Positions 1-64,000 of a DNA stretch of 64,000 nt are shown one piece after another. The notes under the pieces were generated by a model that was not told the origin of the DNA, searched no databases, and saw only the letters and a list, made by a program, of their open reading frames with translations. Origin of the DNA: Datnioides undecimradiatus (Eukaryota; Chordata; Actinopteri; Lobotiformes; Datnioididae); NCBI GenBank assembly GCA_008933995.1, contig WARS01000013.1, forward strand, positions 7,106,329 to 7,170,328. The letters run 5' to 3'. How positions within the stretch are numbered: the stretch's first letter is position 1; each line of letters begins with the position of its first letter. A program made the translations under genes and the position numbers.

Positions 1-1575
1 ATGATTGCGGGTGGTCTTTCTTTATACTCAAGGTAACTAATTTCATTTTCATCATACACTTTTACAATAAGATGTCTTATACAAGTCGGCAGTATAAATC
101 ACTAGTTGTAGTGTTATAGATTCTTCCTACACTTTTAAATTGAACTCAGATTTTTGTGCATGGATTATATCACACATCTGCATTGTATTATTTGATGTTA
201 TTTATACATCTACAGGATTATGCCCATTTCTACGTTTTAATTGTTCGAGGAGGTGACCAACGAGGAAATATTGTTGAGTGGCTTTGGGATATGTTAGCAG
301 ATTTTTTACACTGTCAATGAATTGATAACCTTTTCATTACCTTTTATGACTTGGTAAGGAATGGATTAACTTTATAATCAAAGCACACAAATGACTGTTC
401 TGCGGCCGTGACAGAACTACTGTGGCAATAAATCTAAACGTCAGCGTTTGAAGATTCAACCTTAAGTCTCATGTCAGTTACTGTAACTGTCATGATTTAA
501 CAGGCTCCTTAGAATTGCAGAGCTAGTGACTGCCACGCACCGTGACGCAGCCATAATCAGTAATGAATCCCACTCTCTGATGGTGTAACTGAAATGACAG
601 CGCTTTGTTACCTTAAGATAAATACTTCTGACTAAAATAATGTGATTAACACATTTCGATTCGTAAAATTTAAGCTCAACTGTATGAATCTAGATCTTAG
701 AATATGTACAACCAATGTGAGCCGCCATCTTCCATCTCTACCAGACAACCCAACAGCTAGTTTACGGAAGCTGCCGTAGTGGATGTACTTGGCCTACCAC
801 ACTCCCTTGGACTCGAGGGGGGGAGTAAATAAAATTACTTATCAACAATAGACTTTTTTGATCTTTACTTCATTCCGTATACAACTCAAATTATTATTAT
901 CTTATAAGTAATTGGTTTGCAAACGTATACTTACGGATAATTATGTTATTTCATATTTAAACGCCGTAATCATGACACAATCACCTCCATAAAATGAAGC
1001 CACCCGTCCTAGTGACGTACTTCCTTTTTCGCTGAGATAATGCCATTTTGGTGGGCCTTAGTTGGTTTTCATGGTTCGCCTCGTGGAAAAAATATTTAGT
1101 TATATTTCTAAATTCCTCGTTTTGAACTGGACAAGCACTTTGTAGAAGTCGGATAACTTCATCTGCCTGCTTAAAACATTTTAAGAAATTCGTTTTGTTG
1201 GATCAGTTCGTGAGGGACCACACGCAGTTTTCATATAGCGGCACAGTTGAACGGTCGTCGTCCAGTGTTGACGACACAGCTCCCTGTCCCAACGAACAAA
1301 GGAACAGTAAGGTCGATGTACGCTCGTTAGCGCACACGGAGAGAAATATTATTTAGCGAATTATCGTTAGTGAAACAACTTAAAGTTAAACCCAGCTTTG
1401 TTATGCCAATTTGATTTGAGACGCCGTTTTCTCAAATATAACTAACTCGTCCTGACTCATTCAGTCCTGTTAGCATTGTCGGCTAAGGTTAGCCGCAATT
1501 GTGGACAACTAGCAAGCTAACTGCTAACTTCAACATTGTTTTGATTTTTATCGGAAAGTTTTATTTTGGGGGAAA
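1..1575. other. Upstream region and 5' leader of tardbp
   Basis: No coding exon is supported here. The region is A/T rich up to about 1.0 kb. From about 1.2 kb to the tardbp start codon it becomes richer in CpG, as expected for a housekeeping promoter and 5' leader. A YY1-type motif (GAAGATGGCGGCTC read on the minus strand) lies at about 720-733. There is no clear TATA box. Human TARDBP has a non-coding first exon; I could not place the equivalent exon here. Confidence 0.5.
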
Positions 1576-3924
1576 ATGGCTGAAGTATATATTCGAGTGG
1601 CAGAAGAGGAAAACGAGGAACCAATGGAGATCCCGTCGGAGGACGACGGCACTGTTCTGCTTTCAACCGTGGCAGCTCAGTTTCCAGGCGCGTGTGGCCT
1701 ACGATTCAGGAGCCCCGTGTCTCAGTGCATGCGAGGGGTGCGTCTTGTGGAAGGGGTCCTGCACGCGCCAGAAAACGGATGGGGGAACGTCGTGTATGTG
1801 GTGAACTACCCCAAAGGTAGAGATGAGAACTTTACAGTACTTTCTTTTTACACAACACGTTACCCAAACAGTTGGCCATATGTAACGTCATTTATAATTC
1901 ACGATGGAGCTTCAACACTCTGAAAATAGATGAGAATGAAGTGACGCGTTGTTTGTTCACGCCCACATTAGTATGCCCTGTGTATGTAAACAAATTCACA
2001 AAATTAACTGAACAAGACCAACGTTTCACATTTTGCCAAGCTGCCAGCAGCCCTATAAATGTCATTTCACTGTAGACTCATAGTTTGCTGTAGCTGCTTT
2101 TAAAAGAGATGTCTATTGAATTCGATGGTAATTGTCGATGCTTTCAGTGTATTAAGGTACACTGAGGTGTTCGTAATGACAAATTGTAAGTACTAGAAAA
2201 CACCTTTGAGTATAATGTAATTCTGTTTTATCAAGACCTCCAACTACAGGGTCTGGAATTATGAAGTTAAAGTGACCCCTCTTGAGTTTTAACAATAACT
2301 CACAGGAGGGGTGTTTTACTTATTCATTGTGTCTAACTTTCAAGGATAGGCCTAACAACTGCATAAACAGAAAGTCAGTGATATGAAGAACAAATCATGT
2401 GAATACTCATCTGCTACTTACTGCTATTAGGCTCCTATGAAGGCATTCTTGCTCAAGATTTTGTAATTCATATGGACAGATGTATCAAAGCGCATGAACA
2501 AAGGTTTTGTAGAAAATGGCAGCAGTGGAAATTATTTTGCCCTTACACAGCCTTGGTCTTGTCGATTCTTTGCAAAGCCAAGAGTAGTATTGCCAGGGAA
2601 AGGCACATCTGTCAAGTTAACTTATAATTAATTTCTTTATGTTTTGATCAAATTTTAGACAACAAAAGGAAGATGGAAGAAATTGATGCATCCTCTGCAG
2701 TGAAAATGAAGAGAGGGGACATGAAAACATCTGACCTGATTGTATTGGGACTTCCTTGGAAAACAACTGAGCAGGACCTTAAAGACTACTTTAGTACATT
2801 TGGAGAAGTTATCATGGTTCAGGTATGTCATTAGTAACATTAATGTGATTGTACTGCTTGTATGATACTTGACAACAGTTGATATTCATCGCTGGGCGTG
2901 TGTTTTTTCTTTTGTCTCAGGTAAAACGAGATGCCAAGACTGGAAACTCTAAGGGATTTGGCTTTGTGAGGTTCACAGAGTATGAGGCTCAAGAAAAAGT
3001 GATCTCTCAGCGCCATATGATTGATGGGAGATGGTGTGACTGCAAGCTCCCTAACTCGAAGGTGAATCTGGTAATGTCCATGCGTATACCCACACATTAT
3101 GGGAATAAACACTACACAGCTGTGAATGCTTTAAGAGCTGTGGTATTTCTTAATTATTTTTTTTCCCTATTTGTCAACAGCAAGGTCCAGATGAGCCATT
3201 GAGGAGCCGGAAAGTATTTGTAGGCCGTTGCACAGAGGACATGACCACAGATGACCTACGGCAGTTCTTTATGCAGTATGGAGAAGTCACAGATGTCTTT
3301 ATCCCCAAGCCATTCCGTGCTTTTGCCTTTGTCACATTTGCAGATGATCAGGTATAATGTTAAATGTGCAAAGTACTCCCTGTTGTAGTGGTGCCACTGT
3401 TCATGACCTAATTTATTTTTCTTTCCTCACAGGTTGCCCAGTCTCTCTGTGGGGAGGACCTAATTATCAAAGGCGTCAGCGTTCACATCTCAAATGCTGA
3501 GCCCAAACATGGAAATAGGCAGTTTGATCGTACAGCGCGGTTTGGGAATGGCTTTGGAGCTCAAGCATTTGGTAGCAGCCGTAGTGGGTTAGGGAGCAGC
3601 ACTAACAGCAGTCTGGCTAATTTTGGTTCCTTCAGCCTGAACCCTGCTATGATGGCTGCTGCTCAGGCTGCCCTGCAGAGTAGTTGGGGGATGATGGGTA
3701 TGCTGGCTAGCCAGCAGCAGACATCAACCTCAGGCAGCACCTCCAGTGGAACAAGCTCTAGCAGGGATCAGAGTCAGTCCTTCAGTACAGGCAACAGCAA
3801 CTATGGCACCAGCTCAGCCAGCCTTGGCTGGGGAACAGGGTCAAACTCTACAACCAGTGGTAGTGGGTTTAGCTCAGGATTTGGGTCCAGTATGGAGTCA
3901 AAGTCATCTGGGTGGGGTATGTAA
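1576..3924 (+). CDS. tardbp: TAR DNA-binding protein 43 (TDP-43)
   Basis: This is a nuclear RNA-binding protein that controls splicing, RNA stability and its own mRNA level. Five coding exons join in phase: 1576-1816, 2659-2822, 2921-3061, 3181-3351 and 3433-3924, giving 402 aa (human 414). The N-terminal oligomerisation domain is residues 1-78, and a basic nuclear localisation signal (KRK...KMKR) is at about 83-98. RRM1 is at about 104-178 with RNP motifs LIVLGLPW and [11 protein letters not shown]2 is at about 191-262 with KVFVGRC and AFAFVTF. The Ser/Gly-rich tail keeps the conserved helix ([19 protein letters not shown]) and the terminal SSGWGM. The Gly-rich stretch just after RRM2 is shorter than in mammals. 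The start codon context is AAAATGG. Teleosts can carry two copies (tardbp and tardbpl), and I cannot tell from this window alone which one this is. The stop codon lies inside a splice-donor-like GTAAGT. Confidence 0.96.
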
Positions 3925-5059
3925 GTTAAATGTTTGTATGGTAAGTATTGTGACAAAGATGAGTCTTTTCAAAATTTATTTCTGGTGTTGATGCGTATCT
4001 GAACACTTTTGTGGATGATGTTTTGTACATTTGGAAAAAATGCTAAAGATTTAATTTAGGAAGTGTTGAAGTGAGTTGTTTACCAGGATGTCTGACTAAA
4101 GTGCTATTTTTGATGTCTCATTTGTTTGTATCCATTTCAACTGGATTCTCTAATGCATGTATTGTGAAATGTAATAACCATTTTGAAATGCATGAATGTT
4201 TGTGGTTCACCATTATCCGGCTTTGTCATCAATTTAAAAGGCAATCTTGCATTGGGAAGAATCTGGTTGAAACTTAAATGTTTTAAGTGCAACTTTATTT
4301 GCAGTCAAGTTCTGTGGAAAAGCCTTCATTGAAATCTCTTCTGCAGTTCACCTCTCTTCCATTTTCCTGTGAGGAAGCTCCTCTTTGGCAGCATTCTTGG
4401 GGTGATATCGGTATCATTCTCCCTCTTCCCACCTGTAATTGCTATGCCATCAAAGAACGGCTTCACTCCGCATGTTCTAAGAGACGGTGGGTGTTTTCAC
4501 TTTTATCCACTTTTAAATGGAAAGAACTGCGCAACTGACATTTTAAGAACTGATGAGTGCGATTGAGGATGGCTTGTGGCGAAGAGTGAAGCGATGAGTG
4601 AGCGAACGGAGAGACGCGTGAAACGGACTGGTTGTGCGGTGAGAGCCCAATTTGACTGCTTTTTGAGTGTGTGAGTGGAAGCTGCAGATGCTACGAGCGC
4701 CTCCCCTAACATGGACATTCATTAATTAGTACTTCAAGACTTTTTTTTTTAATCTTTGCAAGTTTTTCCTTACTCTTAAGTATGTCGATCAAGTGCAGAA
4801 ATATCAAAATGTAGTGGAATGTTGTGATGACTATTTGTATTGCTTATATTATCTGATTTGAATGCTGTATGGTGTGTGCTTTCATGTTACTGAACTGATC
4901 TGTAAGTGTGTACTTGATGTGGATGACACCTGCTGAAGACGCTGGGGGACGCGAGTGATAGTGTGAGAACGTGGAGTGGTGTGTCCAATGGTTCCCAGTA
5001 GCTCTTGTTGTTTGTGAGGTGTTTAAAAACATGTCAAATGAAGGGAGTTCTCTAATAAA
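3925..5059 (+). promoter_or_regulatory. tardbp: tardbp 3' UTR with GU-rich tracts and polyA signal
   Basis: The stretch after the tardbp stop has no conserved reading frame. It ends in an AATAAA at 5054-5059, a plausible polyadenylation signal. GU-rich patches lie at about 4660-4680 and 4870-5020, with many GUGUG/GAGUG repeats. TDP-43 is known to bind UG-rich RNA in its own 3' UTR and to lower its own expression through alternative splicing and polyA choice. A matching role here is inferred, not shown. A possible acceptor (pyrimidine stretch ending TCTTCTGCAG) ends at 4346. Confidence 0.55.
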
Positions 5060-6369
5060 GTTCATTTGAATAGATGCATAGTTGATATTACTTGAGTCAA
5101 TTTGTCAAATAAAAAAACATCTAATTCGATTCACATATCTAGGGACCTTGGGCTCTGCTGGTCGAGGTCTCCGTTTGAACCCTGACTGAAGTCTTCTGAA
5201 GGACGAAGACGGAAGTACCAACACTTTCAGTGTGTGGCCTTCTCAGACATGACATGGGGTAGTACCTATCTTTTTGCTGCTTTTGATGGCTTGTCAGAGT
5301 GAATTAAACTTTTTTTGATTATTCATCTACTTTTAAGGTTAGAGGACATTTTAGTCTATTTTGAACTTAAAACAGATGAGTTCAGCAATGTGGCATCACC
5401 TCTAAAGCAATATTTTTGATTCCAATGTGGCCAAAGTAATAAGACAACTAATGCACATTGTTGAGCCTTTTGAATTGGTGATGGGATGTCTTTTCGTTTT
5501 TACGGTGGCCTTACACGCTTAGTGTCCTCCCTTTGTAAGGTACACTTATACAATCAATTGCAAGTCACCTGTTGTTTATGATCAGTTTTTCTTTTTTAAT
5601 ATTGTCAAGAAGGTGTAAATGCAGTAATGTTTAATACTGAGGTCATGGGTGGTGGTGGTGTACTACACAACCTACTGAGATTTGTTTCTTACTTTGTCCT
5701 TCCTAAACACCTGAATGATGGGCAGAATGTAAAAAAAATACCTCTGAATATAATGCACTCTGGTACAACACTAATAACCACTATGAGCTCAATGCTAAAA
5801 CATACTGAACACCTATTGAAGTATCCATGAAAAAAACCTTATGGCAGGTGTGTTTTTGCATGAAATTGTGCATGTGTACCTAATAAAGTGGTCAGTAGGT
5901 GTACAATATGGGTAGTTTGCATGACAGTCTTAACAATCCATTTCCCAAGTGCAAAACACTTTCAGATTATCTTTGTCACATTTTGGAGAAACATGGCAGG
6001 TATATAATTTTATAGTTTAAGCTGCTCTGACAGAAGATATTGAAGTCAGGGTCAGAGTTGTTGTCAGTTTCTTTGACAGTGGGGGAAAAAAATACCCAAA
6101 CTTTCAAATCAGTTGAAATCAGTCAAATCAATCATTTTTATGTCAAGCCAGTGCTAAATGCACCATATTCTTGACATTACATCAGCAGGCCCCAGGACAA
6201 ATAAATAGTTATTTGCTCTAAAATGGTATAAAGTGTACAGGAAACTACTGTAATATATAAAAAGATAACAGTGTAGAATTTTGTAGAAAGTTGAAATGCA
6301 TAATTGCCATGAAAAACAAACTGACAGCTTTGATGAAACTTAACTCACTGTCATGTATCAGTCCTCATG
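5060..6369. other. Intergenic region between tardbp and cenps
   Basis: No gene is seen here. It is A/T-rich sequence between the 3' ends of two converging genes. It contains one probable transposon remnant at about 5533-5905, listed separately. A short GTCTTC...GAAGAC inverted repeat lies near 5192-5211. Confidence 0.5.
5533..5905. repeat. Probable non-autonomous DNA transposon remnant (MITE-like)
   Basis: The two edges carry the same 8-bp word AGGTACAC in opposite orientation: plus strand near 5538, minus strand near 5876-5883. The right edge reads GTGTACCTAATAAAGTGG, followed by GTAGGTGTAC. Ends of the form 'cacctaataaagtggccagtgagtgta' are familiar to me from dispersed fish DNA elements, but that identification is from memory. 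No transposase is encoded. The element boundaries are approximate. Confidence 0.4.
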
Positions 6370-6375
6370 TTTATT
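6370..6375 (-). promoter_or_regulatory. cenps: cenps polyadenylation signal
   Basis: TTTATT on the plus strand reads AATAAA on the minus strand. It lies about 50 bp past the cenps stop codon, which gives a very short 3' UTR. Confidence 0.5.
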
Positions 6376-6424
6376 TGAATGTTGGGTACAAGTGAGACAC
6401 TGCAGGCCTGCCTGTGTCTTGTCG

Positions 6425-7919
6425 TTATTCTCTGCTTTCTTCCTCAGTGTCTCTGCTCTTCCTCTTCCCAGTATTCTTCTTTTTCAAATCCTTCTGCTCC
6501 TGGTTCAGTTCTTCACTTTTATTTTGTATGTAGATGGACTGAAATAAATAAAGGCAAATTCAACATTAAATTTGCTGTCTGCTGTAGAATATATGCTGAT
6601 ATATTATACACAGTTCCAGTATACTTAAGTATGAGGATGAAATGTGTTTAAGTAGCCTACATTGACTGTGTTTGATTTTGATCTGGTGGCGCACATGATA
6701 CACAACATAAATTAGTAAGTACTGTTTGTCAGTCAACACAAGAAATACCTCACCAGTGCTGTACTGCGACGGGCTACGAGCTTAACATCTTCTGTAGACA
6801 CCGTGCTCCGTTTAGCGTGCCTGAAATAATAAGAAATTGTAAATCATATTATTTATAACATTTTACTAGGTTGGACTGAGGTGAATAATCAAATAACCTT
6901 ACCAGGTATTTTGTCTGAATTAAACAATAGTATGGTATTATTACTGCATCAGGTTGACTCACTTGTTACTATGATGACAGAAATTCTCACCTTGCAAAAG
7001 CCTCCAGGTCTTTAGCAAATACATCTGAAAAAAGTGAACAGACAATATTAAGTTTAGAAAGTTTAACTTTCTTGTACTTTTCACACAGTCATAAACAGCA
7101 GTAACATCTCACTGTTTTAACACAAAGTTTTGCTCCTCAAACGTAACCACAGAAAAGCTGCATTTCTGTGTGGTAGCTTTGTTTGCACATTTTTCTGATT
7201 AAGTTACCAAATTGATACATTTAGGTCCACAAAAGTGCCAATAACACTTGTCTAGCACTGCTCGTCCTTTAGGTGGTGACATTGTGTGCTAATTTATGTT
7301 TTATTTATTTATTTTTACAGTTTTATGTTTTATTTGCAGATGTTTTGAATACTTTATGTTGCACAGAGAACACTGAATAGAATTATATCTTTTGTTGGAA
7401 CGAATCTAAAAGACATGATGTCTGTCCAATAAGAAAACTAAAGATGATTCACAGAGATTGAAGCCGAACACTTGTCAAAAGCGTGTTTGTGAATGTGATT
7501 ATGTTTTGGGTTTTTTTTTTTTGGTTTTTTTTTACTGTGTTGTATGTATCGGGGTCTGATTTCCTTGTTAACACCCACCACACTGTCTGACTGCTGTCTC
7601 AGATATCGCTGCTATGACCTGTCGACTGAACTCTCGCCGGTGCTCCTCTCCGATCTTCTGACATATGCGACCCACAGTGTAATGGACTGCTGCCTTTAAC
7701 CTCTGAAACTCAAACAATAAGTTTCAATGAGTCATTGTGGTGCCGTGTGTTTCGCCATGGTGTTCATAATGTGACGCTTTGTCTGCTGCTGCAACAACAC
7801 ACAACGTTTTGTGACCAACGGTTGCTTCAGCCGGCTAACGTTAACGCTAGTCGAACCTGACGTCACAGACGTTAAATCAATGTTCGTACCTGATGAGTCT
7901 CGTCCTTATCAACGGACAT
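6425..7919 (-). CDS. cenps: Centromere protein S (CENP-S / MHF1 / APITD1)
   Basis: CENP-S is a histone-fold protein. With CENP-X it forms the MHF complex, which sits at kinetochores (with CENP-T/W) and helps FANCM at stalled replication forks. Five minus-strand exons join in phase: 7919-7890, 7702-7579, 7024-6991, 6820-6754 and 6538-6425, giving 122 aa. All were too short to be found as long open frames. The histone fold spans about residues 11-85, with RLKAAVHYTVG, AAISE...RQC, FAKDLEAFAR and TVSTEDVKLVARRS clearly matching human CENP-S. A Lys/Glu-rich tail (KDLKKKNTGKRKSR) follows. The first exon codes only ten residues (MSVDKDETHQ). In human 1p36.22 the gene also lies near TARDBP. Identification is secure; only the exact start of transcription is unknown. 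Confidence 0.93.
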
Positions 7920-8218
7920 TTTTCTTCTAGAGAAACTTTGGACCAACCACCTGGACAACACGAGACGTGAGAAACTCACTCAAAAACAAGCTATGTGAAA
8001 ACAAGACGCCGCTCCTGTAAACATGCTTCAATTGGTCTGCTCCAAGCTAACAGCTGAAAAAGAAAACTCGCGGCATATCTTCACCAACAAACCAACAAGT
8101 TGGGTTTAATCCCTGCTTCAAATGCAATGTAAGCTTTATAGCACCACCGTGTGGTCCGGGGGAGGTACTGCAGTGTTTAAACATACAATTACACACGTAA
8201 CATTCAAATAACATGCTT
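7920..8218. promoter_or_regulatory. cenps promoter region
   Basis: This is a short spacer between the cenps start codon and the rbp7 3' end. It has no TATA box and no coding exon. It should contain the minus-strand cenps promoter by position only. Confidence 0.35.
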
Positions 8219-8224
8219 TTTATT
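8219..8224 (-). promoter_or_regulatory. rbp7: rbp7 polyadenylation signal
   Basis: TTTATT on the plus strand (AATAAA on the minus strand) lies about 100 bp past the rbp7 stop codon. Confidence 0.5.
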
Positions 8225-8322
8225 GAGTACACAAGCGGCATTATGTGGATTACATGAGCTCATTTCATATAGCTTCTGTAAATGAAGTTCTCTGAAATCT
8301 GACATGGCTTTAATAGACAGTA

Positions 8323-9364
8323 TCACAGAGTCCTTTTATAAATTTGCTTGCAGACTTGATTCTCACAAGTAAGTTCCTACAGGAAGAAAACACAAAGTTA
8401 TCAGTCAAATCAATAAAAGTTTCACAAAGGGAAAAGAGCATATGAGTGACTAGATTGCTGCATTGGTTTTAAGGAGACATCAAGACTGTCTTTTTTTTTG
8501 CCTTATTCATTGAATATAGATGTGTGATGTCTGGATGAGTCTGCAAAATAATAAAATCACCATAACATGTCACAAATCAAGAGTTGTTGATCAGTCATAG
8601 AAGTAGTCATACCAGGTGAAGCTCATCTCCGTGAATCCAGTGAGTCCACCCTCGGTTCTTCTTCTCTCCTTTCTGGACACACACCAACTTGTCATTTTCC
8701 CAGTTGACCACAGTCTGATGGAGGGCAAAAATGCAGTGCCTTGTGATCTCAGAAACGTTTGTGAAAGACTTTGAGACTACAGTATTATCTTCTGCTAATG
8801 GTTTTACCTGGCACGACCTGTTGTCCATTCCTTTCGTCACCTCTCTGAACTCTTCTCCAATTTTAAATGAAAGCTCATAATTTCTGAATGTAGTGAATGT
8901 ATTGATTGTGAAACAGTCTCCATCTTGCTTAATCACTTTCTGGGGCTTCAACATCGAGGCAATCTTGCGGGTTGCAAAGTCGATGTCTGCGTGTCAAAAT
9001 GAGAGGAACTTTAACTTGCTATCGGCTCTGATCAGACACATTTACTGTCACTGGACATATAACACTCTCATTTACAGCAAGAGGTGTACATTGATGAGGA
9101 AGACTTTTCCTATTTGATTTATATAAATGCAGAAAAAACACTATACTGCTACTATATCCCAACAGATAAATTACTGTCTTTATACTAAAATCAATTAATT
9201 CATATCATAAATAAATATTAGTCAAAGAAACTGTTAGATTTTAGTTTGTATTTTCACTAGTTTTTTTTTAAAGAGGACCAGCAAAACTTACCAAGTGCAA
9301 CCATATATCCTTCAAAGTTGACATTACTGGTAATGTCCCAGGTCCCACTGTAGTCAACAGGCAT
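8323..9364 (-). CDS. rbp7: Cellular retinol-binding protein (RBP7 / CRBP-III/IV type)
   Basis: This is a cytosolic lipocalin-fold carrier of retinol from the fatty-acid-binding-protein family. It has the family's standard four exons, here on the minus strand: 9364-9292, 8986-8808, 8714-8613 and 8376-8323. They join in phase to 135 aa, the usual length. Landmarks are SGTWDI...[10 protein letters not shown] in exon 1, [17 protein letters not shown] in exon 2, [19 protein letters not shown] with GDELHL in exon 3, and [12 protein letters not shown] in exon 4. The [10 protein letters not shown] stretch and LKPQKVI agree better with RBP7 than with RBP1 (which has KEGRGWTQWI and LKPDKEI). The 1p36-like neighbourhood supports this too. 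The tail RTL extends slightly past the usual end. Confidence 0.92.
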
Positions 9365-10513
9365 CTTGGATGTTTGTCTGACTCTCTGGGTGCTTTAACA
9401 GCAGGAGTATCATGAGTTACCAGATTTAAAGGTAATGGGTGGGATGCTTCATTGTGTGTCAATATGGGCCAGGGGTGATATGTCCCCGGCTGTAGCTATT
9501 TTGAACACATACATAGGAGGGGCAGAGGAGGACGGAACAGGATTTTTTTTTTTTTTTTTTTTTTTTACACATAATATGAGGAAATATTTCTGTTCCTCTT
9601 AAGATGAAAACCTCTATACAGAGCATTCTTCTTACATCTTCTACTGCATCTTTAAGACTGTTCTGTTCTGGTTTGCTGAAGCCAGCTTTGCCCCCAAAAC
9701 ACAACAGCCTAATCTTCAAACTTAAATTTATGTGCAGATGTTGAGCTGTCAGGGATTACAGTGTGCAGCAGCACTCTGTGTGCATGTGCGTTGTGAAATA
9801 CAATACTTCCTCCTGCTGCTCACATTTGGAGCTGCCGGCAGACCTTCAGCTGAACACGTCCAGCCGTCAGGAACGGTGTTAACAGCATACGTCTGCCTCA
9901 ATGTGCAACACTCATGTTCCTCTACATGCTAATCTTCATGGCATATCACAGCAGCAGATGGATACCGAGGAGTCAGAGGTTGAAATTGTAAGTGCTGTTG
10001 TGGATGTTGTTGCGTTATTAAAAGTCATGTCTGTTTTGTTTTAGAGAAAAAGAAACTATATGTTAATTTACGTTTTATTGATGTTCCACTCGTAGCCAAA
10101 TAGTGAATGCAATGTTCACCACACTCGTCCTGGTCCCTCAGTTCTACGTCCTGGGAAGGTAACTAGGACACAGGCAATGGCATCGAGCCATAGAGCTCAT
10201 GGGTCATTTGTACAAAAGGGAGTGTGGCATTAATAACAGTGTGTGATTTGTTCAAAAGGCCCAAATCATCAAGATACTGCAGGCAGCCTCTTGTGAACAA
10301 CCTGTCGGCCTCCATTGCCTTGTCTTTCATAGCTTCAGGTGAAACCCGTCACATGAGACACATTTCATGCACAAACAGTATTTCACACATCATCTGCTGT
10401 ATAAGACACTGAACAAACGGCATGACTCAAAGCTCTGACCACAAGCAAATAAGGATTAATATAGCCATAACTCTTCTACTCTTTCAACAGGTTTTTCAGT
10501 GATATTTACAGTG
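9365..10513. other. Intergenic region and possible 5' leader exon
   Basis: This lies between the divergent rbp7 (minus) and the small plus-strand gene starting at 10514, so it should hold both promoters. A pure T tract sits at about 9542-9566. A possible non-coding exon ends at the donor ATT|GTAAGT near 9989, and a strong acceptor (CTCTTTCAACAG) ends at about 10491. The two would join a leader to the exon that holds the 10514 start. Confidence 0.35.
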
Positions 10514-10933
10514 ATGGATCCAGTTCCTCAGAGCCTGTGGGCTTCCTATCATGTGTTTGGGTTACTGACATGTGGACAAGGACTATGCACTGTTATCCTG
10601 ACTCTGACAGCAGTCACATGTGTAAGAAAAAGACTGAAATATTATCATGAAGCTCCATGGAGGATGATTTATATATGATTTATATATTCACAGGCCAAGA
10701 CCACTCCTGGGCTGTACTACATGTCTGTTATTCTAACCATCGCTTCTATTTTCAGTACAGGTGAAGTTCATTTCTCACACATACTATTGGGGACGATTTA
10801 TACACAGTGTCTTTTTCAGTATAAAAGTATAACACCTGCTTGTGTCTGTTCAGGCTTTTTTATAGTGAGAGGAGCACTCTGGTTGACCAACAGGCCGCCT
10901 GTGACGGACCCGAGCAGAAACAATGAGGGATAA
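10514..10933 (+). CDS. Small two-helix membrane protein, unrecognised
   Basis: Three exons, 10514-10621, 10694-10760 and 10854-10933, with good GT-AG borders join in phase to an 84-aa protein. I do not recognise the family. Two hydrophobic segments are visible: about residues 12-35 (YHVFGLLTCG... to LTLTAVTC) and 44-68 (YYMSVILTIASIF... to FFIVRGALWL). A short polar tail follows (RPPVTDPSRNNEG). This suggests a hairpin in the membrane with both ends on the same side. The start is the first ATG after the acceptor. Upstream sequence in this frame has no supported coding exon, because exon-1 frames that would extend it meet a stop. A polyA signal AATAAA follows at 11174-11179. A second frame through the same exons is also open but is not hydrophobic and looks like a shadow. 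Confidence 0.5.
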
Positions 10934-12985
10934 AGAAGTCCAGCTGTCTCCCATTGACATCCAATACTCCACATATTAAGATTTCATGTGGTTTCCATGC
11001 CACCAGCAGCTTGAAACTTAAAACCATGGGAACAAAGAAAAAAGGAAAGTGACCTAAGCCTACTCACGTTTTAAAGCTTCAGAAAAGTATCACCCAGCAG
11101 ATGTTTTCTCAATTCTTAAAGCTGTCTTTTTTTTTAAAAAATTTGCTGTTGGATTGTATGTGTTTCATCTGCTAATAAATATGTACTGTTACACAGCACA
11201 ATTGTTCTAGTACCATACAAATACAGATGTCAAATCAGTGTACAGTACTAAAGCTGACATATCACTGACAGATCATAGCAAGAAAATTAAAAGGTAGTAC
11301 TTTATACTGATGACACAAGGCCATCCAGGTTGTAATAGCAGAGACACTCTTCCAAAACAGTACTGATCCCATCATTTTAACATTCCAAGAAAAGGGTAAC
11401 CAGCAGCCCAATTGGTTCACATTTAAACAGGTAAATTAAAGAAAATCACAACACTTCAAAATGTAGGAAGTAACATAAAGATCCAGTGTGTAGGACATTG
11501 AGTGATCTATTGGCAGAAATGCAATGTAATAGTAATAGTTCAGTTTTCAATTGTGTGTAATCACCCATAATTACACATTACTATGTATTTGTTACCTTCG
11601 AATGAGGCTATGTATATGAAGGAGTGACCTGCTCAAACACAGTGCGCCAGGTTGCGCCACCATGTTTCTACAGACAAACCACGCACAGGCTCTAGAGGGA
11701 GCCTTTCACATGTTTCGCAGCCACTGCAGGATGTCCTGCAGGCTTGGAAAGAGAGTATGAGTGGACGTGTATTCAGTTGGCTGCAATCAGCAACTTCACT
11801 GTTAGATGCCACTAAATCCTTTGCACTGCTCCTTAATATGACTGCTGACACTCCAAAGCACTCCACCATAATATAAAGAAGTTATATAAAAGAACCCAAA
11901 ACTGAAATGATGCTGCTCTTTTATTGATCTCTCAATATATAAAAACCACAAAAATATCAGATATCAGCAATGGAGAAAGTGGAATGTGAGTTTGTATGGT
12001 TCAGAAATGTGCTTTTTTATTAGTGACACACCAAATATTTTAAATTACCTGAAACTTTGCAATAACAAATGTTTTTGTAATTAAAATATATCATTTCTTT
12101 TTTTATCTCACTGATGTTCAGCAATAGAAAACATATGTATAATCAAGATGTTTGAAAATTCACCTGAGCTCATAAAAACACCCTGAATTGTATTTGAATA
12201 AATCTGTGTTTGGCGAGGTTTCAGCACCAGATGTTTACAACATCGGATATTATATATAGTGCGATGTCCCCCAAACTGCAGACATGTGTACTTCATATAT
12301 TTTCACTCATCTCACACACAATCAGGCTTAAGTAAACTAGATAAAGCCTGCATATGCAGTACACACACTCACACACACACACACACACACACTATTGAAT
12401 GAGGCTTGTACTTTCAGTAAAAAGGAACATACCAGTTTTTTTTAAACTCATGAATCCAAAATTGCAAATACTCAACATTTCTGCCAACAAATATTCAAAG
12501 CTTTCTACCAACAGGTAAACCTTTAAGGTTGTTGTTTCATTGTAATTTAGCTCCAACTCTTTTCTAGGGGTGGGAAACTCCACATCAAAGCCCCATCAGC
12601 TGGTCGAGCAGCACATTAATGCTTTGAAGTTATAGAGGATGTGATTCACAGTGTCTTTTTCACAGAGCCTGCCATAGGATTCACAGGTAAATGAATCCAC
12701 CAACGAGGAACAGCTTTCAGCTTTCAAGCTGCAATAGTACATGTTAATAGCAAGAATGGATTTCTTATTTTGATAGAAGTTCAAGACTCTTTGAGCACTG
12801 TTACAAACTGACATAGGTAGAATCAAACAGGAAAAAGGCAGCAGTTATGTTCAGTAACTGTGATTTGGTATTAATGAGATAAAACATGTAAAACCTGGTC
12901 CCCTTAAATAAATAGCTCATTCACCAGCCAGCCTTTGGATTGAAGCAGCTCCACAAACCCTGTTCGGAAGTTAAGAATGTAATTT
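10934..12985. other. Intergenic / 3' flank between the small membrane gene and h6pd
   Basis: No coding exon is supported. The left part holds the 3' UTR and polyA signal (11174-11179) of the plus-strand gene. The right part should contain the 3' UTR of the minus-strand h6pd. It is A/T rich with one (AC)n microsatellite. Confidence 0.5.
12360..12392. repeat. (AC)n microsatellite
   Basis: About 16 AC units, interrupted once by CTC near the left end. Confidence 0.95.
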
Positions 12986-15662
12986 CTATCCTAAAAGTGC
13001 ATCATAGTCTATGTACCAAACAAGTCTGCCGTTAGCCGGCTTCACCCCGGTGACGGGCCACTTGCTGGGGTTGTCCTTCACTCGGCTCAGCTGGGTGATC
13101 ATCTCGTGCTTGCCTTTGCCCATCACTAAAAGAGCGACTCTCTGGGCTCGGTTGATGGCGCTGAAAGTGAGGCTCATTCGCTGATGAGGCTTGACAGGGC
13201 TCTCAGTGAGCGCCACCAGACTCTCCCCATGCTCATCCACTTTGCTGCCAGGGAACAGAGAGGCTGTATGGCTGTCATAGCCGACTCCCAGCAGCACAAA
13301 GTGGAACCTGGAGGCATTGATCAACTTGTTGACTTCTTTCTCATAAAGCTGAGGCCCTCCATCCTCCTCTACACACAGACGGTGGTTGATTTGCACTGGC
13401 ATGGGATGGATATTGTAATAGGGTATCCTCACATGTTGCAGCAGGTGGTCGTGCAGGCTGTGGAAGTTAGATTCCAGCTCAGTCAGTGGCACGCAGCGCT
13501 CGTCCACCATCCACACATGGGTGTCCCTCCAGGGGAAGGAGAAGTGGTGCAGGGCCAACCTGTGGAACAGAGCGAGGGGAGAAGCCCCGCCAGAGAGAGC
13601 AAGATGGAAAACACCGCCCTCGTGCACAGCCGCCTCGGCTGCTTCCTGCATGTCTGCAGCAAGCCTCTCCACCAGCTCCTCAGCCCAGGCAGACACCATG
13701 TCTGTGTTACGAAATTTGCCCTGCATCACTTGGAAACCTTTTGCTGACGTGCCGCCCATCTGATCATTGCCAATTATCACCACCTCACTGTTGTAGCTAA
13801 TGTCGTTCCCTTTCAGACGGACATCCAGCATATCTCCGTTCTCTGCACCACCCGGGTAGATGCGGGGAAAAGAGCTGGCAAGGCTACTGAGTAGTGGCGT
13901 CCACAGGCCCCAGGAAGCCAGCAGGTTTTCAGTACTAATAAAACTATTCTTGCGTCCAGCAAATATGTGAGAAATAAGTTCTGAATAAGCTTCCTTCAGC
14001 TGTACTGGAGTTTGCACATAGTAGTCAGAAACAGGCAAACCCAGAACACTGACATCTGTGTGCTCCGTCACCTCCTTCCACTCACTGTCCATTAAAACTG
14101 GCTTGAATAAGTTCTTACTTACAAGAATTGCTGGATATTGAAGGCTGCCATGCCCAAAGTGGAAAACAATCTGTTTGGGCTTGCAGTGAATGTTGTTGTG
14201 GTTCTGAAGACAAAAGATGTCATTCTTGAAAAGTATGCGTGCGTATCCCACCCGTTCGTCTAACATCTTCCCTGAGATCAAAAGAACTGGCACACCTTCA
14301 TACTGGGCCTCGTTGATGTGTGCCAGTACAGCTGAAATACACAAACAGGATCACTTATTAACAGGGCTTTATTTGTTGTATAGCACATTTTTACAACTCA
14401 ACTGTGAAAAGATTTGATAATACCTTTATTTAAAAAAAGCAGTCTTACCTGCAAAAGTTGGAGTGAGACTGATGTGATCTTTTGTCTTGTTCAGCTCCTG
14501 CTGAACCTCTGTTTTGTATGTTTGGTACTGGCCAATAACAGCTTGATTCATTCCCACAGGCAGCAGGGAGCTGAAGATCTGCAGCTTGTTTTGCAGGACT
14601 TCCTCACTGCTGCTCAGATTCACTGGAAGTTTCATGGTCAACAGGGTCATGACCTCAGTCAGGTGGTTCTGTAGCACATCTCTGATCACCCCGTACTGGT
14701 CATAGAAGGGAATACGCCCTTAAACAAAAAAAGATAAGGGAGGATGTGAACATTTGATTGTTTCTTAGAGTATTCTTGCATTTACTTAGTTAGTCACAAC
14801 AGTGTTAGACTCATTTTCAATAACCTTTAACATCCAGGGTCTCTTTCAGTACAATCTCCACTCTCTCGATGTGGTGCTTGTTCCAGATGGGATCCAGAAA
14901 CTTCCTGTTTTCTACTCTGAATGGAAGTATCTTTGCAACCACCTTTTACACAAGAGCATAAAAACACATCATTAAATCACGTCTCAATTGCAGAGTCACA
15001 TCTGAAAGAGGTGTACGCACCTGCTTTCCCAAGTAATGGTCGATTCTGTACATTTCCTCATCCTTCAAGGAGTTCCCAAGTTGAGATGCCAGTACCTGAG
15101 CACTCCTGAAGTCATGCCCAAAAGGTTTCTCTAACACCACCCTCAGCCACGCCCCGCTGGTCGGCCTGCAACTACTATTGATCTTGTCAGCAATATCTGC
15201 GTATGCAAATGCTGGCACAGAGAGGTAGAAGAGCCTCCCTGCCTCTGTCATTCCCTCCTGTTGAAGCTCTTTCTCAATGTGCTTGGCCAGATCCTGGTAG
15301 TCCTCTAAGGTCTTCAGCTCCCGGTACTGCGACAGCCGCAGGAACTGCTCTTTCAACAGAGCACAGCGCTCCTGTGACACATCCTTTGAGCAGGACACTG
15401 CTTTCAGGATCTCAAAGAGAACCGGTGTGGCCTTATCAGAGGGCGACAGTCCTCCACCGTAGAAGGAAAAGGTGTTTCCACCTCTGACCTGGTTAACGTA
15501 CAGCTCGAAGAAGCCCTGCCACAGGTACTTCTTGGCCAGGTCACCTGTGCCTCCCACGATCACCACTGAAACATGGCCGGGTTTCTGTGGTTCCTCTCGC
15601 TCCTCGCCATTTCCTCCTTGGGCACACAGAGTGGCCAGAAGCAGGAACACAGTCACGAACAT
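12986..15662 (-). CDS. h6pd: Hexose-6-phosphate dehydrogenase / glucose 1-dehydrogenase (GDH/6PGL)
   Basis: This bifunctional ER-lumen enzyme runs the first two steps of the pentose phosphate route. It oxidises glucose-6-phosphate with NADP+ and hydrolyses the lactone, supplying NADPH for 11beta-HSD1. Four coding exons on the minus strand, 15662-15021, 14942-14825, 14718-14449 and 14331-12986, join in phase to 791 aa, the same length as human H6PD. Residues 1-17 are a signal peptide (MFVTVFLLLATLCAQGG). The N-terminal G6PD domain has the nucleotide motif GGTGDLAKKYLWQGFF (37-52) and the catalytic RIDHYLGK (206-213). The C-terminal 6-phosphogluconolactonase domain has SGGASPLALFHRLA (from about 590) and WMVDERCVP (about 617-625). 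The large last exon carries about half of the protein, as in mammals. Non-coding 5' exon(s) are expected upstream, perhaps near 19 kb. No ER-retention KDEL is present, as in other H6PDs. Confidence 0.97.
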
Positions 15663-18600
15663 GCTCTAATCCTGACTGTCCAAATTCCTGTATGAACACA
15701 GCAATGAGAGACATGACATGAAGACAATTATCAAGCAACCCCAAGCAACTCAGGCATCGAAGCCAAATACATAGAGCAAAACAATGTGCGGCTGGTTACA
15801 ATTAATCTGCAGATTATTTGAAGTTTTACCTATAAAATGTCTTTAAATAATAAAAAGGTGCAATATTAATCTTTTCCCAGAGCACAAGGTGATGCATTTA
15901 AATGTTGTATTTTGTCTGAATGACTATTTCAAAAAGACAGATGTTCTTTTTATGACTGCAGATGAGAAAGAAAAGCAGCAAAATTAAATGAATGAAACAA
16001 TCAATTAGAAAAAGTCATTGATTACTATTCTTTTAACTGACTTTTTGAAGAATCAGCTAATTTTTAAGCTCTAAATCTTTGTGTTAAAAGTAAATTTAAC
16101 ATGAAAATTCATAAAATGTCCCCAAAAAAGTTGACTGGTGAACTTAAATGAGAAATATTAGCCATAGCTGGGAAACACAGCTCAATGTACACTATAAAAG
16201 ATAGTGCTCTTCTCAACACCCCAGGATTTAGCCATTCATGTACAAGAACAAGTCAACTTCAAACATCTAAGATCCAATAATTTGAACACTATGACTGTAA
16301 AGCAAAAGTTAAGGTAACCTTCAATAATTCAGCAACTTCAAATTTAATTTCTAAAGAAAAAAATTAAGGAATAAATTACTTAGCAATATCTGTTTCTCCA
16401 GCTGTTCTGACGTCCCCTGAAAGCCAGTGATGTGGTGCGGTGATATTATCATGAGTGTAATGATCAGAGGATAGTGGTGCAGCAGTGTAGACTTTGCACT
16501 TTGCTCAGGGGCTTTGCGTTTCCCGTACAACAGTTCTGCTGTTGATTGAGTACTAGGAAAGTCCGACCCACTGATTTTGCAAGGACCCCAAATCGTTTAT
16601 GGGAAGCGGTGAAGTAAATGCAGTGAAAAATCAATGAACCAGTGAATTAAGTAGTTAAGTTTTTAGTTAAGTTTAAGTTAAGTTTTGCCTGCAGTTCATG
16701 CATTCTCAGTCAGGATCAGACTAGGAAAAAGGCATGAGAACAGGTAAGAAACCCTAAGTAACCCTTTTCAACTCAAAACAAAGTACAAAACAAAGTGCAA
16801 ATGAAACACCAACAGACAGTTCAGTGTGTCAGTGTAGATACTATACCTTCATGACTTCCTTCACTGACATTTTATTATATGGAAAAGAAACTGTGAGGAA
16901 TCAGAGTTTGCATTAGTAAACAAGCTAGTTGAGCATTTTGGAGTAGTTGTGGCCAAGACCTGTGTTATACGTTATAAACCTGTTTAATGACAGAACATTT
17001 GAGATCCCTGTCTCTCTCACGGGAAACTGAAAGTCGTACATGTTGCACAACACGGCCACGGTATAAAGCTCAATTTATGACTGAGTGCAACATCTGGAAT
17101 CCCTGCGTTCCACAATCCTGTTTACACAGTGATAATGCAAACAGCAGGCCACCTCAGAACTGCTGACTGCTACTCAATATACATTTATTTGTATTAACAA
17201 TATAACTTGCCACATTTGACTTGAAGATGTAAAAAGTAACAGCATGGCAGGTAAGATGTTTTTAAAACTTGACAATCACACCATCTACATCATTTGTTTG
17301 ATTTGCCCACCACATTACATTTGCTCATTTTAAACTACAAATTGCTTGTACTCTTTTTTTTAAAAAATCTTTTTTTGCTATCAACTTTTAGGCTATTACG
17401 TTTCTGCTAATTCCCACCCACACGAATCAATGAAACGGCATATTATAAATAGCAGAATCGTTGCTGTTTATCCCAGCATGTGATTTCTCCTCACTCACAC
17501 GCTTCCCTTTACACAAAAATTCATGCTCCAAATTGTTTAATCTATCCATCTAATTTACCATAAAGCAAAAAGAGCCCACACACTGTCTGTCACATGACTC
17601 TAAAACAACCGTAAACAAAACGTCCTAGCATTGACTCCTTATTCCAGTGAAATTAAAAGACAGGTTTCTCAAGGAGCATCTAGACATGATTCCAAGTACC
17701 AAGTAATGTCAGATTTACCAGACTAGACTGCTCACATGTACAATGACAACTTATCTAAAGATTGAGCACTTTTGTTCATGACCAGTGAAGGCCTTACAGA
17801 GATGGTTAGGTGTATCCTTTCTGCAGCAAATAACACAAGTCTTCATAAATGCAGAGATGTTTGAAGTATTCACCATAATAAGAAACTAACATGAGTCTGT
17901 TAATCTGTTCTGCTGTGACAAAACAGACAAGTCATCAGCTCCAAAGCTCTTTGTTAAAATGAGAAGATGGGAACTAAAGCTGTAAAGTATGTCCACGGTT
18001 TGCTTTGTTATCCAGACAATGACAATGACAAAATTGACCTAAATAGATATGTTTAAGAAATGTTGAACAATTTTATTTTCATTAAAAAATAATTATCTTG
18101 TGCTCAGCTATTACAGTTTAAAACATTATTTTTACTGATAAAATCTCTCTTTATAACAAAATTGAGTTTTATGTCCCAGAACTGTGTCGGTGGAAATATA
18201 CATTTACTATTTTAACGTAATTATCAATCAAAAATGAGTCACATGTAAGAAAGTTCAGTAATGTAAGACTTCAGTTGAAGGCTTGTCAGTCTTTCATCCC
18301 CGGGTCCTGACAGTGTCTGTGTACGCCACTGGTTCAATTCAGCTTGAGACACTATACCATGCACTTCCTGTTGACACGTGCTGCGCTACATTTCGTTATC
18401 CCGCAACAAGTTCTGCGTTTTCCTGCCAATGTAGCCGGCTCGGTTCTCGCCAGCCAGGAAACAATGCATATAACAATAAAGGTGAGGGATTGTTTCTTGT
18501 TCGCAGGCTTTTCAACGCGCTGAAAACCATGACATTTAGCCTCATGAAAGAAAGCAGTGATGACAGTGGGAGAAAACTGACTAAACTATCAACCGTTACC

Positions 18601-18780
18601 GGCTTTTAGACAACGTACACTAGCCTCGGTAATGACTTTATCTCAAACACAGGAGTCAAACGGCCTGTTTGTATACTGGGCTACTTGAACAAACCACGTT
18701 CGTCATTAGTTGCAAGTAATTTCCCCGTCGTAGTTTACGTTGTTGGTAAAAACACAACACACACACCGATAGATAAACGG
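15663..18780. other. Probable h6pd 5' intron / upstream non-coding DNA
   Basis: No coding exon is supported. A splice acceptor (CATACAG on the minus strand) lies about 28 bp before the h6pd start codon. So this stretch is probably a long intron inside the h6pd 5' UTR. The plus-strand open frame at about 18283-18609 has no recognisable domain. It lies in somewhat CpG-richer DNA and is not called. Confidence 0.45.
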
Positions 18781-19060
18781 TGGGGATAACCTTTATCCCA
18801 CGATTCCACCTGCTAGCTGTCAAACTTCACTTCCGGTAGCGTTACAAATACACAATGCTCCACAATCCTCCGCCTTAAATGTCGGAGTGTAATAACGTCA
18901 GAACGGTTCATATGACTGGAGCACAGACACGCACATCTGAACGCAGCTGACTGACACTGTATAAAGTTAAATGGATACGAACCTGCCCCGTGGTCCTTGG
19001 CACGAACGATTCGCTCCCGCCGTCAAAAGACGCTTCCTGCATCAGTCACGTGACACAGTT
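18781..19060 (-). promoter_or_regulatory. h6pd: Probable promoter / first non-coding exon of h6pd
   Basis: A CpG-rich patch in otherwise A/T-rich DNA. It contains an ETS-type site CACTTCCGGTAG near 18828-18839 and a perfect 10-bp palindrome GTCACGTGAC at 19045-19054 (an E-box of the CLEAR/USF type). Read on the minus strand, a GC-rich stretch ends in the donor-like GGGGCAG|GTTCGT near 18985, which could be the end of a leader exon. Assignment to h6pd is by position and strand only. Confidence 0.4.
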
Positions 19061-20412
19061 CTGCTGCTGCTACCGCAGGCTGCTGATGGTGGTTGATACT
19101 TTGCATTTTTCCAAGACTTATTGCTGCCATTAAGTGTTTTATAAGGATACCGTTTAAAGGGTCGTATTAAAATAAAGGTAAATATATTAGGTTTTAATAA
19201 TTGATTACACAAGATGAAATGCATAGGGAAGGAAGGAAAGGAACTAGCCCAAAGAAAAGTAACTGGGTTTCTGGCCAATAGATGAAATATATAAAAACAT
19301 CTTTTAGAAACTTATCCTGGTCTCTGGTCAATGGATACTGTGGAGAACAAGTCAATTTGACAATAAAGTAGGCCAGAAGAATAGAATGATTATAACCTGC
19401 TTAAAGCGATGAGTTGTGTAAACAAACATGTTTTGTTTTAGTTAAAGAGACTAAATTGTAACTGTTTTAAATGGTTTCAGGTTATCGCTGAATTCAGGTC
19501 AGGAAACGTGCAGTGACTGGCCCTTTTGTACCTGATATGTTGTAAGGAACACATTATGCATGTTGTTCAAAATAAATCACACAGGTGTTCAAAAGTGCAA
19601 ACAAAAGTGTGTTTGGGTTTCCACTTGTATTGGGTATTATGAACACAGTAGATATTATTATTGATAATTGATAGAAATTAGTTAGACTGGACATTGCATG
19701 GATTTAAAATAATGGGCTGAGGAACTGACAAAGTCCTCCTCATAGGTCTCCCAAGTCCATACAGGGAATGGCAGAGTCATCTAAGCCAAATCAAAGCAGT
19801 CTCACAAAGTTTAGTTTTATGACATCTTTTAATGATATAGAATATGTATAACTAAGTATGTTAAGTAAGTATTATTAGATTATTTAATATCTCTGCATGT
19901 ATTACTGCTCATTGAGCACTACACTTTAACAAAACATAGAACCATTGGAATATTTCAATAATTTTCTTTATGTTGATGAATACAAATCTTGTAAGACTAC
20001 AAATTGTTGTTGTCTTACATCGACTGTAGTTTGTGTCTCTGGTTGCTGTCTGTCACTTGGGGGCAGCTGTAGACTGCAGTGCATTGTCCAAACAAGAGAG
20101 CCCTCTCTTGGTCTCTGTGTGGTATAGCTGCTTTCTACTTGAGTCATATCCTTTTCACAATCTGAAGCTCATTTTGCCATCATCAATCAAACGCCCTCAG
20201 CTCTCAATGCTCCATCTCTAACTGAAAAATAACAGCTGGCCTCCATGATGTTAACAAGCAACCGTAGCCCACTGACTGTCTACAATTTTAACAACAGAAA
20301 AACAAAAATTAGAGTTACACAAACTGCTGACTTGAGGTGGATAAACATCAGCTCCTGTTGACTCTGCATTGTTCAGCTGTCTCATGTCATCACCCTCTGA
20401 ATCCAGGCCTAC

Positions 20413-20564
20413 CTCAAACAAAGCAGGTGCCCCTTTTGGCCAAATAATGATCTGATTGTTGTTGACCACACTGCCAGTCGCCCTCTTTGGTCCTCCCTTT
20501 TCCTCTTCTGAACAGTTGTGGTTGTTACTGCACAGTCCTTGACTCAGCAGCTCCACAGTCCCAT
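20413..20564 (-). other. Possible isolated exon, unrecognised
   Basis: On the minus strand an acceptor (GTGCATTAG) is followed by 152 bp of open frame. The frame ends at a donor-like TTTGAG|GTAGGC, phase 1 in and phase 0 out, giving about 50 residues that include LLSQGLCSNNHNCSEEEKGG and NQIIIWPKGAPALFE. The frame stays open past the donor to 20251. I do not recognise it and found no partner exons. It may be part of an unannotated gene, a decayed exon or chance. Confidence 0.2.
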
Positions 20565-20908
20565 CTAATGCACATAATGTGAGTTAGCAACTGAAATTAG
20601 ACAAGTTAACCACCCAGAAATACATACACGTAATCACTCCTGTTCTCTTGAGTTTATTGCTATTTAGATCTTCTTCAATGCTCACATTTCAACTATTGTA
20701 GATGAGAAATCTTTGAAGTGTTGAAAAAAGACTGAATTTGAGTATCAACACTTTCACAACAACTTAGCAAACTCCATTTGAAGGTGGTGAGATGTGATCA
20801 AAACTTCCAGTTACAAAATAAACTGAAGTTGTTTTTGTCAACTGCTGTTTCCACTTTTAACCATTAACTTTATATTTTAGTGTGTAATAGCAAGTTCTGA
20901 CAGGGGCT

Positions 20909-20977
20909 ACACACACACACACACACACACATACAAGCACACTCACAATCTCTCTCTCTCTCACACACACACACACA
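20909..20977. repeat. Compound (CA)n/(CT)n microsatellite
   Basis: An AC run at 20909-20931 is followed by a CT run at about 20949-20961 and a second CA run to 20977. Confidence 0.9.
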
Positions 20978-21078
20978 AAACCTTACAAACAGCTGTAATG
21001 CCTGTGATCAAACTGCAGAGCCCTCCCAGGTTGGCCAGCCACTGTGAAATGTAAACAGTAAACAGGATGGAGCATCCT

Positions 21079-21311
21079 GTGTGTGAGTGTGTTGAGTGTG
21101 CGCGTCACAGACTGTGTGTGTATACGTGTGTATGTGTGTGTGTGTTTGTGTGTGTGGAGGGGAAAGGAGGGGTGGGCCGCTAAAGAGAGAATAAGCCCAT
21201 GCAGAGCGTGCTAGCCCAGCTGTCACTGCTATAACTTCAGACTTGAGAGACCACAGGACGCAAGCTGCTGGAGGGCCACTGTGTGTGTTTAAGTGTGAGT
21301 GTGTGTGTGTG
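21079..21311. repeat. GT-rich imperfect microsatellite tracts
   Basis: Imperfect (GT)n tracts lie at about 21079-21160 and 21278-21311, with some CpG-containing interruptions. They create a long minus-strand open frame of His/Thr repeats that is not a gene. Confidence 0.8.
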
Positions 21312-24300
21312 CTGGCGCCCCACACCCCCAGACATTCTCCACAGCCCCTGGCTTCCTTCCTCCCCTTTGTTAAGCCCGCGAGGCAGACTTCGTCAAGCTG
21401 AGCACACAAACGAATGCATATGAATGTGTGCTGTCATCTTTATTAGGCCCCTTTGCCAACACCCATTACATTTAACACGGGTCTTTACTGAAGGGGATTT
21501 CACTTTCTGTCATGCCCTCACACCCCACTCTTACTTGCCAGACGAGGGGGATTATAGTGACCCCAGTGTGGGATGAATTGAATACGCAACCTGTTACACA
21601 CCAATAAGAGCTTAATATTGAGCAATAAAAAAAATGGCAAATTTAGAAACAACTCCTGAGTGATTTGTGGTTGGTTATTTTAATATGTGACTTCAAAGGT
21701 AATTAGTGGTGGATTTATATTTCAGAGATGAGACAATCCTGCCAACTGTCTTTCTTTGGATTCTCACAAAATAATCTGTCTGTACTTGCAGTGTTCAGGT
21801 TTTTTTCTAGCGCTGGTCTGTGATGCATGAAGTCAGTGCCAATGCAGGCAGTGATGAATGATCAGGGTGAAGCCACAAATAGATTTAACCTGTGTAATGT
21901 ATGAGTAATGCTCTGTGCTTTTTTACCACATGCTCACATTTCTTTTCTTCATAAGACGAAGACCTGTCGGAGCGTGTTCCTCCCTTTGTTTCTTGATGCT
22001 ACACTGCACACAACACAGCCCACATAGGCAGCAGACAGCCACCCTGAATTCCAGTCCAGAGAGGTAGTGTTTTCAGAGGTTGCATGTGGAGCTTTTAAAA
22101 TGAGATGACTGAGGACGGGGAGGAAAAAAACAATGCACAGGCTTTTCAGGCCAGACAATAAAGCAGAGAATGAAGAAGCTTCCACAATATCCATCCTGTT
22201 AGTGAGGAGCATAAAAGGACTGTGGTTTGGTTTTATGGTTTTATTAGAGGAACACACTTCTGCTGGCAGATATTTTACAATATGTAGGCTTGTGGTGTTG
22301 TTCATTTTTGGTGAAGGACCTCTCTGTACCTGTATTAAAGTTGGTATGCAGAGATTAATGACTTCACATACTTCTTTCTATTGGACTTCATTTGTGCCGG
22401 GCTTATCAGTGGATGGCATCCTACCATGTTAGTAAAACTACTGTACTGAATTGAACAATGTTGTGGTTGTTGAGTTGGGTTATCTTGTGTTTTTGTCATC
22501 ACATCTGATTGCTCTTGCTTTGCTATAAAACACAGCTTTTGCCTTGTGTGATTTTTATGTTATCAGATAAGTTTAAGGACTACACACTCCTTTGTGGGTG
22601 GAAAATTCCTACCTCAAAGGCTCATGAAAACCTTTTCAAACTCATAGGATTATCTAAAAAATGCAATATCTCCCCTAGTCTTTTGTTCCAGGACACTGAA
22701 TCAGGACCTACATGTCTGATGACAAGTCCCTGCAGTTCTTAACTGCTGTGATGTTTACATTGTTGTGTAAATGAATGGTTATGATCTTTTTTCTGCATAA
22801 AAATACCTTTTGTTGTGAGGCAAGTGTAATATAATTATGATTTCTGTAACAATTAGGTGATGTAGCCACAGCACAAGGACAATATGATAACATATTAATC
22901 ACAAAATGTAAAAAGAATGAAGAATTAAATGTGGATGAAATAATAGTAATGGAATAAATCAGGAAGTAAACAAGGGCAATTAGATACAAACCACAACTAG
23001 TGCTGGACTGTTTTACTCAAGTGAATCATCAGGGAACTTCTTCCACTACTGACGGTTAGGCCATAGTCGTTTAGATGTATAAACAAAGCCGCGAATCCAT
23101 CAGTTCCTAACAAGGGTTTTGGGGGCCCTCACTGAGATGGTGGAATGGTTGAAAACGGTAGGAGCATTTTCTGTTGGCAGCACACAAAAACTCCCCGGTG
23201 TTTTCAATGGTGTTCCACCTCTCTGTTTGCTGATACCACGAGTTGTGTAAGGAAAGTGGGGGTGTCAGGGGAGCAGGGTCTGAATGACATGGCGTTGCTG
23301 CTTCGGCCGCTGTTCACTGACCCACAAAATGCAGACCCAGCCCCCAGTGTGAAGTACTTTTGTGTTGTCATCACTCTCAGAAACCCAGGACCAGAGGGGG
23401 GTGGCGTTTAGGCACCCAGAGGGCTCAGAGTTGTGAGGCTGCTCTCAGGCAGCACGCATGCTCTGTTAGATGGATAAAGGGAAGCCTGTATTGTAATGAA
23501 AGCATTTGCATACTTGTGTGTTAGAGAGGGTGTTAACCTTTGACACCTTCGAGAACAGGATGACAACAGAAACCACTTCTCAGACTCTGAGCATTAACGC
23601 ACTCGAAAATAACACCTCAACGTACCTCAGTGTGTATCAAAACCAATAAAAAGAGGAGAGAAAGGGCTACAGGAGTGCTTAAGATGGAAGTTTTCTTCAA
23701 GTGGCATTTCACACTCAAAACAAAGTGTGTCAGATCATTTGAAAGTGAGGGAGCTCTGGATCTTGAAGAACGGTGTCACATCCTTGTGTTGCTGAAAAGC
23801 AGATCTTTTTTTTTTACACAGGAGATGCATAAAACTGATATTTGAACATGGACAACAAACACTAAGTTTAAGTTGACACAAAGCAGATAAGGAGAAAAAC
23901 TGAAGCACCCATTTTTCCGCTTGATAATTGTGTTTAAAATCACATTTTGAAACAGTTCAACTTGATATTTATCAGGTTAAAAAAGAAAGCTACTTATCAG
24001 AGGACTAGAAAAGTGCAGTACATTGTTTTTTAAGGGGGTCGCCATTTTCTTCTTCTCTTTTCAAGAGTTGAAATATCCCGTTGGAATTATACTTATCATG
24101 TTAAACTACAATTTGTTTTTGTAAGTAATTGAAGTGGTTGTCATTTGAAGGTCAGAAAGCCATAATTCAACCCACACTTAACTTGTTAATCTATTATTTC
24201 ACCAGCATCTTTCACTCTGTCTCTTGTATGATTAATGTCCGTGTATGGTAGAGTTGGACAAGACAATGTCCGCCCCTTCAGTTGATTTTTTGGGGGGGGT

Positions 24301-25640
24301 CTTTGTCAGGATGGCCAACTGTGTTTGGCTCTCAGATCGAGGGGCTCTTTTTTTCCAAGTACACGGTGCTTCACAGAGAAGACTTGACTCTGAAATTCCT
24401 CCAGATAAGAGTTGCTAGGTGATGCTATTGTCAGATCTTCTTTGTGGTCACATATTCATACCCAAATTGTAAGGTTCTTTATGAGGACCGTCTCATTAGT
24501 AGTCATATATTCATACCAGACCACCCCCCCCACTTGACCCCTCCTTTACCAGTCGTGGGAAAGACAAGTCCTGGACGAGATGTGGAGGATTCAGACAATT
24601 ACTTGGAGGACAGTCAAAAAAGATTGTCCAACTTTAACACTCTTTCATTTTGCAAGGCTACCAAAGACCAAACATATTAGTACTGTATTACTGGCCCAAG
24701 TAGGTTTCTAAAAAGATATTTAAACACCAAGTGCACCCAAACATGGCTAGAATGGCTTGTTTACATCCATGGAATAATATAGCTTGGTGCTCCATCTTTA
24801 AATAAATTCCTATGCCAGAATGGGGCACATATTCAGTACAGTACAAAGAGGAACAACTCAAGGAAGGACTCAAATAAAAAAAAGCAAACACTTCCTTTTA
24901 GAAAAAAAATATTTTGTTAGTATTGCTTTGTTTAAAATTACTTAAAGCTCAGCATTTAATGAACTGCACTGGTGCGTGGTCCAGGAGAACATGCATATAA
25001 ACACAGTCATCAAATGCACAAAATTACACAAGTAAAAAAAAGACAAGCAACACATGAAAAGACACATCAAAAAACACTTTAATCTTTTTTTCTAGCCAGT
25101 TTTGAACTATGGTTAGCAGTGGTTAAAGGTCAGTAAATATATTTACACATGTAAGCTACTTTAGAACATTTTTGTGGTGGATATTTACATTTTAGTAAAG
25201 TTAAATTTTAAAAATAAAGTGCTTTTACTTGAAAATTCCTCTGTGAAATTCTGTGAAATTCCTCTTTTTTGATGCTTAAAACTTAACTTAACTCTCAGAG
25301 GTATATGCTGTATAATTTACTCCTCATTAGTTACCGTACAACAGTAGTAGTAGTAGTACAGTTACTTGTTACTTTATCTAATGCTAAAAATTATAAATCA
25401 TTCTTATGATAATGTAATATCAATCAAACTGCTCCTACTCTTACTACTGCTATGCATCTGTACTAAAACCATATACCTTCTATTTTCACTGGAATATTTC
25501 TATTTTTACTTAAGTAACAGAGTTGCATATTTTTCCTTCATATGTGGCTAAATGTTTAAACAATTAAGAAAGATGAATTAATCTTTTCTCGCTATTTAGT
25601 TTTTTCTTTGTTAATCAGCATCAGCTTTTCTGGCCAGGTA

Positions 25641-26070
25641 GGCTAATGGAGCTTGGGATTTGAGTTTGGGTTTAAAATTGGTATTTTAGAATGCCTTTTA
25701 TTGTCACTACACACATGTACTATGTACACTATACACATGCACAATGAGATAAGAGCCACTCGCTCTACAGTGCAGACATGTAAGAAATATTTACAACATA
25801 TAGTAAAAAAATAAAAATAAAAATGAATAAATAAGTAAGTATTAGTGCAAGACAGGATAATGATAGGAGAGGGGGTGGGGCGAGGTGCACAGATTGAGGT
25901 AGAAGAGGAGGTGGGGTGAGGTGCACAGATTGAGGTAGTATAGGCGAGGGTGACATAGTGCATTGATTTTTTTCAGGTTATTGCACATTAATATTGAAAG
26001 TTATTGCACATTGAATAATGAATTTATATTGCACATCTGAATTTATATTGCACATGCGTTTGTATTGCAC
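25641..26070. repeat. Old retroelement-like interspersed repeat with internal tandem copy
   Basis: The sequence contains TTTTATTGTCACTACACACATGT, then CACAATGAGAT, then several TATTGCACAT words. This composition is familiar from the 3' parts of fish non-LTR retroelements, but the family name is not certain. Inside it, a 36-bp unit (GGTGGGGCGAGGTGCACAGA...) occurs twice in tandem at 25874-25909 and 25910-25945. No reverse transcriptase is encoded. Confidence 0.45.
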
Positions 26071-26289
26071 AGTTGCATAGTTGTAGCAACACACAAGGAG
26101 AGATGTGCTTGAGTTTCCCTGGGCTGGGACACTCAGACTGTGTGTATGTGCGTGGTCAGTGCATGTGTGAGTTCAAAGTGGTTATGGCTTTTGAATTTAA
26201 TAAACAAATGAACAAATATACATATATGTTACTACAAGGTTCTAAAGGATCATCATCCTGCTCAATGAAACAGGTGCGGTCAAACGGTT

Positions 26290-26514
26290 GTAGCCCCGCC
26301 CCCCGACGACCATATTTGGATAGCTTCAGCATTCCAAAGCGCGCGCGGGGCGGAACTGTGACGCCACCTGTTTGTCAATGGTCTGCGGGCTCGTGCTCAC
26401 TCAGCCGGTAGACTGAAGTATTCAGAGGAGTGGAGTCAGTGGGACAGACGGAGGAGAGCTGGGAAACTTCTGGGCTATAACCACGACTTTCTTTTGTAAA
26501 GGTTGTGTGTAATC
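26290..26514 (+). promoter_or_regulatory. epha2: epha2 promoter and 5' leader
   Basis: A GC-rich patch just before the epha2 start. Sp1-type boxes CCCCGCCCC (26294-26302) and GGGGCGG (26347-26353) are visible, and there is no TATA box. The layout fits a CpG-type promoter with a leader of roughly 100 bp. Confidence 0.5.
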
Positions 26515-29500
26515 ATGGAGCTCCGTCGTGTCAACTTATTCTTCTTTTTATTTATTAACCAAGTATTTACCAGCCTTCAGTCGAAAGAACGTAAGTAGCA
26601 ACTCTTTTAAATGTTGCGTTAACAGAAATAAAAGTGTCGTCTGGCTTTACCGCACCTCATGAGTCAGGAGTTTGGAATTTAAAAGCCTGTTTTAAGTTTT
26701 TAAGTTTTACATCGTCGAGACAACAATTTGTACCGTAGGCAGTTTGACTTTTGTTCCTGTTTAGTTTTTCAGACACTAAAAGATAATTTAGTTAAGTAAA
26801 TGAAGGCTTTTGAACCTATAGCCTATACTTTTAATTAATTTGAATCCTTGTTTAAACTATTTAGAATGTTTTAAATGGTTAGAAAGCTCGGGCTATCGTT
26901 TTTTATTAGTGATTTTATTATTTATTCCAATTTACTTGTCTTTGTCGACTCAGGGTTTAAGGGCACCTGTGAGGTGCCTTAATATGTCAGCTTTTTTGTT
27001 TCACTTGTGGCGCTGATTCATGTATTTCTCTCGTCATGGCAATTTGACTGCCCACGCCTTTCTCAGACATTATTAGTGCTGTATCCTGGACCTGGAGGAC
27101 ACGGTCAATAAAGTCCTGAATCAGACGGACATGCTTGATTAAAATGTCAAAGAATGGCATGTGCCCCCCATAAAGTGGTTGGCCCCGAGATCAAGGCATT
27201 GAATATAATTGTACAGTCATATCATAGTAATTTCTTATCATTCAATATCCTATTAAAAACTGTCTGTGCCAGAGATATACGCAGCTTTGTAAAACATTTA
27301 ACTTTCTTTAATAGCAAATTATTTATTGTATATGACTTTATTAAATATGACTATTTTTATTATTTGCTATGATGCCTTAGGTGTCATTAGTTATGTTCAT
27401 TGTTACTATGTACGTTACTAATTTCTTTGCTTGTCTCTGTAGAAATATTACTGGATATGAGTGCCTCAGGATCAGAGTTGGGCTGGTTGACGTTGCCATA
27501 TGAGGATGGGGTGAGTATTTTAACCTCAACAGGCATTTTTTAAGACTTCAGGTTCAAGACTTGAAACTGCTTTTCTCCACACAAGATGACAAATAAATGT
27601 AAGACAGCTGAAAACAGTCAATGTGAGAATTTGAATACTATTTAGCATAATAACAGAGGCATCTCTTTGCTCATTCACTCCACTAAAAAAGCTTTCTGGG
27701 AGAAATGGAATGAGTGACACCTCAGTGAGGTTTGGCAGAGCACCGCTAGTCTTATGTTAACACTACCCTTTCATAAAAACATATAAATGCCATTAAAATG
27801 TCATGGTTCAACCTACATTTAAATTTACAGTATGCATTTTTATGCAGTCACGGGAGATTGTTTTCATTCCGACACTTAACCAGAAAAATTAAACTTTTGA
27901 GACTTTGTTTCTCTAGTGCTTCCTCTTTGAATACAGACATAACAGCAAGATGATCTGTACAGTTGTGGGAAGACATATGTATGCAGGAAAGACAGAGAGC
28001 CTGGTCCATGTGTGGAGAACCATCCCTCTATCTATAGTTCAGTGGCTTTCCGTCTAAAAAAAGCAACAGGACACAGTCACTTCCACTTCTTGGGCTGTGT
28101 TTCTTTTGTGACTGTTCGAAAAGATCTGAGTGTTTGCTCTGCTCTAATTCATGTTTCTCACACTTGTAATCTGTATTTGTACAATGAATCACTATTTGCA
28201 ATGTGTAGTCTTGGCTTCAGGAAACATATTTTAACAATTTATTTTCTAAATGCAGTATGACCTGTCCAACTAGACGATAAAAGTTAGATAATATTTACAA
28301 GTGCCTGAAATACAGTATGTAATATAAACTGAATATGAACTACTATACTGTAAAGGAACTAATAGCTGCATGTTTAAGTGTAAAAGTCAGAGACATAAAT
28401 GATCTATGTTGCCTCATAAGCTTCTCTTATCTAATGCTACAAACGTTTTTGAAATTGGGGGAATACACCTAATTACTTTGCCTTTCTACTGTAACAGCAG
28501 TTAAAGTAACATATATTTAAGCATTGACTCACTGCACTGCTAATATAAGAGGTGTTACATTTTAATGTTAAGTAAAGGCTTTTAAATTTTCTACTCGTCA
28601 TTGCTTCCCTCCCTTAAAAAGTCTTAATTGCTGCCAATTTTGCTGCCATGCCTTTACACTGTGCTTTATAAAGCTCATTGAGTTGCCATAAATCTTAGCT
28701 GGTATTCTACAGTAGTATTTCCTGGTTTTACGTGTGTCTCACACACATGCACCCCAGCGTGTTAGTGGAAAACCACACACGTTGTTGAGCGCCGCACATG
28801 TCCAGGCCAATAATTTTAATTTGTGGAAAAAAGGCTCCAGCTCTCTTCTGCACTTTATGAGCTTCTCACTCAGCATGAAAGAAGAGGTGTCTCATCAATA
28901 AAGCTGGTCCTCGGCAGGAACAAAGCCTCTGAACCCTGTACTTATTCCCCAAAAAATGCTTTTTTCTCCTTTCATTATAGTAGCTTGGTAACTGTTGCCT
29001 CTTAAACTGATCTCTCTCCTCTGTCTTTATGTTTTTCTGTCTTACAGTGGGAGATTGTGCAGACGGTAGTGAATGGCTCACTTTTATATACCTACAGTGT
29101 TTGTAGCATAGACTCTACTGAACAGGATAACTGGTTACGCACAACATTCATCCAGCGGCGACCAGGGACCACACGTGTTTCTGTGGAGCTCCGTTTTGTT
29201 GTGCGAGACTGCAACACTTTTGAAGGTGCCTCTGTCGCCTGCAAAGAAACCTTCAACCTTTTCCTCTCTGAGGCTGATGCAGACGTGGGAACCAACTTCC
29301 GTAAAGGCCAGTTCCGAAAAGTAGCCACCATCGCTCCCGATGAGGTCACACGGGGTCGTGTGCTGAAGGTTAACACCGAGACGAGGACCGTGGGGCCTCT
29401 GTCTAGAAAGGGCTTCTACCTCGCTTTTCAGGACATGGGCGCATGTGTGGCACTGCTGTCTGTCAGAGTGTACTACAAGACATGCCCATCCACAGTGCAG

Positions 29501-32500
29501 AGCTTGGCGACCTTCCCGGAGACCGTGGCCGATACTCTCAGGGAGGTGGAGGGAGCCTGTGTGGAGAACGCCTTCAGTCAGGCCACCCCACGAATCTACT
29601 GCACAGCTGAGGGTGAATGGGTGGTTCCCGTGGGTCAGTGCCAGTGTCTGGCAGGCTACGAAACCACTGGGGAGTCCTGCCAAGGTAAGCATTGCCAGAA
29701 ATACGCCACGCACTCAACTGAGGCGTGTTTGTGTTGCTATGTGAGTTATAGTAAATGAAACACCTCGAACCACTACTTTGGCAAGGTGTGAGGAATAAGC
29801 GCAGAGGAATGTTAATTGTGTCTGGTTTGGTTGAAAATCCATCACAAAACCACTCCATATCTGTCGTGAAGTAGGCCAGGTACAGCAGGACTGGGCATGG
29901 GATGTACAAACCTGTTTGTCTTAGTTTAGATTTTGAGGCAACCACAGATTGCTCCATGTGATATGGATCAAACTCACAGAGTACATTTCAACAGCCTCTC
30001 GTCAATGCTTTATTTCTTTACCTGTTGGGCAATAGCACATTCTTTCCACTGCCTCACTCTCAGGACTCAGAAAACTGGGGCTGGCCTAAGACACTGTTTT
30101 ATGGATAGGGTGAAGGGTGGAGGTGATAAAGTACAGTACAAGAAGGCCAATGTCCCAATTTCATCCTACACATTCCTTCTTTATGGATTTGTTTTATGTT
30201 TACACTGGAAATGTGTCAAACACACTCAAAGATATCAGTATGCATGCTGCAAGTGACTGAAATTCGAGTGTGGTGCTGATGGACACAGGTTGCACAGTTC
30301 ACCTCAGGAGAAGTTGTGAAGTTACTTAAAACAAGAAAGAAGTTAATTTCAATTCTTGTCTTGTTGTAAGTAGCTCCTCAGTCAAGCAGCTTTAAAATCT
30401 CAAGAATAACATTTAACAATCTTTGGAAGTTTCCAGATTTCAAGTTCCAGTAATTTTCCAAAGTCACAGTTTAATTGATGTTAGTCAGCACACTTCTCCT
30501 CTAACTTATTAGCAACTCATAAGAGTAGGCTGCATTCTTCTTTTGTATATAAACTGCTAATTCAGTGAACTATAAAGATTTCAATTCTACAATTCATGTC
30601 ACAAACTGTATAATATTGTTATGCAGTGTTAAAGAGGGAGGAACATGAGGGTTTACTCATTCACATGATCTATAGGCAGATGTTTTTACTAAACAAATAA
30701 ACGAAACAGGGACACGTGTAATTGAAAAACTTGAAGTAATTTGGGAGCATACTTTGGAGGGATGGTATTTTTGTTTATTCACAGGAGCGACACCCAAACT
30801 AAGGTTAAGTATGCCAAAACTTTGCAGTATGCACTGGCCTCAAGAAAGGCCTGCGAGAACATACTGTACACAGAAAACAAATAGATGTGCTCAGTAAAAA
30901 GACATAACTGTGGTGTTCACGCTGTGTGTGCTCCTACTGTTTGTGTGGAAGTTGGTCATTTGGCATTCTCGGGTGTGGTGTGTTGAACTGTCTGGAGGAA
31001 ACGTGGGAGGAGAGAGGGTACAGAGAGAAGAGGAAGGAGGTAGGAAGGGCACGGTATGGTGCGGGGATTTCTGAAAGGAATTCTTTCACCCTCGCGTCAC
31101 CTTCAGCACTGATTGACTAAAGGGAGGGCCGTGTGAATGTGTCGGAATGACTACCTGAGTGCTGTGTCTTCTGCTCACAAGTATTTGTTTTCGTCAGTTG
31201 CTAAAGCGACAGGAACCACAGATTACAGGGATGGGGCCGACACGCCTATCAGAGGTTAGAGTGAGTCAGGCTGCGGTTTATGACTCCTGATGGTCCGAGT
31301 CACCTTGACTGGCAGAGTTTGGTGTCTTCTCAGTGTTGGTTTCTATAAGTGAGACACAAAGTGGCTCAACTTCTCCTTTGAGAGAGGAGATTTAATGTTG
31401 ACTACAGGAAAACTACAGGAAAAACATTTTTCACTATTTTGTGATATAATGTGGACAAAACAAAGAATGCAGATCATTAGTTCATCAAAATTACTGATAG
31501 TTTAGCCTTATACAGCATACATAGATATATACTGCACTCCAAAGAGTGAATCTTGTACTGAGGTTGTAAAACTGGAGATAGATGAAGGGAGCAAGGCGGG
31601 GAGGAAGCTGTGGCAGAGGAATGTTTTAGCCTTTGAGGTTGCTGACCGCAGGCAGACTCTGAGCTGAGCACCTGAAAAGGAAGTTGGCAGAGGAAGACAG
31701 GAAATATTTATGATGGGAAAACCTGTGATTCAAAAGTCTGGAGGATGACCTGGCTGTTGGGATTCAGGAAACATGATTTGTTATATAAGTTAATACACAA
31801 TTATAATGTTTGTTTGCATGTGGTTTGTTCCAGCCAGTTCCCTATTTCCAATTCAACATTTACTAGAGAAAGTGATATCCTCAGGGGCTCATGGCCAGCA
31901 TGTGGCTTCCACTGAAGAGTGCAACTGTTGTGGGAAAAGGAAGTAAAGTGAGATGAGGAGGAATGCTGACTGACACAAATAAGCAGGTTGTCCTTGGTTG
32001 AAGTCAGAGGGTGGGGAGTCGACAGTTGGTGCATGAGGGTGGTTAGTTTCGTGGCTGCTTAGTTAGGTGTGGAGTGTAATTTAGTCAAGAGGATTAGTAG
32101 AGCAACAGGACAGCTGTTAGCCAATGACATGCCCCGCTTTGCCTCCCTTTGCTCTTTCATCCGGTTGTTAACACACGCAACAAGCTCCCTAATCCATGTT
32201 CCCACTCATTAGAACAATGGGCCGACACAAAGAGCAAAATCAGATTCAATTAACAGATGCACCGGTGCGGAACATAAGTCCTTTTCACATCTGTGTTGTA
32301 GTCATGAAGGAACGTGGGGCAATCAGGAGAACTATTTCCACTATCCCATGAAGATAAAAGTTCGTTGAATTAAAGTTTTAGATTGACTGAAAACAAAACA
32401 AAACTCAAATAACATGAAAATAAATTAAAATTAACAATGAGAATCTGTTATTGACAAAGTCGGCATTAACATTGTTTGTATTTATGCACTGCACACATGC

Positions 32501-35500
32501 CACCGCTTGCAAATGGTATAATGAGTAATGCAACATATTTATGGCACCACTCTGTCCAATCTCAGAGACAATAGATGAATAGGGCTGGAGTTTCTTTGGT
32601 ACGTGACAGAGGTCCTGCTGCTCCAGCTCAAGATGAAATGGGCTGGCCCCCTTTTCTTATGCGCAAAGACCTCAGCTACACCCCCACTGCCGCCAAGTGA
32701 CTCCCCAGAGAGAACTTCTGTTGGTGCTCCAGACCTTTGCCCCCATCCCCCATCCGTCCATCTATTCATCTTCATCCCTCCTACTCAAACTCAACCTGCT
32801 CCTTCTGCTCCACCCTAGCAGTACTTAGAGTGCAAAGGTCCTTCTGCCTTGGTGGCAAAGTAATGCGACCACGTCTTCAGTCCAGGGTTCACTTGACCTC
32901 TTCTCACGGCCACCAGCACAGAGGCCAGATGAAAGGCTCCTCTCTGTCTCTCCAAGGGAGACAGAAGAATGAAAGCACATCTGAGAGATCCAGCCTCTGA
33001 AAGTTTTTTACTATACTGGAGCCCTTTATCACCCCAGAAAATATGTGCATCTGTTTCCATAAACACGCTGAAAATCATACTCGTCTCCAGCAGCTTTTCC
33101 TTTTTCCTGATTCTCTTGTCCTCAAACCGTCCAACCTTGGATGCTGTAATTTGTGACTGGTGTCGCGGGGTCAGCGGAAGGAAGGAAGAAAGAGGAAACG
33201 CCAGCTCTCATACTGAATTGCAGCTTTTGTGTCCTGGTTTCTGTCCACAGTGCATGTTCATTAACCTCCCATGCCCTGGAAGGCTGTTTATCTGTGTGCT
33301 GAAATGTCCGTCACAAACCTCCCTAACCAGTGTCCAAGGTGCCATTTCCTCTGGCAAAAACATAAATATTATCTGCCTGAGAATATGAGCTGAGAGTTCA
33401 CAGGGGAAAGACAGATCAGATCACCTGATGGATTTAATGCTCTGCTGTCATCCGGCTGACACCGGCAGTGCGACCTGAGATTAGGCCTCCAGGCGAAAAA
33501 GGCAAGTGGAGGCAGATCGTCAGGGAAATCCCTTTTCATTCCTCTGCATACAAAGACTCAGTGATTATAGGTTACTCACAACAAATGCTTCCTGTCAGGT
33601 GGAAGGAGCTGGTATTACAGAGACAGCTTCATTGTTTGCATTTTGATCAGTCATTCCTTCCTGTGTTTGTCTGTTTCACAGTTACTCCTATATGACATGC
33701 TTGAACTAACAAGCACCTTCTTTCTCTCACACAGCTTGCAAACCAGGCTACTTCAAGCCATCTGTATCCAGCAAGTTTTGTCAGGTTTGTCCTGATAACA
33801 CCAAGCCATCCACAGCCGGCGCCACTGAATGTGAATGTGAGGAAGGTTTCTTCCGCTCCCCCTCAGACCCTCCTACATCAGCCTGCTCAGGTACTGATCC
33901 CACTCGCCGTTTATATTATTATTACAAAATCAACTTTTAGCTCATTAGAGGATGGACAGAAGATCAGGCTAACTGTTCCGTGTCATCTACTTCCTCCCAA
34001 AGCACCACCCAGTGCCCCTCGGGACCTGAGCTCCATCACCCTGTCAGCAGAGGGCAGGCTGCAGCTGTCCTGGAGCCCACCACTGGTGACTGGGGGCCGC
34101 AGAGACCTCACCTACAGTGTAGTGTGCGAGCACTGCGATGGGGCCTTGTGTATTCCCTGTGGTGAGAAGATCCGCTTTGAACCAGGACCCGCAGACCTGA
34201 AGGAAACCATGGTCATCGTTACTGACCTGGATTCTCATCTCAACTACACATTCACTGTGGAGGCTCACAGTGGTGTTTCCCAGTTCGGTACTGAGAAGCC
34301 CACTGCAAGCATCACCACTGCGCTGGACTACACAGGTGAGCTCGATCACATAAAAAGTATTTTCATTTCACTTTATTTAACCTTGTGTACTATTCAGACA
34401 GATTCCCACAGACCCTGCTGCTGTGTAAAACATAGTGTAAAACATAATGACTGCTGAAAAATCAGCCAAATGTATCTTGTTCTCACTTTTACCGTTTGCC
34501 CCAACTGAACTCATACATGTGGTGAAGATGAAAAAACACAGAAATGTCCAGTATGTTATCATGTTATCCTCCATAGCAACATTATTTACTGCATGTGTTA
34601 CATGCAGGTGTGACTCACAAACTCTTAAAACTCCAACAGCAGAAAAACCCAACTGCACCTCTGAAATACCTATTTTGGTATTTTAAAACCAAGCACATAT
34701 ATTGAGCAAATGAGAGTCTTGTATCTTTATCCATGTTCTAAGACCTCAAACAAAAGTAATCTGCCATTTTCTGTAGTCAGTCTCTGAAACATGTCATCTG
34801 TCATCTTCAAGTCATGTTTACAAGCAATTCTCATGAAATTAGGAAAAGTATTAAAATGATGAGACTTTTGACGACTTAAAGAATTTTTGGGGCTTCAACA
34901 ACAGCAGAGTTAAAAGAGGCACAAAAATGTTCAAACTTTTTTTTGCCTGTAATGTTGTCTTTGTCATTGTGCAAACAGAGAGGCTCACTACACGGAGAGG
35001 AATTCAGTCTGACCCACTGAGTCCCAGAGGCTTTCATTTCCAAATGTCCTTTCCAAAGACTATGATTAGTCACTAACCATTATTTTGCTTTCTGTCTCTC
35101 ACCGACCATTAGATCCCCCCAAGGTGACGTTGATCCATCTGGATGATCGTGGCCCCACCAGCCTGTCTCTGTCCTGGACTCTGTCTCGCAGACCTCCAGC
35201 CCACATCAATCACCGCTATGAGCTTATGTACCGCAGAAAAGTAAGACACAGCACTCTTTGCTCTTTTGTCTCTCCCTGCCCTGTCCACAGTTGAGGTTGC
35301 GCTACGAAATCTTCACAGATAAATTATTCTAATCCACCCACGTTCCTCTTGGCAGGATGATGACGGCGAACGTGATGTGACCACCTACACAGTACTGGTT
35401 TTGGAGAAAAGTTCAGTCCAGATTAATGACCTCACCCCAGACACCACGTACGTGTTCAGGGTCCAGGCAATGGGTCCTGAAGGAAATGCTGGCAGCTATA

Positions 35501-38500
35501 GCGTGGAGCACGAGTTCCATACTTCACCTTTAGGTACCAGCCGTCTTAAAATCAATGTGTGATAAATACTCACTCAAAAATTATATTCCACATACTTGAG
35601 ATAAATGTTTTTTCCCTCTCCTCCGATTTGTACAGCTGAGTCCCAGATCCAGAACAACTCCACCATGGTGCTGGGAGCTGTATTTGGAGTAGCGGTTATT
35701 CTGCTTGCTGTGGTGGCCGTCCTGCTCTTGCGTAAACGGTTGGTAATAAGATAAATGTTATCTACACAACTGCACACTGTGTGATTATGAGGCGCAGACT
35801 TGAACACAGTTTGAGCCGTTTAAGGATATTCTGGTATGACAGCTCAGGGAGGGTTTATCAGTAATAGCCAGTGCTGCTGTTGAAAACAGCCTTGGTCTTT
35901 TTCAGCAGAGAGTGACTTGCAATTACCAAAATGCCAGCCAGTCTTCTGTTTAGTCCTGTAGTGATTGTTCATGTTTTCCTCTCAGGAGGCTGAGCTCCCA
36001 CAGGAGGGGAGGACCTGAAGATCCTTACTTTTCAACAGGTTAGGAAACCATTCTGCGCACACAACAATAATTCGATATTATTCACAGATTAAACTGCTCT
36101 TAAACTTATTATTTAATATTCTGGATAATGTTTCTTCCTTAGATCAGCTCAAGCCTCTGAAGACTTATGTTGATCCACACATGTACGAGGACCCTAACAT
36201 TGCCATCCAGAAGTTCGTCACAGAAATTGACCCAAGTGCCATTAGCAAACAGAAAGTCATCGGCGTTGGTAAGTGTTTTAAAAATCACTCACAATGCATT
36301 TAATGAGATTTCAGAGCACAATTTCTAACTGCTGACCATCTGCCCATCAGGAGAGTTTGGGGAAGTGTTTCGGGGCGTGATGAAGACTCCCGTGAGAGGG
36401 GAAGTGGCTGTGGCGATCAAGACCCTGAAGCCGGGGTACTCAGAGAAACAGAGGCAGGACTTCCTGAGCGAGGCTAGCATCATGGGCCAGTTTTCGCACC
36501 CGAATATCATTCGCCTGGAGGGAGTTGTCACCAAATGTGAGTTGATAACCGGAGACAGAAGTCAAATAATTATTCGCAGCTTATTTACATCAGCTGTTGT
36601 CCACTTTTCATGCACTAAAAGTTACTTTTTTGTTTTAATTTGCAGTCAAGCATGTCATGATAGTCACGGAATACATGGAGAACGGAGCTCTCGATACATA
36701 TCTGAAGGTAGGTGCATGTATTTTGTTAAATGGGCCTCCCTGTAAATTCTACGCTGACACAACTTAAATGCAAACATAAAATTCACAAACTCAAAATCTT
36801 TAAACAATAAAATACTTAAAAAGGTATTTAATAACTATATTTTTTCCCCTTTTAGGACCGTGATGGAGAGATTCAGTCCTATCAACTTGTGGGGATGCTG
36901 CGGGGAATAGCTGCTGGCATGAAATACCTCTCTGACATGAGCTACGTCCACCGTGACCTGGCAGCCAGAAACGTTCTGGTTAACAGCAACCTGGAGTGTA
37001 AAGTATCTGATTTTGGCCTGTCGCGTGTGCTGGAGGATGACGCTGAGGGCACCTATACGACAAGAGTAAGTCCAACACTTCACAGCCTAAAAGCATAGCA
37101 ACAGAGAAAGTTTTTTGTCTGGCAACAAACACCAGACTGTTAATGGTATTTTCACTCTCAAGTGTCCTGTCTGAAGTGTTGGTCTTTCAGTGCCTTCTGT
37201 TTTCACTCCCTTCACCCATTAAATATGATTTGTTCATGTTTCTCTTCTGTCAGGGAGGTAAAATCCCCATCCGCTGGACCGCCCCCGAGGCCATCGCTTA
37301 CAGGAAATTCACTTCAGCGAGCGATGTGTGGAGCTTCGGCATCGTCATGTGGGAAGTCATGGCTTTTGGAGAACGGCCCTATTGGGACATGAGCAACCAT
37401 GAGGTATGTTTCATCATCCGTCACACTGAGGTTCCAACATTTGTGGTTTAGTAAAAGATTGTTTTGGCCTGTGTAGGTCAAACTTTAGTATCGCCACTGA
37501 GAGTCTCTGCTGGGTAGGTGGTGATAGAAAGTAGCTTGAACTGGTGTAGTCTCCCACCATCCTCTTTAAATCAACTGTTAGTGTCAACATAAGACATACT
37601 GTTTTTTGTCTCTGCACTCATAAATATACTTTAGACCTGAGCGCTGCATTCACTGTGTTCCCATCTCTTTCTCAGGTCATGAAGGCTATCAACGAGGCTT
37701 TCAGGCTTCCTGCTCCAATGGACTGCCCGTCTGCTATCTACCAGCTTATGCTCCAGTGCTGGCAGCACGACCGCTCCAAACGACCTCGCTTCACAGATAT
37801 CGTCAACATTTTAGACAAGCTGCTCCGAAGCCCAGAATCTTTGAAAACCATTGCAGACTTCGATCCACGGTATGAGAGTGAACTAAAGGAGGCAAAATTT
37901 GAAGAATTGGTCATGTAATAGTGATGAAAAAAGTAATTACAGTAAAATAAAGATGAGGCAGAAGCTGGTTACATTTAAACAGCTTCACTAGTTATCATGT
38001 TATTGCTTTTTGATAAATCCATAGTAAAAGTGGAGTGTGACAACAACAGTTCACCATTTCAATGCTGACTTATGCTCCAGGCTGCCGCAGGCTAACTAGT
38101 GGCTAGGGGAGGTGACTTCCTAAGGTTGCTAGCAACTGTTCCAAGCAAATGGCCCCAATTCGAACCCTCTATAAAACGGCGAATCGTCCTCCCACCATGA
38201 CTCTAGCTTTGAACATAAGAACTTTTTGTTGCACAAGTTGTTACAGATAATATAAAAGAGAGTAAACTGAAAAATGAATTCCACAGAGAAGTAGATTTCA
38301 CAACTATATGCAATATTAAGAAACAGTATTAATTATAATAATTATAAGATAAAGTTTATATTCATTTTCTGTTTGAATTCCAAGACCTGTGTCCTACTTT
38401 TTGTTTAACTTGAGTAGTAAAACCTATTCCTTCTTATTCAATCACATGCACTCAGTTAACATTATGTAGTAAAAGATGAGTAATCCACGTGTACCTTATT

Positions 38501-39234
38501 ACTCGCAGCGTGTCCATCCGCTTGCCCAGCACCAGCGGCTTTGACGGCACCATGTTCAGGTCGGTGCCTGAGTGGCTGGAGTCCATCAAAATGAGCCAGT
38601 ACAACGAGAGCTTCGCTCGCGCTGGGATCACGACCATGGAGCAGGTGCTCGCCTTAAAGCATGAGTAAGTGCACACATGGCACAGGTGCAGGTCTGCCAC
38701 ACTGCGCTGATTTATCTGGCACTACGCCACATTTTGTAGCAACACAGAGAAAGTATTGAGCTCTCAGCTTGAACATTTGTCAGTCAGTTTGTGAATGCAG
38801 GAATATTCCACTCTGCCTCTGCCCATGTCATTCCTCTCATTCCCTGCTGCCATAACTTCCACAGCAGTGGTTCCCAGCTTTATTTGTCCCGCAGACGATG
38901 AACTAGAGTAGTCTTTCACCAGCGCCATCTGTCATGCACAAAATGTGTTCATTTTACTCAATTTTAAACTGTTATCTAACACTATGAATTTGTACTATAA
39001 CCATTCAGAGAAACCATTTCAATCAGCTACTCTACAATCTTACCCATAGTTGATGTACGACTCTTTCTGTGGTCCATATTGTTTTTAGCACACTAAAAGT
39101 GGTGTCATTCATCTTCTCCTTTCAGAGACATCAGGAATATTGGAGTGCGGCTGCCTGGTCACATGAAGAGGATAGCATACAGCATCCTGGGTCTGAAAGA
39201 TGAGACCAGCTCCCTCAGCGTGTTTGCAGTGTGA
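26515..39234 (+). CDS. epha2: Ephrin type-A receptor 2
   Basis: A receptor tyrosine kinase for ephrin-A ligands in the plasma membrane. Seventeen exons join in phase to 974 aa (human 976): 26515-26590, 27443-27510, 29048-29684, 33735-33890, 34003-34335, 35113-35240, 35356-35533, 35636-35738, 35986-36038, 36143-36268, 36351-36536, 36646-36707, 36856-37065, 37254-37403, 37676-37869, 38509-38664, 39126-39234. Order: signal peptide (1-22); ephrin-binding domain (about 27-200, [16 protein letters not shown]); Cys-rich part to 312; two fibronectin III repeats (313-423, 424-525); one membrane helix in exon 8 (about 533-556); juxtamembrane tyrosines [12 protein letters not shown]; kinase (about 612-875) with [23 protein letters not shown] (HRD at 734) and DFG (754); SAM domain (about 898-965). 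KTYVDPH and GSELGW point to EphA2 among Eph receptors, and hspb7/rsg1/arhgef19 nearby agrees. The tail ends VFAV, a possible PDZ ligand. Confidence 0.98.
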
Positions 39235-39897
39235 TCCAAGCATTCCTCCAAATCAAAGTGCACTGACCGACCATGCCATTTCATGGAGGGAGTGAAACTG
39301 AGCTATGCTGCAGGATTGTTGGGATTTTTTGTCTTTCCCATGGCAGAGTGCGGCATGACTGAACAGGACCCTCCAAACCACTCAGAAAGGACTGAGATCA
39401 ACAACACTTATGTACTTTATGAAATCAACAGAAGATGAATAATTTATCTTTATGTAAAAAGTGTTTTATATGTTGAACATAAACAAGTCATGTGATGTAG
39501 TAACTAAAACAGTTGTAAATGCAAAATGTGAGACAATGTAAGAGTGCTTGGCTTGTATTTACTGAATGACTGAAATATTTTATGCTCTGTATGATTAAGG
39601 GCTTATTCTTCTACCAAGCACTCACTTTAACCAGACAGTGTGTCTGGATCCTTAAACCTGTTGAGACTTACTTTGAAATTTGTGACAGTTATTTCACTCA
39701 GGGCAAAGAATCAGACAGTTTTGTGTTTTGTAGTTAGTCTCTGGGTCATTATCCTCAATGTGTTTACATCATGTCTTAATCCAATGGTCCATTTTTATTT
39801 AATATTTATTCTATTGTATATTTATATCATTTGTTACATGCAAAATAATTTTGACCTGGCATTTTTGCCAGGCGGTGTATTTTTGTGTTTAAATAAA
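39235..39897 (+). promoter_or_regulatory. epha2: epha2 3' UTR
   Basis: Non-coding A/T-rich sequence from the stop codon to an AATAAA at 39892-39897, which is the best polyA signal. Confidence 0.55.
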
Positions 39898-40985
39898 ATC
39901 AGTGTTGCCTTGTGACTGGATCACTCTCTTGTACTATGTAGTCAACATGTAATTGTTTTTAATTTCTTCAAACTGACATGTCTCAAGAACATCTGGATTA
40001 GTTACCATGAACCTTTGATCAGACATTCGTGGTTACAGAGGATGAACTTTAATTTAGCGCCTTCACCTGGTTAAAATTACAATAGCTCCCATGCTTTGGT
40101 TTATAATTACCTGTAAAGTTACTGACATTCCCATCAGCACAAGCTGTACTTTGTGCTTCGTAGCACGCTATCACAACAGTGAATAAAACACTGATAATGT
40201 GACTGAAGCTGTATATAAGCGGCAGCCAAAATATGGCTAAAAAGATTATTCATTCTTTTTGGCTTATTTTCAGATCTTTGCTCACCCAACACCAAATATG
40301 ACATCAAAAAATCTCACAAGGTACTTGGAGCAATGTAATGCCCTGTCTGCTTAAACCGTCCTCTCTCAAAGAAAGTAATGCAACACTGCCACATGGATCT
40401 GTCAACACATTCATGCTAAAACATGATCTGGCTAACAAATACTTCACATTAAAAGAACTGTGGCTTTCATCTGTCTTTAGAATTTGCACCACCACCTCAT
40501 ATAACTTGTTTTGGTGATGTCTGTCATCCAGATGAAGTTGATCAACCTTGATGACTCTGTCAAGCTGGGCCAGAATGTCACACCCATACTCAACTGTACT
40601 CCATCATACAGTGCAGTCACTTGGGTATTTTGAAAGAACTTTCAGGGAGGTCATCGCTGAAAATTTATGAGGAATCTTTGTTAAAAATCCAAATACATTA
40701 TAAATTTAACCCTAATAGTTAATTAATTGTGTCTTGTTTCCACTTTATTAGTGTGAATGACAGTTGAGTCAACATCACAACTGATAATTATAGGTTATTC
40801 CTTTACACGGAAACATCTCCACACCCTTTCTCACACAAACACTAGGACTCATATGTTTCCACTCTAGGGTGCGGCTAGAAATTTAGGACCTTTGACAACA
40901 GTTCAACAACAGTTATGACACAATGAATATCTACAATCCGTGTCATGTTCCAGTGCAGCTGAATCGGCATAAGCACTCAGTGGAC
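39898..40985. other. Intergenic region between epha2 and hspb7-like gene
   Basis: No coding exon is seen. It is A/T rich. Muscle-type control elements for hspb7 might be expected here, but none is strong enough to call. Confidence 0.5.
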
Positions 40986-40992
40986 TATAAAA
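40986..40992 (+). promoter_or_regulatory. hspb7: TATA box of the hspb7-like gene
   Basis: TATAAAA lies 111 bp upstream of the chosen start codon and predicts transcription from about 41015. It is the only convincing TATA box next to a gene in this window. The leader then contains a short upstream frame (ATG at 41048, stop at 41074). Confidence 0.6.
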
Positions 40993-41102
40993 GAGACATA
41001 TATAGTGACACTTTCATTGGACACGAGGGAGAACTCAGGGGATCAGAATGAACGCTCTAGGCTCTATACAGTAGGTAGAGACCATCCATCTCCTCAGCCT
41101 GT

Positions 41103-41926
41103 ATGGAGAAAGGTCAAGGCATTTTCTCTGAGGTTTCAGGATCACTACCTCAGCCGGCAATTAGAGAAAACAAATTTTCAGGTCAGAGAAACAAATGTGG
41201 TCAGTTTTTGAATTGTCCTAACTTCATCTTTACTAAAATTAGCGAATAAATGATTAACAAGGTGTAAATGACTATTTCAGGCCACTCATATCCTACGGGG
41301 AAGATCCAGGTCTTTGGAAATATTTTCCAGTTTACAGTCGATGTGAGTGAATTTTCTCCTGAGGATGTTACCATCACATTCTCCAACAACCTGATAGAGG
41401 TGCATGCTGAGAAGGTGAGCCTTACAGTGAGTGCTGTTCAGAGTATCAGTGATAGCGACCGCGACAACAAATAAGAGGTCTGATGTTTGATTTCTGAATT
41501 AGTCCACTGGTGTTAGGTTATTTAAAAAATATTTTGGCACCCTGCATCAATGCAGATTATATCAACATAAAAATGAAATGAAATTAAAGTACTTAAATTA
41601 TAGTAATAGCTTTAATCCATTATCATTGGATTGCTGGAGCTGGATAATTATTTTATCTTTTTTATTTGACGGTGTAAATTTGAGTTAGGACCTAAAATTT
41701 GAGTTATACAATTATAATTTTAGAAAGAACTGAAACACACCAATAATTTCTGTCTTCCTTGTTTTCTCATACACGTGTTCCTGTATTGCAGCTGGGGGAA
41801 GATGGCGCAGTCACGAACACCTTTTTCCACAAATGCAAACTACCATCGGATGTAGATCCCACGTCTGTGACTATGGCCATGGAGAGCAGCGGGATCCTTA
41901 CTGTCAGGGCGCACAGGGTGCTGTAA
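41103..41926 (+). CDS. hspb7: Short small heat-shock protein, HSPB7-like
   Basis: A small heat-shock protein (alpha-crystallin type chaperone). Three exons, 41103-41181, 41281-41414 and 41792-41926, join in phase to only 115 aa (human HSPB7 170). The alpha-crystallin domain fills about residues 30-113: [22 protein letters not shown], then [26 protein letters not shown] and [10 protein letters not shown]. These match HSPB7 (DVRDFSPEDI, NNHIEVRAEK, KCQLPEDVDPTSV). The long Ser-rich N-terminus and the C-terminal extension of HSPB7 are missing; the protein stops right after the last beta strand. The start was chosen because it is the first ATG giving an open frame in phase with exon 2. Position between epha2 and rsg1 equals that of human HSPB7. 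A teleost paralogue (such as hspb12) is an alternative. polyA signal: AATAAA at 41999-42004. Confidence 0.78.
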
Positions 41927-43036
41927 CACCTGATGTCTCTGCGCTACATTTTCACATTTCAGCGCAGGACTTCAGCGACATCTGGCGGTGGGGAGAGGAA
42001 TAAAGCAATGCACCATTCAGGTTCTCTCAGAAAAGTCACACTCCCGTGTACTTGAACCCAACAACTCTGTAACTACTGTTTTAAAAGTGTGAAACGGGGA
42101 CCTACAAATGAGTGGTGAAATAAACGGACACAACTTTTCTGTTAGATTAACTCAAACGTAACCAGCTGCAACTCTATGAGGCTTGGGGTCTAAAGTGTAC
42201 TCGCTCTGTTAGATGCTGCCCCCCCCCCCCCAAAAACAAACAATAAATTCACAGATAAATGACCACCGAGCTCGCAAGTCTGCATTTAGGAACAAAAATA
42301 CTGGAACATCATCAATATAGAAAACATCTTAGTGTATAAAAAGCTGACCGTGGTGGAAAAATATGGGGCCGAGAGCATAGGCAGAGAACAGTGACCACAT
42401 AACCTAAGAAAGGACACAAGTCTGGAATCACTACTTTAATGTGCAAATGCCGGAACAAATAAAACGTGAGCTTGGCTGATTCGTTAGATACATTCAGAAT
42501 AGGTGAGTACTAACTAGGGCGGTGCACTGTAACCAACCACAAACAGCTGAGTAAATAAAGGTAACAAATAAAAATAAAGAAAGAGGATTAAAACAAACAA
42601 ACAAACGTTATTATTACAATAATATATAATGTCAGTGAGTGAGCAAGGAACGGCCTCATGAGGAGCAGGTCTCCGTGCTGTGGTCCTTATGGACTGTGCT
42701 TTTACTGAACAACTTGACAGAAATCTCCGGAGGGTGGCGGTAATGAGTCCAATAAAACCCAAAGAGGAAAAAAGGCAGAACAAGACGTGACGTCAGGCAG
42801 ATTTGTATCTAAGGCGGTTGTCAAGTGACGTTTAGTTTACGGAAGTTTCTTTTAGGTGGCTGCTCTGTCTTCTACTAAAGATTACAATATACCGACCAAA
42901 GTTGTACTTATTTTAGTGCTCAATGTTTAGAAAAGACTGTTTGCAGTAGCGTTTTCACTCGCTGTGTTCTGACACAGTACTCGGTTCTACTGTCGGTGTT
43001 TTTCTCATTAAAAGGCTGAACATAGCCGTGTGCTGC
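41927..43036. other. Spacer and rsg1 promoter
   Basis: It begins with the short 3' UTR of the hspb7-like gene. A C tract (13 C) lies at about 42219-42231. A perfect CRE palindrome TGACGTCA sits at 42788-42795, within a CpG-containing stretch before rsg1, and is the likely core of the rsg1 promoter. No coding exon is seen. Confidence 0.5.
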
Positions 43037-43062
43037 TTAGCTTAGCGTCATTGCTAAGCTAA
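43037..43062 (+). promoter_or_regulatory. rsg1: Hairpin in the rsg1 5' leader
   Basis: TTAGCTTAGC at 43037-43046 and its exact reverse complement GCTAAGCTAA at 43053-43062 are separated by 6 bases. The stem ends 10 bases before the rsg1 start codon at 43073. Confidence 0.6.
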
Positions 43063-43072
43063 AGATAACAGC

Positions 43073-45404
43073 ATGGCACGAGTTCCTCCTCCGGGATCAG
43101 TCGTAGTTGCTGACTGGCATCGATGTAAAGACAGTAAAGAATACTTCAGCAAAATTCTCCACAAGAAGAGACGCAAAAATTTTGGTATGACAATTAAATG
43201 TTAACATTTTTAAATGACATTAGTTTCCCTCTTGTAAAAAGCTCAATATCTTTAACGTGTACTTATGTGGTGTAGCCAGCTTTTGGCTGTATATCGTTGT
43301 ATTTGAGTAATCTGCTCTCACTAGTTTCTTGAAGTTCCTGTTATAATTCGCCACAGTTATTGAACAAAAGTCCCCATGCAGTAAATAGCCAAGGTTATGA
43401 CGTGGGGTGCAGTAAACACATTAAATATTCTAATGACATGATGTTGATTTTGTTGTTATTGCCTTTAGTATAATGTTGGTCCTAACACTAAATTTGTCTC
43501 ATTGGGCTATACAAACATTGAATCATATCCAATGTTTGAGTCTGATGTTAAAGTACTGCTGAAGTGCACTGTTTCACTGGACGATCGACATGAAATAGCA
43601 AAAACACAAGATGACATAAATGGACCAAAACAGCATTGCAGACAGGCAGTTTTGTTGTATGAGTGTTTTAAATCATTTGTTGTGACCTTTGATGATCCAG
43701 GATATTAATAAGCGGATGGAGAAGAAGACTGGAATTCAAAGCGGGACATAGACTTTACATATATTACATAATAATATAATAAATAAAATAAATATTTACT
43801 TGGAATAATGAAATAGTTCTTATATGATTACATGGAGGCTGTCATGTAGAAAACAAAGAAATGCCATATTCCATATCAGGCCCTTAAGTGACACTGTGAT
43901 CTTTGACCAGACCCCGTTTTGAAAGTAAAGCTTAGTGGTTAAAGGGATAGTGATTGTGAAAGTTTTGGACATTAGTCTGTGATAAAACAACAATGCAGGA
44001 GGTCCATGCAGAGAGTGGCATGCAATTGTGCACATCATGTCAGAATCATCTGGTGCAGAATAACAAGCGGTACACAAAAGTAAATAAGTTGATGGTAAAA
44101 CTTGTTTCACAGGCCTGTTGGAGTCTCCGGTGATGCCTCCACATGTAGCTGTAGACACAGTTCACTATAAGATCTTCATCTCTGGCAAGAGTGGGGTCGG
44201 GAAAACTGCTCTTGCTGCACGTCTGGCAGGCCTGAATATTCCTAACATGCACTATGAAACCACAGGTAGGTGCCACTTCTACGCTGCGCTTCACTTTAAC
44301 AGTTAATAAGGTCAGGTCACAGAAATAGTCATCCATTTTATCATTTGCTGTTCAAGGTATTGAGACAACAGTGGTGTACTGGCCTGTCAAACTGAGAGAA
44401 AGTGGCAGAGTGCTCTTTTTCCGTCTGCAGCTGTGGGACTGTGGAGAGAACGCCTTGCGCAGATTTGACCACTTGCTCCCAGTATGTATAGAAATATAAA
44501 GTGTTTTCATGCAGCACACTGTACTGAGTTACGCACTAATGTGAAACAAAAAAAGCATTGCAGTCCCATCATTTTAGATCACTGTCACAGCAGATATTCT
44601 GTCCAATCGCTGTTCTCCCTGTCTTCCAGTCCAGTAAGGAGCAGGTGGATGCTGTGCTGTTCCTGTTCTCCTTCACTGACAGGACATCTTTTGATGATCT
44701 GTCAAATCAAATTGCTAAATGGACTGGGACATCTGTGGGTCATGATGTGAAATTGGTGGTTGGCACCAAGTATCCTTTTGTGCTCTTTTTTTAGAACCTT
44801 TGTACATATGATTTAAAAAAAAAAAGCTTCAGTGAAAGGCTGGAAATCTCAAAACTATCTAAATCGAAACAGTCTTTTAAAACATTACCAGTCTGTCATT
44901 GTTTGTACATCAAAGCTAACTCACTAACTTATGAATCTTAGCTCTGCATTGCTAAAAGTTAGACTGATTGATTGATGGATGTCATGACATTGTTGGTAGA
45001 AATTTGTTGGTTCAAGATTATGCTATTTTCTTTTAGAAAAAGAAGAAAAAATGATTGAATTTGATGTAAGAATACAAAGAAATGGTTTTGGTTAATTTGG
45101 CATTTATTGTTAAATTTGTCATTTTCTTTTTATCTCAAATTCATTTTTTCTTTAGAGATGGACATTTGTCCTTAATGTTTTCTTTAGATTTGACCTTTTC
45201 ATGCACTGTGATGTGGCAGAGAGAGATGTGAGGGACTTCCAAGAGACGTGGGGCTTACCAGTGTTGCGTGTGGGCGGGGAGGTCAGTGATGGGCTGGGTG
45301 ACGTAGCCCCCCTCCTCAACTGCCTGGCAGAAAACTTGTGGCATCAGGACTGTGTCGCAGCTGGTTCAGCCAGAGGCCACTCACAGCGAGAGACTCTACC
45401 ATGA
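43073..45404 (+). CDS. rsg1: REM2- and Rab-like small GTPase 1 (CPLANE2)
   Basis: A Ras-like GTPase of the CPLANE complex. With Fuzzy, Inturned and Wdpcp it works at the basal body in ciliogenesis and intraflagellar transport. Five exons, 43073-43184, 44113-44265, 44357-44481, 44630-44769 and 45188-45404, join in phase to 248 aa (human 258). The N-terminus MARVPPPGSVVVADW matches the human one. The P-loop GKSGVGKT is at 62-69. Switch-region ETTGIETTVVYWP, WDCGE (DxxG motif) and the GTKFD motif (in place of NKxD) follow. Near the C-terminus, LAENLWHQDCVAAG is diagnostic. No C-terminal prenylation Cys is present, as in RSG1. Intron 4 looks like a U12-type intron. polyA signal: AATAAA at 45547-45552. 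Confidence 0.95.
44770..45187 (+). other. rsg1: U12-type (minor spliceosome) intron 4 of rsg1
   Basis: The donor reads GTATCCTTTT, the U12 consensus, and is a poor U2 donor. A branch-point-like TCCTTAAT lies at 45169-45176, with the branch A about 12 bases before the terminal AG, the spacing typical of U12 introns. It is bordered by exons that join in phase (AA|A TTT GAC). Confidence 0.8.
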
Positions 45405-46261
45405 TACCAAATCAGATTTGTAACAGGCAGTACAGGTAAACTAAACTCCAGGTAAGATCACCTCGGGTGTCATTCTTTGATGGAGTAGAGTTCAACAGTT
45501 GATTTCGGAGAGCCCATCAGGATGAGATGGAGGAGGCTGCTGTTGAAATAAATGAACTATTCATTTAATGCTATAGCCACATCATGCCCATAACACTAAT
45601 GGTTATCGAATATCTTGTTTTAAAATCTAAAAAGAAAAACATGCATTTGAATATAAAAGTTTGTGTTGTCTTTACACCACTGACTGACTGTATTAGCACA
45701 TTAAGTTCTCACTTTTACATGTTTCTCTTTTCCCTCCCTCAGCATCCTTACTTACTGTTTTTAATGGATTATTGTTAATATCAGTTAAAATAATCAGTCT
45801 ACATCTTTCACCTCAAAGTATTGTTTTTATTAATTTGTCAGTAATGTTTCTCAATGAAAAGACCAGGGGCTACTTTTCAAATTGTCTTGTTACCATCTTT
45901 ATTCATTTTGTTGCATTATGCTGATCTGATGAAGTCAGTAAAACTTGAAATGTAAAAAAATGTGACTTTTCCAAAAAGATTCTAATATTAAAATTGAAGT
46001 AAACAAAAAGTAATGATATATATTTCCTAACAATTAAAGCATCTCCTAAATCCCTTGTGTTCCTGCTAATTGTGGGTTCAGTGCCTGTTTGAACGCTTCG
46101 TGTGTCCTGTGATACTCTGCAGTGACTATCAAAATACTTTTAGTGCAGTCAAGTTAAATCTTAAGTTTTGATGATCAACATGTTTGAGTATATACATTAT
46201 GTGTAAGTTAAAACAATATTAGCATGATGTTTAAAATCAAAATAGAATCATCATATTTTCA
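45405..46261. other. Spacer between converging rsg1 and arhgef19
   Basis: Contains both 3' UTRs. The rsg1 polyA signal is at 45547-45552. It is A/T rich with no coding exon. I looked here on the minus strand for an SH3-encoding exon of arhgef19 and saw none. Confidence 0.5.
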
Positions 46262-49251
46262 TCACTGTTTGGAAGAGAGCACCTTCATCCACGCCTCTTT
46301 ATCAGACCTGGAAAAAAAAAAAAAAAGATTTGAGATTTGCTAAGGACATTTGATCATCATTGGTATCTGGAAGACAATATCCACTTGTACCTTGTTTGTG
46401 TAACAAATATCATGGCAGTTGCTTGTCTGGTTTGACTTTGAGACAGATGTAACAGGAAGGAGTCTGGGGGGAGACCCAGGACCTCAGTCTTCAGATGCAC
46501 AAGGTGAACATGAGTTGGGAATTCAGCGTGATCCACAACTGTGAACCTTTGGTTCCTGACATGATGCAAAGAGAGATTCAAACATCTGATGCGCATCACA
46601 CTTTCGATAATCAAGTAAAACATTTGCTGTTGTGCAGTGTTTTTCGCTGCTGGTCAGATTAAACATGGCTTTTAATGTGTCAGAATGAAACATCACAGTC
46701 AGCAGTCATCCCATTTTTGCAGTAATGAGTGTTTGTATTGTACTTTTTCGAGGAGATGATCAAAAGGTCGTTGAAGAGGTGAAGGTAGACGCTGATGAAT
46801 GACACTTTTGAGTTGTACGCGGCCTCCACAGTCAGCTGTCTCACAGGACCCTGGTGCACCAGAAAACGCCCACTTACCACCAGAGGAACTGACTGGATGG
46901 AGGAAGATGCAGTCAGTTAGAATTTACATCCATCTGCAGGTTACATAACAGGACAGACTCTTTTATAAAAGACTGTTAGAAATCTTAAAGTGAGGGAAAA
47001 ACAATTGTCACCTTAACTTGGCCAAAATCAATGAGCATTTCCAGGCAGACCAGCTCCTCAATTTGTTTCATTTTCAGGACTCCTTTGTCACAGTCGGTCA
47101 CTATCTGGTCAGAGCAGATTTTTGAACTTTAAGTGTATTTTAAAATGTTAAATGTTAGTTTTATTAGGTCTGCATTCATAACCCATACCACGACAACACG
47201 CTCCCTTTCAGTAACTATCTCATCTTGGTTCTGTCTCACCTTCAACGTAGATGTGAAAGTGAAACAGTATTACCTCGTGAATGGCTTCTATTGCTTTTTT
47301 GAGATTTAAAATTGAGTCAGAGCCTGGTTCGGTCAGCTTCAGGATGCTCTGAAACAAAAGACAAACCAACAGAAATCTCAGATGACTTCTAAAACGTGTC
47401 ATGGCAAGTTGAAAATATACACATCAACGCATTCAGATCCCTACTTCTAGTATGAGCTTGGCACGAGTAATTCTCTGGAAGGGAAGGACGAGGAATGACT
47501 TGAGGCTTTGTCTTTGACACTCTGGGTCACTCTCGAGCTTCTTGATTAAATACAGGAAGTCTCTGTTCTCCCGTCTTGTAAAAGGAAGAGATGTGATTGA
47601 AAAAAATCATAATACTGCAGGGAGAAAGTACAAAACAGAGACTCACAACAGCTGGTTGACAAGGGCCTCTTGGTACATCATGTTGGTCACATATGGCACA
47701 TAGAGCCTGCGAAACTCTGGGCAGTGCTGAAGCACAATGTCTCCAACCTGAGATATGAGCACACACTCTCCCAGTCGAATTTCCAGATCCATAAGAAACC
47801 TTTGAAGAGACGAGACACCATCTTAGCAAACACACAAACACAAACATTAAAAGATAAATAGAACATTTATTAAATAAAAAAAAGGTACAGTATGTCTCAC
47901 TTTTCACTGGCTGCCATCACATGACTAATTTTGGAAAACAAAATGTGATGCTCCATTTGCGACAGGGTTTGTTTCAGTGCCTTCGACGAATAGAAGTGAT
48001 TGACAGCAACTCTAAGGCTCCTTAGGTAAGATGCTTCAGAGCCAATCAGCTCAAACATCGTCTTCAGAGGGAGAAATTAGGGTGAAAAAAATGTCATGAA
48101 AATATAAAACTACATATACACCATCTTGTTCATTTTTGTATAGTTAGATCGTGATTTCATGCCACTTCATTTGATTGTTTGACTGGTTTTGAATGCAGTG
48201 TGATTATCATCATGTCTGAGGTGTAAAGCATTAATAATAAAACCCTTCACACCTCCTGCAGGCGAATCTCTTTGGCTGTTAAGCTGCTGAGCAGGCCAGA
48301 TGCCTTCACCTCATCTAGATCTTGCCAGAGGGTGCATGGTGTCACCCTGATTGTGTGAGGTGGGGGTGAGGTTGCATCAGGGGGCTTTAATTGAGGGGTT
48401 GTAGCCTCAGAATGGCAGCGGGAGCCAAGACGGGACTGCAGACCCTGCAGATACTGAGGTGATATCAACTCAGACACAAAGCTCAGCCTGTGTAGATCCT
48501 CTTTCACTGCCTGCAAACAGTAGTCCTGATACAGCGGGACTGCAGGAGCAAAAGGAAAAAAGGTAGACAACTCAGGCCTGCTTTACATTCCCATTAATAC
48601 ACCATTAAGTGAGGGGCAACAGCCCAGGGAGAAAAGTGAACTTACAAAAATGAATATACTTTGACTGGAATGACACACTCAGCACTTCCTCCTCAGCTGA
48701 ATCTGCTTCCCTGGGTTCATTGAGCAGGCCACAGTTAGTTAAAAAGCAGGGAGATTATAAAGAGTGTAAAGGTAGACAGCCTCTCTTACCCCTCTGTACT
48801 TTTATCTTCCTCCTCAAGCCTCTGTACTGAGAACAGCTTGGCCACAGATGATTGCATTTTTTTAAAATCCAATGTGCACATTAAGGCCACTGACCTGAGA
48901 GCTGTAGACATGTCTGTAGATGGGCTGAAGAAAAGAAACAAAAAGGGCATTTCATCACCATAATCCTACATGAAGAATTTGCTGTGGTGTTCTGGATGAG
49001 CCATACAGTCCTTACCTGCAATCCTCCTGCTGGTTGAGGGAGTCATAGCTCTCTTCATGGCCTCCAGCATCCTGTGTATCATTGGCTTCCAGAGAAAACC
49101 CTGAAGAAAGCTGCTCTCTTGTCTTCATGTTTCGAATTTGTGTTATCAAGTGATTCACTGGATGACTGTTTTCAAAGTAGGAGTGTAGGCTGGAAACAAT
49201 GCTGCTGCTCCAACGCTGGCTGTTCTCATCTCTGCGCTCAATCTGAGACAT
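46262..49251 (-). CDS. arhgef19: Ephexin-family Rho guanine nucleotide exchange factor (ARHGEF19/WGEF), lacking SH3
   Basis: A RhoGEF that activates Rho GTPases at the actin cortex. Twelve minus-strand exons join in phase to 564 aa (human ARHGEF19 802): 49251-49016, 48924-48790, 48710-48646, 48539-48253, 48061-47901, 47799-47647, 47574-47445, 47348-47274, 47104-47012, 46892-46744, 46555-46391, 46307-46262. After a divergent N-terminus comes the ephexin block LWQDL...EIRLQE...MFELIGSEASYLRSL. The DH domain (about 237-415) has YVPYVTNMMYQEAL, RENRDFL and QRQSLKSFLVLPFQRITR. The PH domain (about 447-560) ends SDKEAWMKVLSSKQ, and a stop follows at once. Ephexins usually have an SH3 domain after the PH, so this copy is short at both ends. 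Paralogue choice rests on synteny with epha2 and rsg1. Confidence 0.9.
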
Positions 49252-50988
49252 AATGCTTTAGTCTGGGACTGACGTCTCATACAGGGCTGCAGTCTGAGCT
49301 TTACTAAGCAGCAATCACAAAAACTGGGGCCAGGTGTGGCTCTTTGTCAAGCCCCCGACAAACTCTGCGTCACAAACAAAGTTGCATTTATCAAATTTAA
49401 TGGTGACTATGCTGGTTAGGTGGCAATGGCCTCAAATGTAATTTGTAAGCATCACCCCGAGCTCTGTGAGATTCAGATTTTGGACTTTGTTCAGACTTTT
49501 ACCCAATTAAATGATCAGCAAGAAAATAGCTGTCTGGTTAGTATAAATACAGCAAATGAGTTGTAGTTCCAATTCCTAGCAGATTTTGCAATAGTGTGTC
49601 CTAGTTGAATTATGGCAAAATAAAAACTGCATGTATGTGTTTTTGTTCTTTTTTTTTTTTTTTAAATTGCTCTAGCATAACATCACAGTGGAACATGGAA
49701 TTGGGACACTCTACTCACACGTTAAGATTTTAGAGCGCTTGATTACAATGCTGCTGTTTGTATGCATGCGTATATAAAATGAATTGATTTTAGAGTCTTG
49801 TTATGTCAAATGCAGCCCAGATTGCAGCATTTACATGCAAGAAATAACAATACTGACTCAGGGTACAAATACTAGTTCCATTTTATTTTCAATTTAAAAT
49901 TTCATACAAGATAAAAGTAGATAATTCAATCTGCCTGAACATTGTTGGTATATGACTTAAATAAAGCCATTAAAATACTTGATATATTGTATGATGTACT
50001 GACAAAACATTGGACAGGCATGAATGACCATAACAGATTAGAAATTGAAAACAGGTGTTTTCAAAAGATATGGACACACGATGATGATTTGACACAAAAT
50101 AAAAAGGACTTTATGAACAGAAGCTACAAACAGTTTTTGTAATCTACACATGGCAAAGCTCTCAATCTGTGAAGAATGATACATACAGTACAAGATACCT
50201 TCTGTAATGCACACACTGAACCGAAAAATGCCACCTATGATCATCGACAAACAAACTTGTGGCTCACTTAATATTTCAGTGTAATAACAGCCGTGCATGT
50301 TGGGATTTCTGTCTGGAGAAATTATTTGTAAACCTGATCAAAAATGATCAATCCTTCTAAACTGCAGCAATTCCCACAGTATAGTTTTTCTATCACTTTT
50401 GTTCACATTTGTTGATTGAAGGGGCTACAAATGTAAAAATAAACATGATGCTTTATTTAATCAGCAAATTGCTGTAGCCATATTTTTGCCCAATGATCTA
50501 AAGCTCACCAGACAGAGTTATTCTGAGATGGAGAATGGGAGCAAAGTTACTCCACTTTGAAATTTTTATTGATGCTTCACAACTTAAACAACAATAACTG
50601 TATGATATGTCATAGAGAAAATTATAGTTATTTCGAATGGTTCAAGAATCAATCATACATTGGGCATTAATGAGTCGATGTGGGATGACAAAACAAGAAA
50701 AACATAAATCAATCTACCATACCAAATCTCTAAAAACCAATGAAATGGGTGGGCACCCAAAACATCTGCATGCAAACACACCTCACATATCTGCAATATC
50801 CAGAAAAGTATTACCAGTTGTCCTGTTTGTTCTTGGGTATTCCGTACGACAAACCAAGAGACAGCATTTCCCTGTGTTTAAACGTGCTCCCTGTGAAGGA
50901 GGGACTGAGACGTCTGGATCAGTAACAAGGTATAAATAAGACAGATGCTGAGTTGAGAGGCTGACGACTCGTATGACTAGTTATGAGT
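49252..50988. other. arhgef19 promoter side and rsc1a1/ddi2 3' UTR
   Basis: No coding exon is supported. The left end should hold the arhgef19 promoter. The right part is probably the 3' UTR of the ddi2/rsc1a1 transcript on the minus strand, with candidate AATAAA signals (TTTATT on the plus strand). The short plus-strand frames here are not gene-like. A T tract lies near 49650-49664. Confidence 0.45.
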
Positions 50989-52428
50989 CTAGGTGGGCAC
51001 AGTGATACTGCGAGCTAGTAGGGCCAGCAGAGCTAGCTCCACCACCCCATGGGCTCTTTCCAATGCCTCTGCAGCCTCCATGGCAGAAAATCCTGCTGCC
51101 TGGATTCTCTGGATGTGCTCAGCTGGAAATCGTTCGATAAAGGGATGCGGAGAAGGAAGAAGAGGAGCCGGAGATGTAAGAGAGGCTGGAGCCTGAACAA
51201 GAGGAGACGAAGAGGGAAGAGAGGTGCCAGAGACTTCCTCAGGTGAGCCCACTGCCATGGACAGAGGGCTGAGAAAATTGTGCTCAGTCTGGAGGCCCAG
51301 GGTGTCTGGGGTGTTGGTGCCAGAGGCTTGTCCATCTGCAACCCCTCTCCCTTGCTGCCCCTCAGGAGGTTCCCTGAACTCCAGGTCGTCTGCAGGATCA
51401 GGAGGAACCTCTGGCTCAGGCTCAAAAATGCTGATGTCATTGGCTTCATCTTCTCTATCTGCCCTCATCTCTCCAGAGCCATCTGGACACTGCTGTGTTC
51501 CTTGTTCCTCCACAGTCTCTGCTGCATCTCTGCCCAGATGTGCTTCCTGGCCAGAGAGGTCAGGCAGAAGACACTTAGATGGTCCTTCCTCAGACACAGC
51601 AGCAGCAGCAGCAGCATGGTTGGCTTTGGCATCGCTTGGTTCTGCACCGGCTGTGATGGCAGTAGGGGGGATATGCTCTGTGTTTCCGGGTGTCAGTGTG
51701 CATGGCTCGGGGGTCACTTCCTCGGTTTCCTGTTTGAATGGATGTGAGGGGGAGCAGGAGGTGCTGCGGTTTTGGGACTGAGCCTGGTTATTGGACACCA
51801 GCAGCTCATGAAGCTCCATCAGAGCGGCTGCCAGTGAGGGGATGCTGTCGGAACTGGAACAGTGCTCTCCTTCAGGCTGGTCCCTTTCAGAGGCCACGAC
51901 TTCCTGTGAGAGGGTGGACGACTCCATTTCTACTGAGTCAGACTGGCTAGAAGCATTCGGACAAGCTTCTGTGGCATCAGCCATTTCAGACTCAGATGCT
52001 TCCTGCTCCATCGGTTGAGTGGGAGAAAGTTCCTCTGGATGTTGGAGCATTGAGATGTTCAGCACCTGGTCTGATTCAGTATCCCCACATGCAGCTGCAG
52101 GTTGTGCCTCAACCCCCTGATACTGAGATGCCGTACCCATGTCTGCAGGAGGGGTACATGAATGGAGGGCATCTGCTGTGGGACTGGGTACAGGGGGCAC
52201 TTTGGAGTTGTGTTGGACAGGCAGAGGGTGAGCATGGACCTGATGAGGTGTAGAGCCAACATCCTCTGCTGGGGATGAAGGCAGAGGAAGCTCCTGGAGG
52301 CCAGGTTGGTCCTGGCAACACCCCGGTGCTGTGGTCTGCTCCATGGCTGCCGGGGCGGACTGAGAACGATCCAGGCCCTGGGGCTGGCCAGAGGAAAGGC
52401 TTTGGGAAGGGGAGGTTGATGAGGACAT
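50989..52428 (-). CDS. rsc1a1: RSC1A1 (RS1)-like open frame with C-terminal UBA-like domain
   Basis: A single-exon open frame of 479 aa in the last exon (52496-50989) of the ddi2 transcript. Human RSC1A1, described as a regulator of the glucose transporter SGLT1, also sits intronless in the ddi2 3' exon. Most of the protein is Ser/Pro/Glu-rich and low in order. A short conserved block SIPSLAAALMELHELLVS (human SITAALKELHELLV) and the end are recognisable. Residues about 430-479 form a UBA-type three-helix domain (IQRIQAAGFSAMEAAEALE, then VELALLALLA) ending ITVPT, against human IVVPT. A GCT repeat encodes six Ala near 51597-51616. The ATG at 52428 is the first in frame. The frame itself is open further upstream through the whole exon and the exon before it, so this may not be a separate protein. 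Confidence 0.82.
   Translation of the reverse strand: MSSSTSPSQSLSSGQPQGLDRSQSAPAAMEQTTAPGCCQDQPGLQELPLPSSPAEDVGSTPHQVHAHPLPVQHNSKVPPVPSPTADALHSCTPPADMGTASQYQGVEAQPAAACGDTESDQVLNISMLQHPEELSPTQPMEQEASESEMADATEACPNASSQSDSVEMESSTLSQEVVASERDQPEGEHCSSSDSIPSLAAALMELHELLVSNNQAQSQNRSTSCSPSHPFKQETEEVTPEPCTLTPGNTEHIPPTAITAGAEPSDAKANHAAAAAAVSEEGPSKCLLPDLSGQEAHLGRDAAETVEEQGTQQCPDGSGEMRADREDEANDISIFEPEPEVPPDPADDLEFREPPEGQQGRGVADGQASGTNTPDTLGLQTEHNFLSPLSMAVGSPEEVSGTSLPSSSPLVQAPASLTSPAPLLPSPHPFIERFPAEHIQRIQAAGFSAMEAAEALERAHGVVELALLALLARSITVPT
51597..51616. repeat. rsc1a1: Short AGC trinucleotide run in rsc1a1
   Basis: Six AGC units, read as GCT (Ala) on the coding strand. Confidence 0.8.
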
Positions 52429-52831
52429 TTGGTCTAAGGTTCTGGGTAATGTAAATGGTGGGGGCTGCCGTGAGGTAGTTTGTCCATCTGCAGTGTCTAT
52501 TGCAAGAGAAAATATAACTGGGAATTAAAGAGCTTGAATTTGTGTGGACCCAGTCTGGAAACACTACTTTGGATAAAATGTAATCTAATACCCCAAACCT
52601 CCCTTTCCTCACTGAAACACTTTTTTCTTGAAATACCTGCTGCACATTTGGTTTGTTTCTTGTGCTACTTTTCCCCCGTTTTAAGACTTAAATGATGAGA
52701 AAAATACATGAATAAGTACAAACAAAAGTACAACATTAATTAACTGATCCAGCAGCAAAATAACAGCAAAATAAAGAGACATAAATAGCAATGGACTTAG
52801 CACTGGCAATGGACTTGTGAATTTGCAGTAC

Positions 52832-52880
52832 CTGGTTGGTAGGGCCCTCTCCAGCTGTCTCCAAATGCATCAGTGCTGTC
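52832..52880 (-). other. ddi2: Penultimate ddi2 exon holding the stop and an overlapping open frame
   Basis: A 49-bp minus-strand exon: acceptor ACCCCTGAGCAG, donor CCAG|GTACTG. Reached from ddi2 exon 8 in phase 1, it codes GQH and then TGA. In the other frame, +1 relative to ddi2, it codes [16 protein letters not shown] and runs in phase into the rsc1a1 frame of the last exon (DTADGQTTSRQ...). Confidence 0.65.
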
Positions 52881-55800
52881 CTGCTCAGGGGTTAGGGCAC
52901 ACACCACACACATCATGCAAAGGGACGGAGAAAGTTAGCAGTCACACACAGAGCATGCACCAACTTATCAGCTTTTTCACACACACAGATGTGAAAAGGG
53001 TCACCCAAAAACAACTTGAGCTTGTCCTGTCAGAGAGGTCACAGCATAGTCACACACCCTGTCACCCTGAACCTCAGAAAGCTCAGTTGAGGTCATGTCA
53101 AAATCACTCATGATAATCAAGGCCAACATTATTATTTCATTGATGCCTATTCTCTAGCTGCTGACCACCTTATTACACAACATGAATGCTATACCACAAG
53201 ACCCTCATTAGCCTGAAATCATTGCTCCAATCTCTACTGCTTTTTTGTTCCTATTCCATTTGCAATGTGCAGCCATTACTGGATGTGACTGGCCAATGGA
53301 AACAACAAAAAGACTAAGTGCATCAACGGCAATAGCACAAACATTAATGTAAGCCTTGAAAAATATTAAAAGGGAAACACTTACATGATTATATTTTGAC
53401 AATCATAACAATACAAAGTTCAATCATAATGTTATGTGACTAATTCTAAAACAAGCCAAAACCATTCCTGAATTTAATTTGGCCAACATTCCCTTCATAA
53501 ATGTCACATTATACAGTCATACAATCCTCCCAACACACATCACTTTGGTAGTCTCTTGTAACCTTGAAAAGTCATCTTCAATGTTTGCTGGATATTATCT
53601 GAACCTCCTCCACTGTGACAAAGTGGCAGCCTGAATTTCATTTTGGAAAAGGGGAAGAAGTTGCCAACACCAAATCAAGCAAGCAGGGCAGGTATGGAGT
53701 GATGATTGTGCTGGTGCAGCCCAGAAAACCCAAACTAACCAACCAAAAGCGCCATTGTATACAGTTCAGGTTGTCCATGCCGAATTTCCTCCCTCAGACA
53801 CGTCAGTACAGCGCAGCGGATATCTCCATTGATAGGCAAACCTTGAGGGACAAAGTTGCGGTGCACAACCTTGGAAATGCTGGAAAAAACAACCAACATG
53901 CACTCCCAATGTGATGTCCAGACTTCATGACTCTTTCTTCTACACTGTTTTTTTCCCCCATTGCTAAGCCTGCTGTTTGGTCTGTGGGTCACAGCTGTTA
54001 ATGATCCTTGAGATGCTCATTCACAATAGTTACAATAACTATTTAACTTGGTGAGTCTTTGGCTTGACACACTGGCCGTCGTTAGGGTTGCAAAGCAATG
54101 TTGATAGGATTGTCAATCAGATGCAAACGCTGTGAAAATATTTTTAGTCATGGTTCAAGTGTACACATGAAAAGCACGCTATATCTAGGAGGAAATATGG
54201 GCCCAGGCATTTATTCTGTTAATAGTAATCACCCTCAGCAATTCCTTTTTTCCTCATACATTTGAGATATTTTATGATTTCAGGAGATTTTATTCATGAC
54301 AACGAGATTCATCTATTTCCTAAAAAAGTGAATGCAAAGTTCTCTGATTTTACTCCCTAATTTTTAACTGTCTGTGTAAGACACTCTTGCTCATACTAAT
54401 AACAGCCTATGTGTCTGTTAGCACTATGTATCTGTTTCAATTTGTCTTTGTAGGTGGCTACACATGCTGTTCTCACACTCCTTCAGAGAGCCATCTGCAC
54501 AGTTGTCCAACATAGAATCTGACAGGATTCAACAGTCCATGCTAAAGTTTCTGCAATAAGATACCCTCAGTACTGAAGATTAGCACTGATGGCTCCATGA
54601 AGTGTGAATGAAGCCATCAGCTTAAGCTTAAGTACCTTTCACATAACCGAAGACACTACATACAGAAAACAAGCAAAAAGTTAATCATGAGTGTTTCCCT
54701 TTACGCATAAAAGCTTCATCTGGTATTCTTCTCGTCTATGCTTACATTTTCCTGATGGATTTCTCTCCATTTCCTGACCACATATTCTGAAGCACATTCA
54801 ATTTGCTGAGGTGATGACATGACGTGATCATGTGACAAAAAATTCAGATGTCTGCATAAATGGGGTTGAGAAAGAAGCTTTAAGTGGCACATGCAAATGT
54901 GGTTCTACTTGAGCCAAAAAAAGCCCAATCAACAACAGGCTGAAGTGCGGCGACGGAAGACTTCTTACCACTTTCCTGTATGGACCTCTGAAGTGCCTCT
55001 GCCAGTTCTCTGTCAGCTATCTCATCTGGACGGGCGTCTTCACGCCCCTCTGCTCCATATGCCAGTCTGGCACAATCTGGCAGCTCTGCCTCAGACAGGA
55101 AGCGGGTTTCAGTGCCTGTGGTGCCTATTAAAAGCACGCTCTTCTTCAGGTCGATCGAACACTACAAGAAAAACAGCACAAGTAACTCTCAGATTTTCTT
55201 CAACTTTCAGTATGTTCAATATTCAGGGGACTGAAAATAGAAACTACTGTTTTATCTTATATATCTAAACACTCTGTGACCAGATAAAAAGCGGCTCACA
55301 CCTGATGTCTCTTCAGCATATCCAGGCCAAGCAGCATGTCCATTGGCTGGTCCTCCAAGATGGAGAATGAACAAGGAAGGAAGTCGCCCTCTATCTGGAC
55401 CTGAGCTACATGAGTGCAACAAGATAACACAATATCAGTGACACTGAAATGCCAAAGACTTTGACATGATTGTGGTTTAAAGAAGAGATCAAGTAAATCA
55501 ATCTTTGACAAAACACTAAAGGGTGCTTAATGGTAAGCTTAGCTTAGTAAGGAAAAAAAAGTCAGCTAAAACTGAAATATCATACCCTTTGCTGGAAACT
55601 AGTCTACACTTGCGTCAAAACACAGAGGTGCGCAAAGAATATATATAATATACCCAAATGAACTCTCCCAATGATCTTTTGAGTGCCCACTCCTTTGGCG
55701 ATCCCAGCCCAGCGACGGTCCACCAGCCGCATGATGTTACAGCGCTCAGCACATGCTTGGCTCATGATGGTCATCTGAGCTCCTAAAAGCAAAGAATGTC

Positions 55801-58567
55801 AGTTTTTTTGCCCTTTAACATGTAACTGATATATATCAAAATATAAAATAAAACAGAAGCTACAACAGAATAGAACCACCTTTTCATGCCATTTCTGTCG
55901 TATGGAAAATATTTCACTGTGTCGTTACTACTTCAGCATTTCAAAACGGACAAGTCAAACACACTCGAGGGGGCATTTGGCATTTCTTGGAACATAAAGC
56001 CTCAGTGCTAAATGCCACTACATCCTATACACTGGTCCTTTGATGAGAATTGCAGTGAGGACTGTTAAAACATAAACACAAGTTGAGGGGCAGAGCCACA
56101 ATAAACATCAATGTTCCCTGAGCACACAGAAGTATGTTATTGATAATTATGGCTAAGCATTCCTGTTTATGACCTGAAAATTGTAACAATGACAAACAGG
56201 ATCAAGATTTTATGCTATTTACCTGAGTCAACAAAAGCTTTCACAGGGTGCCCATTGACTTTGCAGTTAATGTAGAGCATAACCACCTGTCCAAAGCTTT
56301 CCGGGGCCTCTTCCATTGCAATGGTCATGTTTTCTTCCACATTGTGCTGTCTGGAAATTTTAAAAACAAACAAACAAACAAACAAACTAACTTTGCTGCC
56401 TACATTTGGTAAACAAACTGTTTTGTCTTGCGTAAAAATGACCATTATCATTATCTTATATCCTCTTACGCTACAATATCTGGTTAGGGAAATGTAATAC
56501 TTTACAGTAAGTTGCACTATTCCATGGATGAGGGATATTTTGTGTTGTTATAAATATCTGTGGTGTCTCCACACTACCTGATGTCCTCCTCAATCTTTGC
56601 TTGGGCCTCCAAATCAAAAGGATCAGCAGTCAGAAGTCTGATCCTTTCTTGCTCTCTCTTGGCTCGATCCTGCTGTTGCTCCAGAAGCACTTTGGTGAAA
56701 CGTTCTGAGGAAAAACAGATGGTTACACTAAAATGACAGATAGAACTGTTCTGGCTATACTACTGAATAACAGTAAGACCATAAACAGAAAACTGTTCCA
56801 TGGAAAAATCATCGGCTCTTTTTTGTTTACCCAGGTCTCCACTCAGCAGGGCCTCAGCAAGTGGCGGGTTTCTCTCCTTGAGGAGTGAAAGCTCATGTGG
56901 ATTGGACAATAGCATCTGCTGGAGTAAGGCGGGGTCATCCAGCCCCTGAGGAGAGGAGCCACGGAAGGCCATTGGCGTGGAAGGTTGTGCGGCACGCTGT
57001 TGCTGCGCTGTCGGCTGCTGATGCTGCTGTGATGTCTGTTGCTGCGGCCTACTGCCACCACGTTGACTGCTTGAAGAAGAGGTGCCAGGGACTGTGATGG
57101 AACGAAAGTCAATATGGGGCAGACCTGAGGAGAAAAAAGGACAAAGGATGAGAGGATGGCATCTTAAAATGCAGAAAAACTGTGCTTATTAAATGGATTA
57201 TGCTTTTATTGTTTGTGTATTTCAGTATTGTTTGCCTTGTGTCATTAGATGAATAACTCCTGTAATCTACTGGAGTTTCCTCATACTTTTTGATGTTTAT
57301 CTTGAACTGGTTGCAACCAGTCAACCACCCACAAAAAACAAAACAAAACAAATAATGCTGGTTTACCTCACTAACAAGAACCAGCTCCAGACATACAGGT
57401 TTGGTGAATGTTTTTGAATGTAAAACAACAGCAGCTCAAGTAAGCAGTGAACTACACAGTCTAGCCAGACTAAAATTCAAGACCCATCCCATTATCCTCA
57501 TTCTCATGAAGACACATCGAGCAAGGGTCATCCACAGAGCATTTTCAGGGGTGTATAATTTACAGGAATTTACATCTTAACTAAAACTTTGCAGCAGACA
57601 CAAATCATTATCTTTCATTTATCTTTTTTATCAAACACATGGGATACCTGGGAAAGCTGGTTGAGTTGGAGGTGGCCTTCTGTCAGCTTGTCTAAGAACC
57701 ACCACATCTCCATCCTTAACACCATAGTTCCCCAAGGCACGAGTGGGGTCTTTTAGGTGCTGTTCTACATATGTGATCTGTTTGTGGAGAAAAACATAAT
57801 TAAATTTAATGTAATCATACAGTATATTCTTTAAATATTGCTTCCTTTATATTTGATGTGAATGTCAAGATTATTTAACCAACATGACTGAATGAGCTGG
57901 AATGAATGATTTTGTATTTTGGACAACAAATCGGATCCAGATCAACTTCTCAGATTAAATTGCATTTGTTAACGTTACTACAGTTGCTAGCAGACTACAA
58001 GCAGTCACTGCTCGATCCGTGTACAAATGGTTGCTGTTGCTTTATTTGTTTTGGTGGCCCTCATTTTATACGTTCTCCCCACATCAATGTTAAAAAGCCG
58101 TTAACGTTACTAGTGACGCGAGTGTAAAACAACCGTTAACTTAGCATTAACAACTGTCTGTTAACGGGTCGGACAACAATTAGCTTCACTAGCTTGGCAT
58201 TATGTTAACTTTCGGTGACACTAACATTAAGACTACCTACACATAAAGCCGACCGTTTGTAGCCGTTGGGGACACAAGTCAACAACTTTGTCTGTTGACG
58301 ATAACAGGAGTTTCACAACACCCCGTCAATCAAAATAGCAAAGGTCCGATTCATGCTAGCAAGTCAGCTATCGTGCTAGCTAGCTATTAGCTGCGGTAGC
58401 TTATTGGCTACAGCTAGCTTTGGTCTTACCTGAATTTCCCCAGCTGGGATTCCTGATTCCAGTTCACAAAGTGCTACAAAGTCTCTGAGCTCCAGGTCTG
58501 GGGACACATCGAGGGCGAAGGTGGTTTCTGGGCGATCCCTCGGCGCGCAGAAAACGGTGACCAGCAT
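52870..58567 (-). CDS. ddi2: DNA-damage inducible 1 homologue 2 (aspartyl protease DDI2)
   Basis: A ubiquitin-directed aspartyl protease of the proteasome system; it cleaves and activates the transcription factor NRF1/NFE2L1. Nine coding exons on the minus strand: 58567-58430, 57777-57648, 57124-56831, 56704-56578, 56350-56223, 55782-55654, 55405-55302, 55161-54969, then 52880-52870. They join to 417 aa (human 399). The ubiquitin-like domain is residues 1-80 ([20 protein letters not shown]). A Gln-rich linker follows in exon 3. The helical domain has [19 protein letters not shown] and [20 protein letters not shown]. The retropepsin-like protease at about 245-350 has active site FVDSGA (Asp271). 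The end [13 protein letters not shown] matches the human LAEALQKSAEDAE, and termination after GQH mirrors the human length. Reading through the exon 8 donor would give another short tail ending at 54880. The following exon carries the rsc1a1 frame. Confidence 0.95.
52881..54968 (-). other. ddi2: Large last-but-one intron of ddi2
   Basis: Two kilobases without a supported exon. I looked for a small extra exon of length 3n+2 that would bring ddi2 in phase with the rsc1a1 frame. I could not identify one by eye. Confidence 0.4.
56363..56386. repeat. (CAAA)n simple repeat
   Basis: About six CAAA units in a ddi2 intron. Confidence 0.85.
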
Positions 58568-61010
58568 CGCTTTTTTGGGGCAGGATCACTCGACAAACCC
58601 GCTGCAACAGAATGCTGTTAAAGTAGTTCCTTGTCTCACAGAGGAAAACCCAATTTGATCTTTGGATTTGCCCCAGTTCAAAGGCGTGTTTCAGCAGAAA
58701 ACGGGTCAAAGAAGAAACTAATATTACACAGAAAGACAGTGGCCGCGTTGCACTTACTGGGTAAAAGCCTGATGTGACAGTTTCTCTTTTATCAACTAAA
58801 CAACATCAAGCACCGCTCAGGGGTGCCGTATTTCAGCCGGCGTGTTTTTCGACGTGTCGCAATACACATTTTGCTGTCGTGAATAGTTTCCTCTTCTTAT
58901 TTCAAAACACTTCAAAAGCCGGTGTGCTTTTACCACCGCCTGCTGGATACTTTGAGAATTACACAGGGCACGGCATAGTACACTTTGAATCAGTTATAAA
59001 GGTATATTTAAGTATTTTCATTGTAAACTAGTGTACTGTGGCACAAGTTCATAATCCATAACATAAAAAGATGCAACACTGGTGTTCAAGGAGTGGATTC
59101 AGTTCCAAGAATAGGTTTGTAGTTTTTTTTTTTTCAACAGTTCTTCATCACATGCACAGAGGGGATAGTTACACTTATTCAAAGTGACTTCATAGGAAAG
59201 CCAGTAATATTGCAAGAGTGACAGTGTGTGTATGTGTTGATGCATAAACAATAGCTCACTACTCATATTCATACCTTCCTCAATCCAGCATCATCATCTT
59301 TGCTGTGTTGTTTGTTTCCTTGGATTTTAGTTCCTCTAAACTCACCCACAGAAACTGTAACCTGTCGTGCTAACCACATAGTTCCTTCACTCATTTCTTG
59401 CAAATGTTTTTGCTGCTGCAAGACAGATTAATCAGATTGTATCCTGTGTGCACAGGGGTTTAATCTACCTCAAATCTAGTGCAAGAAAACAACCAGAAAA
59501 CACTATGAGCTAGGAAAAATTGGGCAGCCATCCAGTGACAAAATGAAGAAATGTCAATGATTTCAGAAAACATGCAGTTAGGAATAGCCCTAATTAAGCC
59601 TGACAGCCACTTTGCAGCAGAAAGGGCAAATACTTTCTCCTCCTGTGAGGATGTCACACATCCAGTCATCAACATTAATAAAAAAATATCATTCTGTGTC
59701 TAAAAGTAAACAAATTATGTTGCATTCACTGGCTCTATCCAGAGGTTTATAGTCACATCACAGTCACTGAACAAATGGTTGGATTTGGTCCCCACTCTAA
59801 AAAGTTTAAGGTTTTGACATAAACAGCAATTTCAAATGTTTTTGTAAAGCAACATGTTGACTGTAATAGATCTGCAATCACTATTATTCAGTTTAAACAT
59901 GTTTCAGTTGGTAGGAAGTGAAGACTAAAACTGAATGTCATGGGTCACACTTCCTATATAGGAAGCAGAAAATCTTTGGTCTTCTTTTCTCTTTATCTCA
60001 AATTGGGTGCAGTCCCACTATCTGCAGAGATGCCTTTCTGTGCTTTTGCAAAATGAAATAGCACACTTGGTAAGGCTGGCTTACTTGAGGCGATTTATCA
60101 AGTAGCGATGTTATTCTTAAAGTACTCCTTTTGTAGAAAATTGTTTCTATTGAGCGACGCTGGATGAAAAACGTATGTATGTCTATGTCACAGAAATGAC
60201 ATCCGCAAAAACATTCATCCACACATTCCTTTTTTATACAGATTGTGCAGACATGTCCAGACTGTGCATGATTGATTTCTACTCAACAGCTACTGCCCCT
60301 CAGCCCCTTTGCCCCTGTGCCCCCCTGCACTATGTATCACATTAGCAGTCATTTTACATCCCATTTGCTATTCAACTTGCTTTCTCAGGCTGTGGCTGAC
60401 AGAAGCCTACTGTCAAATTATATTTATTGTTTGTCAGCCATGTACAATGTTATTGTCTTTAAATCTTGCATGCATAATGTTAGCTTTCTGGCTAAGAGCT
60501 GAGCCACAGGAATGTGTGAGCTCAGAGGACTGAAAACATCTCTTTTGCCCAAGGTTTATGCTATTTATTGGAGTAGTGAATGGGGTTTTCATCGCATTAG
60601 AACCAAATTGTAATGAGTAACTGAGGGATTATGCCCTTTTCCATCAGTGTGGACAGCTGTTTTTGTGCAACGAAGTCTCTCAATGTATTAATTGCCCTAT
60701 TCATTGTTTTTGCTCTCATCTTTTCTTGTTTTTTTCTTGAATTCTCCTAGGGTTCTCCTTTGTGCAGTTTCTCTCTTTTTTCATCCCATTCTTCAGCTAC
60801 TCCCGAGTCAGCAAGTGTGTCACTTTCTCCTGTGTCACTAGTTGCTGCAGTCAGCCTGGATGTTAGTCTGTAATTATTTTTTTGGAATAAATCGTAAACG
60901 AAGGCTGTGACTGCATCCCTGTTTTTCTGTTTACTTATTTTAGACGAAGGCCAATGCTAGCTAGTGTATCAGTGTAGAGGGTTGAACCGTTTCATTTGAA
61001 GTGCTCGATT

Positions 61011-61040
61011 GGTGTCCATTGTTAGGCATTAATGGACACC
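61011..61040. repeat. Perfect inverted repeat
   Basis: GGTGTCCATT at 61011-61020 and its exact complement AATGGACACC at 61031-61040, with a 10-base spacer. Confidence 0.7.
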
Positions 61041-62797
61041 CTGCAACCTATCAAGATTGTGTATTCACCTGAAAAGCGTAAAAGATCAAAATACTATCTT
61101 CACTTTGATGTGTTTGTCACTTCATGCCATGTCATGGTCTTAGTAGTCTAATTAGTACTAAGATGGGTTATTTTCCACAGTGGTGGACTCTAGATCTACT
61201 CTCGCACTGAGTTGTGTTCTCTTCATTTTACGGTGGTCACTTTACACAAGTTTCTCCTTAGGAAGGGCACTCTGGTGTTCTCTTTATCACATTAATTGCA
61301 TGTTCATCCAACGTAGAGGGCAATTATCGTGTTTTATTTTACCACTGGGGATTTTTGTTGTACTTTTTTCAAACATGGAGGCAATAGGGAGCTTAATCTC
61401 ACCATGATCACAGAACCAACAGGTGTGAGATGAACATGAACCTCTGTTGTTGAAGCAGCATAGAGGAAATGTGCTATGTTGTCACTTTAAGTTCTGCTTA
61501 CCTGATTTGCTATGAAACGTGGAGTTTGTTTGCTTCTAAGGCATTGTCACGGGAGCAGAGTTTCTGTTGTGCTTTTAATGATACTTGTGTGAAAACAGAT
61601 ATAGATATAAACAGATTTAGAAATGTCAGCTGCAGTTAGAAATATGTCAGATTAAAAACCTCTGTTGTGTCAGCAAAAATACTGAAGTACATCTTGGCAT
61701 TTGGCCTGTATACATTCAGTTTGAACTTTATGGACTTAATCCTGCAAATTGCTTAGTCAGTTCATATTAGTACTGATTACAACTTGAATAGACGCATACA
61801 AAGACTTCAGTGATTTCTCTGAAGTTGAGAGAATGTCAGCAGGCTAAATCTTAGGCAGAAGTGTGTTTACAACTCTCGTTCAAGAGGCAAGCCTGTAGCA
61901 TTTGTGTGGTTCTATTTTGCAAGATTAAGAATATGTAGGCTAGTTTTTTTTTCCATTTGCTCTTTGAAACCAGATGTAATAGGTCATGTTCATGCCAGCA
62001 AAACAACATAAAACTGCACAGTTTCCGACAGGGCTCTTAGTCCTGAAAGCCTAAAAAAAACCCAGACACAGGTTAGTAAACATGCCAAAATAGCTCAAAA
62101 AACAGTATCTCTTTAAGATGATAACAAAATTCTGTTTTCTAAAGACTTTTATAAATGAGTAAGCCACTGGGCAAATGGAAAAATTTGCTCATTGTGTCTG
62201 TAGCTATGATAAATACAGTGTATTTTACTACATCTAAAACACGTGATTATTCATGTTATATCAATCAAATAAATTAATGTATGTAATTATTTGTGTCATT
62301 ATTATGTGTGTTCAGTTTAAAGTTGAGTGAGAATTGTGAGTCAAATAATGAATCAGTGGAGTGTCTAACCCTTTACCACCCTTCACCAAGACAGAAAAGT
62401 AGAGAGTAGAGTGCATGTTAACTTGGTATCACATAAAACTGACAGTGTGCTCATCGTGGAGGGGTTTTGAGATTATTGCTGTGTAAGAGTATTTTAACTT
62501 GCAGATCATTTCAGTGAGCCCAAGTTTGCCACTGATAGTAGCAGGTATTGTTCAAAACATTATGAAACAGAAACCACTATTTTAAGCAAATCACAGCATG
62601 ACCATGTAAAGCCTGACACATCAAAAAATAGCCAGACAATTCAAATTTTGTTGGAACTGAGATGTTTTATTTAATGTTTTAACAAAATCAAAAATCGTTG
62701 TTTTTTGCCATATCGTTTTGTTTGATGTTTTTTGTATCACATTTGATACATTGGGCGTTTTGGAGGAAAAAAAGGTTTTAGAGGCCAGAATATGTGT

Positions 62798-62827
62798 GAA
62801 TGTGTCAGGTCAGAATGTGTCAGGTCA
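62798..62827. repeat. 15-bp tandem duplication
   Basis: GAATGTGTCAGGTCA occurs twice in a row. Confidence 0.8.
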
Positions 62828-63401
62828 TATACAACAGGGAAAGTATTGATCGTGTTGATATAATAGAGGTCTCAGAAACTCCCTTATCAAATATCATACA
62901 AATGGTTTTATAGGGTTAAGAACAGCTTAATCACTGAGTTTTTGGCATTATTATGGAACATGGAAGTTGAATAGAAACAAGACTTCATTTCACTTTTTAA
63001 ACCAAACGTTGTAAACAAATCAAATCACGCTCCAGCACAGAGCGGTTTGTATAACTGAGTAAAGATGATGTTCTGATTTAAATACCCCTGGTCCCCAAAC
63101 GGATAAAATATAGACCACATAATACAGGGACGATAACTTGAACAACTTCAACCCATCATTATTAGTTTCCTATCTATTTTCCTTAACGTTACTTTTTTTT
63201 AAATTCACATCTATTTGTCACAACAACCAACCATCCAAACAACAAATTTTTTTCCAGGTAGAGAAAACAACAAACATATTGCGTGGGTTTTCGCATCAGC
63301 CCTTATGAGTGTGATCCCTCTCTGTGTCTCAGTCAGTCGGTGTTTAAAGGTGACTGTGTGTCATACACTCCGTGGCACCTGTCGTCAAGGAAGTATTAAA
63401 T

Positions 63402-63747
63402 ATGTTTCTGCTCAAATTGCTTTTGCTTTCCTTGGCTTTTTATGGACACATTGCTACTTTGAATGCCACGATCTGCCCAAAAGGTAAAGTAGGACTTTCT
63501 TGTACGACACTATACTTGTCGTTCTCTTTCTGCATTTCTAATGGCTCTATACCCATCTACCTCCTTCTCTCCGTTTGCTTTAATGATGCCACTGTGATTA
63601 ATGTACATTGTTTCTGTTGACTTTGTGGAATTAATAAAGGGCAAAAGGTAACTCGCACTAGAGGCTGTGAGAACTGCCGTGCTGGAACTTACCAGCCCGT
63701 GGAGAATGATTCCCAACAATGCAAAGCGTGTACAAAGTGCGATGAAA
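63402..63747 (+). CDS. TNF-receptor superfamily member, 5' part only
   Basis: The first two coding exons of a cell-surface cytokine receptor, cut by the window edge: 63402-63483 and 63640-63747, joined in phase, with a donor AAA|GTAAGT at the end. Residues 1-21 are a clear signal peptide (MFLLKLLLLSLAFYGHIATL). The mature start has TICPKGQKVTRTRGCENCRAG, then TYQPVENDSQQCKACTKCDE. This gives the cysteine spacing (C..C, then C..C..C) and the TYQP turn of a TNFR cysteine-rich repeat. Human 1p36 holds many family members (TNFRSF1B, 8, 9, 4, 18, 14, 25), and the visible part does not decide between them. The start is the first ATG before the signal peptide; an upstream in-frame GTG at 63372 is unlikely to be used. 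Confidence 0.82.
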
Positions 63748-64000
63748 GTAAGTCCTGTTTGCTGTCATAATCTTTTACCACACAGTGTCGAACCCTAGAA
63801 ACACGCATTGCTGGACTGACCAAATGTTACACTGATAGTCGACGGTAGTGGCAATAATGAGTTCCCCAACATTAAACATTGATCTGCTAATTTTTGTAGT
63901 AGCGCAGTGACCAGAGACTACCTGTTCTCACTGCATATTAGTTACAAAAACACTTTCTGCTCGTATTTTTAGTTGATGTTTGATTTGTGTCTGTTTACTA
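63748..64000 (+). other. Intron of the TNF-receptor gene at the window edge
   Basis: Begins with GTAAGT. No further exon is seen before the end of the window. Confidence 0.6.

Follow-up and report, generated by a model that had tools for sequence, protein, structure and literature searches.

In the window analysed here, a 64,000-nucleotide stretch of DNA from the fish Datnioides undecimradiatus, a ddi2 transcription unit extends on the minus strand from 58567 to 50989. It was resolved into a ten-exon model in which all nine introns run from GT to AG:

58430..58567, minus strand: ddi2 exon 1, with the ATG and the start of the UBL (exon model; 2n7d match)
57648..57777, minus strand: ddi2 exon 2, UBL (exon model)
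56831..57124, minus strand: ddi2 exon 3, linker, then the first part of the helical domain (exon model; Ddi2_HDD)
56578..56704, minus strand: ddi2 exon 4, remaining helical domain (exon model; Pfam)
56223..56350, minus strand: ddi2 exon 5, start of the protease, as far as the DSG, which lies at the border with exon 6 (exon model; Asp_protease)
55654..55782, minus strand: ddi2 exon 6, protease (exon model)
55302..55405, minus strand: ddi2 exon 7, protease (exon model)
54969..55161, minus strand: ddi2 exon 8, end of the protease and UIM region, final phase 1 (exon model; human DDI2 UIM peptide)
52832..52880, minus strand: exon 9, 49 bp (49 = 1 mod 3; exon model)
52870..52872, minus strand: ddi2 stop TGA (sequence)
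50989..52496, minus strand: terminal exon 10 with the RSC1A1 frame, 502 codons and a stop (its first codon spans the junction to the exon before it)

With its DSG protease, N-terminal UBL and helical domain, the deduced ddi2 product has the features of the Ddi1/DDI2 family. Residues 1-76 match the solved UBL of human DDI2 (2n7d; 5.1e-23), and the Pfam UBL profile scores 18.7 bits, under its cut-off of 25.4. The Pfam families Ddi2_HDD (9.9e-30) and Asp_protease (1.2e-52; retropepsin-like, DSG present) cover residues 152-217 and 246-354, and human DDI2 structure 4rgh matches the product at 9.8e-91. A ddi2 paralogue was sought in the same genome, where all eight matches fall inside this gene; in a look for stray vertebrate sequence in viral_contigs and genome_contigs, no relative passed tblastn. 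No tRNA was found in a tRNA search, and Rfam gave no match at gathering scores.

The first-pass annotation had placed an open frame in the last exon of the ddi2 unit, and this frame was recovered in full at 52496-50989 (502 codons plus stop), together with the 49-bp exon at 52880-52832 that carries the ddi2 stop. Upstream of its first ATG, the frame is indeed open for 23 codons to the exon 10 acceptor, where its phase matches that of frame 0 of the 49-bp exon. Further features of the RSC1A1 frame are:

52426..52428, minus strand: first ATG, whose context is poor (C at -3 and T at +4)
52342..52344, minus strand: second in-frame ATG, in strong context GCAGCCATGG
50992..51129, minus strand: Ddi1-type UBA region of 46 residues, FPAEHIQRIQAAGF... 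through the C-terminus (profile, PDB and shuffle comparisons)

Random Markov sequences (20,000 per model) stay open for 23 codons in 23% of cases under an intron-like model and in 50% under an exon-10-like one, and two exons match in phase by chance in one case in three; taken alone, neither openness nor phase therefore carries much weight. For 502 codons, the exon-10-like rate is about 3e-7, a figure that is an extrapolation only. Codon scores over the first 30 codons of exon 10, 8 of which lie past the ATG, do not single out the RSC1A1 frame among the three frames (the three frames under each of three models: 7.2/1.8/3.0, 7.8/10.5/-3.4 and 8.6/8.0/-0.2 bits). Scores as high were reached by 5, 1 and 2 of 500 open intron pieces, a difference that GC content may explain. 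By composition count, the frame holds a long stretch rich in Ser, Pro, Ala and Glu; the motifs QSP and QEP are absent from it, and a single QCP lies at residue 336. Its end appears to be the conserved C-terminus of RSC1A1, with 48% identity over 68 columns to the end of the human protein.

The similarity of this C-terminus to solved UBAs goes beyond composition. The yeast Ddi1 UBA aligns with the end of exon 10 over 33 residues without a gap, including the FP before helix 1, and none of 5000 shuffles did as well in this match or in that to Mud1; against four solved UBA stretches, the counts were 0, 0, 1 and 0 of 5000. Mud1, a Ddi1 orthologue, is also the best of three matches in a PDB search at E up to 10 (E 0.15), and UBA proteins account for five of the seven matches of a search with a two-row profile. 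The Pfam UBA family (PF00627) reaches 16.1 bits (E 0.011), below its cut-off of 22.4, and is unreported at E up to 1 when the whole 916-residue join described below is searched; with nine shuffled C-termini, Pfam gave no match at E up to 10. The loop of the region reads AGF, not MGF. AlphaFold2 without an alignment modelled the last 65 residues as two short helices plus one long, merged helix (pLDDT 74, pTM 0.41) and the last 45 as a single straight helix (pLDDT 93.5, pTM 0.57), so that the three-helix UBA is seen in neither single-sequence model. For the 65-residue model, Foldseek returned one match (E 6.6) and no UBA, and VIA-align returned no match. No second copy of the UBA was found in the same genome, the only match being this gene. 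The UBA domain proposed in the first-pass annotation thus holds as a resemblance in sequence to yeast Ddi1 and Mud1, though its Pfam score stays below the threshold and the single-sequence models do not show the fold.

Chance or convergence might produce UBA-like helices, and the richness of the helix in alanine and leucine, a second weak Pfam match (CDCA, E 0.032) and the models without a UBA fold are compatible with such an origin. The shuffle counts, the rank of Mud1 in the PDB and the position at the 3' end of ddi2, however, render it quite improbable. Somewhat less remote, but still unlikely, is that exon 10 is only the 3' UTR of ddi2 and its frame a decaying, untranslated relic: the entire frame lies behind the ddi2 stop when exon 9 is included, and both the Pfam score and the structure models would suit a relic, but such a relic would hardly keep its identity to the human RSC1A1 end, and its 502 codons are free of stops. 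As judged from sequence, the exon 10 frame ends in a Ddi1-type UBA-like sequence, and the main part of the observation is real.

The manner in which this frame might be attached to ddi2 differs from that proposed earlier. The first-pass annotation had taken the frame that runs open through the 49-bp exon as the link between ddi2 and RSC1A1; this frame is shifted relative to that of ddi2, which reads G-Q-H-stop in exon 9 and yields a product of 417 aa, and its continuity therefore does not join the two. Of the suggestion that RSC1A1 is the C-terminal half of DDI2, the descent of the UBA from Ddi1 is supported by the sequence, whereas attachment by reading through the 49-bp exon fails; attachment by omission of this exon is possible.

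The TGA of ddi2 sits 38 nt upstream of the end of exon 9. Under the 50-nt rule, stops that close to the last junction are usually spared by nonsense-mediated decay, and the ddi2 stop falls inside this zone. Human DDI2 has 399 aa with the UIM peptide at 376-396, so its end roughly coincides with that of the form with exon 9. Among the nine acceptors, that of exon 9 is the weakest (3.0 bits, the next 3.4, with an approximate matrix), as expected for a skippable exon; because 18% of 288 intronic AG sites score higher, exon 9 is itself weakly supported. Under each of three models, frame 0 of exon 9 scores lowest in codon preference among the three frames, and it is unremarkable beside 1171 open intron pieces, 122, 141 and 148 of which score as high. 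Considered as a repeat, exon 9 gave only its self-match in the same genome, where the search passed over very frequent words.

If ribosomes shifted by +1 at the TGA that ends ddi2, they would also enter the RSC1A1 frame, which is then open until its end, and TGATGC recalls the antizyme frameshift site. The codon before the antizyme shift site differs from the CAC that precedes the ddi2 TGA, the RNA downstream of the stop is unremarkable (z -0.85, -0.38, 0.34 and 0.17 for 45, 60, 80 and 100 nt, for folds free of pseudoknots), and the low codon score of frame 0 argues in the same direction, which makes frameshifting highly improbable.

Omission of exon 9 has a different outcome. The phases of the end of exon 8 and the start of exon 10 agree, so that leaving out the 49-bp exon in silico gives a single open frame of 916 aa in the order UBL-HDD-protease-UIM-linker-UBA; only without exon 9 is the C-terminal UBA in frame with ddi2. 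This relation between exons 8 and 10 is absent from the first-pass annotation.

The main competitor is that RSC1A1 is an independent gene, whose transcript begins in intron 8 or 9, encodes about 480 aa and has only genomic DNA in common with ddi2. It resembles the vertebrate picture given by Siva et al. 2016 (PMC4962041), in passages of which RSC1A1 is a UBA-bearing gene inserted in the DDI2 locus. RS1/RSC1A1 has been studied in mammals as a separate regulatory protein, through knockout and peptide work, and the strong-context ATG at 52344 would suit such a gene. On the other hand, the first ATG of the frame has a poor context, the exon 10 acceptor is usable and in phase with ddi2 exon 8, and introns 8 and 9 and exon 10 have no CpG-rich stretch, with which a CpG-poor promoter remains compatible. 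Over 50500-60499, in bins of 500 bases, the start of ddi2 alone stands out with a high CpG o/e (0.79 and 0.91 in the two bins of 58000-58999, GC 0.44-0.47); the next-highest value is 0.56 at 55500-55999, and the eight bins across 51000-54999, in which introns 8 and 9 and exon 10 lie, have 0.06-0.33. The QSP motif, named as the active motif (RS1-Reg) of human RS1, is missing from this frame, so a transporter role need not hold here. An independent gene is a serious possibility, if short of an even one.

An evenly balanced case can be made that exon 10 encodes the C-terminal portion of an ancestral Ddi1 that carried a UBA, with the 49-bp exon as a switch between short DDI2 and a complete protein of the Ddi1 type with 916 aa. 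A long, probably disordered stretch would have pushed the UBA away from the protease. With exon 9 included, translation would end three residues past exon 8 and yield a short, 417-aa DDI2. Its stop would lie too near the last junction to trigger ordinary nonsense-mediated decay, and in its mRNA 26 ATGs (ddi2 start included) precede the first one of the RSC1A1 frame. With exon 9 omitted, the product would have the full order of Ddi1, with UBL, helical domain, protease and UIM followed by about 460 residues of linker and then the UBA. In that case RSC1A1 would for the most part be the end of long DDI2, and a separate RSC1A1 protein would require its own transcript. It is conceivable, if doubtful, that full-length Ddi1 was never lost in vertebrates at all, that the stop-bearing exon toggles DDI2 between its short and 916-aa forms, and that RSC1A1 represents chiefly the C-terminal stretch of the 916-aa protein.

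Ubiquitinated NRF1 is cleaved by DDI2, as reported by Dirac-Svejstrup 2020. According to PMC11109483, DDI2 in pulldowns from lysate binds Ub3 chains in preference to Ub2, and the Discussion of PMC4962041 states that tagged human DDI2 (399 aa) failed to pull down di-ubiquitin. A form of DDI2 that regains a UBA by omission of one exon would, if real, bear on the binding of ubiquitin chains. RSC1A1, currently filed as a sugar-transporter regulator, would be recast, and RS1 knockout phenotypes would in part represent the loss of long DDI2.

The relocation of the Ddi1 UBA into RSC1A1 in vertebrates is already published in the passages of Siva et al. 2016 (PMC4962041), which also give the human DDI2 UIM peptide; a UBA in RSC1A1 is mentioned in passages of PMC11774587 as well, with a 2006 citation. 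The addition made here is the in-frame rejoining through omission of the 49-bp exon, of which the Discussion and passages of PMC4962041 make no mention; no fused DDI2-RSC1A1 form is mentioned in the passages found by a literature search of open-access journal articles. As described in those passages, the vertebrate DDI2-RSC1A1 locus resembles the present one in that DDI2 consists of UBL, HDD, protease and UIM, a UBA ends RSC1A1, and both lie at a single locus; it differs in that RSC1A1 is a new, inserted gene there, whereas in the present gene omission of the 49-bp exon would bring the last exon into frame with ddi2.

Yeast Ddi1 and fission yeast Mud1 have their domains in the same order as the joined protein, and their UBA sequence is of the same type. 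They differ from it in the loop of the UBA (LGF in Ddi1, MGF in Mud1), and only here do a long Ser/Pro/Ala/Glu-rich linker and a stop-bearing exon come between UIM and UBA. Human RS1 (RSC1A1), a regulator of SGLT1 trafficking, is similar at the C-terminus and has an LHELLV patch in common with the present frame, but unlike the frame described here it possesses the active QSP motif.

The ddi2 transcription unit conforms to a ten-exon model with GT/AG introns, which opens on the minus strand with the ddi2 ATG at 58567 and closes with a stop at 50989. Exons 1–8 encode a UBL, a helical domain, a retropepsin-like protease nearly identical to that of human DDI2 (structure 4rgh; E 9.8e-91), and a UIM-like end; all eight ddi2 matches in the species' own genome (searched across 581 Mb in 497 contigs) fall within this gene. 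The last two exons and other genes noted in the window are:

52880-52832, minus strand, exon 9 of the unit (49 bp)
52496-50989, minus strand, exon 10, the terminal exon with the RSC1A1 frame
1528-1920, plus strand, N-terminal exon of TARDBP (TDP-43; Pfam TDP-43_N, 7.6e-32)
8610-8993, minus strand, exon of the lipocalin/cytosolic fatty-acid-binding type (1.4e-8), perhaps of a cellular retinol-binding protein
12989-15665, minus strand, H6PD-like gene with N- and C-terminal G6PD parts and a 6-phosphogluconolactonase part
29006-37915, plus strand, Eph receptor gene with ligand-binding, cysteine-rich, fn3, and kinase exons, presumably ephA2 by likely synteny

Joining exon 8 directly to exon 10 matches in phase and leaves the frame open to its end, giving a product of 916 amino acids. 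Taken alone, the phase argument is weak; agreement by chance is expected in one of three cases, and the 23 open codons ahead of the first exon 10 ATG occur in 23–50% of random sequences. Codon preference did not decide between the frames. It gains from context, because most UBL-protease proteins outside vertebrates have a C-terminal UBA according to a passage in PMC4962041, which makes an in-frame junction a requirement of the ancestral gene. The first-pass annotation had followed the frame from exon 9 into exon 10; it is indeed open there, but it is not that of ddi2, from which it is entered by a +1 shift. No RNA structure supporting such a shift was seen downstream of the ddi2 stop.

With exon 9 included, ddi2 ends in ...IQESGQH after 417 amino acids. 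Its TGA lies 38 nt from the exon end, within the usual 50-nt limit for nonsense-mediated decay, so that the message should escape it. Human DDI2 (399 residues; UIM peptide, 376–396) likewise terminates a little past its UIM, and this shared end argues that exon 9 is a genuine coding exon. Splice signals add weakly to this, since 18% of intronic AG sites (n=288) outscore its acceptor. On an approximate matrix, this is the weakest of the nine acceptors (3.0 bits, against 3.4 for exon 7). A search of the species' own genome turned up no further copy of the exon 9 sequence. If exon 9 were no exon at all, the exon 8–exon 10 join would be the ordinary splice. Intron 8 contains two AATAAA signals (54210-54294, minus strand), and its retention would give ddi2 a third possible C-terminus.

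The proposal that the last ~50 residues of exon 10 resemble a UBA is supported by sequence similarity to Ddi1 and Mud1, but neither by the Pfam cut-off nor by structure prediction. Pfam UBA matched the last 52 residues at E 0.011 (16.1 bits, under the cut-off of 22.4) and was not listed in a scan of the whole 916-residue join; none of nine shuffled controls matched any Pfam family. The presumed human RSC1A1 end on its own likewise gave no Pfam family at E 0.01. A phmmer search with 65 residues against 177,635 PDB sequences gave three matches at E ≤10: the fission-yeast Ddi1, Mud1, at 0.15, an NADH oxidase at 0.4, and a designed protein at 3. A profile of two rows, which included the presumed human RSC1A1 end, gave seven, five of them UBA proteins: two NUB1 chains (1.8e-4, 1.9e-4), yeast Ddi1 (0.12), PE5 (0.14), Mud1 (0.14), a tegument protein (0.28), and CBL (0.42). 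The alignment to Ddi1 takes in the FP preceding helix 1. Among 5000 shuffles each, as-good matches numbered 0 for Ddi1, 0 for Mud1, and 1 and 0 for two NUB1 UBA stretches, all stretches having been taken from search outputs and hence picked for similarity. AlphaFold2 without alignment predicted helices at 15–19, 22–30, and 35–62, the third spanning the length of two UBA helices, and a single long helix of high pLDDT for 45 residues; both models appear uninformative rather than refuting, yet lend the UBA no support.

Translation of RSC1A1 from the exon 9-containing mRNA is unlikely, because the first ATG of the RSC1A1 frame has a poor context (a strong one follows 28 codons downstream) and is preceded by 26 ATGs, counting the ddi2 start. 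Among the bins examined, CpG is retained solely at the ddi2 start. An internal promoter producing a separate RSC1A1 message, and thus a separate gene, has perhaps one chance in three. The favoured reading, held with about even confidence, is a switch in which skipping of exon 9 would yield the long protein with the UBA.

The relocation of the UBA, and with it the main point of the finding, is already published: Siva et al. 2016 (PMC4962041) state that in vertebrates it is now part of RSC1A1, itself inserted into the DDI2 locus. An excerpt of PMC11774587 also mentions a UBA consensus in RSC1A1, citing a 2006 paper, and excerpts of PMC7279161, PMC6509411, and PMC11012796 describe human or vertebrate DDI proteins as lacking the UBA, or as having a UIM instead, and do not mention RSC1A1. 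Neither the exon 9 arithmetic nor the 916-residue product was found in the literature searched. Residues 220–234 of the exon 10 frame (51796-51840, minus strand) form a linker patch, PSLAAALMELHELLV, likely a short helix, which presumably resembles a stretch of human RSC1A1. The exon 10 frame lacks QSP, the transporter-regulator motif reported for human RS1 (RSC1A1); this absence fits an earlier function within the ubiquitin system.
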